A stretch of 64,000 nt of DNA, taken from positions 228,328-292,327 of the forward strand of contig NZ_AEDD01000006.1 in NCBI RefSeq assembly GCF_000179615.1, written 5' to 3'. Made by a program: the position numbers and the translations under genes. The notes below the pieces were generated by a model. The model ran no database searches and was not told the origin of the DNA. It saw only the letters and a list, made by a program, of their open reading frames with translations. The stretch comes from Paenibacillus curdlanolyticus YK9 (GTDB taxonomy: Bacteria; Bacillota; Bacilli; Paenibacillales; Paenibacillaceae). This document shows positions 1 to 64,000 of this stretch, one piece after another (positions within the stretch are counted from its first letter, which is position 1; every line of letters begins with the position of its first letter).

Positions 1-1198
1 TGTCCAATTTATTTCCGTTCTTGTCTATAAGCGGTTTGACTGTCGTAATCACATCTTGAATGAGTCCCGACAACTCAAACGTCTCCATATGAATTTCCAT
101 TTTTCCAGCTTCAATTTTTGATATGTCCAGAATGTCATTAATCAGTGTAAGCAGGTGCTTTCCCGCATTTCTGATTTTTCCAAGGTCTTCTACAAATATT
201 TGCTCGCCAAGCTCCTCCGCCTCTTCCGCCAGCATCTCACTATATCCGATGATTGCATTCAGAGGTGTTCGCAGCTCATGACTCATGTTGGCCAAAAACT
301 GGCTCTTAATCATATTCGCCTTGATCGCTTCATCATGGGCCTGTTCAAGCTGCGCAGTGCGCTCCTTCACTAATTGCTCCAAATTTTCATTTAACTGCCG
401 TAATTCCTGATTCATCTGATGGATTTCATTGGCTTTCTCTTGAATCTCGGTATCTTTAAAGGAAAACTTATTGGAAATATAAATGCCAAGCAAAGATAGC
501 CCTAGCGTAAACAGCGTGCCTCCCGAAATAAAATATCCGAGCCAATTCTGATCCAATATGATCCCCAAGGAGGATTCCGATTTATCTCCCAAGTAAAAGT
601 GGGCCGCGGTCATGCCTGTGTAATGCATGCCAACAATTGCCGCCCCCATAATTAACCCGCTGCCAAGCTTCTTCCACGCAGCTCCGCTTCCGCCTCTGCG
701 GAAGTAGAACGAGAGCCATAGCGCAGCGACTGAGGCTACTAAAGCAATAACAATAGAGAGGGTGAAGTACAACGGGTCATACGAAATATCAATAAGCATC
801 GCAGCCATTCCAGTGTAATGCATCGTACAGATGCCTGTGGCAAGCAGCATCCCGCCGCCAAGCAGTTGGCGTATTGTTAATTGATCCCGGCCAACTACAT
901 ATAAGGCAATGAATGAAGCAATGATTGCCGCAATAACGGACAATACCACTGTGAAAAGATTATAAGCAACGGGCACAGGCAAAGAAAATGCAAGCATACC
1001 GACAAAATGCATCGACCATATTCCCATCCCCATTGCAAAAGCGCCATAAGATAGCCATAACCATCGGGTTCGCCCAGTCGATGTCGTAATTCTTCCGACC
1101 AGGTCAAGAACCGTATAACAAGCTACAGCGGCAACCACATAAGAAAAAATAACTAACAGCGCATCATAAGAGCCATGAATATGTTCCATATGTTCCAT
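1..1198 (-). CDS. MHYT-domain sensor histidine kinase, C-terminus off the window
   Basis: The visible 399 residues begin at an ATG preceded by CAAGGAG about 11 bases upstream, and the frame stays open to the window edge. The N-terminal half is a run of membrane helices carrying the repeated MHYT signature (SMHFVGM, TMHYTGM, GMHYTGM), a proposed metal or gas sensor. A short coiled linker (roughly residues 260-295) is followed by a HisKA dimerisation domain with the phosphoacceptor motif SHELRTPLNAIIGYSEML. The ATPase domain is just starting where the window ends. It is probably an inner-membrane sensor that autophosphorylates and passes phosphate to a regulator outside the window. No partner is visible here. 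The family call is confident; the signal sensed is unknown. Confidence 0.88.
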   Translation of the reverse strand, partial: MEHMEHIHGSYDALLVIFSYVVAAVACYTVLDLVGRITTSTGRTRWLWLSYGAFAMGMGIWSMHFVGMLAFSLPVPVAYNLFTVVLSVIAAIIASFIALYVVGRDQLTIRQLLGGGMLLATGICTMHYTGMAAMLIDISYDPLYFTLSIVIALVASVAALWLSFYFRRGGSGAAWKKLGSGLIMGAAIVGMHYTGMTAAHFYLGDKSESSLGIILDQNWLGYFISGGTLFTLGLSLLGIYISNKFSFKDTEIQEKANEIHQMNQELRQLNENLEQLVKERTAQLEQAHDEAIKANMIKSQFLANMSHELRTPLNAIIGYSEMLAEEAEELGEQIFVEDLGKIRNAGKHLLTLINDILDISKIEAGKMEIHMETFELSGLIQDVITTVKPLIDKNGNKLD

Positions 1199-1360
1199 AT
1201 GATCCTATCTCCTTGTTGATGAATTGACTTAGCGCCTATACAAACTTCTGCAAAGAGCTGCCATATGACGAGCTCGTTCAACTACGATAACAAAAGAATC
1301 ATACGGCTAGTGGATTGGCGGATCACTTCTTCGCCATCTTCAACCTGCCACAAGGCCGCT

Positions 1361-1486
1361 TCACTCTCTTGTGCATGGCTCTCCCTGGCCATTTGGAATC
1401 AGGACAATGGATGCATCCGCCCAATATATAGTACCATCTTTTGTCCGATTCTGGATTACCCCTTTTTCATACTTTTCCTTGAGTAA
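1361..1486 (-). pseudogene. PAS-domain remnant
   Basis: A 41-residue minus-strand reading contains KEKYEKGVIQNRTKDGTIYW followed by ADASIVLIPNGQGEP, the typical end of a PAS/PAC sensor domain (NRTKDGTxYWADASIVP...GEP). It ends in a stop. A second frame just downstream (SEAALWQVEDGEE) looks like the linker that would follow, so at least one frameshift is likely. No start codon or ribosome site belongs to it. It is probably the leftover of a sensor kinase or diguanylate-cyclase-type gene upstream of the MHYT kinase. Confidence 0.55.
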
Positions 1487-1631
1487 ATTTAGTGAACATC
1501 GAAATCTTCCTATTAATTATAGAATAGTATGTGATAGTCAATTAACCGGAACGGGGATGAGTAAAGATAGGGATAGGGGGTGAGTGCTGATAGTAGAAAA
1601 TAAAAAATACGATGTACTTATAGAGTAGGAC

Positions 1632-1709
1632 GTGACGGGACTGATCGTTCACAGCGACCAGGGAGCCCCATACACGTCCTTTGATTACCACGACATGCTG
1701 CCAAAGCAC
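1632..1709 (+). pseudogene. IS3-family transposase fragment
   Basis: This short reading contains GLIVHSDQGAPYTSFDYHDM, the conserved block around the second catalytic Asp of IS3-type OrfB transposases (HSDQG.xYTS). Nothing else of the transposase or its ends is present. It is a relic, not the same as the intact IS3 element at 8.9 kb, which reads HSDRGVQYASKGY at this position. Confidence 0.7.
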
Positions 1710-1712
1710 CTC

Positions 1713-2087
1713 TTATTCAGTTTGCCGTTTAACTCCATTGACGTCATTCGTATCGTTCGTAAATTCGATATGATGAAACCCCCAACCGCACATGTCGGTC
1801 AAAAGCGAACTTAGCGTTCTTCCATGGTCGGACAGCGAATACTCGACTTTCGGAGGGATCGTCTGAAACACTTGCCTAACGATGATCTCGTCTTTCTCCA
1901 ATTCGCGGAGCTGATTGGTAAGCATGCCTTGCGTAACTTCAGGGAGCTTGCGTCTCAATTCACCGAACCGTCTAGTTCCCTCTTTCATCAAAATAAACAG
2001 GATCAACGGCTTCCACTTTCCACCTATAACTTGCAAAGTGGTCACTATTCCCTGTGTTCGATACGATTGACTTCTATCTGTATCCAT
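1713..2087 (-). CDS. HxlR-family transcriptional regulator
   Basis: This 124-residue single-domain winged-helix protein carries the HxlR signature: GGKWKPLILFILMKEGTRRFGELRR, then LPEVTQGMLTNQLRELEKDEIIVRQVF, then PPKVEYSLSDHGRTL near the end. Family members are small dimeric DNA-binding proteins, often redox or electrophile sensors (YodB, HypR, CatR types), that control a divergent gene. Here the divergent neighbours are a DoxX-like membrane protein and a VOC protein, which fits such a regulon. A perfect palindrome in the shared intergenic region is a candidate operator. There is no cysteine near the N-terminus, so a YodB-like Cys switch is not supported. Confidence 0.9.
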   Translation of the reverse strand: MDTDRSQSYRTQGIVTTLQVIGGKWKPLILFILMKEGTRRFGELRRKLPEVTQGMLTNQLRELEKDEIIVRQVFQTIPPKVEYSLSDHGRTLSSLLTDMCGWGFHHIEFTNDTNDVNGVKRQTE

Positions 2088-2227
2088 GAGTTCAACTCCC
2101 TATTATCCAAATTCCGAATCTCTTACCCCGACTTTACCAAAGTATACAGTATTTCATAAGTCCTATTTTTTACGTACTAGCATGGTTGAACGTACTCCTC
2201 CATAGTGCTTCGCCACGTAATGGTACG

Positions 2228-2252
2228 TTTTTTCATACTTAGTATGAAAAAA
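2228..2252. promoter_or_regulatory. perfect palindrome between hxlR and doxX, candidate operator
   Basis: Twelve-base arms TTTTTTCATACT and AGTATGAAAAAA flank a single central base. The site lies in the divergent intergenic region, about 110 bp upstream of the doxX-like start. HxlR-type regulators bind such symmetric AT-rich sites. It could instead fold as a small hairpin, but it follows no gene end on the plus strand. Confidence 0.45.
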
Positions 2253-2359
2253 GAGAGTACTTTTCAAAAGATTCATTTTGCTCAATAATTTGGGTTGTAG
2301 TCATTTCTAAACTTGTAAAATCCAGTCCATGAGGTTTTGAAATAAAGGAGTGTTGACTA

Positions 2360-2728
2360 ATGAAATGGGTAACACGCATTCTGCAGGGTTTAGTGGCGTT
2401 AGACTTTCTGTTTGCCGGTGCATCGAAGATCTTCTCGAGTTCTGATCAAATCAGGGAATTATTCACCGACAAGCTGGGTACCCCAGTCGTGTTGATCTAT
2501 ACCGTCGGCGTATTCGAAGCGTTGGCAGGGCTGTTTCTTATCGCCGGCTATCGCAGCCGAAGGGCGGCAGTGGCATCAATCGCCGTCATGATCGCCATCT
2601 TGATAGGCGCGATCGTGACGAACCTCACCGCAGGCCTTGTGGGGGATGCCATAGTCCCATTCGCGAGCTTGATCGTTGTGGCCGTCCTCTTGTACCTGAA
2701 GCGCGATGCGCTTAAGAGCACCAAGTAA
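2360..2728 (+). CDS. DoxX-like membrane protein
   Basis: This is a 122-residue protein with four predicted membrane helices. The opening KWVTRILQGLVALDFLFAGASKIF matches the DoxX/DoxX-like family (LR...G.lFl.aG..Kl). The start ATG has AAAGGAG 10 bases upstream. Family members are small integral membrane proteins, some linked to thiol or oxidative stress and quinone handling. The exact activity is unknown. It is divergent from the HxlR regulator and followed 70 bp later by a VOC gene, so both are plausible targets of that regulator. Confidence 0.85.
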   Translation: MKWVTRILQGLVALDFLFAGASKIFSSSDQIRELFTDKLGTPVVLIYTVGVFEALAGLFLIAGYRSRRAAVASIAVMIAILIGAIVTNLTAGLVGDAIVPFASLIVVAVLLYLKRDALKSTK

Positions 2729-2796
2729 TTTATCTTAGGTTTTTACCGCTAGGAAAAGACTCTAAGCGGATTTTATACAATAGGATGGTGCCGAGA

Positions 2797-3201
2797 ATGG
2801 CGTACAAATCAACTCACACGTTCATAAACCTGCCAGTGAAAGAATTGAACCGGTCAAAGGCGTTTTTTAGCAGTATTGGCTTCGAGTTCAACCCCCAGTA
2901 CTCCGATGAAAACGCGGCTTGTCTAGTAATCAATGACAACACGTGCGTTCAGCTTCTTACGGAGTCGTACTTCCAGACATTCGTCAAAAAGCCGATAGCT
3001 GATGCCGCAAGCGCCGCTGCTGGGATTATCGCACTCTCCGCTAATAGCAGAGCGCAAGCGGACGAGCTGGCGGACAAGGCGCTGGCTGCGGGAGGCAAAC
3101 CGTCCAAAGAACCGGCGGATCATGGCTTTATGTATGTGAGAAGCTTCGAGGACCTGGACGGGCATCTGTGGGAAATCGTCTATATGGACATGGGCCAGTA
3201 A
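2797..3201 (+). CDS. VOC (glyoxalase/bleomycin-resistance-fold) protein
   Basis: This 134-residue protein has the vicinal-oxygen-chelate fold: an N-terminal beta strand with THTFINLPVKELNRSKAFF, and a C-terminal HGFMYVRSFEDLDGHLWEIVY giving the usual metal-binding Glu near the end. I prefer the ATG at 2797 because AGGA lies 11 bases upstream; the in-frame ATG at 2785 overlaps that site. These proteins act on, or sequester, small electrophiles or dioxygenase substrates; the substrate cannot be read from sequence. A strong terminator follows. It is likely cotranscribed with the DoxX-like gene. Confidence 0.85.
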   Translation: MAYKSTHTFINLPVKELNRSKAFFSSIGFEFNPQYSDENAACLVINDNTCVQLLTESYFQTFVKKPIADAASAAAGIIALSANSRAQADELADKALAAGGKPSKEPADHGFMYVRSFEDLDGHLWEIVYMDMGQ

Positions 3202-3217
3202 AAAGTCCAACTCATAG

Positions 3218-3262
3218 AAAAGGTACAGTTCTTCAATAAATTGAAGAGGCTGTACCTTTTTT
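3218..3262 (+). terminator. intrinsic terminator after the VOC gene
   Basis: AAAGGTACAG pairs with CTGTACCTTT around an inner CTTCAA/TTGAAG stem and is followed by a T-run. It closes the doxX-VOC transcript. Confidence 0.9.
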
Positions 3263-3279
3263 GCGCTTTCGTTTCCTTA

Positions 3280-3615
3280 TTAAACAAGCGGCCGATCGAT
3301 TAACGTGGCAAAATTGAATTGATGTTTATGCTCGTCATTCAGCGTCGTCGTGCCGGTGACGAAATGCACATGCTTGCCGTTGCCTACGGGAATGGCAGGC
3401 CCGGTCTTGATTTTTTTGAGATTATGAAAATGGTCTAAAAAGTCTGTATGGGAGAGGTCGATTTCGTGAATGTGGCTTTTGCCCTGCCGAATCGCTTGAC
3501 CTGTCACGCCTGCAAAGCGGTGATTATGACGGTCCGCGCCTTCCTCAGCCAGCTTCGTGCTGCCTTCAAACTCATGCACATGCCGCTGCCGCTTTTTCGC
3601 TGCTCTTTTTTTCAT
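3280..3615 (-). CDS. YmaF-like His-rich protein
   Basis: This 111-residue protein is rich in His pairs: RQRHVHEFEGSTKLAEE, DRHNHRFAGVTGQAI, SHIHEIDLSHTDFLDHFH, GKHVHFVTG and DEHKHQFNFATLI. The pattern matches the YmaF family of Bacilli, small soluble proteins of unknown role that resemble a repetitive metal-binding beta structure. The basic N-terminus (MKKRAAKKRQR) precedes the repeats. AAAGGGG lies 13 bases upstream of the ATG. It is monocistronic, with a gap to the upstream barstar gene. Confidence 0.75.
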   Translation of the reverse strand: MKKRAAKKRQRHVHEFEGSTKLAEEGADRHNHRFAGVTGQAIRQGKSHIHEIDLSHTDFLDHFHNLKKIKTGPAIPVGNGKHVHFVTGTTTLNDEHKHQFNFATLIDRPLV

Positions 3616-3783
3616 CAGACTTTGTTATCCCCTTTGAGTCAAAATCACTTCAAGGGTAGTTTATTAATGATCGGCGGGCGTTGTGTTAGGCCACCGTCCA
3701 TAATTGAAATCCCGTAGCTATCGTGCTCGTTCCGGCCGGGACAATATGAATACAGCGTTTGCTTATATAATCGGCATGCTTGG

Positions 3784-4272
3784 CTAAACGCCTCTATTCT
3801 TATCAAACCATTCTTCGTTGTTCCAACGTACAGGTAATGCTCCCAAAGATTCAATGTGCAACTGAGGGTCATTTGAATGCAAAAAAGCGATCAACTTCTT
3901 TTGATTCTCGACAAGTAAGCGCCAAGAATTATTCTGGATAATGTCTAATATGTGGTACGCAGTGTCTTTATCTCGTTGATTGAATTTGTCGAAGTTCTTG
4001 AAAACAAGCACAAAGCCTTCACCACTTGGGACAATGTCGGAGAGGCAGTCATTGAAAGCATTAAGATTTCTTCCGTAATAATCTGGGAACTCGAGTGTAT
4101 TTCCTATTTCCAACAGACAACTGTTCCTATCCCACGATTCACAATCAAAGATATAAACGTCGAATCCTTCTTCTCTTATGTTTTCAATATACTTTTCTAA
4201 TAAGCTTGGCCTCCAAAACATAACAATAGAACCGTTAATCATCAACGACTTCCACAGAACCTCCTGTAGCAC
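3784..4272 (-). CDS. Barstar-family protein (ribonuclease-inhibitor fold)
   Basis: This 162-residue protein contains a barstar core. The block EFPDYYGRNLNAFNDCLSDI (about residues 61-80) matches the barstar consensus (lP.yYGrN.daf.dcl.di), and the C-terminal half (AYHILDIIQNNSWRLL, then LIAFLHSND) fits the rest of the fold. Barstar inhibits the secreted ribonuclease barnase, and homologues are common immunity proteins to RNase toxins. The GTG start has GGGGG seven bases upstream. No barnase-like RNase or polymorphic toxin is seen in this window, so it is an orphan immunity gene or answers a toxin elsewhere. Confidence 0.8.
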   Translation of the reverse strand: MLQEVLWKSLMINGSIVMFWRPSLLEKYIENIREEGFDVYIFDCESWDRNSCLLEIGNTLEFPDYYGRNLNAFNDCLSDIVPSGEGFVLVFKNFDKFNQRDKDTAYHILDIIQNNSWRLLVENQKKLIAFLHSNDPQLHIESLGALPVRWNNEEWFDKNRGV

Positions 4273-4341
4273 TTTCTTTCCCCCAAAGCTAAAGTATAGA
4301 TTGCAAGCTTACAGTCAAACCGTCACGCATCCGCTCATGTT

Positions 4342-6225
4342 CTAGACCTCTCTCACCCGATCAATGCGGCTCCGCAGGTACTCCTCTAAAGCCTTGTCCG
4401 TGCAGAAAATATAGCAGCCCTTCTGTCCGCGCGTCATCAACGTTCTATACGTATTCCGTATAATATCGTCAGCGAGCTTTCTGGCTTTGTCGGCGTCTTC
4501 CTTCATCATTCTGGCAATGCCTTTTAACGATTGATCAGTTCGCGCGCGTTTCGTATAGTCTGTGACCACTTGTCCATCGCGATACGTGAGATCATCACCG
4601 ATGATAACGCCAACGTAATCAAATTCTAGCCCTTGGCAAGTGTGGATACAGCCCGCTTCATGAACAGACTTTTCATCGATAGCCCACGTGCCTGTATTGT
4701 CGAGATTCCAGCTCATATTAAAATCGTATGATGGGATCGTAATGTCCGAGTAAGTCGGATCGCTCCTCATCTTGCTATTCCAATCCCAGCAGTAGCCTGC
4801 GACAATTCGCGACTTGTTCTTCTGCTCATTTAATTGCTCGATTCGCGCCCTCATCTCATGAGGATCTGAGAAAATTTGAACATCATAATCCACGCCCAAA
4901 TAATGCTCATTCGCCGTCTCGCGAATTTGCAGCACATCGTCTAGCCACGCTATATAGCCATCTGAGCCGTCGCAGCGAAATTGCGAGGAGAGCTTTGTCT
5001 TCATGAGCTCTGCCCCTAGCTCTTCAGCATATTGTTCGATTAGCCCCACGCTGCCGATATCCTTTAATGTAACACGCTGCCTCTCATCGATGAAAAAGAT
5101 CGAGAATCTAGAACCACGGATAATCTCTTTCGCCTGATTCTCACCGAGATTATGAAATAGCCCCGACTTCTCGTTCAAACGATGTGCCTCATCGACAATT
5201 AGCGTATCGAATTCATTCTCCGTCGCTTCGACAAAGCTACCCGATCCCTTAAATAAATTATCGATTCTCGTCTTACGAAAATCGCCTTTTAGCTTGGCCG
5301 AATAAATATTACGGGGCGCAGAATTGCGGGTTACATACTGGACGGCATGTCCGTATTGCGTAAGCTGCACGAGCAGATTGATGGCTAGAACGGACTTTCC
5401 GGTTCCCGGCCCGCCTTCCACGATTAGCACTTTCTTCTGGCCAGAACGGTAGGATTCGCGGGCAATGTCCAATGCCGATTCATAAACGACCTTCTGATCG
5501 TCAATCATCGTAAACTCTTTATTCCCTTTTAGCATACCGCTCAATGAATCCTGCAAAGACTTCGAAGGACGAATTCGCCCATTCTCGATCTGGTACAGGT
5601 TTTCCTTATCATCGCCGTACTTGATATATTTCTTGATAAACTCTCTAAGCTTAGGGGCGTCGCCCTTAGCGAAAATCGGAGCCTGTTCAACGTAAAACTC
5701 ATAGATAGGATCAGTCAGTGGCTCATCCTTTTTGGCCATCAGATAGTTATGCAGATACGCGCATGGGCGCAGCTGGATCTTATTATTTTGGACATTCTCG
5801 TTGTAGTCCTCTATTAAAGCCGCATACGACCATACCTGATACGAGGGATGTGGCGTTTCGATCAAACCTTTATTGATAAACGTCTTCACGATCGCTTCTT
5901 TGCCATCAACCTTCTCAACAGCATCCCACTGCTTAAGCTCGACGACCACGACGGAATCCGACTGATCGTTACGCCCCGAGATAAGAAAATCAATCCGCTT
6001 CGAGGTGTACGGCACCTTAAACTCAATCGCCACACCCGCGTTATTCGGAATCTCATGGTCACTCAACACCCGATACATATACTGCATCGAGTTATCCCAC
6101 GCCCGCACCTCACGCTCATTCACTTTACCGATCTTCTCTGCAAAATGGGTACTGATATGCTCCACCAGGTTATCGGTGAAAACATCAGCTAGAAATTCTA
6201 CTTTGGTTGATTCGTATATAATCAT
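4342..6225 (-). CDS. DUF2075 superfamily-1 helicase with N-terminal nuclease-like domain
   Basis: This 627-residue protein has an N-terminal restriction-like region with RIDFLISGRNDQSDSVVVVE (Asp79, Glu96) and Lys98 in ELKQW, a PD-(D/E)XK pattern. A superfamily-1 helicase (DUF2075) follows: Walker A GGPGTGKSVL at about 271, Walker B FDTLIVDEAHRLNE, then SSQFRCDGSD and the late motif TCQGLEFDYVGVIIGDDL. Family knowledge: DUF2075 proteins are DNA/RNA helicases often found in defence loci. It starts 29 bases after the stop of an HNH nuclease gene on the same strand, so the two form an operon. I infer a nucleolytic or DNA-sensing pair against foreign or modified DNA. Confidence 0.85.
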   Translation of the reverse strand: MIIYESTKVEFLADVFTDNLVEHISTHFAEKIGKVNEREVRAWDNSMQYMYRVLSDHEIPNNAGVAIEFKVPYTSKRIDFLISGRNDQSDSVVVVELKQWDAVEKVDGKEAIVKTFINKGLIETPHPSYQVWSYAALIEDYNENVQNNKIQLRPCAYLHNYLMAKKDEPLTDPIYEFYVEQAPIFAKGDAPKLREFIKKYIKYGDDKENLYQIENGRIRPSKSLQDSLSGMLKGNKEFTMIDDQKVVYESALDIARESYRSGQKKVLIVEGGPGTGKSVLAINLLVQLTQYGHAVQYVTRNSAPRNIYSAKLKGDFRKTRIDNLFKGSGSFVEATENEFDTLIVDEAHRLNEKSGLFHNLGENQAKEIIRGSRFSIFFIDERQRVTLKDIGSVGLIEQYAEELGAELMKTKLSSQFRCDGSDGYIAWLDDVLQIRETANEHYLGVDYDVQIFSDPHEMRARIEQLNEQKNKSRIVAGYCWDWNSKMRSDPTYSDITIPSYDFNMSWNLDNTGTWAIDEKSVHEAGCIHTCQGLEFDYVGVIIGDDLTYRDGQVVTDYTKRARTDQSLKGIARMMKEDADKARKLADDIIRNTYRTLMTRGQKGCYIFCTDKALEEYLRSRIDRVREV

Positions 6226-6254
6226 GGGGGGGTCACCTTGTGTTTGTTATTTTA

Positions 6255-7165
6255 TTAGCTAAGATACCTAGCTGGTCCTTTAAATACTTCCCTTATATGC
6301 CAATTTACAAAGCTGTCTATCGGCGTATACACAGGGTGTATCGGAGAACGCACCTTTTTACCGTGATAACGCATAAGCCACTCCTCAAAACCATGCGTGC
6401 CATAAGCTTGTTCAGCCACTAGCAGCTCCTGCTCACCCGTTATCGTAAATACACCGCGATCAAACAATTTATGATGTAACGAACACAGAGCAATCCCGTT
6501 CTCTTCCGTGTCCGGCCCACCCGCTTGATGCCATTGGATATGGGCAGCGTCAATGCCTACTAACTGATGCCCCAACCGGACATTAAAGCCGCACACTGCA
6601 CAGCTGAACTCATACGCTTTCAATATGCGATCTCTAAAGTTCGGATCACGCTTCCGCTTTCTTCTTACTGAGAAATCAAGCCCGATCTCGTCGAGAATAT
6701 CCTGATGAATACTCTCTGGAAAATGCTTATTCAACAGCAATTCAGCCAACTCTTGGATTAGTAGGTCATTGTTTTGGAGCAGCACGAGCACGTCGTATGT
6801 AAACCCCGCGGATACTTGCTCTGTTAAGAGCTGCTTATCCGAAAAGTTTCTTTTGTCGACGGAGCCGGTTAATCTCCAAATCCCATCAGTAGTAAATGGC
6901 TCTTCAGGATGATAGGACTTTCTTGGAGGGCCGAACTCCATAAGCAGCTTTTTTAATTTGTCACGGACTTCTTCGTACGGTAAGATCGTGTGCTGCTGCT
7001 GCAGTTGAACAAGCGCTAGAAGAATTAGTAGAGGCTTATGCGGAGCCGTTGTCCGTTCTTTTTCCATATGGATAGATTAGATAGTTTATCTTTTAGCGAG
7101 GTCTGTTCCACTTCATCTACCTCTTTTAACGAAACTCGATTTCTCTTCAGTATACACCAACGCAT
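6255..7165 (-). pseudogene. Sulfur-binding-domain-type HNH endonuclease gene, frameshifted near the 5' end
   Basis: The downstream frame (7067 to 6255) starts ERTTAPHKPLLILLALVQLQ and ends with an HNH nuclease: C156xxC159, H176 in DAAHIQWH, N190 and HH198-199 in ENGIALCSLHHKLFDRGVF. APHKPLL is the signature of the SBD domain that reads phosphorothioated DNA in ScoMcrA-type type IV restriction enzymes. The expected preceding part, DKLSNLSIWKKNGQR, lies in another frame starting at an ATG at 7165. The two frames meet at about 7040-7047, consistent with a one-base loss. The intact-frame ATG at 7067 has no ribosome site. It is a damaged gene unless the shift is a sequencing error or is bypassed. 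It sits directly upstream of the DUF2075 helicase. Confidence 0.75.
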
Positions 7166-7281
7166 GCCTCTCGTTGCTTCCCTTAGTGTAAAGATCGTTC
7201 ATATACGAAAGTGCATTTAGGAAGTCATATTCAATTTCTTTAAAATAAGGGACTATGCATTCAATAAGGGGATAACAAGAG

Positions 7282-7749
7282 GTGATTGAAGTATTCGAAT
7301 TACGAGATAAGATGGAGTTTTTTGATGACGCTGTTACGGTGTATTGGAATCAGTGGGGAAGCCAAAGTAACTATAAGTTTTACCATGATTGTATGTAATA
7401 TTCGTGCACTTCAGATTGTGAGTTGCCACGGTTTTATATTGCTGTCCAAAATAATGCTATCGTCGGCTCGTACGCACTCTTAAGAAATGACCTAATAAGC
7501 CGTCAGGATTTATTTCCTTGGCTTGCTTGTTTATATGTTATTCCAGAATTACAAGGCAATAAAATAGGTTCTATTCTTTTGAGACATGCCAGAGAGGAAA
7601 CGAGAAAGCTAGGCTTAGCTAAGCAGCATCTCTCGACAGATTTAGAAGGTTATTATGAGAAATATGACTGGACTCTTTTGACTACTCAAAAAGCCATCTC
7701 TTTAGGAAATGGCTTTAGTTTCAAGATAATTATCGATGTGCAAGCGTAG
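7282..7749 (+). pseudogene. GNAT acetyltransferase interrupted by one in-frame stop
   Basis: From a GTG at 7282 (AAGGGG 10 bases upstream) the frame reads VIEVFELRDKMEFFDDAV, then YKFYHDCM, a TAA at 7396, then CELPRFYIAVQNNAIVGSYA and LLRNDLISRQDLFPWLACLY. The acetyl-CoA loop is PELQGNKIGSILL. Both sides of the stop are in one frame and make a complete GNAT of about 155 residues, so a single nonsense change has broken it. Its 3' end overlaps the convergent GNAT gene by 48 bp. Confidence 0.75.
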
Positions 7750-8298
7750 ACTAATCGGAACTTGCGAATCTCCGTTATGCGATTGATTACCGTTTTGTTT
7801 GAAACCAATAGTTTCATCAGTGTAATACGATAATCTATGCTGAAAGCAATCAAGTGTTAAAAATTTGATGCCGCAAAACTCTTCGCGCATAATAAGAGCC
7901 TTGTGGATAGCATATTGCAATAAGAATTTCCCTAGTCCCATCTTTTGAAATCCCTTATGAATAGCTAATCTTGCCACTTTTAATGCAGGAATTGTTTCAT
8001 AAGGAACATTCTCTGAACGTTGTTCCCTGCTTTGTAGTTTTATGCTATCTGCGCATAAAGACATATATCCAGCAAGATCGTTGCCTTTATACAAAAGAAA
8101 AGTCGTATTTAATGCATTTTCTTGTTCCTTCAAAGCCTCTCTTTGCAGAAAATGGTTCATTTCTTGATGAATTCTTTTCAGACGCTTCTCGGTTCGTGGA
8201 GGTGTCCCATGAATTTTAATATGACAGTCAAACTCTTTTATGGCTTGCTTATCGTCTACCGATAGCTTTTTTATTCGAAAATCATCAGGGAGTGACAA
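7702..8298 (-). CDS. GNAT acetyltransferase, possible toxin of a small pair
   Basis: This is a 198-residue GNAT protein with the acetyl-CoA binding loop VARLAIHKGFQKMGLGKFLL (V-x(n)-Q/R-x-x-G-x-G/A pattern) and a C-terminal TLDCFQHRLSYYTDETIGFK block. The start is a TTG at 8298, seven codons short of any ATG, nine bases after GGGGAAG. It lies 6 bp behind a 59-residue basic ORF and is probably translated with it. Known GNAT toxins (TacT, AtaT) pair with small antitoxins and acetylate aminoacyl-tRNA. Here the partner is not of the RHH class, so a toxin role is inference; a plain acetyltransferase is equally possible. Confidence 0.75.
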   Translation of the reverse strand: MSLPDDFRIKKLSVDDKQAIKEFDCHIKIHGTPPRTEKRLKRIHQEMNHFLQREALKEQENALNTTFLLYKGNDLAGYMSLCADSIKLQSREQRSENVPYETIPALKVARLAIHKGFQKMGLGKFLLQYAIHKALIMREEFCGIKFLTLDCFQHRLSYYTDETIGFKQNGNQSHNGDSQVPISLRLHIDNYLETKAIS

Positions 8299-8304
8299 AA
8301 CTAA

Positions 8305-8484
8305 CTACTTCCCCTTCGACTCGAAATTTTTAAAAAAATTGATTAAATCTTGACCGTTCTTTTTGGAAGCTGCACTTGGCTGTTTTTTGATAGATTTCAA
8401 TATCTCTTTAGCATATTTTCCAGTAACAATAGGAGTGGCAGCGATTTGTGTTGCCATTGTTCTCTTCCTCCTTTTTTTGCCCAT
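8305..8484 (-). CDS. Small basic protein upstream of the GNAT gene, antitoxin-like
   Basis: This 59-residue ORF ends six bases before the GNAT start. Two in-frame starts each have a strong ribosome site: ATG at 8484 after AGGAGG, and an ATG nine codons later (MATQIAATPIVTGKYA) after a second AGGAGG. The text continues KEILKSIKKQPSAASKKNGQ and ends FFKNFESKGK. It lacks a recognisable DNA-binding domain. The short basic tail, tight coupling and the GNAT partner suggest an accessory or antitoxin protein. The second start, giving 50 residues, may be the main one. Confidence 0.65.
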   Translation of the reverse strand: MGKKRRKRTMATQIAATPIVTGKYAKEILKSIKKQPSAASKKNGQDLINFFKNFESKGK

Positions 8485-8858
8485 TATATCTACCTCCTAG
8501 AATCATCTAGTGGTAGTATATGATTAGACTATTAAATTGATGTTTGAATTTAAACCAATTAGGATATAATAATTAGTTGAAGCTTTTGCCTCCCTTTACC
8601 TAGCTCAAATATACCACTTCAAACATGATATTAGCAAGGTTCTACCAATTAAAAAGCGGAGCAGAAACCTCTAAAAACTGAGCGAGATTTCCTAACTAAA
8701 AGCATGAGGATTTTTCAAGGAATTTCCCTCTAATTTTCAACCTGATTTTATGCTACTTCTACTAATAATAAATAAGGTATTACTATTACCAACAAGGGTC
8801 ATCCATAGTCGGATGCCTCAAACAGCAAATCATTCAATTGCAGTAACAATATTCAAAT
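8485..8858. other. AT-rich intergenic stretch, no gene seen
   Basis: These 374 bp lie between the small GNAT partner and the IS3 left end. They are AT-rich. I see no coding frame with a ribosome site, no clear hairpin and no repeat. The promoter of the small ORF/GNAT pair should lie near 8500-8580, where TATAAT-like runs occur, but I cannot place it firmly. Confidence 0.4.
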
Positions 8859-8921
8859 TGACCCTGCCCCGAATAGATAGACACATAGAAAACCTCTATA
8901 ATAAAAGTGGAGGGATTTACT

Positions 8922-9218
8922 ATGGGGCAACGGAAGCAATTTGATAAAGCATTTAAAGAACAGGTGGTATCGCGAATTTTAGCCGGAGAAGCAACGATGG
9001 CGGATACGGCGAAGGATCTGAATGTTCATTACACCACAGTTCGAGACTGGGTGAAAAATTATAAGCTTGATGGAGAAAGTGCGTTTCCAGGCAGCGGCCA
9101 TCTTAAGGAAGAGGATGATGAGATTCGTAAGCTGCGGAAGCAACTGGCGGACCTCAAAGAAGAAAATGATATTCTAAAAAAGGCGGCGGCCTACTTCGCG
9201 AAAAATCAGAAACCATGA
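8922..9218 (+). CDS. IS3-family transposase OrfA
   Basis: The ATG at 8922 follows GGAGGG. The 98-residue product has an N-terminal helix-turn-helix (KAFKEQVVSRILAGEATMAD, then DLNVHYTTVRDWV) and a C-terminal leucine zipper (EIRKLRKQLADLKEENDILK). It binds the IS ends and partners OrfB. The heptamer AAAAAAG at 9176-9182, in the A_AAA_AAG phase, lies just before the stop. The -1 frame is open from there into OrfB, so a fused OrfAB transposase by programmed frameshifting is expected, as is known for the family. Confidence 0.93.
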   Translation: MGQRKQFDKAFKEQVVSRILAGEATMADTAKDLNVHYTTVRDWVKNYKLDGESAFPGSGHLKEEDDEIRKLRKQLADLKEENDILKKAAAYFAKNQKP

Positions 9219-10066
9219 GGTTCAAGTTTATCTTTGAACACCGCTTCGAGTTTCGGATTGCGAAGATGTGCCAAGCCTTGAATGTCTCAAGAAGCGGTTA
9301 TTATGCTCATATGAAGCGGCCAGAAAGCAACCGCAGCAAAGCGAACCGTGAGCTGCTTGATACGATAAAAGACATACACACCAATAGTCGCAGAATCTAT
9401 GGATCTCCGCAGATCACTAAGAATTTGCCACCGGAGAAGAAAGCCAGCCGTGGCCGCGTGGCACGGTTAATGCGAGCTAACGGGATTCGATCAAAAGTGG
9501 TAAAGAAATATAGAGCAACCACAAATTCAAGCCACAATCTGCCTGTTGCAGACAACATCGTGAATCAAGACTTTACAACAAGCAAACCCAATGAGAAATG
9601 GTTGAGCGACATTACTTATATCGCGACTGCTGAGGGCTGGCTTTATCTTGCTGGCGTGTTGGATTTACACGGCCGTAAACTCGTTGGTTGGGCGATGGAT
9701 AGCCGTATGAAAACAGAACTTGTCTGTGCTGCTCTGAAGCAGGCAATTGGCCGCACAGGCGCATCCAAAGGGCTTATCGTGCATTCTGATCGTGGCGTTC
9801 AATATGCCAGTAAAGGCTACCAGAAACTACTTAAGAAGAACGAGTTTGTATGCAGCATGAGTCGCAAAGGCAATTGCTATGACAATGCTCCAATGGAATC
9901 CTTTTGGAGAAAACTGAAGATGGAATGGCTCAATGATTACACATTCAGGACGCGAGCTGAGGCTAAGAAGGCAGTATTTGAATACATCGAGCTTTTCTAC
10001 AACCGTCGGAGAACGCATTCCTCCAACAATTATGTCCCGCCATTCCTGGTCGGAGCAGAGATGTAA
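9215..10066 (+). CDS. IS3-family transposase OrfB
   Basis: This 283-residue protein begins at an ATG overlapping the OrfA stop (ATGA). It has the HTH_21-type helper region (SGYYAHMKRPESNRSKANRE, then SRRIYGSPQITK) and an rve integrase core with the DDE triad Asp132 (WLSDITYI), Asp192 (IVHSDRGVQYAS) and Glu228 (DNAPMESFWRKLK). The end is the usual YNRRRTHSSNNYVPPFLV. All catalytic residues are present, so the element may be active. It works as the OrfAB fusion made by -1 frameshifting. Confidence 0.94.
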   Translation: MRFKFIFEHRFEFRIAKMCQALNVSRSGYYAHMKRPESNRSKANRELLDTIKDIHTNSRRIYGSPQITKNLPPEKKASRGRVARLMRANGIRSKVVKKYRATTNSSHNLPVADNIVNQDFTTSKPNEKWLSDITYIATAEGWLYLAGVLDLHGRKLVGWAMDSRMKTELVCAALKQAIGRTGASKGLIVHSDRGVQYASKGYQKLLKKNEFVCSMSRKGNCYDNAPMESFWRKLKMEWLNDYTFRTRAEAKKAVFEYIELFYNRRRTHSSNNYVPPFLVGAEM

Positions 10067-10172
10067 CTATTAGACTAATTGGTGTCATTGAGGGTTTCTG
10101 CGTGTCTACTTTTTCAGGGCAAGGTCATTTTGATGTATAATATGATCTATAGACGTTTCAGGAGGTACTATT

Positions 10173-10383
10173 ATGTCTGAGATCGGTAATCCCGTGCAAC
10201 TTAAGGAAGCTTCTAGGACATACTTTTTTCCAAATGGTGAGAAGGTAGTTCTTTTATAATGTAACTGAACTCATTGTCCGTGACTCTGGAACTCATCGTT
10301 TGAAAACAGCTGATAACAAACTACATATTATCCCTACTGGATGGATTCATATCGAAATTGATGAAACTGAGTGGACCCTTTGA
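10173..10383 (+). pseudogene. Small unknown gene with a one-base frameshift
   Basis: The ATG at 10173 follows a good CAGGAGG site and reads MSEIGNPVQLKEASRTYFFP NGEKVVL before an early stop at about 10257-10259. Shifting frame by one base at the TCTTTTA run gives YNVTELIVRDSGTHRLKTAD, then LHIIPTGWIHIEIDETEWTL and a stop. The joined product would be about 70 residues. An extra T is the simplest cause. I do not recognise the family. It follows the IS3 right end by 45 bp and ends in a terminator. Confidence 0.6.
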
Positions 10384-10416
10384 AATAGGCAGGTAATACC
10401 TGCCTATTTCTTTTTT
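10383..10416. terminator. Intrinsic terminator between convergent genes
   Basis: AAATAGGCAGGTA pairs with TACCTGCCTATTT, followed on the plus strand by CTTTTTT and preceded by A/T-rich bases for the minus strand. It separates the frameshifted small gene from the convergent five-gene operon and could serve both. Confidence 0.85.
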
Positions 10417-10423
10417 AGACTAT

Positions 10424-11146
10424 TCAAAGAATAATTCTTATACGTTTACCAAATATAATTTCTCCATTATGGAAATTAACTGAAAAAGCCTGGGTCTGCA
10501 TTCCTAGATCTAGACATTCTTTAAAACTATGATAATACTCTCTGTAGGTATCATCAAGTTTAATTCTTCTAACTGTAGGACTTAAAGAAGTAATAATGTA
10601 AGTAACCTTTTCACCTTCATGAAGCAATTGTTTTATTCGTGACAACTGAAATATTGCTCTTTCTGAATAAACACTCGGAAACATGACCTCTTGTTTAGAA
10701 GATATTACCCCCTTTACTTCAATTATATTTCGATTTCCTTCATCATTTTCTATCAATAAATCAGTCTTGTATCCGTTAATTATGTGTTCTCGTTTGATGC
10801 TAAAACTACTTAATGATTTCAATTTATTTTCTTGTATCAAAAATTGCACGATAGAATTTACCATATTCAAATTAACTAAAATATACTTATTGTAATACTT
10901 CACCGCGAACAGTGAATACTCAGTTCGCCTATTTTTACTTTTGTTTTTAGTTAACAGCACTTCACGATTTTTCAATTTCAAATAATTCTCAATCCGTGAT
11001 GAACTAGGTACATAGCACTCGTTAACTAAACCATCAATCATAACTGTACATAGAAATCTATTTTTACTTTCTTTAATAAAGGTACCTTTAGTTATATCAT
11101 GTACAAACACTCCACACACTCTCTTTCCATCATCAAAGAAGTACAC
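10424..11146 (-). CDS. SfsA-like PD-(D/E)XK nuclease, last gene of the candidate defence operon
   Basis: This 240-residue protein has the SfsA layout: a small N-terminal beta domain (GTFIKESKNRFLCTVMIDG, then CYVPSSSRIENYL) and a restriction-type core with Asp129 (YKTDLLIE), Glu143 and Lys145 (NIIEVKGV), then VMFPSVYSERAIFQL, the counterpart of the SfsA FPDA..RG..H block. SfsA proteins bind DNA and are predicted DNA/RNA nucleases. The sequence is divergent and very AT-rich. The start is a GTG at 11146 lying inside a perfect hairpin, 11 bases after AGGAG. It follows the FtsK-like gene by 31 bp. I infer that it is the cutting subunit of the operon's system. Confidence 0.75.
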   Translation of the reverse strand: MYFFDDGKRVCGVFVHDITKGTFIKESKNRFLCTVMIDGLVNECYVPSSSRIENYLKLKNREVLLTKNKSKNRRTEYSLFAVKYYNKYILVNLNMVNSIVQFLIQENKLKSLSSFSIKREHIINGYKTDLLIENDEGNRNIIEVKGVISSKQEVMFPSVYSERAIFQLSRIKQLLHEGEKVTYIITSLSPTVRRIKLDDTYREYYHSFKECLDLGMQTQAFSVNFHNGEIIFGKRIRIIL

Positions 11147-11170
11147 CGTTAGGTTGGCTCCTAACGGTGT
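11143..11170 (-). promoter_or_regulatory. Perfect hairpin covering the start of the SfsA-like gene
   Basis: Arms ACACCGTTAGG and CCTAACGGTGT, 11 bases each, surround a 6-base loop. In the transcript the 5' arm and loop hold the AGGAG ribosome site and the 3' arm holds the GTG start. A folded RNA would hide both. The following bases are not a T-run of terminator quality, so translation control seems more likely than termination. Confidence 0.6.
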
Positions 11171-11177
11171 AAAATAA

Positions 11178-14100
11178 TTATATATATTTCTCTAAAAACC
11201 TCTCTAATTCCTCTTCACTGATAAACAATCCCTGAAGCCTTGTCATATCGCCATTTAGTGAAAACAACATATCTCCTTGTCCTAACAAGTCCTCAGCTCC
11301 CGGAGAATCCAGAATCGTCATGGAATCCTGGTGCGCTGGCAATCTGAAGGAGATCCTGCAAGGGATGTTTGTTTTCAAATTTGAGGTAACAATATCAGCA
11401 CTTGGTCTCTGGGTAGCGACAACTAAATGTATCCCTACATTCCTTGATCGCTGCGCCAATCGGATCATTTGTCTCTCAAAGTCCTTTTTTCGCCCTTCAA
11501 GGTCTGCTACCTGAACAAGATCAGCATACTCATCAATTATTACAACGATTGGTTTTAATGGCGATTCAGGATTCTTCTGGTTGTAGCTAAACAAATCTCT
11601 GCTACGTGATTGACGCAGCATCTCTGTTCTTCTTTCCAATTCATTTTCAGTCAAATCTGTAAGTACCTCAACTGCTTTCTCAGCGTCTAATATTACCTCT
11701 TTATTACGAAGATGAGGAAGACCGTCGAAAAATATAAAGTCAGTTTGCTTGGGATCAATAATTACTAATTCAAGTTGCTCATGGCTATATTGTGAAATCA
11801 AGCTTACAATCAAGCTGTAAAGGAAAATTGTCTTACCTGATCCAGTCGAGCCAGCAGTAAGCATATGTGGAGCCTGGGCAATGTTTAGCAGTTTAAACTC
11901 TCCACTTGGATCTTGTCCAATCACTACATTCAGATTTCCAACAGGTGTATCGCGCGGCAGCATACTAAGATAATCTAAGAGTTTAATTGAATCACTGCTC
12001 TTGCGGGGAACATCAACAAAAACAAATTGAGTACCACGCTCATTTCCAACAAGAATTTCAGATTCAGCTTCTATTTCCCTTGTAATATCCGTACGATACC
12101 TTAATACCTTTTGTAATGTTTCGCCGGCTCTTAATCTTACTCGGAATCTAATAAATCTTGATGCTACTAAAGCCAAATCTGGATCTACGGAGGAAACATC
12201 AATTGAATAATCTCGCAATGCCCTATATAACGTACCCGCGTCTTTGAGGATTTGCGCCTTCAACTCCGCCGCCCTATCTTGCTCTTCAATTACTACTGCA
12301 ACTGTAGCCTCACCATGATCATCATCGCCTCCAATCCCATCAGCTATCTGCTTTCTTTCATCAGATATATTAGCTGCTTCTTGCTCAACATCGAGTGGGA
12401 TCATACTCACATCACGTGATATGGCAGAAGCGCCATCCGAGGAAGGATTTATTGAGGGCTGAGTTGAGCTCTTTATTCCCTTAAAACTTATTGAATCGAA
12501 TTTACTTTCAAAGCTGATCTCGCAGCAATTAACTAGAACCTTATTAATAAAGTCGTCACGTATTTCCAACAGATTTATTTTATAATCTGAGTCCAACTGC
12601 CTGCTAGTGGAAACTCCTTGCTCACTAAACCTGACATGATGAATTGAGGAATTAATAGTGACAGGTATTTCCCCAGCAAATAGACGATTTAATTGGTATG
12701 TCCACTCCTTCTTATCCGTCTTTGATAAGGGAAGCTGATAAAAAGCTCTAAATGCCTGAAACCTAAGTAACTCTCTTCGAGATGTGCTTGTAATCTTGTC
12801 CCTCTCATTAAAAATCTCGTGAATAATACTTCTTACTGAATTCACCTGTTCTACAGCCTTTCCCGTGATCTCATTGTTGTCAATTTGATAAGCCCCATCG
12901 TATGTTTTAACCTCAACAATATCTATTACTGCTTGATGCTCATCGAAGGTGATTCCAATTAGATCAGAAAAAACTCCTTCTTCACGTTCATCTAACCAAC
13001 TCTGTGCAAGTTCTGTATCCAAGCTTACTAGGATAAAATTCTTTGAATTTTGCTTTGACCAAATTGCGGAAATTGCAGTACCAAGTGCTCCCTTGGTATG
13101 ATTAATATTAAAGGTCCTATCCGCCTTTGAAGAAGCGAGGCTTAATACTCCTCTTTCATTTAAGCCTTGAATTGTTCTAAGCACCTGACCTACACACTCT
13201 TCCTTTGGACCATAATTCCCAATGGAACGAATTGTATAGTCCATCCCCTTTGTAAGCTTTGCCCAGTCATTCGAATAAACCCCTACGTCACGAAATGACT
13301 TAGACTGATAATAGATACACTTCTCGGAGCCTATAACGCTCATTTCAAGGTTTTTTAAATTGGCATCAGCAATAATTAACCACGGCACAGCTTTAAGCAA
13401 CTCATTAAATTCCTGTTTACTTGTCTCTAACTCTAAAACTATTGTGTGATGCCACCCCTGAGGCTTATCGTTTAGACGACCAATTAGATCATGATGATCA
13501 GAGAATATATTTCCATCTGAAGCAGGTAAAATCTCTACTTTATCTGCGATAGGGTCGTATTCAAACACCTTCGGGATGCATAACGGATGAATTTTAAGTA
13601 GTGGATTTCTTCTAGTATTTGATACGGACTTCTCACATGGATCAAACAATACAACTGTATGAAAGTGATTCTTTTTTACCGATTCAACCAGTGCTTCAAA
13701 CCCTAGTACAATAGTGTCGATCTTAATAGAAAAGTTTGGATCATTTGAAAGAGCAAACTTACTGTATATGGTATCATCCACATCATCAAAGCTTGACCAA
13801 TTTTCAGGGGTCTCTTTAGTTTTATATATATGTAAATGAGCCCCCTGAAGGCTTACATCCTTTGCTCGGAGCATTCCCTTAACCAGGTCAAAAACATGTT
13901 TAATACTTGGAGGATTCACAAAGGCAGCTCTTATTCCGTACGAACTGTGAGGATACACCTTAATGAACTTCATCAGTGATTTTTCAATTACCTGAAGACC
14001 GTCAAGCATTTGATTGACCTGCTGCTCGCTTGAATAAATCGGCAGCTTACCAAGTAAACTTACCTCTGGAATTACTCTGTCACCTTTGTTTGAATTGTAG

Positions 14101-15824
14101 CTACTGACGAAAACTGTAGGTAACGGATTCGGAATTTCCTCTGACGCTCGAACAAGGAAATCTTTATCAATCTCACTCAAACTGGACGAGGATTCTTTTA
14201 ATCTAACCGTGAGTTCGACGTATTTCCAAAGATATAATGGAAATAATGGTGTGCTGGTTGCGTGTAAGCTTTCCTCGCCAACAATATAGATCATATCTAG
14301 AGAATTAATACTAGCTATTAACTGCTTCGAGCCTTTGGGACTGAAGGAACTAAATAAACCATAATGCTGTTTAATAAGCATAAGAACTCTTCCGTACAGT
14401 TCTACATATGAAGCGCAGCTTTTTAAAATTTCATCGGTTTCAACAATCTTAAGTATAGGACAATCTGCTAGACGGTGAGCCGCGCTTACTAACCTGCTTC
14501 TGATAAATAATAGTTCGTTAAAGGCTACCGATAACCCCTTGACCTCAGCATATTCATCCTCGAATAAGCTGATAATTTCCTTAATTCCGTCAATATACTC
14601 TCTATCAAACACCCTAACTCGAAATTGCTCCAACGAACGAAATGCATCTATCGGGTTTTTAACATTGGCTTTAATTACGCCCCCGAAGGCGTTTTCACCA
14701 ACAAAGGTTTGAATGAGGTTATAGATCTCAGGAATAAACTCAATCCGAGTGCTCTCATTTTCACTCTCAACATTAACTTTACTTGCCTTCCCTTTTTCCC
14801 ATTCAGTATACTTTTGTTCGATCTCATCAAGCAGCCCTTTTACCTTCTCTGTGTCGTGCTCAATAATTAAATCAACAGCCGTCGACTCTGGCGAGCCCGG
14901 CCTTTTTCTTGGTTTTTCCGAATTTTCATCAGAATCTTGTGTATCCTCTTCGATATCAACAGACTTTTTCTTGCCCGTCTGCCCGCCCTTTACCTTTGAA
15001 AGGAGTTCCTGGACATCACTGTATTTCATTTGTCCAAGAGCGGTAACCTCTCTTGTACTATAGTATCGAAGTATATTGGATCGAGTGGAGTGGAATTTAT
15101 CCGATTCAGGGTTAGATTGAATTGCTTTCCGATCCTCTTTATTTAGATTGCTTATTCGTGAGACTATTCTAGAGTTTTCGGTTAGTCTCTGTCTAATTGA
15201 ATCTATGTGATTCTTAACAAATACACTATCATCGATTAACAATCCTAGTCTAAATAAGTGCTCTACAGAATCTCTTGGAATGTCCTCATCATTTAGTGTT
15301 AAATACTGATAATAGTCAATTAGTCGTTCTAATGAGATTAGTTCCATTATTTTTTTTGAATTTAGAGCTTTCCACATATTCTTTAACGATTCATTGATAC
15401 CGCCTAACTGCCTTTCAGCAGTGATACATAGTTCCTTATAAATCTCTTCTGCTGTTATTTGCTCATACCAACGAAGAGAGGAGAGCTTTGGAACTACCCT
15501 TTTTACAATTACAATACGAGTGCTATTAATGTCTCCGTCATTTCTGAAATCCTCAGCTTCTTCTACAGAATAGTATAGAGAAAGAAAGGTAAGCTGATTA
15601 CTCAGTTCGAGACGAAGTTCATCAAGCTCGACTTCCGTGAAGCCGACAAAAAAAACATTTGGCTTTGTCAGACTTTGTTCTTGAACTCTAAGCTCGAGCA
15701 TACTAATAAATTTGCTGTATGAATATTTGGGTAAGTCCTTTAGGAGTATACCGTAGCTCTCATTTAAAACTCTTTTACAGACGATAGCAGCAAGTATATC
15801 TGAAAGCACTTTTTCAGAAGACAT
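11178..15824 (-). CDS. 1548-aa FtsK/SpoIIIE-type DNA translocase, DptH-like size and layout
   Basis: The last 240 residues are an FtsK/HerA-type motor: Walker A HMLTAGSTGSGKTIFLYSL at about 1315, LELVIIDPKQTDFIFF, Walker B IVVIIDEYADLV near 1415, and the FtsK motif GIHLVVATQRPSADIVTSNL. The preceding ~1300 residues are unrecognised except for a very acidic, low-complexity linker near 280-305 and another near 1130-1200. No membrane helix is seen, unlike true FtsK. The size and C-terminal motor resemble DptH of the phosphorothioation-dependent restriction system, but I cannot confirm homology. The start ATG is three bases after the upstream stop, whose GGGGG serves as ribosome site. It is probably the DNA-pumping core of the system. 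Confidence 0.8.
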   Translation of the reverse strand: MSSEKVLSDILAAIVCKRVLNESYGILLKDLPKYSYSKFISMLELRVQEQSLTKPNVFFVGFTEVELDELRLELSNQLTFLSLYYSVEEAEDFRNDGDINSTRIVIVKRVVPKLSSLRWYEQITAEEIYKELCITAERQLGGINESLKNMWKALNSKKIMELISLERLIDYYQYLTLNDEDIPRDSVEHLFRLGLLIDDSVFVKNHIDSIRQRLTENSRIVSRISNLNKEDRKAIQSNPESDKFHSTRSNILRYYSTREVTALGQMKYSDVQELLSKVKGGQTGKKKSVDIEEDTQDSDENSEKPRKRPGSPESTAVDLIIEHDTEKVKGLLDEIEQKYTEWEKGKASKVNVESENESTRIEFIPEIYNLIQTFVGENAFGGVIKANVKNPIDAFRSLEQFRVRVFDREYIDGIKEIISLFEDEYAEVKGLSVAFNELLFIRSRLVSAAHRLADCPILKIVETDEILKSCASYVELYGRVLMLIKQHYGLFSSFSPKGSKQLIASINSLDMIYIVGEESLHATSTPLFPLYLWKYVELTVRLKESSSSLSEIDKDFLVRASEEIPNPLPTVFVSSYNSNKGDRVIPEVSLLGKLPIYSSEQQVNQMLDGLQVIEKSLMKFIKVYPHSSYGIRAAFVNPPSIKHVFDLVKGMLRAKDVSLQGAHLHIYKTKETPENWSSFDDVDDTIYSKFALSNDPNFSIKIDTIVLGFEALVESVKKNHFHTVVLFDPCEKSVSNTRRNPLLKIHPLCIPKVFEYDPIADKVEILPASDGNIFSDHHDLIGRLNDKPQGWHHTIVLELETSKQEFNELLKAVPWLIIADANLKNLEMSVIGSEKCIYYQSKSFRDVGVYSNDWAKLTKGMDYTIRSIGNYGPKEECVGQVLRTIQGLNERGVLSLASSKADRTFNINHTKGALGTAISAIWSKQNSKNFILVSLDTELAQSWLDEREEGVFSDLIGITFDEHQAVIDIVEVKTYDGAYQIDNNEITGKAVEQVNSVRSIIHEIFNERDKITSTSRRELLRFQAFRAFYQLPLSKTDKKEWTYQLNRLFAGEIPVTINSSIHHVRFSEQGVSTSRQLDSDYKINLLEIRDDFINKVLVNCCEISFESKFDSISFKGIKSSTQPSINPSSDGASAISRDVSMIPLDVEQEAANISDERKQIADGIGGDDDHGEATVAVVIEEQDRAAELKAQILKDAGTLYRALRDYSIDVSSVDPDLALVASRFIRFRVRLRAGETLQKVLRYRTDITREIEAESEILVGNERGTQFVFVDVPRKSSDSIKLLDYLSMLPRDTPVGNLNVVIGQDPSGEFKLLNIAQAPHMLTAGSTGSGKTIFLYSLIVSLISQYSHEQLELVIIDPKQTDFIFFDGLPHLRNKEVILDAEKAVEVLTDLTENELERRTEMLRQSRSRDLFSYNQKNPESPLKPIVVIIDEYADLVQVADLEGRKKDFERQMIRLAQRSRNVGIHLVVATQRPSADIVTSNLKTNIPCRISFRLPAHQDSMTILDSPGAEDLLGQGDMLFSLNGDMTRLQGLFISEEELERFLEKYI

Positions 15825-15827
15825 TTT

Positions 15828-17303
15828 TTACCCCCTCAAGGAAATAAACGTTACACCATCAGCATAACGTTTCCCATATCCCATCGAAATTAAAGTATCA
15901 GCAATTTTTTCTGCATTCTTTGCCAGATCACCAGCTAGATCACCTGGCGTATTTTGAGTCACCTTCCAGTTAGTCAGCTTTTCATAATCTGCCTCGGGGT
16001 TAGCACCAAAAATTATTCCATATCTATTCCATAGCTCTTGACCAAATTGGCTTAAAGTCAACCCACGTCCAGGTTCTAGGATAGTCAATAGCAAGATTTC
16101 CATGATAAGTGGATCAGGTGAGTATCTCTTACGCTTTCCACCCTGAGCTCTCGGCGCGAGCAGAGCGATTCTTCCACCGAAGGTTGAAATAAAGGTCGAA
16201 GGATCGGTATCATATTCATCGGCAAAAAGCTTAAAGCGTGATGCCTTTATAAAGGCTTCAAAGGGATCTTGGAGTTGCTCGAAGTAACCTAGGTAAAGTG
16301 CACGGTAGCTTTTTCTCTTTTCTTCCTCTTCCTCACGGTTAGAGGTTCTTCTTGAGCTTTCCTCTAAACGCAAATCATTAATCCGTACAAGCATTTCCTC
16401 ATGTGTAAATGTATCATAATTCTCAAGAGATAGAATTTCTTCCAAGCCCTTTTCGAAGAACCTTTCAATTAGTAGCTTTGCTACTACCAAGGTCTCCTCA
16501 CTAGCATACTTCACTGAATCAAGCCCACCATCAGCATCAATAAGAATAGGAACCCTATCATCAACAGGAAATTCCGAGGATAAGTCTAGTACCTTTGAAG
16601 ACAAATGATTTATGATAGCAAAACAGCCAAACAGAATAATCCTTTCTAAGGTCAACAACTTGTTACCTGAAAACATCTCATTTTCAGCCAACTTGTCAAA
16701 TGAAGACCTTAATCTAAGTTCCACACCACTCAGCATAGGCAAATCTGTTTTAGCAGTTTGATCGTGAGCTTTCTTTTTAGCGAACTTGGTCAAAGGCGCT
16801 GCAATTCTGCTGAGATCATCGTTCTCATTCTCTAAAAATTCTTTGATAAGTTCTAGACATGGCGAAGCTTGTCCATTCACCTCTGTAGTAAGTATACGGT
16901 ACAAGAAGCTATGTAATCCGGCTTCCAGTGCAACAGACCCTCGAACTTGGGTTTTACTGCTAATTGTCAAAACAGTGTTATTCGCACTTGGGAATGCAGC
17001 ATTATCAGCATTAAAAATGATATTTAAGTAATACCGAAGCATATTTATCTCATCATCGTCAAAGCCATTATCATCGAAAGCATCATTGTATTTATCCCTT
17101 ATTTCCGTTGCTGGATTAACCTCCTTACCTTGCTTCCAGCGAATTATCCACTCATTTAAAGCATCCACCGTATAGCTTTCTCCAGAAACAAGTCTAAATA
17201 AGCCATTAGCAACATGAACCGGTTTAATGGATGAAGAAGTGGGTCTATATTGTATATAGTCATTTAATACCTGACTCCCATATTCCTTCAATCGGTTTGA
17301 CAT
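15828..17303 (-). CDS. Unrecognised 491-aa protein of the candidate defence operon
   Basis: The start is the ATG at 17303, four bases after the stop of the ATPase gene, using the GGGGG of that gene's last codons as ribosome site; an ATG 33 bases earlier has no such site. I recognise no domain with certainty. Visible are a mostly helical composition, a highly charged stretch (SNREEEEEKRKSYRALYL, around residue 325) and a C-terminal region that reads like a winged helix (PDPLIMEILLLTILEPGRGL, then SQFGQELWNRYG). Its place between a P-loop ATPase and an FtsK-like translocase matches the position and rough size of DptG. That is inference from order alone. Confidence 0.7.
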   Translation of the reverse strand: MSNRLKEYGSQVLNDYIQYRPTSSSIKPVHVANGLFRLVSGESYTVDALNEWIIRWKQGKEVNPATEIRDKYNDAFDDNGFDDDEINMLRYYLNIIFNADNAAFPSANNTVLTISSKTQVRGSVALEAGLHSFLYRILTTEVNGQASPCLELIKEFLENENDDLSRIAAPLTKFAKKKAHDQTAKTDLPMLSGVELRLRSSFDKLAENEMFSGNKLLTLERIILFGCFAIINHLSSKVLDLSSEFPVDDRVPILIDADGGLDSVKYASEETLVVAKLLIERFFEKGLEEILSLENYDTFTHEEMLVRINDLRLEESSRRTSNREEEEEKRKSYRALYLGYFEQLQDPFEAFIKASRFKLFADEYDTDPSTFISTFGGRIALLAPRAQGGKRKRYSPDPLIMEILLLTILEPGRGLTLSQFGQELWNRYGIIFGANPEADYEKLTNWKVTQNTPGDLAGDLAKNAEKIADTLISMGYGKRYADGVTFISLRG

Positions 17304-17307
17304 TCTT

Positions 17308-18858
17308 TTACCCCCGCTTGGATACATATTGTGCATTATTTACCTTAACCCGATATGATGAACGATTATCCATATCCCTTATCAAAAACTCATTCGTTCT
17401 GCTTGTCGATTCTAACGAAGAAAGCTCGTTCATGAAACGAAGTAGCTTAAATTGATGCTGCTCGGGCACAAGTTGTGATGGGTAGCCTATTTGAACTAAC
17501 GTTAAAACTCGATAAAGGTTCAGGTCAATTCTTAGCTCAACAAAAGCCATCTCTTTTGACTTATACACGCGGAAAAGAAAATGATCGGGAACGTATTCCA
17601 TTTCCGTCAAATGCACAGGAAGCCTTGGAACCAGTAGTTCAATTTGATTCGAATATGCATATTTACTTGTAACAGCTACCCTTGGATAAGTACGAAGCTC
17701 ATATTTATGTGTCGTCCAGATTTTCAGCTTATCATCATCATGATCATCAGGATTGAAGAACTTATTGATACCGGATATAATCTCCCTTATCATTTCATCC
17801 TGTCTATCGTAACCCTGGATCAATACATCGTAATAAGCCTTATATTCTGTGGGAAGGAGATCTAATAATTCATGTCCACGCTCATTTTCAAAATAAAACC
17901 TTCTCTTCAAGGCTTTAAAGGCTTCTAAAGGTTCTTCTGAATACTCAGGGGAATCATATTCATCCTGGAATAGCCATCCATCTGTGAGGGTTCCGTTCCA
18001 TAGACGTTCATCAATCTCTGGATGAGAATAATGATACGGATCAAATATGGCTAAAGCAGTAAACAATTCGTTAGAGCCATTAAATATTAGATTGTAATAA
18101 TCATTTTCATTAGAGTCTTCATTTTTTCTAATTATGCACTTTTTACCTGATGTGATGACATACGCAAAAAAGCCTAAGATATCTCTCATTACAACATGAA
18201 GCCCTATGCTCCCAAGTTTTTCAATAACAGAAAATAATCGCTGTTGCACAACTGAGTGCTTTAGCTTTACTAAATTTGTTGAAGCTGTGCAGCTATTGTC
18301 TGTACAATTTTTGCAAGGTTTACTAATCTCCAGCAGCTTATTCAAGGTTTTTTCTAGCATATCCTTGGATAATAGATTCCGATTGTTTAAATCAACAACA
18401 ACCACTTCTTCAACTGTCTCTTCGTTTCCCTTATTGTAGATTATCCCTTGTTCCCTTTGAGTCATGATCTGCTGGAAGCCTGGAAGCCTATCGCCTAGCT
18501 TTTCCAACAAAGAGATAAGCGGAAATTCATTTATCGCCACAATACAAGGTTTCCCCTCAGAAAATGCCTTTGTTAACTCCGTTAAAAAAGCCTCCTCGTC
18601 CTTAATGCTGTTTGCATCAGGTTCCACATAGGCTTCATGTACATCAAGAATCGGTTTTAACGATTTTATTAAATGCGTCTTTCCATCCCCAGGATTTCCA
18701 GTTAGAAAAATAAGCTTCTTTTGTTCAACGTATTTTTTTAGCAACGCCTCAATCCCGGATTCCACATGGAGAGTGCGGAGTTCCTCCGCACTAAATACAT
18801 CTGCATAGCTATTTCGATTATTATAAAGCTTTGCGATAAAATCTAAATCAAAGTACAT
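17308..18858 (-). CDS. P-loop ATPase of the candidate defence operon, DptF-like
   Basis: This 516-residue protein has a Walker A at 54-61 (KKLIFLTGNPGDGKTHLIKS), a Walker B-like strand at about 104-113 (KPCIVAINEFPLI), and a Cys group CKNCTDNSC at 182-190 that could bind metal. The GNxGDGK form recalls DptF-type ATPases of phosphorothioation-dependent restriction, but the resemblance is by eye only. The ATG follows GGGGGAG with an 8-base gap and lies 14 bp after the DUF4338 gene stop. No membrane segment is seen. It likely uses ATP to sense or remodel a DNA-protein complex together with the downstream translocase. Confidence 0.75.
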   Translation of the reverse strand: MYFDLDFIAKLYNNRNSYADVFSAEELRTLHVESGIEALLKKYVEQKKLIFLTGNPGDGKTHLIKSLKPILDVHEAYVEPDANSIKDEEAFLTELTKAFSEGKPCIVAINEFPLISLLEKLGDRLPGFQQIMTQREQGIIYNKGNEETVEEVVVVDLNNRNLLSKDMLEKTLNKLLEISKPCKNCTDNSCTASTNLVKLKHSVVQQRLFSVIEKLGSIGLHVVMRDILGFFAYVITSGKKCIIRKNEDSNENDYYNLIFNGSNELFTALAIFDPYHYSHPEIDERLWNGTLTDGWLFQDEYDSPEYSEEPLEAFKALKRRFYFENERGHELLDLLPTEYKAYYDVLIQGYDRQDEMIREIISGINKFFNPDDHDDDKLKIWTTHKYELRTYPRVAVTSKYAYSNQIELLVPRLPVHLTEMEYVPDHFLFRVYKSKEMAFVELRIDLNLYRVLTLVQIGYPSQLVPEQHQFKLLRFMNELSSLESTSRTNEFLIRDMDNRSSYRVKVNNAQYVSKRG

Positions 18859-18872
18859 ACTTCTCCCCCAAA

Positions 18873-20942
18873 CTAAAAGTATTTACTTAATAACATTGAG
18901 GCTTTTCTAAAGGAACTAAGTCTGTCGATAATATCAACAGTCTCAATTCTATTCAGAAACCATCGCTCTCTCCAGAAGTCAATTAATTGCTCCGTGTATT
19001 TCTCCTCATGACCATTTAGTGGAAGTAAGTAGTTTAACTCCTTAGCCTCTCCCTTTAGGAATTCGCGGGTATTTGATGCTAATGAAACACCGTAAACAAT
19101 TCTTCTTGTATGATGCTTTAAGTAATTTCCCGAGGACATTCCCAGTGCAGAAAGCCCTGAGCGTATTAGTCGTAAACGAGGACTTGTTCCTTCGCCAAAG
19201 ACATTATTTATTTTTCTACCACCATCAATCAGTTGTACCATTGTGCTTATGAATCGTGTGGTTTCCTGTGCAAAAAAAACTGATCCAAACCCCTCTGTCT
19301 CACCTAGTTTTTTATATTCTAGATACTCACCATCTTCGACAGGAATCTTGATCCTGTTGTATTGGCTGCTTCCCATATGATATAGACTTGTAGTCCCCAA
19401 AAAGGCAAGCTGAGAATCCCTAACAATCTTTTCACCTTTCATTCTAGATGCGATCTCACTGACTTGTTCTGAGTATCTATCGTTATATCCCTTTACCACT
19501 AAAGGACTACACATTAGGATGCTTACGAGTTTGCCTGCGAGAACCTCATTATATGGAGGGATCGCACCACATACAATGATTTCCATCAAATTCGAGCCAA
19601 TCTTGCTCTTTCGGTTTGCTTGCAACGCAATATTAACGGATTTACCTTTATCATTTGACAGCAACTTTTGTAATGCCCTGAGATTATCCCGCTCGGATTC
19701 CAACACTTTTCTGATATTAAGCTTTGCTTCTAGAAGCTTTGCTAATTCAATCGCTCTCTTTTTTGTAAACAGAGGTGTACTTGCCTCCTCATACCAATTA
19801 ATTTCTCCAGTAGTTCTTTTGTTATTTAGCTGGAGATCCTTCAGTGATTCAGCAACTCCCTTCAATCTTTCTATGCATTCAGAGTTAGGATTTTGAATTT
19901 CATCAGCCGTCAATAAATCTACAGGTGTTATGTCACTAATTGCTTCATCTAAAAATGTTAACAAGAGTTTTATAGTCTTGTCACTTTCTAACCGAATACG
20001 CTCTTGATACTCACGGTCATTTTCTAAACTAGTTGTTTTTATAACAGGTCTTGTTATTCCTAGCTTTCCAGGAAGAATTTCCTCAAACACCTCTGTTTTA
20101 ACTTTCTTCTTCAATACACTCTTGATAGAATCAAGTGTCCAACCAATGTATTTATCTCGATTTGTTAGTTGCAATACGCAATTACCCAAGGCTGCAATCC
20201 CCATGACAGGATGAGAAGGCTGTGCGGCATCCCTAATTAAATAAAAGACATTTCTGCCTGGTGTCGATTTGTAGGGGATTGACCATGTATAACGAAAATA
20301 TCTCCAAATGTCCATTAGCTTATAGCCTGTATGCTTACAAGATGAATTATCTACAAGCTGAACATATGGCTTTATCCCTGAAGCAGCCATTCTAATGCGC
20401 TCATCTTGTTTGACACTGTCTTTTATTTTCGTTATTGTTGAAGAAAGTAGAACGCTGTCCCCAATAAGATCCAGTATGCTTAGTTCTTTTCCTTGGTACT
20501 TACGCTTCTTTTCCATCTTATTAATGAAGGACTTAATGCTATCCAGCTTAAACTGTGCGTTTCTCTCGTGCTGAAGTTGCTTGCGCAAGTAAGCCTTGTC
20601 ATCTCCTCTAAGTAAGACGGGAGGAGCAAGCATCAACTCATGCTCATTATTTTTAAGAACTCTCCATTCCTGAGTTAATAAATCTCTCAAAATACTTAAT
20701 ACTGAGAGAAGCTTCATTCCCTCCAGATCATCTAAATTAATATTACTTTTCCATTTTTGAATTTGCTCATTAAGATATTGAATACGTCGGTAGTTAAACA
20801 TAACTAATAAAGCTGCAGTTATTTTATTAAAAATATCCAAATAATTTCCATTAATAGTCGGTTTAAAGAGCATAAAATCAGTAGTATCAACAGTCTGACT
20901 TGTAATGTATTCAACGTTCTTCTTAGTTGCTTGCTTACTCAT
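18873..20942 (-). CDS. DruA-like (DUF4338) protein, first gene of the candidate defence operon
   Basis: This protein is about 689 residues long. Two blocks resemble DUF4338, the family of Druantia DruA: one near 231-270 (GRNVFYLIRDAAQPSHPVMG, then LQLTNRDKYIGW) and one near 457-531 (CGAIPPYNEVLAGKLVSILM, then TTSLYHMGSSQYNRIKIP). The N-terminal ~180 residues are helical and unassigned. I chose the ATG at 20942 (AGCAGG six bases upstream); an in-frame ATG at 20969 has no ribosome site. Druantia loci carry a very large DruE helicase; none is present here. The gene heads a tight five-gene operon. A LexA-type box lies about 75 bp upstream. Confidence 0.72.
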   Translation of the reverse strand: MSKQATKKNVEYITSQTVDTTDFMLFKPTINGNYLDIFNKITAALLVMFNYRRIQYLNEQIQKWKSNINLDDLEGMKLLSVLSILRDLLTQEWRVLKNNEHELMLAPPVLLRGDDKAYLRKQLQHERNAQFKLDSIKSFINKMEKKRKYQGKELSILDLIGDSVLLSSTITKIKDSVKQDERIRMAASGIKPYVQLVDNSSCKHTGYKLMDIWRYFRYTWSIPYKSTPGRNVFYLIRDAAQPSHPVMGIAALGNCVLQLTNRDKYIGWTLDSIKSVLKKKVKTEVFEEILPGKLGITRPVIKTTSLENDREYQERIRLESDKTIKLLLTFLDEAISDITPVDLLTADEIQNPNSECIERLKGVAESLKDLQLNNKRTTGEINWYEEASTPLFTKKRAIELAKLLEAKLNIRKVLESERDNLRALQKLLSNDKGKSVNIALQANRKSKIGSNLMEIIVCGAIPPYNEVLAGKLVSILMCSPLVVKGYNDRYSEQVSEIASRMKGEKIVRDSQLAFLGTTSLYHMGSSQYNRIKIPVEDGEYLEYKKLGETEGFGSVFFAQETTRFISTMVQLIDGGRKINNVFGEGTSPRLRLIRSGLSALGMSSGNYLKHHTRRIVYGVSLASNTREFLKGEAKELNYLLPLNGHEEKYTEQLIDFWRERWFLNRIETVDIIDRLSSFRKASMLLSKYF

Positions 20943-21015
20943 ATTGAACCTGCTTTCATAATTGATCATATAAAGATCATTTTACTACATATTTAAATAT
21001 CGCGCAGTCTTTTCA

Positions 21016-21029
21016 AGAACAAATGTTCC
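21016..21029. promoter_or_regulatory. LexA-type (SOS) box upstream of the defence operon
   Basis: AGAACAAATGTTCC matches the Gram-positive LexA consensus CGAACRNRYGTTYC at 13 of 14 positions and has the exact GAAC-N4-GTTC core. It sits 74-87 bp upstream of the chosen DruA-like start, in the position expected for an operator. The core promoter elements nearby are not clear to me; TTGAAA at about 21011-21016 could be a -35. Confidence 0.6.
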
Positions 21030-21378
21030 TGTTAATGGTAGTCAACTTTCTCCCCCTGAGTAGAAGTACAAATTTGACTATTTTGATACCTCCACTACTA
21101 GAATACACTATTACCAAATTCATTCGACCTTACATCCTTTTATCCCTGCTAACCTAGGAAAAAGGACCCAATTGAGTCCCGTCTCTCCTTGAGGAGATTT
21201 ATCTAATTCACAAAATAAACCGGATAATCAGTCAACTTTTCAACCGCCTCTTTACCCTTTAATTCAAATGCCCTCTCAATAATATTCTGCTGCTTTTCGC
21301 GCAGCGTCTCTGCACAGGGTCGTACCACCATAAGAAGCTGCGTGTTTATTCCAATTACGTTCCTTAACAGTATGGAAA

Positions 21379-21433
21379 AGCAAAAGAGCCGCTAACCTCG
21401 ACATGATCAACTTTTCATGTGGGGGTAGCGGTT
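21379..21433 (-). terminator. Imperfect long hairpin with T-rich tail downstream of rlmD
   Basis: GAACCGCTACC...ACATGA pairs with TCATGT...GGTTAGCGGC around a small loop, followed in the minus direction by TCTTTTGCTTTT. It would end transcripts leaving rlmD before they enter the AT-rich block. It could alternatively have belonged to a lost integrase gene. Confidence 0.55.
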
Positions 21434-21472
21434 CAAAAACCATGGAGGTTTTGTTTTGCTTTTACATGCAGA

Positions 21473-21567
21473 TTTACGGCAACTTTACGGCAGCTCTCTT
21501 AGAAACCGTCTGTTGCACTAACTACAGAAACGCTGTTCAATTTATAAACCCTTATATATCAAGGGTT
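21473..21567. other. Candidate recombinase attachment region at the rlmD 3' end
   Basis: Two direct copies of TTTACGGCA (21473-21481 and 21484-21492), 11 bp apart, resemble integrase arm-binding sites. A palindromic core AACCCTT-N7-AAGGGTT (21547-21567) directly abuts the rlmD stop codon. The 3' end of rumA/rlmD-type genes is a known target of integrative elements in Firmicutes. No integrase gene is left in the window and no second copy of the core was found in it. Confidence 0.4.
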
Positions 21568-23109
21568 CTAAGCATCTGTAACACTCTTCACAAGCAATGC
21601 GACGTTTTCAACATGCACCGTCCACGGAAACATATCCACCGGCGTCACTTCCACCGTCCGATACCCGCCATCCTCCAACACCCGCAAATCCCTAGCCAGC
21701 GTCGAAGGATTACACGACACATACACAACACGCTCCGGCTTCATCCGAATGATCGTATCCAGCAGCGCTGCATCGCAGCCCTTCCGCGGCGGATCGACGA
21801 CGATCACGTCCGCAGCAATCCCTTCCTCGCGCCAGCGAGGAATCACGACCTCCGACAATCCCGCCTCAAACTCCGCATTCGCAATCCCGTTCAGCTCCGC
21901 ATTCCGCTTCGCATCCTCAATCGCCTCGGGCACTACTTCTACGCCGTACACGCGCCCCGCCTTCCGAGCAAGGAACAACGAAATCGTCCCAATGCCGCAG
22001 TAGGCGTCGATAACCGTCTCCGCTCCCGTCAAACCTGCATAATCCACAGCTTTCCTATACAAGGCAACCGTCTGCGACGGATTAACCTGATAGAACGAGC
22101 GCGCGGAGATGGCGAAGCGAATGCCGTCGAGCTCATCATAGATAACATCACTGCCCCACAAAGTCCGCGTTTCATCGCCGAAAATAACGTTCGTGTCGCG
22201 CGTGTTCACATTTTGCACGATGCTATTCACATCAGGCAGAGCGGCACGAATACCCGCGATCCACTCCGTTTTATTCGGGATGTGAGTGCCGTTCGTAACA
22301 AGAACGACCATGAGCTCGCCGGTGACGAAGCCGGTCCGGACGACGACGTGGCGCAGCAGGCCGCGGCCGGATTCCTCGTCGTAAGCGGTGATGCCGAGCT
22401 CGGTGCCGATGCGCTTGATCTGGCGCACGACCTCGTCGTTGCGCTCGTGCTGGATGAGGCAGGCGTCCATGTCGATGATGCGATGGCTGCCTTGGGCATA
22501 AAATCCGCCGATCAAGCCGCCCGCAGCGCCGTCCTCGATATCCGCCAGCGCCATGCCGATCGGCACCTGCGCTTTGTTGCGGTAGCGCCACGGCTCGTCC
22601 ATGCCGATGGTCGGATGGACGATGATATCGACATCAACGTTGAGCTTGCCGATGCGCGTCAGGTTGTCGACGACATGCTGGCGTTTCCAGCGCAGCTGCG
22701 CTTCGTAGCTCATATGCTGCAGCTGGCAGCCGCCGCATTGCTTGTAGATGGTGCAAGGCGCATTGACGCGATCCGGGCTCGTCTGCATCAGCTTCATCAG
22801 CTTGGCATAGCCGTACTGCTTCTTTACTTTGAGCACTTTCACGAGCGCCTGCTCGCCGGGAAGCGCGCCGTGGACGAACAGCGTGAAGCCGTTCGCGCGG
22901 CCGACGCCTTCGCCTTCATGCGTCAGTCCGACGATGTCGATGACATATTCCTCGTTCTTGTTCACGGGCGCGTTCACCGCTGCCGCCGCAGTCGCCGTAC
23001 CCGCTCCGCCGGATGACGTCCGATACCGGCTGTTTCTTTTGCCGCCGCCTGCCGATCCGCCCGTTCCTCTCTTGCCCGTCGCCTGCGACGGCTTGCCCTT
23101 ATTGTTCAT
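21568..23109 (-). CDS. rlmD: 23S rRNA (uracil-C5)-methyltransferase
   Basis: This is a 513-residue RumA-type enzyme. A Gly/Ala/Lys-rich N-terminal extension of about 48 residues precedes a TRAM domain ([20 protein letters not shown], then [20 protein letters not shown]). The iron-sulfur Cys cluster [15 protein letters not shown] follows, then the SAM-binding motif [20 protein letters not shown] and the catalytic Cys block [15 protein letters not shown]. It transfers methyl from SAM to C5 of uridine in 23S rRNA. In Bacillus a single enzyme (RlmCD) can do both U747 and U1939; which applies here is not readable. GC-rich and colinear with the backbone, it borders the AT-rich accessory block at its 3' end. 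Confidence 0.92.
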
Positions 23110-23157
23110 GCTTATTCAACGCTCCGCTCAATCCATAATAGTTGTGTTCATTCATAC

Positions 23158-23181
23158 AAAAACCGCCGTCCTCCGCGGTCG
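23158..23181 (-). terminator. Short terminator after the diacylglycerol kinase gene
   Basis: In the minus direction ACCGC and GCGGT form a small stem around GGAGGACG, followed by TTTTTGT. It lies 90 bp after the dgk stop. The stem is weak, so it may be leaky into rlmD. Confidence 0.45.
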
Positions 23182-23269
23182 TGTTCACACGTACGCAGCA
23201 GCAGGACAGCGATCCTTGTTCATCCTTCTATTCATTCCGCCTCAGCGGCAAAGCTCTAGCTTTCCATTC

Positions 23270-24193
23270 CTACCGATACGAAGAAACGCCCGACTCATCG
23301 ACGAAAATGTTCAAATGCGACGGCAGCAGCGAGAATTGGCATGGCAGCGTGCCGCCGTACTCGCCGTCGAGGTTCAATTGGACATAATCTGGCGTCGAGA
23401 CGACCAGATGGTCCGTCCTCAGCTGCACGATATGCGGGTCGTTCATATGCTCGCCGCGAAGCGCCATCGTGGCGACACGAATGAATTCGGGCAGGTTGCA
23501 TTTGCGCAAAATCACGACATCGAACATGCCGTCATCGAGCTGCGCGTCCGGCGCGAGCTTCTCGAAGCCTGCGACGGAGTTGCTGTTGCAGATGAGGAAG
23601 AGCATGATCTCCTCATGAATTTCTTCATGCCCGCGCGCTTGAATGCGCATTTCGGTCGGGCGAAGCCGGGTCATTTTTTCCAGACCCTTCATATAGTAGG
23701 CGAGCTGGCCGATCATCGTCTTGAGCTTGCTCGGCACTTCGTATGTCAGCTCGGTCATCGAGCCGCCGCCTGCGATATTAATAAAATAACGCTTATTGGC
23801 GACGCCGACGTCGATCGGGCGCGTGTACCCTTCGATAATGAGGTCGCACGCATATTCCCAGTTCCGCGGAATGCCGAGCGCCCGTGCGAAGTCGTTCGTC
23901 GTTCCGAGCGGCAAAATGCCCAGCGGCGGCCGATTCGGCTTTTCCGCCAGTCCATTAATAACCTCGTACAGCGTGCCGTCTCCGCCCGCCGCAATGATGA
24001 GATCGTAGCCGCGCTCGACCGCTTCGGCTGCTGCGATGGTTGCGTCGCCTTCGCCAGACGTCGCATGGCAGCTCGTCTCAATGCCACCGCGTTCGAGCCG
24101 CTGAAGCAGATCCGGCAGACGCCGTTTGATTTCCTCCCGACCGGAAGTCGGATTATAGATTAACCGTGCCCGTTTAACCGGTGTTACCGACAC
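23270..24193 (-). CDS. dgkB: Diacylglycerol/lipid kinase of the DgkB (YerQ) type
   Basis: This 307-residue protein has the DAGK catalytic signature IYNPTSGREE at the start, then YDLIIAAGGDGTLYEVINGL (nucleotide-binding GGDGT) and LGILPLGTTNDFARALGIPR. A C-terminal beta domain contains FINIAGGGSMTELTYEVPSK. DgkB recycles diacylglycerol to phosphatidic acid at the membrane. The GTG start has GGAGGT seven bases upstream, and three bases separate it from the cbiX stop, so the two are translationally linked. Confidence 0.92.
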   Translation of the reverse strand: MSVTPVKRARLIYNPTSGREEIKRRLPDLLQRLERGGIETSCHATSGEGDATIAAAEAVERGYDLIIAAGGDGTLYEVINGLAEKPNRPPLGILPLGTTNDFARALGIPRNWEYACDLIIEGYTRPIDVGVANKRYFINIAGGGSMTELTYEVPSKLKTMIGQLAYYMKGLEKMTRLRPTEMRIQARGHEEIHEEIMLFLICNSNSVAGFEKLAPDAQLDDGMFDVVILRKCNLPEFIRVATMALRGEHMNDPHIVQLRTDHLVVSTPDYVQLNLDGEYGGTLPCQFSLLPSHLNIFVDESGVSSYR

Positions 24194-24196
24194 TTC

Positions 24197-25033
24197 TTAC
24201 ACCTCCAACCCGCGCAGCCACTGCAGCGACTGCCGGACCATCCATCGCGCGACCGCTGATGATGGCAGAAGCGCGTTTCCGTTATACCGATAGTCTTGCC
24301 CAGCTAACCTTGACGGGATTACGTGATTCGTAAAAAATCCATTGCTCAAAAATAGCGGCGCAACAAGCACCGCCTGATCCGGTTTTTCCGTACGCATGCG
24401 CTGCAGCGTCTGGCCTGCCTCATCCGGCAGCAGCATCGCTGTCTCCGCACTTGCTAAACCGCCGAGCGCGCGAACGCGTTCCGCCAGCTTGCGCATGCCG
24501 GATTGATAGCGCTCATAGAAGCCGTCTTCCTTGCTGCCATGCGTAATGAGCAGCAGCGCCTCACGAGCCGGATCGGCCGACAGCTCGCGAATATTGTCCC
24601 AGAGCCGCTCCGCGATTTCCGCATCGTCGTCGATCGGATCGCCGAACGTGACGCGAATGCCAGCCGGAACGTCGAAGGGCTCCATCTCACCCTCGCGCTC
24701 ATTCACCGGCGGAAAGCCGAATGACTGCGCGATATCGTCGACATGCGTGCTGCCGGAGGAAATAAACAGCGGAAGCACGAAAAGGTCGGTAACGCCTGCG
24801 GCGGCCAACCGATCAATGCCGTCTTGTATTAGACGTCCTTCTACGATCTCCAGAAACGACGATTCGAACACGATATCGGGGGCTGCGACATTAGCGCCTG
24901 TCCCCGCCTTAGAGCTGCCAGCCGCTTCGCGGCTTGCGAGCTCGGCCGCCTCCGCGACCGAAGCATCGACTAGCTGCACCCAGCCCGCTTCGCGCGAGCC
25001 GTGGCTAATCACAAGAATACCGAGCTTCTTCAT
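24197..25033 (-). CDS. CbiX-family sirohydrochlorin chelatase
   Basis: The 278-residue protein opens with the CbiX signature KLGILVISHGSREAGWVQLV (catalytic His) and has VLPLFISSGSTHVDDIAQSF (second His). A repeated half follows with LLITHGSKEDGFYERY and VAPLFLSNGFFTNHVIPSRL, so it is a two-lobed CbiX(L)-type enzyme. Such enzymes insert Co, Ni or Fe into sirohydrochlorin for cobalamin, F430 or siroheme. The metal is not readable. It lies one base after yerC and before dgkB, a tight three-gene unit without other tetrapyrrole genes. Confidence 0.88.
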   Translation of the reverse strand: MKKLGILVISHGSREAGWVQLVDASVAEAAELASREAAGSSKAGTGANVAAPDIVFESSFLEIVEGRLIQDGIDRLAAAGVTDLFVLPLFISSGSTHVDDIAQSFGFPPVNEREGEMEPFDVPAGIRVTFGDPIDDDAEIAERLWDNIRELSADPAREALLLITHGSKEDGFYERYQSGMRKLAERVRALGGLASAETAMLLPDEAGQTLQRMRTEKPDQAVLVAPLFLSNGFFTNHVIPSRLAGQDYRYNGNALLPSSAVARWMVRQSLQWLRGLEV

Positions 25034-25034
25034 G

Positions 25035-25325
25035 TTAGCGACCCAGGCGCTCCAGCGCCATTTTATACCCGTCGTTCCCGTAGTTAAGGCATCGCTTCAC
25101 GCGCGAGATCGTCGCCGTGCTGGCGCCCGTCTCCGCTTCGATCTGATTGTACGTCGAGCCCTTGCCTAGCATCCGCGCCACTTCGAGCCGCTGGGAGAGC
25201 GACTGAATCTCGTTCACCGTGCACAGATCATCAAAAAATATATAACATTCCTCAACCGATTTCAGCGTCAATACCGCCTCGAACAGTTGGTCTATCGCTT
25301 TATCGTTCAGCTTCTTAAGCTGCAT
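25035..25325 (-). CDS. yerC: YerC/TrpR-family DNA-binding regulator
   Basis: The 96-residue helical protein has a TrpR-like helix-turn-helix: LSQRLEVARMLGKGSTYNQI followed by EAETGASTATISRVKRCLNY. YerC/YecD proteins are small Trp-repressor-like regulators of Firmicutes with unsettled targets. GGGGTGACGCAGC precedes the ATG. It is the first gene of a unit with cbiX and dgkB. Confidence 0.9.
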   Translation of the reverse strand: MQLKKLNDKAIDQLFEAVLTLKSVEECYIFFDDLCTVNEIQSLSQRLEVARMLGKGSTYNQIEAETGASTATISRVKRCLNYGNDGYKMALERLGR

Positions 25326-25549
25326 GCTGCGTCACCCCTATAAGGTATGAGAACTCATCTATCCAATTGTAAAGCGTTCGTACCGCAATATCAAGCATCG
25401 CCGCATTCACGCTTTAGTGAATGGAAGGGGCTGTCAGGAGGGACAGAGGACCAAAAACCGTTAAAAAAAACGGGCATCCGTCCAATCCGTATGTTCGCCT
25501 ATGCCATACACTATAGGAGCAATAGTCCAAGAAAAAGGTTGTGATCGCT

Positions 25550-26119
25550 GTGAATGTGCGCAATGGCCCTCCTGGCGGCTATCCGCAGCATCCGCATATG
25601 AGGCAAAATCAGCCTTTCCCCGGCATAAGCGACCCTTTTGCATTCGGGGGCGGCTTTCCAGGCATAGGCGGCGGCACGCCAGCCAATCCAGCACCTGCCA
25701 ATGGCACGACGGGTAATAAAAGCGTCGGTTTACCCGCGGTTGCCAAAGCGACTGCGCCAGCCAAAGTTGAAGATGCAATAGCCGAAATCGTAGAGGACTC
25801 AGCGAAATCCAAAGCTGGCGGCTTCTCGCTTGAGAAGCTCGGCGAGCTCAAGGGCGTCGTGGATCGGCTCGGCGGCATCGACGGCATTTTGAACTCGATG
25901 ACCAAGATGCAGAAAATCGTTGCGAACGTCCAATCGATGGCTCCGCTCGTTAAGGTGCTGATGGGCTCGTTCAAAAAGGACGCGAAAGCGTCCAAAACCG
26001 GCGGCGACGACGATGACGACGATCTGCCGGTCAGGCCGCGCCGCCGCAAGCGGCGGAAGTCCGGCGCCGGCGCCAAAGGCACGACGCCGCGCAGACGTCC
26101 GCGCAAGCGGACGCGTTAG
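25550..26119 (+). CDS. YqfQ-like low-complexity protein
   Basis: This protein of about 189 residues is in three parts: a Pro/Gly-rich N-terminus (NGPPGGYPQHPHMRQNQPFP), a helical middle with KLGELKGVVDRLGGIDGILN and KMQKIVANVQSMAPLVKVLM, and a D-rich then strongly basic tail (DDDDDDL, PRRRKRRKSGAGAKG). The middle resembles the YqfQ (VrrA-like) family of Bacilli, of unknown role. AAAAAGG lies 10 bases before the GTG at 25550; the GTG at 25541 is too close to it. A basic Arg/Lys tail could bind nucleic acid. The stop is followed by GC-rich degenerate repeats that look like an extension of the tail. Confidence 0.6.
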   Translation: MNVRNGPPGGYPQHPHMRQNQPFPGISDPFAFGGGFPGIGGGTPANPAPANGTTGNKSVGLPAVAKATAPAKVEDAIAEIVEDSAKSKAGGFSLEKLGELKGVVDRLGGIDGILNSMTKMQKIVANVQSMAPLVKVLMGSFKKDAKASKTGGDDDDDDLPVRPRRRKRRKSGAGAKGTTPRRRPRKRTR

Positions 26120-26350
26120 GCACGTGCGGGGCGAGCGCGCCGCGCAAGCGGGCGCGGTAGACGCGGGCGGGCGAGCGCTTCGCGCAGGCGGGCGCACAAG
26201 CGGATGCGATAGGCGCGTGCGGCGATAGATTGCGTTAGCGCGCCGTATGGAGCGAGCGTCTTGCACGGGAAGCCGCTGCACGACGCAGCAAGAACGCGAC
26301 AATCGCCGTCGCACCGCCCGCTGTCAGCTGCGACTAGCCCGCTTTCCCTA
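26120..26350. repeat. GC-rich degenerate repeats after the YqfQ-like gene
   Basis: Imperfect copies of a motif around GCGCAAGCGGGCGCG recur with in-frame relics of the Arg-rich tail coding sequence. I see no separate gene. It looks like decayed or expanded low-complexity coding DNA. Confidence 0.4.
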
Positions 26351-26615
26351 AAGGGGTTGCCCATCGGCCATATAGGCCATGGGCAACCTTATTTAAGTTA
26401 GTTGAAACTAACTATGCACCGCAACGTCTGTGTTTTCTGCGTACTGATGCGCTTCCGCCCACCGTCTGCCTTGGTCTCGTTGCATTTTGTGCAACGGCCC
26501 CGCCATGCACATGACCATTCCTCGTTCCCATTGCAATCTGTGCAATGAGATAACCTGTATTACTTTAAATACGCCGCATGAGAGACTGCTGGACCGTTTC
26601 CCATTGCACAGATTG

Positions 26616-27837
26616 CAGGCCTGTTGATTAACCTGGAAATGGTAAAAAGACCGCACTCTCGGGTAATGGGTAGTACCACCCACTCCACCCCCCAAGAGGC
26701 GATCTTATGAATAAGTCTACTACGTTCAGCCAGCTAGTTCAAACTGCACTACCGAAAGAAATTGTGGATTCTTTTTCAAATTCGGTTGGTTATCGAGAAG
26801 TAGGGCGTAAATTCACTGTTTATGACTTATTTTTGTTTTTTGCTCAAGCGGCATCGGACCAGTGGAAAAGCTATCGCGAAGGGGCTTTGCGAGCCCCTGC
26901 CTGTCACTTGGTGAAAACCTGTTACTCTACCGTGTCCAAAAAAGCTGGAGATGTCCCCTTCGGGATTTTCAAGCAATTACTGCACTACTTGCTTGGTCAT
27001 TGCAATCGGCAAGCTAAGCGCAAGTTATCTTTGCCAAAGGAACTATTGATCTTGGATTCAACTAAAATTACAGTGGGAGCCGGCCGCCTGCCCTGGGCAC
27101 CGCTGAAAGGCGAACGTGCGGGGGTCAAGTTGCATGTTGCGTACAAACCAACACAAGGGCAACCTCACCGCATCGAAGAAACCACAGGCAATCGGCCGGA
27201 TTTGCTTAGTAGCGATGCCTTGCGGGATACGGATTACATCATCGTTGCGGATCGTGCTTATGCCAAATTCATTCGATTTGATACCTATGTCCAGGAGCGA
27301 CAATCGTTTGTTATTCGCATTAGAGACAACGCTACATTCCATCAGCCTCGCCCCCGTAAGGGGAAGAAACCCGTGGGTTCTCCCATTTTGGAAGATTTCA
27401 CATGCCAAATTGGAAGGGATGCGAAACGTTCGAAGCAGCGCCACCGAATTATCAAATTGCAGGATCCGAAAGGAAACCCTGTTATTTTGGCAACCAATTT
27501 AACACGTTCGGCCGAACAAATCGCCGAGCTCTACCGCGCTCGTTGGCAAATTGAGACTTTCTTTCGATGGGTGAAGCAGCATGTCAATGTACCCGTCCTT
27601 TTTGGCACGAGCTCTAATGCAGTCTACAGCCAGTTATATATTGCCATGACCGTTTATGTTTTGCTTAAAATGCTCTTTGATCATGTCGTTCCCCATGTAC
27701 ACGTATCTGCCTCATTATCCTTAACCCTATTCGTTCGTGCACTTCGACATCATCATTTGGCTCCCGAATGGAGAGTGGCACTCACTACTTTTCCATTCAC
27801 TTTCCCATTCCCAGTTTCTTGATAATCAACAGGCCTG
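26616..27837 (+). mobile_element. Complete IS4-family insertion sequence
   Basis: This 1222-bp element has inverted ends beginning CAGGCCTGTTGATTA on both sides. It is flanked by the 9-bp direct duplication CACAGATTG (26607-26615 and 27838-27846), proof of insertion into the third TTGCA palindrome of unit A. One transposase gene fills it. Removing it and one copy of the duplication restores an uninterrupted palindrome. Confidence 0.93.
26707..27822 (+). CDS. IS4-family DDE transposase
   Basis: This is a 371-residue transposase. The catalytic residues are Asp117 (LLILDSTKITV), Asp182 (YIIVADRAYAKF) and Glu283 in the IS4 signature YRARWQIETFFRWVKQH (Y-x2-R-x3-E-x6-K). AAGAGG precedes the ATG. 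It is intact with both IS ends and a clean target duplication, so it was active recently on an evolutionary scale. Confidence 0.94.
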   Translation: MNKSTTFSQLVQTALPKEIVDSFSNSVGYREVGRKFTVYDLFLFFAQAASDQWKSYREGALRAPACHLVKTCYSTVSKKAGDVPFGIFKQLLHYLLGHCNRQAKRKLSLPKELLILDSTKITVGAGRLPWAPLKGERAGVKLHVAYKPTQGQPHRIEETTGNRPDLLSSDALRDTDYIIVADRAYAKFIRFDTYVQERQSFVIRIRDNATFHQPRPRKGKKPVGSPILEDFTCQIGRDAKRSKQRHRIIKLQDPKGNPVILATNLTRSAEQIAELYRARWQIETFFRWVKQHVNVPVLFGTSSNAVYSQLYIAMTVYVLLKMLFDHVVPHVHVSASLSLTLFVRALRHHHLAPEWRVALTTFPFTFPFPVS

Positions 27838-28087
27838 CACAGATTGCAATGACAGGCGCTTGATTAGCTGATTATCCACCTTTCCATTGCACAAACTGCA
27901 ACGACGCGACGAACACACTTATCCATCACTCACTAACCCACTAACTCCTGCATTCCTGCGCCTCCCGCGCAGGCCTTGCAAATAGCAGCCGCGTTCTTGC
28001 ACGGACGCTGATACGCAGCGCAGCTAACACGCCGACCTGGCAGTCTGGCTAACCGCCGCACCGCGTCCCTAACACGCTTCTCACAAC

Positions 28088-28440
28088 AAAAGAGTTGCCC
28101 AACGCCAAACTGGCGTTGGGCAACTCTTTTAAAGTTAGTTGAAACTAACTACATCCCGCAAACGGCTGCGTTTCTGCATTTTGATGCGCTTTCGCATACC
28201 GTCTGCCTTTGGTCTCGTTGCATTTTGTGCAACGGCCCCACTCTGCACATGGCCATTCCGCTCTCCCGTTGCAATCTGTGCAATGAGATCGTCTAAGATG
28301 CTGCGCTTTAATCGTGTGCGAGGCTTCTAGGCCGTTTGTCGTTGCACGATTTGCAACGACAGCCTCCAAATGAGCTGATTAGCTGCCTTTCCATTGTACA
28401 GACTGCAATGGTGCAGCGAGAGACGCACCTATCTACGTTC
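28088..28440. repeat. Palindrome-rich repeat unit B
   Basis: It starts with a perfect 20-bp-arm hairpin (AAAAGAGTTGCCCAACGCCA with its complement, loop AAC, 28088-28130), then AGTTAGTT-GA-AACTAACT (28133-28150). Four palindromes follow: TTGCATTTTGTGCAA (28218), TTGCAATCTGTGCAA (28269), TTGCACGATTTGCAA (28342) and TTGTACAGACTGCAA (28394). It is a second copy of unit A without the IS. The interval 27926-28087 between units holds no gene that I can see. Confidence 0.75.
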
Positions 28441-28503
28441 GCAAGGCCCGTTCTACCACAGAGCAACTCATCAACTCTGTCTGAGCAGACACACCTACTC
28501 CGC

Positions 28504-30033
28504 TTACTTCGCCGCCAGCGTCACTTCGCCCGCATTGACCGCCCACGTGCCGACTGGCGTTACCGTGTACGTGACGCCGGACTTGAGCTCGCCGCCGTTC
28601 ATGACATCGAAGATGCCGACTGCGCCTTTGCGCGTCTGAACGCGATATTGCGCCGTCAAGGTCGAACCGTCAGCGCCCTTGAGCGTAACGGAGCGGAATG
28701 CGAACAGCTCGTCCATCGGGTCTTGCGCCAGCGTGACAGTCAGCGTCTTGGCATCCGTTTGCTGCGCCGATACAATGGTGAGCGGTGCAATGTCCTTCGC
28801 AACGAACGAAGCGTTCGCGACTTGGAACCAGTTCGCAGATACCGTGTACTTCACGCCAGCTTCCAGCTTCGTGCCAGCTGGGAGGCGGAACTTCGGCTCC
28901 TGCTTGCCGTCCGTCGATTGCGTGTAGCCGACATAGGATACGTTAATCGGCTGGCCGCCCTCCGGCGTCAGCACCGCCGTGCGGTTGCGCAGCGACGAAA
29001 TGATTTGGAGCGGCTTGCCCTGATACGTGTTGCCTTCCTCCAGCACCAGCGCATCCGCGCCGCGTCCGCCTGCATAAGCCGAGATCACATAACCATAGTC
29101 GACGACGCCCTCGCTCAGCAGCGCTTCTACCTCGAACGTGTCATTCGTTACTTGGCTTGCCGAGTTGAACCGGATCAGCTCCCCGTTCCCTTTGAACGAG
29201 ATCGTCTGCTCGCCTTTGTACGTCAGCGTGTACGATTTGCCTTCCTCCAGCTTGGTAACGGGCACGATGTATGCATTCACCGATCCCGTCTTCAGCCGCG
29301 GCTGGTTGACGATCGTGACGCCGCCATCGAATTTGAACGTCTCTGCCGATTTCTCGATCGTCTCATCCGCGAGCGTCATCGGACCGGACATCGTCACTTC
29401 CAGCGCGATGCCGTCCAACGCTTTGACCGACACGATCTTGGCTTCCGCCGAACGAACCGATTGCTCTGCCGTAACCAGCAGCCTTGCCGTTTCGCCGCGC
29501 GTTGCATTGCCTTTGCCATCCGCTGCGCCGGACAACCAATGGCGAACCGACAGCGTGTCCCGCTCGAGCCCTTTGGCTACCATAGCGGCAAGCTCTGGCT
29601 CCGTCACCGGCTTATTCGGCTGGAACTTCGCTGCTGCCGTTGCATCGAACAAGCCGTGCGCAATCGCCGTGTTCACATACGAGACGTACCATTTGCCTTG
29701 ATGCTCCGCTTGGCCGCTGAGCGCGTCTTGACCGCCTGCCTCCAAGTCCAGCGCAAGCACCAGCAGCTTAGCCGCCTCTGCTTGCGTCAGCGGCTGATTC
29801 GGGCGCAGCGCGCCGTTCTCGTAGCCCTGCATCACGCCTTGCTGGGCGAGCTGCTTCATTGCTTGCTCTACCGCCGCGTCTACCTGAACATCCGCTGCTG
29901 CAAAATTCGCTTTCGCCGCCGATACCGCTGCCGTCGTGCTAGCTGCCGATGCATATCCGGGAACGATTGCCGCTGCGCCAAGCGCTGCCGCCAGCGTCCA
30001 TACTGCTATTTTACGTGGTTCACGTTTCATCAT
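28504..30033 (-). CDS. Secreted SLH-domain surface protein
   Basis: This 509-residue protein has a signal peptide (MMKREPRKIAVWTLAAALGA, cleavage after the ASA near residue 30). SLH modules follow: VMQGYENGALRPNQPLTQAE with an AAKLLVLALDL tail, then GLFDATAAAKFQPNKPVTEP, and a weaker third ending in GKGNATRGETARLLV. SLH domains bind pyruvylated secondary cell-wall polymer and anchor proteins to the envelope. The remaining ~330 residues are beta-rich repeats with Ig-like text (YTVSANWFQVANASFVAKDI). AGGAGG lies upstream of the tandem ATGATG. It is transcribed alone, downstream of a two-component system on the same strand but beyond a terminator. Confidence 0.88.
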   Translation of the reverse strand: MMKREPRKIAVWTLAAALGAAAIVPGYASAASTTAAVSAAKANFAAADVQVDAAVEQAMKQLAQQGVMQGYENGALRPNQPLTQAEAAKLLVLALDLEAGGQDALSGQAEHQGKWYVSYVNTAIAHGLFDATAAAKFQPNKPVTEPELAAMVAKGLERDTLSVRHWLSGAADGKGNATRGETARLLVTAEQSVRSAEAKIVSVKALDGIALEVTMSGPMTLADETIEKSAETFKFDGGVTIVNQPRLKTGSVNAYIVPVTKLEEGKSYTLTYKGEQTISFKGNGELIRFNSASQVTNDTFEVEALLSEGVVDYGYVISAYAGGRGADALVLEEGNTYQGKPLQIISSLRNRTAVLTPEGGQPINVSYVGYTQSTDGKQEPKFRLPAGTKLEAGVKYTVSANWFQVANASFVAKDIAPLTIVSAQQTDAKTLTVTLAQDPMDELFAFRSVTLKGADGSTLTAQYRVQTRKGAVGIFDVMNGGELKSGVTYTVTPVGTWAVNAGEVTLAAK

Positions 30034-30171
30034 AATGGTTGGCCTCCTGACCCTGTTTCCGAGAGTGTGTGGTGCTTGTCTCTACTATAGGGCCCAGGTT
30101 TAAACAAAACGGAACGAAGAGATTAACATTTTATAAACTGGCCTAAAACTTTATAGAAAAGCTTTGTATAT

Positions 30172-30203
30172 TAAAAAAACCGCCCTGTCAGCAGGACGGT
30201 TTT
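30172..30203 (-). terminator. Terminator after the response regulator gene
   Basis: In the minus direction ACCGTCCTG and CAGGGCGGT pair around CTGA and are followed by seven T. It closes the two-component operon at 30217-32411. Confidence 0.9.
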
Positions 30204-30216
30204 CCTTTGATCTCAT

Positions 30217-30903
30217 TCACACCGTAAACCGATACCCCGCGCCCCACACCGTCTCGATAAACTGCGGATTCGACGGCACCGCCTCGATCTTCTCCCGCAC
30301 GCGGCGGATATGGACGGCTACGGTGGCGATATCGCCTGCAGAGTCGAAGCCCCACAGCCGCTCGAACAGCTCGGTTTTGCTGAACACCCGGTTCGGATGC
30401 GCAGCCATGAAGGCCAGCACGTCGAACTCGCGGGTCGTCAGCACAACCTCATTGCCATGCACGTAGACGCGCCGCGCTGTTTTGTCGATCGTCAGCTCGC
30501 GAATTCGAATCTGCTCGGGCTCAGCCGTCCGATTCGCAAACCGCTCATAACGCGACAGATGCGCCTTCGCTCTTGCGATCAACTCATTGGGACTGAACGG
30601 CTTTGTGACAAAATCATCCGCTCCCAGCCCGAAGCCGCGTATTTTATCGATCTCCTCGTCGCGTGCAGACACGATCAGAATCGGCACGTCCAGCTGCGCC
30701 CGAATGCTGCGGCACACCTCCAAGCCATCCGCTCCCGGAAGATTCAGGTCGAGAATGATCAAATCATAGCCGCCTGCCAGCGCCTTCGCCGTTCCTTCCT
30801 CGCCATCATGCGCCAGCTCTGCCGTAAAGCCATGCAGCTCAAAATAATCCCGCTCCAGCTCCGCAATCGGTATCTCATCCTCGATGATCAGAATTCGCTT
30901 CAT
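30217..30903 (-). CDS. OmpR-family response regulator
   Basis: This 228-residue protein has a receiver domain with the acidic pair in KRILIIEDEIPIAELERDYF, the phospho-Asp in YDLIILDLNLPGADGLEV and the Lys in DDFVTKPFSPNELIARAK. A winged-helix output domain follows (VLTTREFDVLAFMAAHPNRV and VAVHIRRVREKIE). It binds DNA when phosphorylated, most likely by the kinase encoded next, with which it overlaps by four bases (ATGA). Confidence 0.95.
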   Translation of the reverse strand: MKRILIIEDEIPIAELERDYFELHGFTAELAHDGEEGTAKALAGGYDLIILDLNLPGADGLEVCRSIRAQLDVPILIVSARDEEIDKIRGFGLGADDFVTKPFSPNELIARAKAHLSRYERFANRTAEPEQIRIRELTIDKTARRVYVHGNEVVLTTREFDVLAFMAAHPNRVFSKTELFERLWGFDSAGDIATVAVHIRRVREKIEAVPSNPQFIETVWGAGYRFTV

Positions 30904-32411
30904 GCCTCGTCTCCCGTCTCTCGTTGTGTAGCGCCGCTTGCAACCGCTCCGACATCCGCCTTGCGCAGCCGAATCCGCATCGTGGTCCCTGCGCCAAGCT
31001 GGCTCTCCGCTTCAATCGTGCCGCCATGTCCTTCTATGATTTGCTTCGCGATCGCCAGCCCCAGCCCGCTGCCGCCCGTCCGGGAATTGCGCGAGGCTTC
31101 CGCCCGATAGAATCGCTCGAAAATATGCGGCAGCGCCTCATCCGCAATGCCCGCTCCGTTATCCGTCACCTCAACGACGAGCGTCGCCCGGCCCTCTTCC
31201 CGCAAGCGGAGCGTAATGCTGCGATCCGGCTTGTCCATGAACTTCACGCTATTCTGAATGAGGTTGCCCAGCACGCGGCGCAGCTTCTGGCGATCCGCCA
31301 TGACGTCGGTATCCTGCAGCCGCTCGCCCTCCAGCGTGACGCGAATGCCCTGCTCCTCCAGCTCAAACCCGCTCTCCTCCACCGCATCCTCGATGAAGGC
31401 GGCAAGGTCAACTCGTTCGAACGAATAGGGCTCCCGCCGCAGATCAAGCTTCGAATAAAGCAGCAGCTCGTCGACGAGCCGCCCCATGTCCGTCACCTTC
31501 GCATAAATCGTCCCGACATACTTGTCCAGCTTCTCCGGCGAGTCGGCGAGCCCGTCGCGAATGCCCTCGACATACCCTTTGATCGTCGTGATCGGTGTCT
31601 TCAAATCATGCGAGATGTTCGAAATGAGCTGCTTCCGGTTGTCCTCGTATTGCAATTGCAGCTGGATCGATTCGTTCAGCTTCTGGCGCATTTGCTCGAA
31701 CGTCAAGCTCAGCTGTCCGATCTCATCGCGCGATTGCGGCTCCAGCTTAAACTGCAGGTCGCCCTCCTTGATCTGCTCCGCTGATCGCCTCAGCACATCG
31801 AGCGGCCGAATGATCGTCTTCGTTACATTTCGGTACAGCAGCAATCCCGTCAGCAGCATAATGGCGAGCAGCACCAGCACGAGAATCGGCAGCAGCGTTC
31901 GGACGAGCTCGGGGAACGGGCTCCGCTCCCGCAGCACGTAGATGCTGCCCGCCTTCCCATTCTGAAACGGAAAATCGAACTTCGCGTATGAGAAGAAGCG
32001 ATTGCCCACATTCAGCGTACTGCGAATGGCGTTGTTCGCTGCGTCATACGGGGGCAAATAATCGCCCATCGCCGATTCCCCGAGCGACGGCGACGTATAG
32101 GACACTTCCCCGTCATGCCGGACGACGAGGCCGGCTTTGACCATTTTGAGCTTGCGGTCGTATTCTGCCAACAGCTTATCGTCCGTCAGGCTGTCAGGAT
32201 CTTGTTTCGCTAAATATTTGAGATCGAGAAAAATCGTCTCTTCTTCATCCGTAAGCGGATGCAGGGAATAATGAATGCTATAAAAGCTGCTAATGCTGCG
32301 CATATCGCCCGTAATGGCCACCGAGATCAGGTAAGATGTCGTCATGAATAGAATGATGGCTACCGCCAGCACGGCCGTAAAGGACAGAAGCAGGCGTAAT
32401 CGGATAGACAT
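30900..32411 (-). CDS. Membrane sensor histidine kinase
   Basis: The 503-residue protein starts at the ATG at 32411 behind GGGGGGAGG. Two membrane helices (N-terminal SIRLRLLLSFTAVLAVAIIL and VRTLLPILVLVLLAIMLLTG) frame an extracellular sensor of about 150 residues. A HAMP domain follows, then HisKA with ISHDLKTPITTIKGYVEGI, and HATPase boxes NLIQNSVKF, VVEVTDNGAGIADEALPHIF and GGSGLGLAIAKQIIEGHGG. It pairs with the overlapping OmpR-type regulator. The signal is unknown. Confidence 0.93.
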   Translation of the reverse strand: MSIRLRLLLSFTAVLAVAIILFMTTSYLISVAITGDMRSISSFYSIHYSLHPLTDEEETIFLDLKYLAKQDPDSLTDDKLLAEYDRKLKMVKAGLVVRHDGEVSYTSPSLGESAMGDYLPPYDAANNAIRSTLNVGNRFFSYAKFDFPFQNGKAGSIYVLRERSPFPELVRTLLPILVLVLLAIMLLTGLLLYRNVTKTIIRPLDVLRRSAEQIKEGDLQFKLEPQSRDEIGQLSLTFEQMRQKLNESIQLQLQYEDNRKQLISNISHDLKTPITTIKGYVEGIRDGLADSPEKLDKYVGTIYAKVTDMGRLVDELLLYSKLDLRREPYSFERVDLAAFIEDAVEESGFELEEQGIRVTLEGERLQDTDVMADRQKLRRVLGNLIQNSVKFMDKPDRSITLRLREEGRATLVVEVTDNGAGIADEALPHIFERFYRAEASRNSRTGGSGLGLAIAKQIIEGHGGTIEAESQLGAGTTMRIRLRKADVGAVASGATQRETGDEA

Positions 32412-32564
32412 GTTGTCCTCCCCCCTTCCATGAGGGTTAGTATACCGCACCCGTGCGTTTGTGCAAATGGGCGAAACCGCGGGCGTATCTTTCTTGACCG
32501 AATTACCGAAAATAGGTAAGATGCAACTACACATTCATACCAATCATCTAGGGAGTGTAGACCG

Positions 32565-34016
32565 ATGACATGGAACACGGAACTCACGTTGCTGCTGCTT
32601 CCGGTCAATATCTTATTAGCGGGCGTACTCGTATTTATGGAACGGCGCAACGTCGCGGCCACTTGGTCGTGGCTCATGGTGCTGCTATTCGTTCCGGTAG
32701 TCGGCTTCGTGTTGTATATGATATTGGGGCAAAATATGCGCCGGAGAAAGCTATACAAGTGGGATAAACGCGATCATGCTTATCTGAAATCAATGATCGC
32801 CGAGCAATGCCAGAAGCTGGAGGAAGGCTGGCCGGAGGACAAGGAGGGGATGATCACGCCTTATCGCAAGCTGATCGACATGAACCTGAACACGTCCCGT
32901 TCCCTTCTCACCCTGCGCAACGAGGTTGATTTCTATACGGAGGGCCTCAAGAAATTCGAGCAGCTGCTAGCCGATATCGCGGCAGCGACCCAGCATATCC
33001 ACATGCAATATTACATCTTTAATAATGACGACTGGGGACGCAAGGTGCGCGATGCCCTGACGGTCAAAGCCCGCGAAGGCGTGCAGGTGCGGCTGCTGTA
33101 CGACGATATCGGCTCCCGAAAGCTCAACGATCGTTTCTTCACCGAATTCGATGCCGCGGGCGGACAACGGGCGATTTTCTTCCCTTCGCGCATCCCGTTC
33201 TTCAACTTCCGCATCAATTATCGCAATCATCGCAAAATCGTCGTTATCGACGGGCTCATCAGCTATACGGGCGGCTTCAATGTCGGCAATGAGTACGTCG
33301 GCCTCGATCGGCGATTCGGCCACTGGCGCGATACGCATATGCGGCTGCGGGGCGAAGCGGTCCATTCGCTGCAGCGTATGTTCCTGATGGACTGGGGGCT
33401 TGCCACCCATCAATCCGCGCAGCATTTGCCGGAGTTTTTCCCCGATCCTGTCGTGTCCGGCGATGGCCAGCTTGCGATCCAATTCGTTGCAGGCGGACCG
33501 AGCGATCAATGGCGACATGTTGAGAATGCGCTGCTGCATATGATCCATTCTGCGAAGCAAACGATTTGGCTGCAGACGCCTTATCTGATCCCGGACGAGA
33601 GCCTCTTGAACGCCCTGCGGATCGCTTCGTTATCCGGCATCGATGTGCGCGTGATGATCCCGCATATGGCTGACCACATGTTCGTCCATTGGGCATCGCG
33701 ATATTACGTAGGCGAGCTGCTTCAAGCGGGGGTGAAGTGCTACCTGTACACGAACGGCTTCCTGCATGCCAAAATGATGGTCGTCGACGGACGAATCGCC
33801 ACCGTAGGCACTGCTAACTTCGACATTCGCAGCTTAAAGCTCAACTTTGAGGTGAATGGCATTATTTACGACTGGGAAACCGCGCAGCGGCTTGAAGCGA
33901 TTTACCAGCAGGACGTGGAGGAAAGCATTCCGTTCACGCTGGAGGACTATAACAATCGCTCGGCTTGGAGCAAGTTCAACGAGTCGATCTCGAAGCTGTT
34001 GTCGCCGATATTGTAA
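32565..34016 (+). CDS. cls: Cardiolipin synthase, two HKD motifs
   Basis: The 483-residue protein has two N-terminal membrane helices, then two phospholipase-D catalytic motifs: NYRNHRKIVVIDGLISYTGG and GFLHAKMMVVDGRIATVGTA. These define bacterial ClsA-type cardiolipin synthases, which join two phosphatidylglycerols to make cardiolipin at the membrane. Length and spacing are normal for the family. GGGAGTG lies seven bases before the ATG. It is divergent from the sensor kinase, with a terminator after it. Confidence 0.95.
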   Translation: MTWNTELTLLLLPVNILLAGVLVFMERRNVAATWSWLMVLLFVPVVGFVLYMILGQNMRRRKLYKWDKRDHAYLKSMIAEQCQKLEEGWPEDKEGMITPYRKLIDMNLNTSRSLLTLRNEVDFYTEGLKKFEQLLADIAAATQHIHMQYYIFNNDDWGRKVRDALTVKAREGVQVRLLYDDIGSRKLNDRFFTEFDAAGGQRAIFFPSRIPFFNFRINYRNHRKIVVIDGLISYTGGFNVGNEYVGLDRRFGHWRDTHMRLRGEAVHSLQRMFLMDWGLATHQSAQHLPEFFPDPVVSGDGQLAIQFVAGGPSDQWRHVENALLHMIHSAKQTIWLQTPYLIPDESLLNALRIASLSGIDVRVMIPHMADHMFVHWASRYYVGELLQAGVKCYLYTNGFLHAKMMVVDGRIATVGTANFDIRSLKLNFEVNGIIYDWETAQRLEAIYQQDVEESIPFTLEDYNNRSAWSKFNESISKLLSPIL

Positions 34017-34030
34017 GAGCCGGAGAGCGA

Positions 34031-34072
34031 AGAGGGTGTCCCAGAAGCGTGAACTTGGGGGCACCCTCCTTG
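34031..34072 (+). terminator. Hairpin after cls
   Basis: GAGGGTGTCCC pairs with GGGGGCACCCTC, followed by CTT and a modest T content. It lies 15 bp after the cls stop and probably ends its transcript. Confidence 0.6.
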
Positions 34073-34109
34073 CATTTGTAAACCAACAGAAACCGTTTGT
34101 TGGAAACGT

Positions 34110-34300
34110 TAACGGACCGAGCAGCCCTTATTTGGTCAAAATCAGTCACATTTCTGTGCTAACGGACCGTACAGCCGCCTATTTGGCCAATATCGTCCTC
34201 AAACGGCAGTAAACTGGCTAATAACGGCCGTGAGGTCCGTTACATTTGTAACTGGTGCTCCGAGAGGGTTATAGCGGCTCTGAGGTCCGTTAGGACGAGA
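34110..34300. repeat. Four 50-bp repeats, two direct facing two inverted
   Basis: TAACGGACC begins units at 34110 and 34160 on the plus strand, and its complement GGTCCGTTA ends units at 34242 and 34292. Spacing within each pair is exactly 50 bp. The two pairs point toward each other, making a symmetric block of about 190 bp. Unit interiors share GCC..TTAT text. No coding frame accounts for it. Confidence 0.75.
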
Positions 34301-34317
34301 CGGGCCCAACTGGCATA

Positions 34318-34354
34318 AAAAAAGTGCTTCGTCGATGTCGACGAAGCACTTTTT
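34318..34354. terminator. Bidirectional terminator between cls and pit
   Basis: AAAAAGTGCTTCGTCGA and TCGACGAAGCACTTTTT form a perfect 17-bp stem around TG, with A and T tails on both sides. It serves the convergent pit operon and can stop readthrough from cls. Confidence 0.95.
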
Positions 34355-34358
34355 GATG

Positions 34359-35357
34359 TTACAGGAACAGCTTAATGATTTGGAAAATAACCCCTGCAAG
34401 CACCATCGAGATCGGAATCGTAATGATCCACGATACGACGATCTTGCCGGCCATTCCCCACTTGACGCTCGAGAAGCGCTTCGCGCTGCCTACGCCGAGA
34501 ATGGACGACGTAATAACATGCGTCGTACTAACCGGGAAGTGCGCAGCGGTAGCGGTCAAGATAACCGTCGCGGACGTAATATCAGCCGCGAAGCCGTTGA
34601 TCGGCTCGATTTTGAAAATCTTCGTGCCCATCGTCTTGATGATCTTGTATCCGCCGATGGAAGTACCAAGCGCCATCGCCAGCGCAGCTGATACCTTAAC
34701 CCACAGCGGCACGTTGTCCGTCTCTTGCACATTAGCGGCCATGAGCGCGAATACGATAATGCCCATCGCCTTCTGTGCATCATTCGTGCCGTGCGAGAAC
34801 GATTGGATAGCAGCTGTAGCCACTTGGCTATAGCGGAATCCTTTGTTCACCTTATGCGGGCTCGACTTGGCGAAGATCAGCTTCAAAATCCACATGACGC
34901 AGAAACCGATCGAGAACGCAATAAGCGGAGACAGAATAAGCCATTTGATAATGGACGTGAATCCTCCCGCATTAATGCCGTCCCAACCCTCGGCCGAAAT
35001 AACGGCGCCCGCCAGCGAGCCAATCAGCGTATGGGACGAGGAGGACGGAATGCCGAACCACCACGTAAGCAAGTTCCAAAGAATAGCCGAAATTAGAGCC
35101 GCGATGACGATATACACGCCATGCTGCAGTTCCGCCGGATTCGCGATACTGCCACCCAGCTTCTTCGCAACACCAGTAAACGTAATAGCGCCAAGGAAAT
35201 TCATGAGAGCAGCCATCAGAATGGCTACGCGCGGTTTTAAAGCACGTGTGGAAACCGTCGTTGCGATTGCATTCGCCGTATCGTGGAAACCGTTAATAAA
35301 GTCGAAGGCTAGCGCCAGAAATATAACAATGCCGAGAACTATGTATGGTACATCCAT
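34359..35357 (-). CDS. pit: PiT-family inorganic phosphate transporter
   Basis: The 332-residue protein has about ten membrane helices. The N-terminal PiT signature is ALAFDFINGFHDTANAIATT (GxxDxANA type) and the repeated half carries AAIQSFSHGTNDAQKAMGII. Family members take up phosphate with cations. It starts 17 bp after the DUF47 gene on the same strand, the normal partner arrangement in Bacilli. Confidence 0.94.
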   Translation of the reverse strand: MDVPYIVLGIVIFLALAFDFINGFHDTANAIATTVSTRALKPRVAILMAALMNFLGAITFTGVAKKLGGSIANPAELQHGVYIVIAALISAILWNLLTWWFGIPSSSSHTLIGSLAGAVISAEGWDGINAGGFTSIIKWLILSPLIAFSIGFCVMWILKLIFAKSSPHKVNKGFRYSQVATAAIQSFSHGTNDAQKAMGIIVFALMAANVQETDNVPLWVKVSAALAMALGTSIGGYKIIKTMGTKIFKIEPINGFAADITSATVILTATAAHFPVSTTHVITSSILGVGSAKRFSSVKWGMAGKIVVSWIITIPISMVLAGVIFQIIKLFL

Positions 35358-35374
35358 ATTATCGTCCTGCCCCT

Positions 35375-35995
35375 CTAGCTATTACGCATGATGATCGTTT
35401 CGAGGGTGTTGGCGACGTCCTCGCAATAGTCTGTCGTTTGTTCCAAGCGCTCGTAAATCTCTTTGCGCTTAATCAGTTCGATCGGATCTTTGACGTTCTT
35501 GAACAGGTTCGTGATGCTTACCCGCAGGAGATCGTCCGCTTGGTTCTCAAGCTCGTTGATCGCGATATTCGGCTCGCGCATCGCCAGCAGCTTTTTCTCC
35601 GTCAGCAGGTAGATTGCTTTCTTGATCTGATGCGAGGAACGAACGAGATTATCGGCGAACAGCGCGATATATTCGTCATGCTCCTTGATTTGATACATTT
35701 CAAAACGGGAAGCGCATGCTTCAATGCCGTCCAGCACATCGTCAAGCGATGTCGTGAGCGCCATGATGTCCTCGCGTTCGATTGGCGTGATAAACGTTTT
35801 GTTCAGCTCCGTCAAAATCGTATGCGTGTACTTGTCGCATTGCGTCTCATAGTTTTTCATCTGTTTAGCGAATGCTGTCACATCTTGTAGATTCGTGACG
35901 TGCTGGCCGAAGTATTCGACTGCAACAACGAGCGTGTCCGCCATCTCTTCTAGCGTTTTGAAAAAGATATCCTTCTTGTTAAAGAACATACTCAA
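35375..35995 (-). CDS. DUF47 (PhoU-like, YkaA) partner of the PiT transporter
   Basis: This 206-residue helical protein has the DUF47 text FFKTLEEMADTLVVAVEYFG, YTHTILTELNKTFITPIERE and LTTSLDDVLDGIEACASRFE. Proteins of this family resemble PhoU, coordinate metals and modulate the adjacent Pit permease. AAGGGG precedes the ATG. It is first in the operon with pit; possible Pho-type half-sites lie upstream. Confidence 0.92.
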   Translation of the reverse strand: MSMFFNKKDIFFKTLEEMADTLVVAVEYFGQHVTNLQDVTAFAKQMKNYETQCDKYTHTILTELNKTFITPIEREDIMALTTSLDDVLDGIEACASRFEMYQIKEHDEYIALFADNLVRSSHQIKKAIYLLTEKKLLAMREPNIAINELENQADDLLRVSITNLFKNVKDPIELIKRKEIYERLEQTTDYCEDVANTLETIIMRNS

Positions 35996-36099
35996 TCCCC
36001 TTCGTCGATCGGAAATATGCTGATTCAGCGTGCCGATTCAAGTTCAACTTCCCTATCTTACCACGCGCGAATATACATTGTTAAGGTTTCGTAAAGGAT

Positions 36100-36125
36100 T
36101 TAACACTCCGTTAACAAAATTAACA
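36100..36125. promoter_or_regulatory. Possible PhoP half-sites upstream of DUF47-pit
   Basis: TTAACA occurs at 36100-36105, 36111-36116 and 36120-36125. The first two are 11 bp apart, the spacing of B. subtilis PhoP boxes (TTAACA-N5-TTAACA). The block is about 105-130 bp upstream of the DUF47 start. Their orientation relative to the minus-strand operon is reversed from the usual layout, so confidence is modest. Confidence 0.4.
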
Positions 36126-36169
36126 ATTCAGGAGCATCACATTTACAGCCTTCCCCGTTTCGACAAATT

Positions 36170-37243
36170 TCACCCAACTTTCACATGCTCTGCGAAAGTC
36201 GGTTTGTTCGGCACGATATGGTAGTACACTTTGCCCGGCAAAAACGGCAGCTCCTTGCCATCTTTCACGATTCGAATGACGTCTTTGCCCGTCCGCGTCC
36301 ATTGGCAGGCCACCTCTTGCCCGTTCTGGAACAGGATCGCGGGACCGCCCGAGGAGAGATCCACCTTGAGCCGCCCGTAGTCGTCATATACTTGATGATT
36401 CGCCCCTAATACGACAACATTCGATGCGGATAACTGCTCCTTGTTGTTCATGTCGATATGCGGCTGATCATTAATGGACCTCAGATACACCTTGCGCGCC
36501 TCGTCGTAAGCGTAGCTGACCTTGTAGTCCTTCATCAGAAAATGAATGTCCAGCTTCGTTGCCGGGCCGTCATAAGCGCCCGCTCCGCCTTCTGCGAACG
36601 TGAACGAAGGGATCGTTACGCTGCTCTCATATTTTCGCTTCTCTGCTCCCGCATGCATTTTCTCCAGATTGGAGTAAAGGTTATGCGGCGCTTTCCGCGT
36701 CTTTTCCCGCCAGAAGTACGCGCCGGCGTTCGTAATTTCGTCCAAATCCTGCTTATGCTGCCGCTGCAAAATCGCGAACGCGTCATTGCTGGCTCCCGCA
36801 TGCACGAGAACGCCGTGATAAAATTCACCCAGCTCGATTAAATACGGACGGATGCTGCGAATCGGACCGATCGGTTCCTTGGACTCCGAGCTTTGGAAAA
36901 TCGCCACAAGACGCGTAATGCCGCCCTCGGCGAGCACCTCCCATATGACATCGGCCTGCGTCAGGCCCGATTGCGGACGCGCCGCTTTGTAATTGTTCAC
37001 CATGACAGCCATCGGACGCTGCACCGCTTCCTTATCCAGCGGCAATCCGGTAAACGGCGCAGTGATCGAGGATTGCGCTGCAGGCGGCTCCGCCGTTTCT
37101 TGCGTCTGCTCCTGCGTTTGATTCCCTTCATCGATTGGCGCCGTCGTTGGCGTATCCGCCGGTTTCTTATCGTTGCTGCAAGCGGTTACGGCTAAAGCCG
37201 CAGCCAATAGTATCGCTATGAAAGCTTGCTTCGTTTTCGTCAT
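36170..37243 (-). CDS. yerB: DUF3048 lipoprotein (YerB-like)
   Basis: The 357-residue protein starts at the ATG at 37243 behind AAAGGTGG. The signal sequence KTKQAFIAILLAAALAVTAC ends in a lipobox Cys, so the protein is anchored to the outer membrane face. A Thr/Pro/Gln-rich spacer is followed by the DUF3048 domain: RPMAVMVNNYKAARPQSGLT, GGITRLVAIFQSSESKEPIG and FYHGVLVHAGASNDAFAIL. YerB-like proteins are conserved in Bacilli without a settled function. It is transcribed alone. Confidence 0.9.
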   Translation of the reverse strand: MTKTKQAFIAILLAAALAVTACSNDKKPADTPTTAPIDEGNQTQEQTQETAEPPAAQSSITAPFTGLPLDKEAVQRPMAVMVNNYKAARPQSGLTQADVIWEVLAEGGITRLVAIFQSSESKEPIGPIRSIRPYLIELGEFYHGVLVHAGASNDAFAILQRQHKQDLDEITNAGAYFWREKTRKAPHNLYSNLEKMHAGAEKRKYESSVTIPSFTFAEGGAGAYDGPATKLDIHFLMKDYKVSYAYDEARKVYLRSINDQPHIDMNNKEQLSASNVVVLGANHQVYDDYGRLKVDLSSGGPAILFQNGQEVACQWTRTGKDVIRIVKDGKELPFLPGKVYYHIVPNKPTFAEHVKVG

Positions 37244-37420
37244 TGTGGCATTCCACCTTTTGTAGGAATCGAATCGTCGTCTTTTCCATTTAACCACATT
37301 CAAGGGGGGCTTGTCTTGCAACCAGCCGACTAGTGCTTTCACGGCGATGCCCAGACACGCCAAAAAGCCTCCGATCGCGAATCGATCGAAGGCTTCCTGC
37401 GCATTGCTATCCCATTTGCA

Positions 37421-38236
37421 TTAAATGCTCCAATGATGCCATTCCTCATGACGGCGATCCAGGCCGGCCAGCCAGCTCGTCGTGACGCCAATCGCTTCCT
37501 CCTGATGCTTCCGCGTCGAGTACGTATGATCCGCTTGGAAGATGATCTCTTTATCGCAGATGCCGTCTCCGCGCGTCCAAAACACTTTCTGATACAAGAA
37601 GCTGTAGTCCGCCGGGATGACATCATCGCTCGTACCATGCACGAGGAGGACGTCGCCGCCGAAGCGCGGAGCCTCCTGGAAGGGCTGATGCTCTTGCAGG
37701 GATTCGAAAAAGACTGGCTTAAGCGTGAAGCCCGTGTAGTCGGTGCTTCCGGCCTGAATAGCCTCATCATATCCCGAGCGGCCAACGATACGAACGATAT
37801 CATTGAAAGGATACGCAACCGGCGACCACAGCACGAGCCGCTTCACGCGGCGATCGCGTACCGAGGTGAGCAACGCCGTCGCGCCGCCAAGCGAATGCCC
37901 CAGCAGAACGACACGCTGCAGGTCGACCGTATCCATCGATGTCACGTAATCGATCGCCGTTCGCGTCTGCGCGATCATCGATTCCAAGCCCAGCTCGCCA
38001 TAATCGCCGTCGCTTTCTCCGCAGCCGCCGTAATCGAAGCGAAGCACATAAGCCCCGTTAGCCGCGAGCGCGCGAGCTGTCTTGACGAATAACCGATCAA
38101 CGCCAATTCGGCTGCCTACGAAGCCGTGGCAAATAATAATGGCCGGATGCTTCCCGCTGTTCGTTCCTCCTGTTGGATAGTGGAGCGTTCCCGTCAAATG
38201 TAATCCTTCGTGCTTCAACGTCAGCTGCTTCTCCAT
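37421..38236 (-). CDS. Alpha/beta hydrolase
   Basis: The ATG at 38236, eight bases after GGAGGG, gives 271 residues; an ATG 51 bases earlier has no such site. The fold is clear: KHPAIIICHGFVGSRIGVDR (oxyanion HG), the nucleophile elbow VVLLGHSLGGATALLTSV (GHSLGG), the late Asp in VLLVHGTSDDVIPADYSFLY and the His in FQADHTYSTR. It is probably an esterase or acyl-peptidase-like enzyme of the YitV/BD-FAE kind. The substrate is unknown. Confidence 0.88.
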   Translation of the reverse strand: MEKQLTLKHEGLHLTGTLHYPTGGTNSGKHPAIIICHGFVGSRIGVDRLFVKTARALAANGAYVLRFDYGGCGESDGDYGELGLESMIAQTRTAIDYVTSMDTVDLQRVVLLGHSLGGATALLTSVRDRRVKRLVLWSPVAYPFNDIVRIVGRSGYDEAIQAGSTDYTGFTLKPVFFESLQEHQPFQEAPRFGGDVLLVHGTSDDVIPADYSFLYQKVFWTRGDGICDKEIIFQADHTYSTRKHQEEAIGVTTSWLAGLDRRHEEWHHWSI

Positions 38237-38454
38237 CTTGCCATCCCTCCGAACCTTTTCTATATCAAGAAGTTCTTTGATTGTCATATAGTTTATTATT
38301 CCTACCCGTTTAGTATGAATTAATTGTTTAGATCATACCATTCCCTTCCTCCCATTGTCAACGGGCAGATTTCATCGCTTGCGCGCGGACGGATAGCTTT
38401 TCATCGCCAGTCCATACTAACGTTACATCACAGGCGCAGAGGAGGTGACGGCGG

Positions 38455-38574
38455 ATGCCTGCATGGATGGAATGGCTTATGCATCATTGGGTGTCCAGCT
38501 TGCTGGTGCTCGGGGTTGTACTGGCAATCGTTTATGTGTTCAGCAACCGCAGCTCCTTGTTTTACAAAGAATAA
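38455..38574 (+). CDS. 39-residue single-pass membrane peptide
   Basis: GAGGAGGTGACGGCGG directly precedes the ATG. The product PAWMEWLMHHWVSSLLVLGV continues VLAIVYVFSNRSSLFYKE. It has one hydrophobic helix of about 20 residues, an amphipathic aromatic N-terminus and a short polar tail. It is divergent from the hydrolase and ends at a terminator. The strong ribosome site supports translation; its role is unknown. Confidence 0.6.
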   Translation: MPAWMEWLMHHWVSSLLVLGVVLAIVYVFSNRSSLFYKE

Positions 38575-38607
38575 TAAGAGTAAACGGGCCATCCGTTTAC
38601 TCTTATT
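38571..38607. terminator. Bidirectional terminator
   Basis: AATAAGAGTAAACGG pairs with CCGTTTACTCTTATT around GCCAT, with T and A tails on each side. It ends the small membrane peptide transcript and the converging kinase operon, whose stop codon lies in the 3' tail. Confidence 0.92.
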
Positions 38608-40027
38608 TTATGTCAATGCTTATGCTCTCATCCGCTTGTCCGGCTGAATCGCCTCGCTGCAGCGGGATGCGGATTGTTACAGCCGTTCCGGCTCCCCATT
38701 CGCTGACGAGCGCCATGCTTCCGCTATGCAGCGCAATGATTTCGCGGCAGATCGCAAGCCCGAGCCCGCTGCCTTGCTTGGCCGAGTCGCCTTTATAGAA
38801 TTTGTCCGTTACATGCGGCAAATGCTCGGGCGCAATGCCGGCTCCCGTATCCGCAATCGTAAGGACAGCTTCGCGATCCAACGCCCTCGTCGTCACCCGA
38901 ATGGAACCGCCCTGCGGCGTAAATTTATAGGCATTATCGATGAGGTTAATCAGCACTTGCTTCAGCCGGTTGACGTCGCCGTGCACCATTAGCGGGTGCT
39001 CCGATAGAGAAGCGATAAGCTGGACACCCGTCGCTTCCTGGCGAACGCCCAGCTGCTTAAGCGTCTCCTTCACCGGGCGATTCAGATCAAGATAATCAGG
39101 ATGCAGCTCGATGCTCCGATCGTACAGCTTGGAGAAATCGAGCAAATCCTCCACTAGCCCGTGCAGCCGTTCTGTCTCTTGGCTAATGACAGCGAGCCCC
39201 AGCTCCAGCTCCTCGCGATCTGTCTCATCTTCGGCTAACGTTTCGCTCCAGCCTTTGATCGACGTAAGCGGCGTCCGCAGCTCATGCGAAATCGACGATA
39301 TAAAATCATTTTTCAGCTGCTCGCGCTTCGTCAGCTGCGCAGCAAGCGTATTCAGCATCTCCGCCAGCTGCCCGATCTCGTCCGCGCTTCGCGGAACCGC
39401 GCGCCGCTGCCAATCGCCGTCCGCCATCTGCCTCGCCACGAAGGTGAGCTCGCGGATCGGCTTAACAATGCGCTTCGACATCCACAAGCTTACGCCGAGA
39501 AACAGCAGCACAACTGCAGCAGCGGTCAGCAGCGTCAGTCCGATAATGCGTGCCACGACATCGTCAATTCGTTCCAAGGAGGCGGAATAACGCACAAGGC
39601 CGACGACCAGCTGCCCCGATTGCACCGGAACCGTCGCCGCTACGATGTGCTTTCCCCCTTCGCTGCCGCGCCATGTGCCGGACTGGCCGCTCATAGCTGC
39701 TTCGACATCGAGCGTATGGATCGGCTTCCCGCCTGCTTCACCTTCCGTGTCCATCACTGGTTTTCCGCTGCGATCAAGCAGCTGAATGCGATAGGAATCT
39801 CCCTTTAAATTGCTGATCATATAGGCCGCGCGCTCACGGGTCATCTGCATCCCCATCATGCGGCCGTGAACCGCCATATCGCTCTCTGCTCGGCGGGAAA
39901 CAGCACTTGTCGCGCTGCCGTAATAATAATTCCAGATCAGCGCAATGAAGATCGAGCCGAGCAAGCCGGATACGAGCACAATGAGAATGAAGTAGCTCCA
40001 AGCCATGCGAACCTTCAAGCTTTTCAT
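38603..40027 (-). CDS. Membrane sensor histidine kinase
   Basis: This 474-residue kinase starts at an ATG overlapping the regulator stop (ATGA). Helices at the N-terminus (WSYFILIVLVSGLLGSIFIA) and near 175-195 (IIGLTLLTAAAVVLLFLGVS) frame a sensor region. HAMP follows (SKRIVKPIRELTFVARQMAD), then HisKA (FISSISHELRTPLTSIKGWS), and HATPase boxes NLIDNAYKF, LTIADTGAGIAPEHLPHVTD and GSGLGLAICREIIALHSG. It is third in an operon with a lipoprotein and its response regulator. Confidence 0.94.
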   Translation of the reverse strand: MKSLKVRMAWSYFILIVLVSGLLGSIFIALIWNYYYGSATSAVSRRAESDMAVHGRMMGMQMTRERAAYMISNLKGDSYRIQLLDRSGKPVMDTEGEAGGKPIHTLDVEAAMSGQSGTWRGSEGGKHIVAATVPVQSGQLVVGLVRYSASLERIDDVVARIIGLTLLTAAAVVLLFLGVSLWMSKRIVKPIRELTFVARQMADGDWQRRAVPRSADEIGQLAEMLNTLAAQLTKREQLKNDFISSISHELRTPLTSIKGWSETLAEDETDREELELGLAVISQETERLHGLVEDLLDFSKLYDRSIELHPDYLDLNRPVKETLKQLGVRQEATGVQLIASLSEHPLMVHGDVNRLKQVLINLIDNAYKFTPQGGSIRVTTRALDREAVLTIADTGAGIAPEHLPHVTDKFYKGDSAKQGSGLGLAICREIIALHSGSMALVSEWGAGTAVTIRIPLQRGDSAGQADESISIDIK

Positions 40028-40800
40028 CGCGCAGGCACTTCCCGTTTCCAGCGATAGCCGAAGCCCCACACCGTCTCCAGATAGGCTGGTGCGGAAGGGT
40101 CGTCCTCGATTTTTTGGCGAATGCGCCGAATGTTGACATCCACGACCTTCAAATCGCCCACATAGTACCGTCCCCAAACCTCGCTTAAAATATCATCACG
40201 GCTCACGCTCTCGTTCGGCCGCTCCATGAGAAGCTTCAGCAGCGCCCATTCCGTCGGCGTCAATATAACCTCGACGCCATGCTTATAAAGCTTGCGCTCG
40301 CTTGCAGCGAGGCGGAAGGGCTGCCCAGCCATCGGCGGCGCTGGCTTCTCGGCCAAGACATGCGCCTCATTGGCGCTGTCCTCGCGTACCGCCGCTGGTG
40401 CTGGTACACGAGCGGGCGCTTCCGCCTCCTTCAGCGGCTGCATCCGGCGGTATAGCGATTGCATGCGCGCGATCAGCTCGCCTGGACTGAACGGCTTTTG
40501 CACATAATCGTCTGCGCCGAGCTCCAGTCCGTGGATTTTGTCCGCCTCTTGCGACTTCGCCGTCAGCATAATGATGCCCATTCGCGGGTATCGCTCCCGC
40601 AGCACGCTTAGCACCTCGAATCCGCTGATCGTCGGGAGCATGACGTCTAACAATGCGATATCAAATGGCCCCTCTTCCGCAGCAAGCGCTATCGCTTCCT
40701 CGCCCGTTCCTGCTTCCATGACGGTCATATCGTTGCGCCTCAAATTAATCCGGATGAACCCGCGTATCGCTTCCTCGTCCTCCAGCAGCAAGATGTTCAT
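40024..40800 (-). CDS. OmpR-family response regulator with a long Ala/Pro linker
   Basis: The ATG at 40800 follows GGAGGGGGG. The 258 residues comprise a receiver (MNILLLEDEEAIRGFIRINL, phospho-Asp in FDIALLDVMLPTISGFEVLS, Lys in ADDYVQKPFSPGELIARMQS) and a winged helix (VILTPTEWALLKLLMERPNE, then VVDVNIRRIRQKIEDDPSAP). Between them is an unusually long linker rich in Ala, Pro and Glu (about residues 122-165). It overlaps the kinase gene by four bases and is its natural partner. Confidence 0.94.
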   Translation of the reverse strand: MNILLLEDEEAIRGFIRINLRRNDMTVMEAGTGEEAIALAAEEGPFDIALLDVMLPTISGFEVLSVLRERYPRMGIIMLTAKSQEADKIHGLELGADDYVQKPFSPGELIARMQSLYRRMQPLKEAEAPARVPAPAAVREDSANEAHVLAEKPAPPMAGQPFRLAASERKLYKHGVEVILTPTEWALLKLLMERPNESVSRDDILSEVWGRYYVGDLKVVDVNIRRIRQKIEDDPSAPAYLETVWGFGYRWKREVPAR

Positions 40801-40822
40801 GCGCCGTCCCCCCTCCACTACA

Positions 40823-42262
40823 CTACGGCCGTTCCATGACTTGAAGTCGCTGGCTCAGCTGATTCTCGTTTAATAGCATGGCTTGATACGCGTCCTTCGC
40901 TTGTTGGCTCCAGTTTTCCGGCGGTGTTCCGTACACCGCCATATACACCATACCGGAGGCGACGAGCAGCTTGGAATAAGCTTCGCTCCCCTTCTCCAGC
41001 CCTTCCTTCGCTTCCTCCCATTTGGCCGCAGGGATCGCCAGCAGATCGAACAGGCGGGCTCTAGCGCCCGATGAAGGCTCGTACATTTGAAATTGAATGC
41101 CTTCATAGCTCGATGGGTCGGTCAGCAGAGCAAACGTAAAATGATCGCCCCACTGCTCGGGAATGTGAACCCGGATGCCCATTGCGAAATCCTCGTACAT
41201 GCGCCCGACGACCGAAAAATCCTTCTTGCCGTCCCACTGCAAATACTCCTGAAACGTGAGCAAATTACTATATGGGGTATCCTCAGGCTGTCCGGGCGCT
41301 GTCCTCTCCGCTGCAAAATCAAGAATCCCGTCGCTATTGCTGTCGCTTGTGCCGCCCATAGGGAAATACGTTTCGACGAGTTCCGAATCCCGGCTGATCA
41401 CATCGCTAGGGAACACCTCCCGGAGCTGTCCAGCCCCTGCACCTGTATGCGCCGCGCTGCGCTTCTCCCATGCATACATGTATACGGCTTCGGTATGCGC
41501 GCCCAGAGAGGCTTGCAGCATAATGCCCTTCCGGTCATTCGCAATCTTGCCGACTCGGATATCATAATAGCCATTCACGCCGCCATCAGCCGCAATCGTC
41601 GCATTGCGCTTCAAGCCGGTCGCTTCCATTCGGTAAACCGACAGGCTTGCCTCCAGCTTCTCATTATCCTGTTGGACAAGCACAAGCTCCTTGCGCCCGT
41701 CATCGTCCAGATCGCCGTCATCGACGATCGCATAGGGCAGCTCAGCCGCTGGCTTAAGCGTCATTCCTGTTTGCAGTCCGGCTTGACGCCCGTTATACAC
41801 ATAGAGCGTCCGTTGGTTAGGCTCGTAGGAATTAAAGCCGACCAGCAGCTCAGGCGTTCCATCGAAATTAAGGTCAACCAGCTTCAGCCAGTCGATGCCG
41901 AACGACGAATTCTCTTCAATCGTCGCCCACTTGCTCCAGCGGCCGCGAGTCTTATCTTGGCGAAGCAGCATCACCTTCGACTGTTCGCTCTCATCCTTAT
42001 AGGTTACGATCGCTTCCGCTCGCCCGTCGCCATCGAGGTCCGCTTGCCGAATCGTCTGAGGCTTCTGTTCACGATCAACCAAGGTCAGCGACGCATTGTC
42101 CGGCAGCATCTGGCTTACCGCTTTCGTCAACTCCTCATCCGCGCCGTGAACCGGCAATAGCAGGTCAGCCGGCGCTGACCGCATGCTGCATGCAGACGTT
42201 ACGATGGCTATTAGAAGCGCAACAGCCGCTAATGCTGGCATTCGCACTCTGCTTACGTTCAT
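40823..42262 (-). CDS. Lipoprotein with DxDxDG calcium-type repeats
   Basis: This 479-residue protein starts behind GGAGGAGG and has a lipoprotein signal (AVALLIAIVTSACSMRSAPA, lipobox TSAC). FG-GAP/VCBS-like loops recur: QADLDGDGRAEAIVTYKDES, LVDLNFDGTPELLVGFNSYE, DDGDLDDDGRKELVLVQQDN and TSDSNSDGILDFAAE. These Asp-rich loops usually bind calcium in beta-propeller blades. It lies on the outer face of the membrane, encoded 22 bp upstream of a response regulator and kinase, and could feed the signal to that kinase; this is inference. Confidence 0.85.
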   Translation of the reverse strand: MNVSRVRMPALAAVALLIAIVTSACSMRSAPADLLLPVHGADEELTKAVSQMLPDNASLTLVDREQKPQTIRQADLDGDGRAEAIVTYKDESEQSKVMLLRQDKTRGRWSKWATIEENSSFGIDWLKLVDLNFDGTPELLVGFNSYEPNQRTLYVYNGRQAGLQTGMTLKPAAELPYAIVDDGDLDDDGRKELVLVQQDNEKLEASLSVYRMEATGLKRNATIAADGGVNGYYDIRVGKIANDRKGIMLQASLGAHTEAVYMYAWEKRSAAHTGAGAGQLREVFPSDVISRDSELVETYFPMGGTSDSNSDGILDFAAERTAPGQPEDTPYSNLLTFQEYLQWDGKKDFSVVGRMYEDFAMGIRVHIPEQWGDHFTFALLTDPSSYEGIQFQMYEPSSGARARLFDLLAIPAAKWEEAKEGLEKGSEAYSKLLVASGMVYMAVYGTPPENWSQQAKDAYQAMLLNENQLSQRLQVMERP

Positions 42263-42402
42263 ACTTCCTCCTCCTAACACTTGTCGACGCTGCCGTCGCC
42301 TCGCCAACAAGATGACACCTTACCATTGCCCTTCTTTGCTTTATCCTAAACGATTACGAAATCGATAGCGTTACAAATCGGTTACACCTCTGCAATAACA
42401 AA

Positions 42403-42437
42403 AAAAGCCCGTCCAACTGCCACGCAGCCAGACGAGC
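42403..42437 (-). terminator. Terminator of the pur operon
   Basis: In the minus direction GCTCGTC and GACGGGC pair around an inner GCTGC/GGCAG segment, followed by seven T. It lies just after purD. Confidence 0.75.
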
Positions 42438-42449
42438 CTCTCCTATCTA

Positions 42450-43715
42450 TTAACGCAGCGCCTTCATCGCGATGTCCGAACGGCAGTGCATGCCTTCGAA
42501 CTTGATCACGCTGATCGCTTCGTACGCGCGAGCGCGCGCTTCCGCAATGTCGCTGCCGCGGCCAACGACGCCGAGCACGCGTCCACCGCTGGTTACAACT
42601 TCGCCATCCTTGAATGCTGTGCCCGCATGGAAAACAAGCGCTCCCTGCGCTTCTGCAGCCGCGATGCCTTCAATAACGCGGCCCTTCGGATACGAAGCCG
42701 GATACCCTTCGGATGCCAGCACAACGCATACCGATGCTTGGTCATCCCACTGGATGTCCAGCTGATCGAGACGGCCATTGATCGCTGCAAGGATAATATC
42801 AACCAGATCGGTCTTCAAGCGCGGCAGAACGACCTGCGTCTCCGGATCGCCCATGCGCGCGTTAAATTCAATCGTTTTGGTGCCGTCCTTCGTCATAATG
42901 AGGCCTGCGAATAGAACGCCGCGGAACGGACGGCCTTCGCTTACCATCGCTTTCGCCGTTGGCTTAATGATGTTCTCGATCGCCTCGTCGATAATCGATT
43001 GCTCGACATGCGGCAGCGGCGTGTATGTGCCCATGCCGCCCGTATTCGGGCCTTGGTCATTATCGAACACTTGCTTATGGTCCTGTGCCGGCACCATAGC
43101 GCGTACCGTCTCGCCGTCCACGAACGCGAGAATGGACATTTCTTGGCCGGAGAGGAACTCTTCGATCACGACTTGGTTGCCGGACTCGCCGAACACCTTG
43201 TCCACCATCATCGAGCGAAGCGCTTGCTCCGCCTCTTCAAGCGTAGCGGCTACCGTTACGCCCTTGCCTGCTGCAAGGCCGTCCGCCTTAATGACGATTG
43301 GCGCCTCTTGTTGGCGGAGATACGCCAGCGCGGTTTCAAAATCCGTGAACGTCTCGTATTTTGCTGTCGGGATGTTGTATTTTTTGAGCAAGTTTTTCAT
43401 GAAAATCTTGCTGCCTTCGATCTCGGCAGCGTTCTTGCGCGGTCCGAAAACCGGGATGTTTTTCGCTTCGAATGCATCTACGATGCCGTCTGCTAGCGGG
43501 TCATCCGGACCGACTACAACGAGATCGATGGAATTATCGCAAGCGAACTGAATGAGCTCATCGAATTGATTCACTTGAATCGGCACGCACTCGGCAACCT
43601 GCGCAATGCCTGCGTTGCCCGGTGCACAATAAATTTCTTTAACTTTATCGCTCTTCTTGAGCGCCCATGCAATGGCGTGCTCGCGTCCGCCGCCGCCGAT
43701 GACTAGAATCCGCAT
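42450..43715 (-). CDS. purD: Phosphoribosylamine-glycine ligase
   Basis: This 421-residue ATP-grasp enzyme starts at MRILVIGGGGREHAIAWALK behind GGGAGG. The N domain is followed by GPRKNAAEIEGSKIFMKNLL, the ATP-grasp VIKADGLAAGKGVTVAATLE and the metal-binding FNARMGDPETQVVLPRLKTD. It makes glycinamide ribonucleotide from phosphoribosylamine and glycine. It is the last gene of the pur operon, 293 bp after purH; that gap holds a perfect hairpin (43787-43811) and no clear gene. Confidence 0.96.
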   Translation of the reverse strand: MRILVIGGGGREHAIAWALKKSDKVKEIYCAPGNAGIAQVAECVPIQVNQFDELIQFACDNSIDLVVVGPDDPLADGIVDAFEAKNIPVFGPRKNAAEIEGSKIFMKNLLKKYNIPTAKYETFTDFETALAYLRQQEAPIVIKADGLAAGKGVTVAATLEEAEQALRSMMVDKVFGESGNQVVIEEFLSGQEMSILAFVDGETVRAMVPAQDHKQVFDNDQGPNTGGMGTYTPLPHVEQSIIDEAIENIIKPTAKAMVSEGRPFRGVLFAGLIMTKDGTKTIEFNARMGDPETQVVLPRLKTDLVDIILAAINGRLDQLDIQWDDQASVCVVLASEGYPASYPKGRVIEGIAAAEAQGALVFHAGTAFKDGEVVTSGGRVLGVVGRGSDIAEARARAYEAISVIKFEGMHCRSDIAMKALR

Positions 43716-44008
43716 GAATAAACCTCCCACAATAGCTGTTATCATGTAAACGGCCAACACTGCTGCGACCATTATAATGAACGAACGGACGCCATGACTC
43801 GCATGGCGTCCCTCCATCTGATTGTTTACTGACTTTCAAACAAGAATACGCAGGGCAGCATGCCATGCTTGGCTCCGGTGTTCGCGCGTCATGCTCGCGT
43901 TCGAGAATCATCCGCGCGAACCCCCATTCGCCGAACGTCCCCGATTCTATCGCTAGTTAAGGCGCTTAACCGCCAGCTTGCCTGGTTTTCCGCTTGCTGC
44001 TGTATCGC

Positions 44009-45556
44009 TTAGTGTTTGAAGTGGCGCACGCCGGTGAAGACCATCGCGATGTTGTTTGCGTTCGCCGCATCGATCGATTCTTGGTCCTTCACCGAGCCGC
44101 CAGGCTGGATGATTGCCGTGATGCCAGCTTTCGCCGCCGCTTCAACCGTATCGCCCATTGGGAAGAAAGCATCCGATGCAAGCGCGGAGCCTTGCGCCTT
44201 CTCGCCAGCTTGCTCGATTGCGATTTTTGCTGCGCCAACGCGGTTCATTTGGCCGGCGCCAACGCCGATCGTCATGTTGTCCTTCGCCAGCAAAATCGCA
44301 TTCGATTTCACGTGCTTCACAACTTTCCATCCGAACAGCAGCTGTTTCAGCTCTTCTTCCGTCGGCTTGCGGTTCGTCACGAATTGCAGGTCCGCTTCCG
44401 TCAGCGAGTGCACATCGCTCTCTTGAATGAGCATGCCGCCGTCTACCGACGTGACGAGCAGCTCTGGCTTACGTTCGCCAGCTGCTTGCAGCTCGCCCAG
44501 CTTGAGCAGGCGGATGTTTTTCTTCTTCGTCAGAATCTCAAGCGCTTCTGGCGTGAAGTCTGGCGCGATGATGATCTCAAGGAAGATCTCGCTCAGCAAT
44601 TGAGCCGTGTCCGCCCCAACCGTGCGGTTCGCCGCAACGATGCCGCCGAAGATCGACGTTGGATCTGCTGCGTATGCTTTTTGGTATGCCTCATGGATAT
44701 CGGTTCCGATGCCGACGCCGCAAGGATTCATGTGCTTAACCGCAACAACTGCCGGCTCGTTGAACTCTTTCACGATAGCGAGCGCAGCGTTCGCGTCATT
44801 GATGTTGTTGTACGACAGCTCTTTGCCATGCAGCTGCTCAGCCGTCGTGATGTTGCCTGCTTGCGCAAGCGGCTTGCGGTAGAATGCCGCCGTTTGGTGC
44901 GGGTTCTCGCCATAACGAAGATCTTGAATCTTCTCGTACGTTACCGTGTAACGCTCTGGCAGCGGGTTGCCCGTCTGCTTCGAGAGGTAGTCGCCGATGA
45001 GCGAGTCGTAAGCTGCCGTGTGGCGGAATACTTTGGCTGCAAGGCGTTTACGCGTTTCGAGCGTCGTGTCTTGGCCCGCTTTCACTTCTTCCAGCACCGT
45101 TGCGTAGTCGCTCGAGTCCACAACAACCGTTACGAACGCATGGTTTTTCGCAGCCGAGCGAAGCATCGTCGGTCCGCCGATGTCGATGTTTTCGATTGCA
45201 TCGTCATACGTAACGTCCGGTTTAGCAATCGTCTCCGCGAACGGATACAGGTTTACGATGACGATGTCGATGTAATCAAGGCCGAGATCCTTCATCGCTT
45301 GCTGATGCTCTTCGCTGTCGCGAACAGCCAGCAGGCCGCTGTGCACAGCCGGATGCAGCGTTTTAACGCGGCCATCGAGAATTTCAGGGAAGCCCGTTAC
45401 GTCGGAGATGCCGATTACCGGTACTCCTTCTTTCTCCAACAGACTTTTCGTACCGCCCGTCGAAATCAATTGCACGCCCAAAGCTGCGAGCTCGCGGGAG
45501 AAATCCACGATACCCGTTTTGTCCGAAACACTAATTAACGCTCTGCGAATTGCCAA
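44009..45556 (-). CDS. purH: Bifunctional AICAR formyltransferase/IMP cyclohydrolase
   Basis: The reading opens [20 protein letters not shown], aligning with Bacillus PurH when started at the TTG at 45556, nine bases after AGGAGG; the ATGs at 45574 and 45565 overlap that ribosome site. The N-terminal cyclohydrolase part has [20 protein letters not shown] and [20 protein letters not shown]. The formyltransferase part has [20 protein letters not shown] and [20 protein letters not shown]. At 515 residues its length is normal. It performs the last two steps to IMP. Confidence 0.95.
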
Positions 45557-45644
45557 CTTCGTCATCCTCCTCATATCACTTCAATCGTTTCATTACTGCC
45601 ATCTATAGTAAAAGCTTCAAACGCTTTAATCAGCTCTAATCGCT

Positions 45645-46259
45645 CTAGCTAAAGTCGATCGTCACGCGGCGGCCGTCGAGCCTCACGCGACCATTGGCAA
45701 TCTGCTGCACAACCCATGGCAGCAAAGCCTGTTCGGTCTCATGGATCCGCTCAGCCAGCGACGATTCGGTATCCTCGTCTGCTACCTCGACGGCCCGCTG
45801 CGCGATGATCGGCCCGCTGTCCAATCCACCGTCCACGTAGTGGACCGTAACGCCCGTCAGCTTAACGCCATATTCGAATGCCTGTCCGATGCCATTCACG
45901 CCAGGGAATGCAGGCAGCAAGGAAGGGTGCACATTAATCATGCGACCGTAGTAAGGCTCCACCAGCACCGGCGTCAAAATGCGCATGTATCCGGCAAGCA
46001 CGATTAATCCAACGCCGCGGCGCTCCAGCTCTGCCGCAATTTCCGATTCGTACGCTTCACGGGAAGGGTAATCCTTAGGCTTGAAGATGAACGTATCTAC
46101 GCCTGCGCGCTGCGCGCGCTCAACAACCGGTGCGGATGGCTTATCGCAAACCAAAAGCTCGATGATAACATCGAGCTTCTGATCCCGCACCGCATCGACC
46201 AAGGCTTGAAAATTCGTGCCTTGGCCTGATGCGAATACAGCAATACGCAATCCGTTCAT
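45645..46259 (-). CDS. purN: GAR transformylase
   Basis: The 204-residue enzyme has IAVFASGQGTNFQALVDAVR at the start, the catalytic block GRMINVHPSLLPAFPGVNGI (Asn-x-His) and VTVHYVDGGLDSGPIIAQRA (catalytic Asp). It formylates glycinamide ribonucleotide with 10-formyl-THF. Its ATG overlaps the purM stop (TAATG). Confidence 0.96.
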   Translation of the reverse strand: MNGLRIAVFASGQGTNFQALVDAVRDQKLDVIIELLVCDKPSAPVVERAQRAGVDTFIFKPKDYPSREAYESEIAAELERRGVGLIVLAGYMRILTPVLVEPYYGRMINVHPSLLPAFPGVNGIGQAFEYGVKLTGVTVHYVDGGLDSGPIIAQRAVEVADEDTESSLAERIHETEQALLPWVVQQIANGRVRLDGRRVTIDFS

Positions 46260-47305
46260 TAGACTTCTGCTCCCGTGAACGTCACGATGCGGCTGCCCGC
46301 TGTAACGTCACCGATCCGGTAAGCTTTCTCGCCTTGCTCAGCCAGAACGCGAAGCGCTTCGTCCGCTTGGTCAGCAGGCACGATTACAACGAGGCCGACG
46401 CCCATGTTGAACGTCGTGAACATGTCGCGGTTCGTGATCTCGCCTTTGTTCTGCATGAGCGTGAAGATCGGTTGAATCGGCCATGTGCCGTATTCTACGT
46501 TCACGTTAACGCCTTCTGGCAGCACGCGCGGGATGTTCTCGATAAAGCCGCCGCCCGTAATGTGCGCCATGCCTTTCACTTGAACCTTCTCAGCAAGCGC
46601 CAGTGCAGATTTCACGTAAATTTTCGTTGGCTCGATCAGTACGTCGCCCAGCTTCGCGCCGCCAAGCTCTGGCAATGCATCCTGCAAGCCATAGCCGCTT
46701 TGCTCAAGCAGCAAGCGGCGAACGAGCGAGTAGCCGTTGCTGTGAATGCCGCTCGATGCTACGCCGATAACCGCATCGCCAGGAGCGATCGTCGTGCCGT
46801 CGATGATTTTCTTCTTGTCGACGATACCGACCGTGAAGCCTGCGATATCGTACTCTTCGCCTTGGTACATGCCTGGCATTTCAGCAGTCTCGCCGCCGAT
46901 CAATGCACAGCCTGCTTGCTGGCAGCCGTCTGCGATCCCTTTAACGATAGCTTCGATCTTCTCCGGCTCAACCTTGCCGCAAGCGAGATAGTCGAGGAAG
47001 AACAGCGGCTCTGCGCCTTGTACGATAATATCGTTCACGCACATAGCTACCGCATCAACGCCGATCGTGTCATGCTTGTCCATCGCGAAGGCGATTTTCA
47101 GCTTGGTGCCGACGCCGTCGGTACCGGAAACGAGAACCGGCTCCTCGTACTTGTCCTTGTTGAGGCCGAACAAGCCGCCAAAGCCGCCCAGGTCGGTGAG
47201 CACTTCTGGACGGAACGTCCGTTTCACATGCTTTTTCATCCGTTCGACTGCTTCGTTGCCTGCCGCGATATCGACGCCGGCTTCTTTGTAAGCTTCTGAT
47301 GACAC
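46259..47305 (-). CDS. purM: Phosphoribosylformylglycinamidine cyclo-ligase
   Basis: This AIR synthetase has about 348 residues. The text [20 protein letters not shown] aligns with Bacillus Pur[21 protein letters not shown] and [20 protein letters not shown] are the ATP and substrate loops. AAGGAG is 10 bases before the GTG at 47305 and only 4 before the GTG at 47311, so I take 47305. It closes the imidazole ring of AIR. Confidence 0.95.
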
Positions 47306-47385
47306 CTTCACGTCACTCCTTGTTCTTGAATCATAAGCTCGCGTAATAGCGAGCGCGATTTATAATGAATCCAGCTTGCGCGGTG

Positions 47386-48867
47386 CTAGCAGCTGCAGCT
47401 CTTATCCGACTCTTCATTAACTGGCGTCGGATAATGGTTGTTGAAGCACGCCATGCAAAGTCCGCTGTCTTCCATGTTGCTGCCGATGCCAACCGTGTCG
47501 ACCAATCCCTCGTCGCTTAAGAAGTAGAGCGAGTCGGCATTAATCGCTCGGCGGATCTCTTCAACCGTCTTCGACGACGCTATCAGCTCCTTGCGGTCTG
47601 GCGTATCGATGCCATAATAACAAGGATTCGCGAATGGCGGCGAAGTAATGCGTACATGGACTTCCGTCGCGCCAGCTTCGCGGAGCAGGTTTACGATGCG
47701 CAAGCTCGTCGTACCGCGTACGATCGAGTCGTCGATCATGACGACTCGCTTGCCTTCGACGATTTTGCGAACCGCCGACAGCTTCATCTTAACGCCCTTC
47801 TCGCGAAGCTCCTGCGAAGGCTGGATGAACGTCCGGCCCGTGTACTTGTTCTTGATCAGCCCAAGCTCATAAGGGATGCCCGTCTGCTCGGCGTAACCGA
47901 TCGCAGCAGAGATCGAGGAATCCGGTACGCCTGTAACAATGTCCGCATCGACGAAAGATTCGAGCGCGAGGCGCTGTCCCATCCGTTTGCGCGTCATGTG
48001 CAGATTAGCGCCATGAATGTCGCTGTCCGGACGCGCGAAGTAAATGTACTCCATCGCGCATACCGCTGGGCGTCCGCTGTTTGCGAACCGTTCCTCGCGC
48101 ATGCCTTCACGATCGAGAATAAGCATCTCGCCCGGCATGATGTCACGCACGAATTCCGCGCCGATGACCTCGAATGCGCATGTCTCCGACGAGAACACAT
48201 AACCGTCGCCAAGCTTCGCCATTGCGAGCGGGCGCAGCCCGTTCGTGTCCGATGCGACGATCAGCTTGTCGTTGGTCATGATCAGGAAAGCGAAGCCGCC
48301 GACGATGCGCGCGAGCGCATCGCGGGCTGCCTCGACGAAATCTTTCTCCGAACGCGCGATCAAGTGGGCGATAACTTCCGTATCGCTCGACGTTTGGAAA
48401 ATCGATCCTTTGCGCTCAAGCTCCTGACGAATCTCAGGCGCATTCACGATGTTGCCGTTCGTTGCAATCGCAAGGTCGCCGTCGCGATACTTGAAGATCA
48501 GCGGCTGTGCGTTTGCCAAGCGGCTCTCGCCCGAGGTCGAATAACGAACGTGGCCGATCGAACGGTCGCCCGTCAGCGTGCTCAGCACGTCCTGCGTGAA
48601 AACTTCCTTCACAAGGCCCATTCCGCGGTGATAGTTGAAGTTGCGCGGGTTGTCGCTCTCTACCGTGCAAATTCCCGAGCTTTCCTCGCCGCGGTGCTGC
48701 AGCGCATGCAGGCCGTAGTAGGAAAGGGAGGACGCGTTCGCGCAACCAAACACGCCGAACACGCCGCACTCCTCGCGCAATTTGTCAAAAATGTCGTCTC
48801 GTCCAATGCCTTCGTTGTAATGGTCTCCAGTCCACAGCGTTAAAGGCTGCTTCACTTCATGAGACAT
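47386..48867 (-). CDS. purF: Amidophosphoribosyltransferase
   Basis: In this 493-residue glutamine PRPP amidotransferase, Cys34 ([20 protein letters not shown]) is the expected N-terminal nucleophile after cleavage of a 33-residue leader, longer than the 11 residues of B. subtilis. [20 protein letters not shown] follows, and the PRPP loop is [20 protein letters not shown]. Cysteines at [12 protein letters not shown] suit the iron-sulfur cluster of the Bacillus type. It overlaps the purL 3' end by 16 bases and performs the committed step. Confidence 0.96.
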
Positions 48868-51098
48868 GGGATCGCATCCTTCCAGACCTTCTCCAATTCT
48901 GCAACCGGCGCCGCAACGCCTGGTTTGCCGTTCACGTCAAGCTTGAGCGAACCAGCGCCCGTAACCGTACCAATAACTGCATGTGTTACGCCTTGCTCCG
49001 CGAGCAAAGCTTGCAGCTCAGCTGCTTTGTCCGGCTTCGCCGACAGCAGAATGCGCGATTGCGATTCGCTGAACAGCGCGAGGTCAGGACGCAGCTCCGT
49101 TGCGATGTTTACGTCAGCGCCCATCTTCGTACCGAAGCAAGATTCCGCTACAGCTACTGCGATGCCGCCTTCGGACAGGTCATGCGCCGAAGCGACGAGG
49201 CCTGCGCGAATTGCTGCGAGCACAGCATTTTGCGTACGCTTCTCGACTGCGAGGTCGATTTGCGGCGGACGTCCTTCGGACTTGCCTTGCAATACGTACT
49301 GCAGCTCGCTGCCGCCCAGCTCCGCTTTCGTCTCGCCGAGGAGAACGATAACGTCGCCTTCGGATTTGAACGATTGCGTCGTAATATGATCAATGTCGTG
49401 CACGAGGCCAACCATGCCGATTACCGGCGTTGGGTAGATCGCGCCTTTTGAATTCTCGTTGTACAAGGAAACGTTGCCGCCGATTACCGGCGTTTCGAGC
49501 GTTACGCAAGCTTCGCTCATGCCGTCAGCCGCTTTCTCGATCTGCCAGAATACTTCCGGCTTCTCCGGGCTGCCGAAGTTCAGGTTGTCCGTTACAGCAA
49601 GCGGCTCAGCGCCGGAGCATACAATGTTGCGCGCTGCTTCCGCTACTGCGATACGTCCGCCTACTTCTGGATCGAGGTATACGTAACGGCCGTTGCAGTC
49701 CGTCGTCATCGCGAGCGCTTTGCGCGTGCCGCGAATCGTTACGACAGCCGCGTCCGAACCTGGCTGAACAGCCGTGCTCGTGCGAACCATGTAGTCGTAT
49801 TGGTTGTAAACCCACTCTTTGCTCGATACCGTCGGGGAACCGAGTACTTGCTTCAGCGCGCCTGTCAGATCCGTTACTTCCGGATAAGCAGCCGTATCGA
49901 TTTTTGCGAACTCGCTGTAGTAAGCAGGCTCTTGCGATGGCTTCTCGTATACCGGGCACTCGTCAACGAGCGCTTTAACCGGCATGTCCGCTACTTGCTC
50001 GCCTTTGTGGAACAAGCGAAGGCGGCCGTCGTCCGTTACTTTGCCGACTTTCGTGCAGATAACGCCCCAACGCTCGAAAATTTCTTTCGCTTGCGCTTCG
50101 TTCTCCGGCGTAACGACGAACAGCATCCGTTCCTGCGACTCGGAAAGCATCATTTCGTAAGGCGTCATGTCTTTCTCCCGCTGTGGCACTTCGTCGAGGT
50201 ACAACTCAAGGCCGTTGCCTGCTTTGGAAGCCATCTCTGCGCTGGAGCAAGTCAGGCCAGCTGCGCCCATGTCCTGAATACCGACCACGATACCGGAGTT
50301 GATGAGCTCCAGCGTCGATTCCATAACGAGCTTCTCCATGAACGGGTCGCCTACTTGCACGGCCGTTTTCTTTTCTTCGGATTCTTCGGACAGCTCCACG
50401 GATGCGAACGTCGCACCGTGAATGCCGTCGCGGCCCGTTGCAGGACCTACGTAGAATACCGGGTTGCCTACACCCTTCGCGACGCCGCGTTGGATCTTGT
50501 CATGATCGATCAAGCCGACGCACATTGCGTTAACGAGCGGGTTGCCCTCGTAGCTCTCGTCGAACATCACTTCGCCCGCTACCGTCGGGATGCCGATACA
50601 GTTGCCGTAGCCGGCAATGCCGCTAACGACGTTTTCGAACAGATATTTAACGCGGTCATTCTCAAGACGGCCGAAACGGAGGCTGTTCAGCAGCGCTACC
50701 GGACGTGCGCCCATCGAGAAAATGTCGCGGATAATGCCGCCTACACCCGTTGCAGCGCCTTGGTAAGGCTCGACTGCGGATGGATGGTTATGCGATTCGA
50801 TTTTGAAAACAACCGCTTGGTTGTCGCCGATGTCCACGATGCCGGCGCCTTCGCCCGGACCCATGAGCACCTTCGGTCCCGTGATCGGGAATTTCTTCAG
50901 GATCGGCTTGGAGTTTTTGTACGCGCAATGCTCCGACCACATAACGCTGAATACGCCAATCTCCGTATAGTTCGGTTTACGATCGAGGAATCCGCAGATC
51001 AGCTCGTACTCGTAGTCGCTGACACCGAATTGCTGATAGATCTTTTGGTCCGCGATTTGCTCTGCTGTTGGCTCCTTAGCCGTTAACTGCTGCGCCAT
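48852..51098 (-). CDS. purL: FGAM synthase large subunit
   Basis: This is a 748-residue small-type PurL. It has the linker and ATP domain text [60 protein letters not shown] and [20 protein letters not shown], and the second half [18 protein letters not shown]. It needs PurS and PurQ, encoded just upstream. GGAGGG lies six bases before the ATG, inside the purQ 3' end (23-base overlap). Confidence 0.96.
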
Positions 51099-51771
51099 GC
51101 TGTTCCCTCCATGCGTTCAAAATCGACGTAAACATCCGTTTGCCGTCTTCCGAGCCAAGAATTTGATCAATCGCGCGCTCTGGATGCGGCATCATGCCGA
51201 CCACGTTGCCGCGCTCGTTGCTAATGCCTGCGATGTCTTCTACCGAACCGTTCGGGTTCGCGCCCGCTTTGTAGCGGAATACGATCTGGTTGTTCGCTTT
51301 CAGCTGTGCCAGCGTCGCATCATCGCAGTAGTAGTTGCCTTCGCCGTGCGCGATCGGAATGTCGATGATCTCGCCTTGCGAATATTGGTTTGTGAATGCC
51401 GTATTGTTGTTCACGACTTCAAGCAGCGTGCTGTGGCAGCGGAATTTGAGATTCTCGTTGCGGAGCAGCGCGCCTGGCAGCAGGCCTGCTTCCGTCAGGA
51501 TTTGGAACCCGTTGCAGATGCCGAGAATGAATTTGCCTTGCTCAGCAGCTTTAACAACTTCGCTCATAACCGGTGCGAAGCGTGCAATTGCGCCGCAGCG
51601 CAGGTAGTCGCCATAGGAGAAACCGCCCGGTACGAGAATCGCGTCATAGCCCGACAGATCCGTTGCTGTGTGCCATACGTAGTCGACCTTTTGTCCAATC
51701 GTATCTTCTACCGCTTTGTAGCAGTCGATATCGCAGTTGGAGCCTGGAAATACGATTACCGCAAATTTCAC
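51076..51771 (-). CDS. purQ: FGAM synthase glutaminase subunit
   Basis: This is a 231-residue class I amidotransferase: [20 protein letters not shown], the nucleophile Cys in [20 protein letters not shown], and the His/Glu pair in [18 protein letters not shown]. It supplies ammonia to PurL. The GTG start follows GGAGGG, three bases after purS. Confidence 0.96.
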
Positions 51772-51774
51772 GTG

Positions 51775-52017
51775 TTAGCCCTCCAGTTCAAAACGATAGT
51801 CTTCAACGACTGTGTTTGCCAGCAGCTTCTCGCACATTGCTTTCAATTGCACTTCCGCTTCTGCTTTATCGTTCGTGTCCAGTTCAAGCTCGAGGTATTT
51901 GCCGATGCGTACGCTGCCTACTTCTGCGAAGCCCATTGTGTGAAGCGCGCCTTGAACGGCCGTTCCTTGCGGGTCCAATACGTTTTCCTTGATCGTCACG
52001 TAAACCGTTGCTTTCAT
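51775..52017 (-). CDS. purS: FGAM synthase PurS subunit
   Basis: The 80-residue protein KATVYVTIKENVLDPQGTAV with LHTMGFAEVGSVRIGKYLEL is typical PurS. It bridges PurL and PurQ in the three-part FGAM synthase. AGGAGG precedes the ATG. Confidence 0.95.
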   Translation of the reverse strand: MKATVYVTIKENVLDPQGTAVQGALHTMGFAEVGSVRIGKYLELELDTNDKAEAEVQLKAMCEKLLANTVVEDYRFELEG

Positions 52018-52086
52018 TGTCGTGATTCCTCCTAAAGGATAATAAGGTCATTCTGATATCCGCAAATCTAATGTATTGCTATCTAT

Positions 52087-52974
52087 TTAGCTCAAGTCGG
52101 AACCCGTCAGGCGACGGTAAATGTCCAGGTAACGACGCGTCGTTTCCTCTACGACCGCTGTCGGCAGCGGATCCGGCTTGCTGTTTTTGTCCCAATCGGA
52201 GCCGAGCAGATACGTACGAACCGGCTCTTTGTCCATGCTGTCGATCTCGGTGTCGAGCTCGAACTTGTCCACTGCCCAGAAACGGGAAGCGTCCGGCGTG
52301 AAAATTTCATCGATAAGAATGACTTTGCCGTCGATAATTCCGAATTCAAACTTACAGTCGGCGAGCACGATGCCGCGCTCTGCACAATAGCCATGAGCGA
52401 ACTCATACAGCTTCACGCTGCGGTCGCGCAACTCGGCTGCAAGCTCCGCGCCTACAAGCTCTTCCATTTTCTCAAATGGAATATCCTCATCGTGGCCTAC
52501 ATCGTTCTTCGCAGCAGGCGTGAAGATCGGCTGCTCGAAGCGTTGGTTTTTGCGAAGGCCTGCCGGCAATGGAATGCCGTTGATCGCCGACGTCTGCTGG
52601 TATTGTCTCCAGCCGCCGCCAGTAATGTAGCCGCGCACGACGCATTCGATATCGATGCGCTCCGCCTTCTTCGTCACCATGATCCGGTTGCGAAGCAATT
52701 CCGGCTCCGTAATGATGTCGCCCAGTTTCGCCACATCGGTGTGAACGACATGGTTCGGTTGAATCGACTCCGTCTGCTCGAACCAATAGGTCGATAACCG
52801 ATTAAGCACGTTGCCCTTCTCAGGAACAGCCGGGTCCAGCACGTAGTCGAATGCGCTGATTCGGTCCGTTACGACGATCAGGAAGTGCTCGCCAAGGTCG
52901 TACAGCTCGCGTACTTTTCCTTTGTAAACAAGCGGCGCTTTGATGTAGTCAACTGCCGTTGACAATGCTTGCAT
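52087..52974 (-). CDS. purC: SAICAR synthetase
   Basis: The 295-residue enzyme has PLVYKGKVRELYDLGEHFLI, VVTDRISAFDYVLDPAVPEK, ECVVRGYITGGGWRQYQQTS and LIDEIFTPDASRFWAVDKFE. It joins aspartate to CAIR. At 295 it is longer than the ~240 residues of B. subtilis PurC, mostly through a C-terminal extension with KPDPLPTAVVEETTRRYLDI, as in the larger plant/yeast-like subtype. A 582-bp repeat-filled gap separates it from purB upstream. Confidence 0.94.
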   Translation of the reverse strand: MQALSTAVDYIKAPLVYKGKVRELYDLGEHFLIVVTDRISAFDYVLDPAVPEKGNVLNRLSTYWFEQTESIQPNHVVHTDVAKLGDIITEPELLRNRIMVTKKAERIDIECVVRGYITGGGWRQYQQTSAINGIPLPAGLRKNQRFEQPIFTPAAKNDVGHDEDIPFEKMEELVGAELAAELRDRSVKLYEFAHGYCAERGIVLADCKFEFGIIDGKVILIDEIFTPDASRFWAVDKFELDTEIDSMDKEPVRTYLLGSDWDKNSKPDPLPTAVVEETTRRYLDIYRRLTGSDLS

Positions 52975-53556
52975 GGTTTTTTCCCCTTTCCCCTGCTACC
53001 CTCCCAAACCCTCCCTGAAAGGGAGGGCCCCAGAGGATTCCATCCTCTGGACTCCGGAAGGGCGCTGCTTTGATGCTGTTGGAACGTGTCCTCGCTTTTC
53101 GTCCCTGGCGGGACCCGCTTTCCTTGTTGCGTAAATAAATATGTTTACACGTCCGCTCGATTGCGTTCGGTGCGCTTGAGTTCAGTTGTGCTGTGAGCCG
53201 CTTGTCGTCCCTGTCGGGACACGCTTTATGTCGTGCGTGTCTAGATGGCTTCGCGCTGCGAGTCGTCCCTTGGTGGGACGCGCGCGCTTCGCGGCGTAGA
53301 GCTTAAGTGCAAGAGCCAGCTTCGCGCTGCGAGTCGTCCCTTGGTGGGACGCGCGCGCTTCGCGGGTAAAGCTTAAGTGCAAGAGCCAGCTTCGCGCTGC
53401 GAGTCGTCCCTTGATGGGACGCGCGCGCTTCGCGGCGTGGAGCTTAAGTGCAAGAGCCAGTTTCGCGCTGCGAGTCGTCCCTTGGTGGGACGCGCGCGCT
53501 TCGCGGCGTAGAGCTAAGTGCAAGAGCTTAAGTGCGTGCGCTTCGCGCTTTAACTA
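52975..53556. repeat. 71-bp repeat array and hairpins between purB and purC
   Basis: Near-identical 70-71 bp units start at 53256, 53327, 53397 and 53468, with a partial fifth after that. Each contains GTCCC-N5-GGGAC hairpins, a GCGCGCGCTTCGCGG stretch and AGCTTAAGTGCAAGAG. Two further GTCCC/GGGAC hairpins occur at about 53102 and 53210, and stem-loops CCCTCCC/GGGAGGG and CCAGAGGAT/ATCCTCTGG at about 53005-53060. No gene is present; the minus-strand frame through the array is an artefact of its periodicity. Confidence 0.8.
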
Positions 53557-54852
53557 TTAGTTAAGTCCCAAGCGCGTGAAGATTGTATCAACGTGCTTCA
53601 GGTGCCACGTTGGGTTGAATGCGTCGTCGAGTTCTTCTGCCGACAGAACGCTCGTAATTTCTTCGGTTTCTGCGATGATATCGCGGAATTGACGTTGTGT
53701 TTCCCACGCTTGCATTGCGCGCGGTTGAACCGTATCGTACGCTTGCTCGCGGCTGAAGCCCTTGTCGATCAGTTTCGTCATTACGCGGCCGGAGAACGGC
53801 ACGCCGTATGTCGACATCATGTTGCGCTTCATGTTTTCCGGGAATACCGTTAGGTTCGCGATGATGTTGCCCAGACGGTTCAGCATGTAGTTCAGGAGCA
53901 TCGTTGCGTCTGGCAGGATGATGCGCTCAACCGACGAGTGGCTGATATCGCGCTCATGCCAGAGCGGCACGTTCTCGTAAGCGGAAAGCATGTGGCCGCG
54001 GATAACGCGAGCCAGGCCGGACATGTTCTCGCAGCCGATCGGGTTGCGCTTGTGCGGCATTGCCGACGAGCCCTTCTGGCCTTTCGCGAATGGCTCTTCC
54101 ACTTCGCGGAACTCGGATTTTTGCAATGCACGAATTTCCGTTGCGAATTTATCCAGCGATGTTGCTACGAGCGCCAGCGTCGCCATGTACTCTGCGTGGC
54201 GGTCGCGTTGAAGCGTCTGCGTCGAGATTGGCGCCGGCTTCGTGCCCAGCTTGCGGCATACGAATTCTTCAACGAACGGATCGATGTTGGCATACGTGCC
54301 TACTGCGCCGGAAATTTTGCCGTATTGAACGCCGTCAGCCGAATGGTCGAAGCGCTCCAGATTCCGTTTCATTTCCTCATACCATAGCGCCATCTTCAAG
54401 CCAAATGTCGTCGGCTCGGCATGAACGCCATGCGTGCGGCCCATCATTGGCGTATCTTTGTACTGAACTGCTTTCTCGCGCAGGATGCCGATAAAACGCT
54501 CGATGTCAGCGCGAAGAATTTCGTTCGCTTGGCGAAGCAGGTAGCCGTTAGCCGTGTCAACGACGTCCGTCGACGTCAGGCCGTAATGCACCCATTTGCG
54601 CTCCGGGCCGACCGTTTCGGATACAGCGCGCGTGAACGCGATTACGTCATGGCGCGTTTCCAATTCGATTTCGTTAATACGGTCGATATCGAAGCTTGCG
54701 TTTGCGCGCAGCGCTTCTACGTCCTCGCGAGGGATAACACCCAGCTCTACCCACGCTTCGCATGCGCAAAGCTCAACCTCCAGCCATGCTTTGAACTTAT
54801 TCTCTTCCGTCCAGATCGCTCTCATCTCAGGTCTGCTGTAACGCTCCAACAT
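53557..54852 (-). CDS. purB: Adenylosuccinate lyase
   Basis: This is a 431-residue lyase of the fumarase/aspartase superfamily: [60 protein letters not shown] and the signature loop [20 protein letters not shown]. It cleaves SAICAR and adenylosuccinate, serving both IMP and AMP synthesis. It starts eight bases after purK. Confidence 0.96.
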
Positions 54853-54859
54853 CGTACCT

Positions 54860-56023
54860 TCACACCTTCCAAATGTTTGTGTCTTCTATATACTGCAGCG
54901 CTTTGTCCGTACTCTCGGCCAAAACGTTGACATGCCCCATCTTCCGTTTGTGTACAGCGTCCTGCTTGCCATACAAATGCACCTTCGGCGCAACGCCATG
55001 CGCTTTCGCCGCTTCATCCGGCTGCGCCATGCGCTCCAGCAGCGGCTCAACATGCTGACCGAGCACGTTGACCATGACGACCGGCGTCAACAGCGACGTA
55101 TCGCCAAGCGGCAAGCCGCAAATCGCCCGTACATGCTGCTCGAACTGCGAGGTCCTGCACGCTTCCATCGTGTAGTGCCCGCTGTTGTGCGGCCGCGGCG
55201 CGAGTTCATTCACGTACAGCCCGTCCTTCTCGGACCAAAACAGCTCTACGGCAATCAGCCCTGCAACGCCAAGCCCTTCAGCGATGCGTGCGGCCAAATG
55301 CTCCGCCTCCCGCTGTACCCCATCCGGTATACGAGCCGGGACGATCGAAAGATGCAAAATATTATCGACGTGGATGTTTTCCGCCGCCGGGAACGTCTTC
55401 ACTTCGCCTGTTGTGCTGCGCGCGGCGATGACCGACAGCTCTTTATCGAAGCGAATGAATTGTTCCAGCACGAGCTCCGTGCCCGCTTTTGCAAGCGTCT
55501 CGTATGCTTCGTCGATCTCGGCTGCCGAGCGAATCACCCATTGCCCCTTGCCGTCATAACCGCCTGTCGCCGTCTTCAGCACGCAAGGCGTGCCGAACGC
55601 TTCGACGCCTGCGCGAAGCTCATCCGCGCTGGCGATTTCCCGATAAGGCGCAACGCGTACGCCCGACGCCTCGATCGCGCGCTTCTCGCGCAAGCGGTGC
55701 TGCGTCGTGTAGAGCAGCTCGCTGCCTTGCGGCACGTACGACTCCTCCATCAGCATTGCAGCAACGCCTGCATCGACGTTTTCAAACTCGTAAGTAATGA
55801 CATCCGAGCGCTGAGCAAGCTCTCTTGCCGCCTCGCGATCGTTATAAGCGGCAACGATCTGCTCGGCTACTTGCCCGCAGGGCGCATCCTCCGTCGGGTC
55901 CAACGCCACGAATCGATAGCCCATCGCGCTGCCGGAGAGCGCCATCATGCGGCCGAGCTGACCGCCGCCAAGAATGCCTATCGTGCTGCCTGCCAGCAGC
56001 GGCTTCCCATTCCGTTGTTTCAC
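54860..56023 (-). CDS. purK: N5-CAIR synthetase
   Basis: In this 387-residue ATP-grasp enzyme, [20 protein letters not shown] opens the N domain; [20 protein letters not shown] is the ATP-binding loop; [20 protein letters not shown] is the metal and substrate site. It carboxylates AIR using ATP and bicarbonate. The start is a GTG behind GGGGGAG. Confidence 0.95.
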
Positions 56024-56073
56024 TCCGCTCGCTCCCCCTTGAATCCTATTGCTTCCTCTGCCCGCACTCGCGC

Positions 56074-56559
56074 TTACAGCGTCTCGCTGCTAGCCAGTAC
56101 CTCTTGCTTAATACGTTCACGACGCGCCTCTACGCGCACGCGCAGCTCAGGATCGAATGCGCCGAGCATTTGAGCTGCCAGCAGTCCAGCATTCGTGCCG
56201 CCTGCATTGCCGATTGCAACCGTAGCGACAGGAATGCCGCCTGGCATCTGAACAATCGAGAGAAGCGAATCAAGCCCGTTCAAGTTCGACGACTTGACGG
56301 GCACACCGATGACAGGAAGAATCGTCTTGGCAGCGACCATACCCGGCAAATGAGCAGCGCCGCCCGCGCCTGCAATAATGACCTTCAGCCCGCGTTCCAC
56401 CGCGCTTTCCGCATATTCGAACATCAAGTCCGGCGTGCGATGCGCAGAGACCACTTTCTTCTCATACGGAATGTTGAGCTCTTCCAGAACATCGCAAGCC
56501 AATTTCATCGTATCCCAGTCCGACTTGCTGCCCATAATGACGCCTACTACTGCCGACAT
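56074..56559 (-). CDS. purE: N5-CAIR mutase
   Basis: The 161-residue PurE has [40 protein letters not shown] and [20 protein letters not shown], all class I PurE motifs. The ATG at 56559 lies eight bases after AGGTGG. It is the first gene of the pur operon, downstream of the riboswitch attenuator. Confidence 0.96.
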
Positions 56560-56600
56560 GATTCCAACCACCTTTTATATGAAAATATCGTCCTAAACGC

Positions 56601-56649
56601 AAAAAAAAATCCCAAAAGCGCGACTCCATTATTAGGAAGGCTTCGGGAC
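56601..56649 (-). terminator. Attenuator terminator of the pur leader
   Basis: In the transcript TCCCGAAGC pairs with GCGCTTTTGGGA and is followed by nine T. It lies between the guanine aptamer and purE, as expected for a riboswitch expression platform. Confidence 0.8.
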
Positions 56650-56775
56650 ACGAGCACGGATGCAATTACCGAGAACAGCGCATATGCCCTGTCGGCCAAC
56701 GGAGGACAACATCGCTCCGTCGACAGTCGAAAGCCGCCTCCATAAGAAGCAGCCTGATGATCTCTTCGTCATCCG

Positions 56776-56842
56776 CTCGTAGTCCGGTAATTTAAGGTTC
56801 CCGGGTAGATACGCTCGAGCCTTATTCCCGAGTATATACGAG
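56776..56842 (-). promoter_or_regulatory. Guanine-type purine riboswitch aptamer
   Basis: The minus strand reads CTCGTATATACTCGGGAATA and GGCTCGAG for P1 and P2, TATCTACCCGGG for J2/3 and P3, then CCGGACTACGAG closing P1. The C in GACTACG is the specificity base that selects guanine or hypoxanthine over adenine. It lies about 35 bases after the predicted transcription start. Confidence 0.92.
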
Positions 56843-56853
56843 TCAAAATGCTG

Positions 56854-56873
56854 CGCGAAATCGACATTTCGCG
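56854..56873 (-). promoter_or_regulatory. Extra leader hairpin before the aptamer
   Basis: CGCGAAAT and ATTTCGCG form a perfect 8-bp stem with a 4-base loop between the predicted transcript start and the aptamer. It may stabilise the 5' end of the RNA; its role is not known. Confidence 0.5.
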
Positions 56874-56883
56874 AGCCCTTTCT

Positions 56884-56912
56884 AGTGTAACAATCCAGCC
56901 TAAGGTTGTCAA
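56884..56912 (-). promoter_or_regulatory. Sigma-A promoter of the pur operon
   Basis: TTGACA (56912-56907) and TACACT (56889-56884) are separated by exactly 17 bp. Start is expected near 56877. Confidence 0.88.
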
Positions 56913-56917
56913 CGGAG

Positions 56918-56962
56918 AAACACGAACATTCAATAAGTTTTATCATGAAATAGTTCGCCTTT
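56918..56962. promoter_or_regulatory. Inverted pair of PurR-type boxes
   Basis: Two CGAAC cores in opposite orientation, in AAACACGAACATT (56918-56930) and the complement of ATAGTTCGCCTTT (56950-56962), each match 11 of 13 positions of the Bacillus PurBox AWWWCCGAACWWT. They are 19 bp apart, slightly more than the usual 16-17, and sit just upstream of the -35. Confidence 0.7.
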
Positions 56963-57132
56963 TGCATTGATTTAAATGATTCGCTGCAGCAATCATCCGT
57001 TTTCGATTTTCAACATTTTCACAGATAGACAGGCCGCGTATTCCAACTTCGTTCATATAGTAAGAAATAACGCCTACAGCGGCGAAATGACACGCAACAT
57101 TCCGTTTCCTATTCCAACTATGGAGGTTGTCC

Positions 57133-60100
57133 ATGCCTTTTCCGAGCAACGAGCAATACGTCCCGCTCAAGCAAAACAACGTCACTGTCATCGACCCCGT
57201 ACGTGACGTATCGCCAGATGAGACCGACATTGTAGGCGACGCGCAATACCCAGCTGCTTATTATGCCTATGACGGGACCAACGTCTATTTTCGCATGCGG
57301 TTGAATACCGATCCCCGGTTCAAAAGCGATTTCCGCAACTTCGCTTGGGGCGTCCTGTTCGATACCGACAATAACCCTGCCACCTACGAATGGGAGCTGC
57401 TCGTTAACGGGTTGGAGAACAAAGTGCAGCTTATCGCCAATACCGTGAAAATTCCGAACGTCTTCACTGATCAGGCAGAGGGCACGGACGGCAAAGGCAC
57501 CCCGAATTACGAAGAAACGATCTGTAATTTCGACATAGCTCGAGCTCAACCGACAGACGACGGATCGGCGCTTGGCAGCGCAACGAACTATTTCATTGAC
57601 TTCTTTATTCCATCAGCCATCCTCTTCCCCTTGCTCGGCATTAACGGCCAATCCAGCCTTCGATTCTTATTCTTCACAGCCACGAACGCCAACAATTTCA
57701 ACAAGGATTTCATTGGAAGCGGAACGACGCTCAGCACCCTCTTCTGTGATCCGGTAACGATTAACGGCGGGGACGTCAGAGCCCAGCTCGCGCTCTCTCA
57801 AACCGTATCGCCAACCACAGTTATCGCTGCGCAGCAAACGACATTCAGAGGCTCGATCACGGCAACGAATACCGGCAGAAGCGCGGCGTCCACCTTGTTC
57901 GTTCAAGCTCCGTTTCTATTCGACAAGCTCATTTCGTTCACCGTCTCGCAGAGATCGCTTGGAACGACCGCCTTTAACAGCACAACGAAGACACTTACCT
58001 GGAATGTTGGCAATCTCGCGGCAGGCGGAAGCGCCACGCTCACCTATGAAGCCGTTGCGCAATTTAACACATCGGGCTCTCGTACGGTCGATACGAAAAC
58101 AGCCACTGGCGTTGACAGCTTCACGGGCGGCGCGATTGCTGCGCCGGCGAGTTCCTCGTCCGTCACCGTCACGACGCTCGGCGGCGTAACCGGCACGATC
58201 ATCGACAAAGTTACCGGCTTGCCGCTGGTCGGAGCTACCGTCCAAATCAATGCTTTGCCGGGCAATACGTCGGCAGGCCAGACCGTCACGGATTCGGCAG
58301 GCGTTTACAGCTTCCCTAACCTGCCTCCCGGCAACTACAATCTAACCTTTAGTTTCCCCTCTTATCAGTCTGCCAATGCGCCTGTTACTATCGCTGCCGG
58401 GAGCATTGCTACCGTTAATTTGACGCTGACTCCTGTTCCGGCTGTCATTAATGGCACCGTGAGAGCAATCGGCAGCGGACTAGGCATCGCCGGAACCACC
58501 GTTACGTTAACGAACTGGATTGGCGTTCGCACCGCCCAAACCGTAACAGACGCCAACGGCGCTTACACGCTGCCGAATATCGTGCCTAGCTATTATCGCA
58601 TCAGCTTTGCTGCGGACAGCTTCCAAACAACCGATTCTCCCTTAACACTGCTGGCAGGCGAGACTCGTACAGTGAATGCGGAGCTTAGGCCGAATCCCGG
58701 CATTGTCACGGGTACAATTACGAACGCACAGACACTAGCGCCGATCGCAGGGGCGCTGGTTGAAGTGCTCGACAACCGAAACAGCATTCTCGACACCGCA
58801 ATCACGAACGCGCTCGGCGCCTATACCATTGCGTCTTTAGCGCCTGCAACGAATGATCGGCTGCGAATATCTGCCGACACGTTCGTTACGGATGTGATCG
58901 GCTTTGCTATCAAAGCAGGCCAAACCTCTGTTGTGAACGCATCGTTATCGCCGGTTGCAGGCGCGCTCACCGGTACGATTACCGATAGCGTTACAGGAGC
59001 CGGTCTAGCGGGAGCGAGCATTCGCGTCTTTACTTCCGAAGGCATCACGCTGCAAACCGCCATGACGGATGCCGCTGGCAGCTATACCATCTCATCGCTT
59101 GCTCCCGGCTCCTACTCCATTGTTATCGCCGACCAAGGCTATGCCGGACGTACGATCGGCGCATTGATCAATGCAGGCGCGACGACTGCGTTGAATGTCC
59201 CGCTCAATCAACTGGCAGGCGGCATCAGCGGTACGGTCAAGGACATATCCGGCGCCCCGATCGCCGATGCCATCGTGCGAATTTTCTCCAATAACATCAT
59301 TGTAGGCAGGGTTGCCACGCTTGAAGACGGCTCCTATACGATCGGCAACCTGACGCCGGGCGTCTATTACGTTTCTGTACGGGCAGAAGGGTTCGGCGGG
59401 CTATCCTTTAGCGGGACGGTTAACCCCGGACAAATAACAAATGAGGATTTTGTCTTGACGCCGAATCCCGGTTCGATCTCAGGCGTCATCAAAGATAATG
59501 ACGGCAATCCCATTGCCGGCGCCGTTATAACGCTCAGCTTGAACGTCGTTGGCGGCGGGCTGATCGTAACGCGCTATGTCAGCCAAACCGACGGCAGCTA
59601 CCTGATTGAAAACCTGTTCCCCGCTCCCTATCTGATCACTGTGGCCGCCGTCCCTTACCAAAGCGCCTTCCAGAGCGTGACGGTCTCTTCAGGAGGGCGC
59701 GGCGTCGCCGACTTCTCGCTCCTGCCAGACCCGGGAACGCTCAGCGGAACCGTTGTCGATCAGTTTGGCAATCCAGTCGCAGGCGCCAGCGTGCTGATCA
59801 AAAACTCAACAGGCAGCGGCGTTACGATTTCGACTATCTTCTCCGATAGCAATGGCCATTTTGAAACGAGTTCGCTTGCCCCGGGCATCTATACGGTTCT
59901 CGCTTCCGCTGCTGATTTCCAGACTGCGTCTGCAACGGTTGCCGTAAAATCCGATAGCGTATCGACGATCTCGCTCATTCTATTGCCAGAACCGGGAAGC
60001 ATCAGCGGACAGGTAACCGACGCCGTTACCGGCCAGCCGATCTTCGGTGTCCTTGCCAGCGTAACGGACAGCAACAACTTCCTGGTCGCTACCTTAATCG

Positions 60101-62844
60101 CGGACGACAAGAGCGAGTTTCTGTTCGAAGGCTTGCCGCCGGGCAGCTACACGGTAGCCGTTCGTGCGCTGCATTATCAGAGCGGTACAATGGGCGCAAT
60201 CGTCAGCTCTAACGCGATAACGCCGCTTCCAATCGCATTATCGCCGAATCCTGGCATCATTCTCGGCGAAGTTTCTCCTGCAATCGGCGGAGCGAATATC
60301 CAGCTGTTCAATAGCAATAACATTTTGATCTCGTCAGCAATCTCTAATCCCGACGGCACCTTCGGCTTCCTCGGCGAGGCTGTCGGCTCCTACTACCTGA
60401 CCGCTACCGCACAGGGCTTTACCTCTCAAATCGCTGGCGCGTCGGTTATCGCTGATACGACGACACACGTCACGATTAACCTGGCTCCAAACCCTGGAAC
60501 GATATCTGGCTTCGTCCTTGATCCGTCAGGCAATCCGATACCAACGGCTGTCGTCAAAATACTGAACAGCAATGAGTCGATACGCGGAATCAGCCCTACC
60601 CAAGGCGATGGCAGCTACGTCGTCGAAGGCATTCCAATAGGCCCGAAAACGGTAATTGCCTCCGCACCGGATTTTAGCAATAAAGTGAAGGGCACGACGA
60701 TCGGGCCTGGCCAATCGATCACAAACTTCAGCTTCATTCTTACGCCTGATCCAGGCATGATTAACGGCCAAATTACGGACAGCGTAACCGGACAGACGAT
60801 TTCAGGCGCCAATATCGAGATACGCGCTGACGTATCGTCGGGGCTGGCGATAGCCAACGGCACCTCAACGCCATTCGGCAACTATCAGGTTAACGGGTTA
60901 CAGCCGGGCTCCTACACGGTCATCGCAAAAGCAAATGATTATGCGACCGGCACAGCGGGAGCATTCGTCATCAGCAACAGCTCAACCATTGCCAACCTAT
61001 CGCTTAATCCGCTATTTGGCATTATTGACGGCATAGTGGTTAACTCTGCAGGCCAAGCGATCAGCAATAATGATGTCAAAATCAAGCTGTTCACCAAGGA
61101 CGGCACGCTTATCGAGACCTCTTTCGTTAGCGCTGACGGCACGTTCCGCATCACCGGCGTGCTTCCGAACGAATATATTTTGACTGCAGCCGCGCCTGGA
61201 TTCGAGACAGAGACGATCGGCGTTACTGTCCGAGCCGGCCTTTCAACGCCGATTACGGTCACGTTGACGCCTCAGGCTGCATCGGTAAGCGGTACCGTAC
61301 GCAATGTAACGACCGGCTCTCCAATTAGCGGCGTATTGGTCAACCTGGCGGATGTCGATGGCCTGCCTGTAGAATCAACATTTACCGATAATAACGGCGC
61401 TTTTCTCATAACGGGCGTACCGGCAGGCAACTTTATCATAACCGCGCTCGCATCTGGATTTGGAACAGCGGTTTCCGCTGTTGTAACGCGTTCGGGCCAA
61501 ACCGCCACTACGGATCTGTTGCTGACGCCTACGCCAGGAGCCATAGTGGGCTTTGTGAGCGATCTTGTTACCGGCACAAATATTTCCGGCGCAGAGATCC
61601 AAATTCTCAACGCCTCAACAGGCGCGGTCATCGGCACCATTCTAAGCAATAATGGCGGAGAATATTCGTTCCCGTCGCTTGCGCCGGGCAGCTACAAAGC
61701 GATTGCCAATGCGGGCGGCTACGCTGCTGAATATGGCGGATTTACGGTTGCAGCAGGCGAGACAAAACGGTACAGCTTCGCCCTCCAGCCGCTCCCGGGC
61801 CGATTGATCGGCACCGTGACGAATGCCGCTTCCGGCGCTCCGCTAGCTAGCGTTACGATTCAGTTGCTGCAATTCAACAATTTCGGACCTGCGCTTGCTA
61901 CCGTCTTAACGGACAGTTCCGGACGGTTTGACCTGGGCGAAGTTGCAGCATCCAATTACGCCGTTACGGCTTCGTTAAGGGGATTCGTGACCCAGCAAAC
62001 ATCCGCGCTCGCGCTCCGCAACGAGACGACCGCCGTAACGTTCGCCCTCCAGCAGGCACAGACCGAGGTCGGTGGCAAAGTAACAGGCGGCCCTGGCGCT
62101 CAGCCGCTGCCAGGCGGCTCCGTCGTCATTGTAGATGGCAACGGCGTGGTTGGGGGCGGCGGCGTAACCGACAAAAATGGGGATTATGTCGTGCCAAGCA
62201 CGCCTATCGGCGATCAAACGATTGTCGTTACCGTTCCGGGAGTTGGCGCGACTACGACATTTATTCCGAATAAGCCGGGACAATCGCAAACGGCCAATCT
62301 GAATATTGCAGGGCCTGCAGCGCCGATTGTCGGCAGAACCAGCGATAATGCGAACGACGCTCCTATTCCCGGCGCGATTTTGCAAGTACTCGATTCCAGC
62401 ACCAATATCGTTGTGCAAACAGCCGTAACCGATTTAAATGGGAATTACGCAACCGATCCTGTTCCGCCAGGCAATTACACGGTCACAGCAAGCGCGCCTT
62501 TATTCGGCTCAGCAGCCAAAGGGGTCAGTACCAATGCAATTGGCAGCACGCGAGTCGACCTTGCGTTGCATGTAGAGTTTGGCACGCTGCGCGGATCGAT
62601 CCGCGATGCAAGCGGCCGGCCGCTCAACATGGCGCTAGCGGAAATCGTAACGCCAGACAATCTATTGATTCGTCAAATCATAAGCAACCCGGCTGGCCAA
62701 TATGCGCTGACCAACATTGCCGCAGGAACGCCTAACGCCTCCTTCTCCTTCCCAGGAAAGCAGACGGCTTTGCGAACGCCAATAATCGTGAACGGCCAAA
62801 CGACGATACTCGATATTGTTTTGCTGGATGAGGATGAGGAATAA
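57133..62844 (+). CDS. 1903-aa carboxypeptidase-regulatory-like repeat protein without signal peptide
   Basis: The ATG at 57133 follows GGAGG by six bases. The first ~215 residues form a module (QYVPLKQNNVTVIDPVRDVS, DIVGDAQYPAAYYAYDGTNV) with no hydrophobic leader. A DUF11-like beta domain comes next (about 215-345), then about 18 tandem CarboxypepD_reg-like domains of 75-85 residues, each with GxxxGTV.D..G.PI.GA.V.I and a DG.Y.I..L.PG.Y.I.A stretch. Only the last domain ends differently, at an acidic DEDEE tail. Such repeats usually form stiff extracellular stalks. No LPXTG, SLH or membrane anchor is seen. A spore-surface or non-classical export route is possible; function unknown. Confidence 0.85.
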   Translation: MPFPSNEQYVPLKQNNVTVIDPVRDVSPDETDIVGDAQYPAAYYAYDGTNVYFRMRLNTDPRFKSDFRNFAWGVLFDTDNNPATYEWELLVNGLENKVQLIANTVKIPNVFTDQAEGTDGKGTPNYEETICNFDIARAQPTDDGSALGSATNYFIDFFIPSAILFPLLGINGQSSLRFLFFTATNANNFNKDFIGSGTTLSTLFCDPVTINGGDVRAQLALSQTVSPTTVIAAQQTTFRGSITATNTGRSAASTLFVQAPFLFDKLISFTVSQRSLGTTAFNSTTKTLTWNVGNLAAGGSATLTYEAVAQFNTSGSRTVDTKTATGVDSFTGGAIAAPASSSSVTVTTLGGVTGTIIDKVTGLPLVGATVQINALPGNTSAGQTVTDSAGVYSFPNLPPGNYNLTFSFPSYQSANAPVTIAAGSIATVNLTLTPVPAVINGTVRAIGSGLGIAGTTVTLTNWIGVRTAQTVTDANGAYTLPNIVPSYYRISFAADSFQTTDSPLTLLAGETRTVNAELRPNPGIVTGTITNAQTLAPIAGALVEVLDNRNSILDTAITNALGAYTIASLAPATNDRLRISADTFVTDVIGFAIKAGQTSVVNASLSPVAGALTGTITDSVTGAGLAGASIRVFTSEGITLQTAMTDAAGSYTISSLAPGSYSIVIADQGYAGRTIGALINAGATTALNVPLNQLAGGISGTVKDISGAPIADAIVRIFSNNIIVGRVATLEDGSYTIGNLTPGVYYVSVRAEGFGGLSFSGTVNPGQITNEDFVLTPNPGSISGVIKDNDGNPIAGAVITLSLNVVGGGLIVTRYVSQTDGSYLIENLFPAPYLITVAAVPYQSAFQSVTVSSGGRGVADFSLLPDPGTLSGTVVDQFGNPVAGASVLIKNSTGSGVTISTIFSDSNGHFETSSLAPGIYTVLASAADFQTASATVAVKSDSVSTISLILLPEPGSISGQVTDAVTGQPIFGVLASVTDSNNFLVATLIADDKSEFLFEGLPPGSYTVAVRALHYQSGTMGAIVSSNAITPLPIALSPNPGIILGEVSPAIGGANIQLFNSNNILISSAISNPDGTFGFLGEAVGSYYLTATAQGFTSQIAGASVIADTTTHVTINLAPNPGTISGFVLDPSGNPIPTAVVKILNSNESIRGISPTQGDGSYVVEGIPIGPKTVIASAPDFSNKVKGTTIGPGQSITNFSFILTPDPGMINGQITDSVTGQTISGANIEIRADVSSGLAIANGTSTPFGNYQVNGLQPGSYTVIAKANDYATGTAGAFVISNSSTIANLSLNPLFGIIDGIVVNSAGQAISNNDVKIKLFTKDGTLIETSFVSADGTFRITGVLPNEYILTAAAPGFETETIGVTVRAGLSTPITVTLTPQAASVSGTVRNVTTGSPISGVLVNLADVDGLPVESTFTDNNGAFLITGVPAGNFIITALASGFGTAVSAVVTRSGQTATTDLLLTPTPGAIVGFVSDLVTGTNISGAEIQILNASTGAVIGTILSNNGGEYSFPSLAPGSYKAIANAGGYAAEYGGFTVAAGETKRYSFALQPLPGRLIGTVTNAASGAPLASVTIQLLQFNNFGPALATVLTDSSGRFDLGEVAASNYAVTASLRGFVTQQTSALALRNETTAVTFALQQAQTEVGGKVTGGPGAQPLPGGSVVIVDGNGVVGGGGVTDKNGDYVVPSTPIGDQTIVVTVPGVGATTTFIPNKPGQSQTANLNIAGPAAPIVGRTSDNANDAPIPGAILQVLDSSTNIVVQTAVTDLNGNYATDPVPPGNYTVTASAPLFGSAAKGVSTNAIGSTRVDLALHVEFGTLRGSIRDASGRPLNMALAEIVTPDNLLIRQIISNPAGQYALTNIAAGTPNASFSFPGKQTALRTPIIVNGQTTILDIVLLDEDEE

Positions 62845-62868
62845 GAAAAGCCTTATAGAATAGGCCGT

Positions 62869-62906
62869 CCCGGAATAGAGCAGCAGTAGCAAAATCTATT
62901 CCGGGC
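62869..62906. terminator. Hairpin after the repeat protein
   Basis: CCCGGAATAGA pairs with TCTATTCCGGG around a 16-base loop, 25 bp after the stop. No good T-run follows, so termination is likely but not certain. Confidence 0.5.
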
Positions 62907-62948
62907 GTCGCCTTCTGAAGAGGTGATGGATCATGTAGACAAGGGGGG

Positions 62949-63212
62949 GACCCGGAGGCCGTCCGCAGAGCTGCGCGTTACGGCGCTGAAATCAAATTCG
63001 ACGGTCCGAGCCAATCGCCTTAATGCCGCTATTACGACGATAAAAGCGTTCAGCATGAGGTATGGTTCGAGGATGCCCGGAGCGTCCACACCAAGTTTAA
63101 TCTCGTTAAGGCGCTTCAGCTCCGCGGAGCAAGCTACTGGGCGCTCGGCACCCCGTTCCGCTAAAACTGGGAACTGCTCGCAGCCAATTTTAACGTTGCG
63201 AAGCTGATGTAG
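62949..63212 (+). pseudogene. C-terminal remnant of a GH18 glycosidase
   Basis: One frame reads DPEAVRRAARYGAEIKFDGP, then two in-frame stops inside VQHEVWFEDARSVHTKFNLV and ALQLRGASYWALGTPF-stop-NWELLAANFNV-stop. This is the C-terminal end of YaaH/spore-type GH18 peptidoglycan or chitin hydrolases (HEVWFEDARS...RG.SYW.LG.PF.QNW). The 5' part of the gene is gone and a G-run marks the break. It is decayed. Confidence 0.7.
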
Positions 63213-63234
63213 GCGGATTGGGTAGGTTTTTCTA

Positions 63235-63446
63235 CCCTATTCGGTCGCTTGACCAGCTTTGCTGCGAATAGGGCAGATTTCCCTGCCCTATTCGATCGCT
63301 TAGCCAGCTTCGCGGCGGATAGGGTAGATTTTTCTACTCTATTCGGCCGCTTGGCAAGCTTCGCTGCGAATAGGGCAGGTTTTTCTACCCTATTCGGTCG
63401 CTTGACCAGCTTCGCTGCGAATAGGGCAGATTTCCCTGCCCTATTC
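63235..63446. repeat. Exact 51-bp tandem repeat, four units plus end
   Basis: CCCTATTC (CTCTATTC in the third) starts at 63235, 63286, 63337, 63388 and 63439, always 51 bp apart. Each unit carries GAATAGGG...CCCTATTC hairpins and CGCTTGRCCAGCTTCGCTGC. Because 51 is a multiple of three, the minus strand shows a 17-residue repeat (FAAKLVKRPNRVEKPAL type), but it lacks a ribosome site. Confidence 0.85.
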
Positions 63447-63467
63447 ACGCATTTGGCCCGCCTGGCC

Positions 63468-64000
63468 CTAATCCTCCAGCCCGAACTTGCGCCGATATTC
63501 CGTCGCGCTAATGCCTTCGAGCTCGCGAAATACGCGATTGAATTGCTTCACATTCTCGAAGCCTACCTGTTCGCCGATCTCATAAACTTTGGCGCCTGTC
63601 GCTTGCAGCAGCTCTTTCGCTTTGGCGATCCGCAGCTTTTTCAAATAAACAACGAAGCTTTCGCCTGTATATGCCTTGAACGTTTCGCTAAAATACGAAT
63701 AGTTCAGCGAGACATAGTTCGATACCATCGCCATGTTCAAATCAGCTGCATAATTGGCATCCATATACTCGACAGCCTTACGCATCTCCTTATGCGCCAA
63801 ATGAGCCGATTTCACATTGCGGATATAATCGTCCAGCTTAAAGACGAAAGCATCAACCGCCCGCGCATAATCCGCTACCGTCTCGAATCGGAACGGATCG
63901 CCCGCGCGCCGATACATGCGAATGATTTCGACCGATTCTTCGCCGTACTGACGGAAAGCCTCGTCAAACACCCGTTCATTCAGCAATCGGCTTACGTTCT
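63468..64000 (-). CDS. AraC-type regulator, N-terminus off the window
   Basis: The frame is open to the right edge, so the start lies outside. The last ~100 residues are an AraC/XylS double helix-turn-helix: VEYMDANYAADLNMAMVSNY, LNYSYFSETFKAYTGESFVV, LRIAKAKELLQATGAKVYEI and QVGFENVKQFNRVFRELEGI. The upstream helical region suggests a response-regulator (YesN-type) or membrane-kinase-like layout common in Paenibacillus, but the receiver is not visible. Confidence 0.85.
   Translation of the reverse strand, partial: NVSRLLNERVFDEAFRQYGEESVEIIRMYRRAGDPFRFETVADYARAVDAFVFKLDDYIRNVKSAHLAHKEMRKAVEYMDANYAADLNMAMVSNYVSLNYSYFSETFKAYTGESFVVYLKKLRIAKAKELLQATGAKVYEIGEQVGFENVKQFNRVFRELEGISATEYRRKFGLED

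What the first reader, a model, noticed from the sequence alone, without database searches (positions are those of the whole stretch)
10424..20942. Five-gene operon mixing a DruA-like protein, a P-loop ATPase, an unknown protein, an FtsK-type translocase and an SfsA-like nuclease
Seen: five tightly spaced minus-strand genes in AT-rich DNA next to a candidate integration site, with Walker motifs in two, a DUF4338-like pattern in the first and a PD-(D/E)XK pattern in the last. Known: DUF4338 defines Druantia DruA, and ATPase-unknown-FtsK-like order with matching sizes recalls dptFGH. Inference: neither system fits, because DruE is missing, dndBCDE is missing from the window, and SfsA-like nucleases are not standard parts of either. 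It may be a new defence system in which the DruA-like and ATPase proteins recognise DNA, the translocase moves it and the nuclease cuts.
Basis: partly seen in the sequence, partly recalled or inferred. Interest (0 to 1): 0.92.

Follow-up and report, generated by a model that had tools for sequence, protein, structure and literature searches.

The report
Restriction machine borrowing Druantia's DruA protein
A conserved set of five genes joins a DNA-pumping restriction machine usually tied to sulphur-marked DNA to the DruA protein of the Druantia defence system and to a second DNA-cutting protein, which suggests a little-studied anti-virus system and gives a testable handle on what DruA does.

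Summary
The five-gene operon is real and conserved. In order it encodes long DruA (GNAT-like fold), F, G and H (distant relatives of SspF/G/H and DndF/G/H) and an SfsA-family nuclease. In a pattern-based scan of about 85,000 species genomes, 29 of 32 DruA relatives sit directly before F. DruA and F are one polypeptide in 23 of 42 loci. The SfsA-like gene is present in 30 of 31 Bacillota-type loci whose far side is held (two of them in part), but in 0 of 6 from haloarchaea and Hymenobacter. Of 29 such genomes, 26 lack both phosphorothioate (PT) marker genes sought, SspD and DndC. The window's genome lacks both and encodes a PT-DNA-binding endonuclease homologue 3.4 kb away. In six loci (two Bacillota, four haloarchaeal plasmids) the Druantia helicase DruE lies near the module. 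Best reading: a PT-independent DndFGH-type restriction machine with DruA as its switch or aiming subunit and SfsA as a second nuclease. It is a new variant of a known kind. The DruA-F fusion is already in print as a GNAT/DUF4338 fusion; my searches found no paper describing the SfsA or Druantia link. No function was tested.

The parts
18873..20969 (-). Gene A: long DruA (DUF4338), 698 aa; predicted GNAT-like fold (about 200-314 and 456-640) with an N-terminal region and a helical insert (about 318-456)
17308..18858 (-). Gene F: DndF/SspF-like P-loop protein, 516 aa; Walker A GNPGDGKT, Asn at the Walker B position (29 of 29 sequences), Cys-rich insert
15828..17336 (-). Gene G: DndG/SspG-like protein, 502 aa; profile match over about the C-terminal two thirds
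11178..15824 (-). Gene H: DndH/SspH-like protein, 1548 aa; methyltransferase-like fold without SAM motifs (about 600-853), REase motif (D954, E971-V-K973), FtsK ATPase (1283-1475 by Pfam, match to SspH to 1544)
10424..11146 (-). Gene E: SfsA-family PD-(D/E)XK nuclease, 240 aa; D129, E143, K145 invariant in 26 sequences. The true start may lie downstream of the GTG, which falls in an inverted repeat (by reading)
6255..7067 (-). Neighbour, not part of the module: homologue of phosphorothioated-DNA-binding HNH restriction endonucleases
   Evidence: NF045808, 327.8 bits, cut-off 180
8907..10066 (+). Neighbour: IS3-type transposase orfA/orfB between the module and the rest of the AT-rich DNA
21568..23109 (-). 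Neighbour: RlmD-like rRNA methyltransferase gene (named by reading, not by a family search) at the module's other side

Best explanation
This is a phosphorothioate-independent restriction machine of the DndFGH/SspFGH kind in which DruA stands where the DNA-marking module usually stands. F, G and H form the core: G and H bind DNA, the FtsK domain of H moves it, and the REase domain of H cuts it. DruA, built on a GNAT-like fold, docks on F (or is fused to it) and acts as the subunit that recognises the trigger or licenses the machine. The SfsA-like protein is a second, dedicated nuclease that processes the DNA held by the complex. In some relatives the same DruA may also be shared with the Druantia helicase arm (DruE). 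Shown by computation: gene content, conservation, fusion, domain kinship, intact active-site motifs, absence of the PT markers sought, DruE nearby in six loci. Inferred: complex formation, DruA's role, order of events, anti-phage function.
For: Co-conservation: 29 of 32 DruA relatives in genome contigs lie before F (one of the 29, L043, has lost most of F, all of G and half of H); the 5 long DruA genes found in 4 of 398 phylum genomes all lie in loci with FGH (two share one set). DruA-F fusion in 23 of 42 loci, Hymenobacter included. A/F/G/H distances correlate 0.98-0.99, 0 of 999 permutations (may largely reflect the main clades). F, G, H profile matches to SspF/G/H (E 6e-13, 5e-10, 2e-32) against seven mismatched pairings with E 0.14-0.56. 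H REase and FtsK motifs invariant in 27, F Walker A invariant in 29 but for its Pro. E active site intact and E apart from canonical SfsA. SspD or DndC absent in 26 of 29 genomes, SspD found in 6 of 6 controls; PT-DNA endonuclease homologue next door. Defence neighbours: ABC-3C, Lamassu, AbiE, type IV REase. DruE near the module in six loci.
Confidence: 0.55

Rival explanations
1. DruA is a back-up effector: a GNAT acetyltransferase that modifies host proteins or RNA when FGH restriction is defeated, as proposed in print for variable domains fused to DndF.
Against: Optional effectors vary between relatives, whereas DruA is present in all 42 FGH loci, though those were mostly found with DruA. 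The one search made with G instead found 10 of 296 genomes: 4 DruA-linked and 6 beside SspD. DruA-family proteins also lie near DruE and, in short form, near HerA and NurA, which looks like a core function.
Confidence: 0.17
2. DruA is the self-marking enzyme: a GNAT-type enzyme that chemically marks host DNA, so that FGH attacks unmarked DNA, taking the place of PT modification.
For: FGH in six relatives sits beside a DNA-marking module (SspD in 6 of 6; SspB, SspC, SspD by PADLOC in L016) and here beside a GNAT-like protein. Fusion of DruA to F resembles joined modification-restriction enzymes. GNAT self-marking is proposed in print for BRC systems that carry HerA/FtsK (PMC12839542, passages). 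A 2026 review table lists Druantia under DNA modification (PMC12904381, passage).
Against: No sequence kinship to phage Mu Mom: hhalign score 13.2 with the short-DruA profile against a shuffled mean of 15.3 and maximum of 24. No biochemical evidence; catalytic residues not assigned.
Confidence: 0.13
3. FGH here still works with PT marks, made elsewhere in the cell.
For: F, G, H are kin of SspFGH/DndFGH; 3 of 29 genomes carry SspD or DndC.
Against: 26 of 29 have neither marker, including the window's genome, which encodes a PT-DNA-binding endonuclease homologue 3.4 kb away. DruA-linked FGH from haloarchaea are far nearer to the window's than SspFGH of Paenibacillaceae and their order (H 528-555 against 95-102 bits).
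Confidence: 0.04
4. A decayed Druantia I locus that happens to lie beside an unrelated FGH restriction set and a stray sfsA.
For: DruE is near the module in six relatives and not found here.
Against: Same order in dozens of loci, with DruA-FGH also in haloarchaea and Bacteroidota; DruA-F fusion; open frames with conserved motifs; E apart from canonical SfsA.
Confidence: 0.02

Closest known systems
SspFGH (of SspABCD-SspFGH) and DndFGH/DptFGH restriction modules
   Same: Three adjacent genes of the same order and similar size; F with Walker A and Asn at Walker B; H with methyltransferase-like, REase and FtsK parts; profile-profile matches.
   Different: No SspBCD or DndBCDE beside it; F, G, H only distantly related (window F to six SspF: 3-5 bits by phmmer); coupled to DruA and SfsA.
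Druantia type I (DruA-B-C-D-E)
   Same: DruA family (PADLOC DruA1, residues 71-690); DruE near the same module in six relatives, one with a DruB-like gene, DruC, DruD and DruE.
   Different: No DruB-E in the operon and no DruE in its genome; long DruA forms a clade apart from the nine short DruA rows, which include three plasmid loci with DruE; FGH is not part of described Druantia (recalled).
DndFGH variants with a GNAT (DUF4338) domain fused to DndF (Rakesh, Aravind, Krishnan 2024, PMC10853773; sections 12, 19-22, 25 read)
   Same: Very probably includes the DruA-F fused loci seen here; FGH as a standalone system without PT genes.
   Different: Main text does not mention Druantia or SfsA; the domain is treated as an optional co-effector; supplements could not be read.
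SfsA (sugar fermentation stimulation protein, PDB 4da2)
   Same: OB + PD-(D/E)XK architecture; match over residues 28-234.
   Different: 26 system rows separate from 16 canonical rows (support 100); below the equivalog cut-off (80 against 126 bits); seen here only beside this module, but not searched for on its own beyond the sfsA model.

Membership tests
DndFGH/SspFGH restriction module | F: derived P-loop kinase with Asn at Walker B | tested here: met
   Asn in 29 of 29 F sequences, Walker A conserved; hhalign to SspF E 6e-13 over 461 columns
DndFGH/SspFGH restriction module | G: triple winged-helix protein | tested here: inconclusive
   hhalign to SspG E 5.4e-10 over 307 columns; its fold was not predicted
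DndFGH/SspFGH restriction module | H: inactive methyltransferase + REase + HerA/FtsK | tested here: met
DndFGH/SspFGH restriction module | H N-terminal SWI2/SNF2-like, HTH and beta-sandwich domains | tested here: inconclusive
   Model pLDDT 76; Foldseek no hit at E 0.001; the VIA rows cover about 600-900 only
PT-dependent restriction system (Dnd or Ssp) | A PT-marking module (SspBCD or DndBCDE) in the genome | tested here: not met
   G000: no SspD or DndC match. Across relatives 26 of 29 lack SspD and over-cut-off DndC; 3 of 29 have one (G700, G082, G698). Only these two markers were sought
Druantia type I | DruA present | tested here: met
   PADLOC DruA1 5.4e-149, residues 71-690
Druantia type I | DruE helicase present | tested here: not met
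   G000: only a 97-residue helicase match, E 1.1e-7. DruE is near the module in six relatives
SfsA family | SfsA OB and RE domains with D...ExK | tested here: met
   PF17746 and PF03749 above cut-off; D129, E143, K145 invariant in 26
SfsA equivalog (housekeeping) | TIGR00230 cut-off of 126.45 bits | tested here: not met
   80.3 bits; separate branch
GNAT acetyltransferase fold (gene A) | GNAT fold | tested here: met
GNAT acetyltransferase activity (gene A) | Acyl-CoA binding and transfer | not testable with these tools
   A glycine-rich loop (PPYxxxLxGKL) is conserved in long and short DruA; cofactor unknown
Anti-phage defence system | Protection against phage when expressed | not testable with these tools
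   Only defence-island context

The most novel reading that the evidence does not exclude
DruA is a new kind of self-marking enzyme: a GNAT-type protein that chemically marks host DNA (or free nucleotides), so that a DndFGH-type translocase-nuclease attacks unmarked DNA. The same mark would serve two restriction arms, the FGH-SfsA arm and the Druantia helicase arm, which some bacteria and archaea keep in one locus.
Probability: 0.12. Interest if true: 0.92.

Novelty: new variant of a known kind. Interest (0 to 1): 0.72.

Why it matters
Two open questions meet here. What does DruA do? Its domain name DUF4338 is in only three papers of the library searched. And how do DndFGH machines tell self from foreign without phosphorothioation? 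A module in which DruA is often fused to the FGH core, and in which Druantia and FGH arms lie in one locus in bacteria and archaea, ties the two together and makes both testable in one five-gene operon. It also points to a defence role for a branch of the SfsA nuclease family.

Tried and rejected
PT-dependent reading: made unlikely for this genome by the absence of SspD and DndC matches and by the PT-DNA endonuclease homologue next door. Against it being wholly excluded: 3 of 29 relatives carry a PT marker, 8 further ones have DndC-like matches below the cut-off (as do 3 of 6 controls and 5 of 14 well-known genomes), and other PT genes were not sought. Chance neighbourhood: rejected by conservation. 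SfsA as a housekeeping gene caught beside the operon: rejected by score and tree. DruA as a relative of phage Mu Mom: no sequence signal, within shuffled controls. Direct repeats marking an integrated element, 6900-21800: none of 18 bp or more. The ~380-aa and ~550-aa genes upstream of many fused loci as a sixth component: those tested are ABC-3C-type genes (CTD11, DUF2326), taken as a neighbouring defence set. DruA against PDB by sequence: nothing. Foldseek of DruA and of H 1-1195: nothing at E 0.001; only the VIA second look was informative. DruA in phage records: none. The paper search for SfsA with several phage-defence terms was swamped by other words; the stricter one gave four papers, of which I read one passage (PMC2743648): an SfsA-like nuclease domain beside a prokaryotic Argonaute, a different system.

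The genome-contig scan used two peptide patterns and so favours near relatives. In some searches the term DruA also matched the word Druantia. Rows dropped before counts: for L012, L021, L042 and L052 and sequences under 80% coverage; for the duplicates L021, L042 and L052, and L050-L051; for the neighbour survey I gave 124 of the 145 ORFs listed, and only the first 25 of 101 Pfam and 86 PADLOC families are shown; for the SfsA tree 16 of the 29 canonical proteins recovered; 6 of 11 short-DruA phylum genomes were fetched. Near-identical rows (L032/L033, L038/L039) were kept in counts; the DruA of L041 and L048 are identical too.
Full report
OBSERVATION. Five minus-strand genes lie at 10424-20969: A (698 aa), F (516), G (502), H (1548) and E (240), with gaps of 14, -29, 3 and 31 bp, in DNA of 34-41% GC beside DNA of 48-62% GC.

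WHAT THE PROTEINS ARE. A is a DruA: Pfam PF14236 E 2.8e-37 and PADLOC DruA1 E 5e-149 over residues 71-690. F, G and H match SspF, SspG and SspH of PADLOC weakly and partly (E 7e-19; 4e-8, residues 381-498; 1e-72, residues 1192-1544), and F matches NCBI's DptF model below its cut-off. E matches both SfsA domains, the SfsA equivalog model below cut-off (80 against 126 bits) and the solved P. furiosus SfsA 4da2.

CONSERVATION OF THE SET. A protein-G search of 296 genomes of the order found 10: four with the DruA-FGH set (G000, G172, G206, G082) and six with Ssp-type sets. A DruA-profile scan of genome contigs gave 32 loci, 29 with DruA before F; L020 and L041 are cut by the contig end within or after F, and L043 has lost most of F, G and half of H. 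Viral contigs gave three loci, all with DruA-F fused (L052 repeats the Muricomes locus L033, L054 is partial). In 398 genomes of the phylum long DruA occurs in 4 (5 genes), all in loci with FGH, and short DruA only in 11. E is present in 30 of 31 loci of the Bacillota type whose far side is held, in part only in L012 and L023; Bhargavaea L022 lacks it in the held DNA. L020, L026, L041, L054 and L093 are cut too early to tell. In G335 the set is followed by a second DruA, and in G602 E is convergent. DruA and F are fused in 23 of 42 loci: one clade of 20 rows, the partial L054, G206 and Hymenobacter.

BEYOND BACILLOTA. On plasmids, 14 records carry DruA relatives; I opened all 14. Five haloarchaeal records (L102, L106-L109) have DruA-F-G-H; L106 has broken frames. 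Hymenobacter L103 has fused DruA-F, G, an IS3 insertion, and H in pieces. These six lack an E match. By phmmer with the window's proteins, four haloarchaeal sets score F 170-200, G 136-144 and H 528-555 bits, and six SspFGH sets from the window's own order 3-5, 18-23 and 95-102. Long DruA without FGH was found in Poribacteria L031 and in Rhodobacterales L104, L105, L110 and L111; in L105 and L110 DruE is near. L112 is cut by the record end.

DRUANTIA LINK. In Neobacillus mesonae the DNA before DruA encodes a DruB-like protein (CoiA_N 3.8e-9; not tested against a DruB model), DruC1 (1e-50), DruD1 (5e-13) and DruE1 (2132 bits, full length), then DruA-F-G-H-E on the same strand. G206 has DruE1 pieces, a DruB-like match and a DruD-like piece before DruA-F-G-H-E. 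Four haloarchaeal plasmids have DruE on the opposite strand: two genes away from DruA and divergent in L102, L107 and L108, convergent after H in L109. The window's genome has no DruE. In 398 phylum genomes DruD1 occurs in one, beside DruC, DruE and a short DruA. The three plasmid loci with short DruA (L113-L115) have a DruE match and no gene annotated FtsK in the stretch shown.

NO PHOSPHOROTHIOATION. SspD was sought in 29 genomes with the module and 6 control genomes: 1 of 29 (G700) and 6 of 6. DndC over its cut-off: 2 of 29 (G082, G698), 0 of 6; below the cut-off 8 more of 29 and 3 of 6. The window encodes, 3.4 kb from gene E, a homologue of phosphorothioated-DNA-binding restriction endonucleases (NF045808, 327.8 bits, cut-off 180). 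By the action known for that family (recalled), PT-marked DNA would be cut, so this cell is expected to be PT-free.

E IS APART FROM HOUSEKEEPING SFSA. Canonical sfsA is over its cut-off in 138 of 249 phylum genomes. E proteins (26 rows) and 16 canonical SfsA proteins fall on two sides of one branch with support 100 in a quick tree. E's D129, E143 and K145 are invariant in 26. G000 has no other SfsA match.

CONTEXT. Among 124 neighbouring ORFs the commonest families are ABC-3C CTD11 (6), DUF2326 (6) and Fic (5); PADLOC hits include LmuA (3), type IV REase (2) and AbiE genes; integrase, resolvase, ParA/ParB and Mob families also occur (only the first 25 families are shown). These are signs of defence islands on mobile DNA, without a background control.

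MECHANISM. Shown: composition, order, fusion, motif conservation, absence of the PT markers sought. Inferred: F-G-H act as a DNA-translocating nuclease (an abstract seen, PMC11662687, states nickase and translocase activity for DndFGH); DruA supplies recognition or licensing through F; E processes the DNA. Alternatives are DruA as back-up effector (printed proposal) and DruA as self-marking enzyme, for which GNAT self-marking in BRC systems is a printed parallel proposal (PMC12839542 passages). Mom kinship was tested and not found.

PRINT STATUS. Searches: DruA+DndFGH (3 papers), Druantia+DruA+DruE (25, 7), DruA+SfsA (26, 0), FGH names (31, 1,183 with 40 listed), DUF4338 (32, 3), two of Druantia/FtsK/DndF (92, 10), Druad1 (107, 1), SfsA with phage-defence terms (140, 1,021 with 10 listed), DruA+acetyltransferase (141, 1, not opened), SfsA+defense system (143, 4). 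Opened: PMC10853773 (sections 12, 19-22, 25 and passages), PMC12904381, PMC12458937, PMC8565338, PMC12839542 and PMC2743648 (passages), PMC13192584 (searched for the words DruA and DUF4338, none found). None of what I saw joins Druantia's DruA with FGH and SfsA; supplements and subscription papers were not seen.

Noticed in passing
window 6255-7067 (-): Homologue of phosphorothioated-DNA-binding HNH restriction endonucleases (NF045808, 327.8 bits) in the same AT-rich island; possibly mutually exclusive with PT-using systems.
   Followed up: partly
L094, L095, L097, L099: Short DruA (DUF4338) beside HerA (DUF87), with NurA in three of the four: an apparent DruA-NurA-HerA operon in Bacillota.
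   Followed up: partly
L105, L110, L104, L111 (Rhodobacterales plasmids): Long DruA without FGH, preceded by an ATP-binding protein (HATPase in L105 and L110, MzaB-like in L110) and, in L105 and L110, near DruE: another DruA combination.
   Followed up: partly
L091/L092 (G335): Two DruA genes bracket one F-G-H-E set (DruA-F-G-H-E-DruA).
   Followed up: no
window 21568-23109; L059 2-631; L019 3-383: An RlmD-like gene flanks the DruA-FGH module in two genomes and an Ssp-type FGH system in a third: a likely defence hotspot.
   Followed up: partly
window 11140-11170: Inverted repeat between H and E, covering the listed GTG start of E (by reading); possible attenuator or sign that E is a separately acquired unit.
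   Followed up: no
L043 (Oscillospiraceae MAG): Apparent in-frame internal deletion joining DruA and the start of F to the C-terminal half of H, with E kept.
   Followed up: no
window 3784-6225 (-): Barstar-family gene and a Schlafen-group-3 helicase gene in the same island.
   Followed up: no
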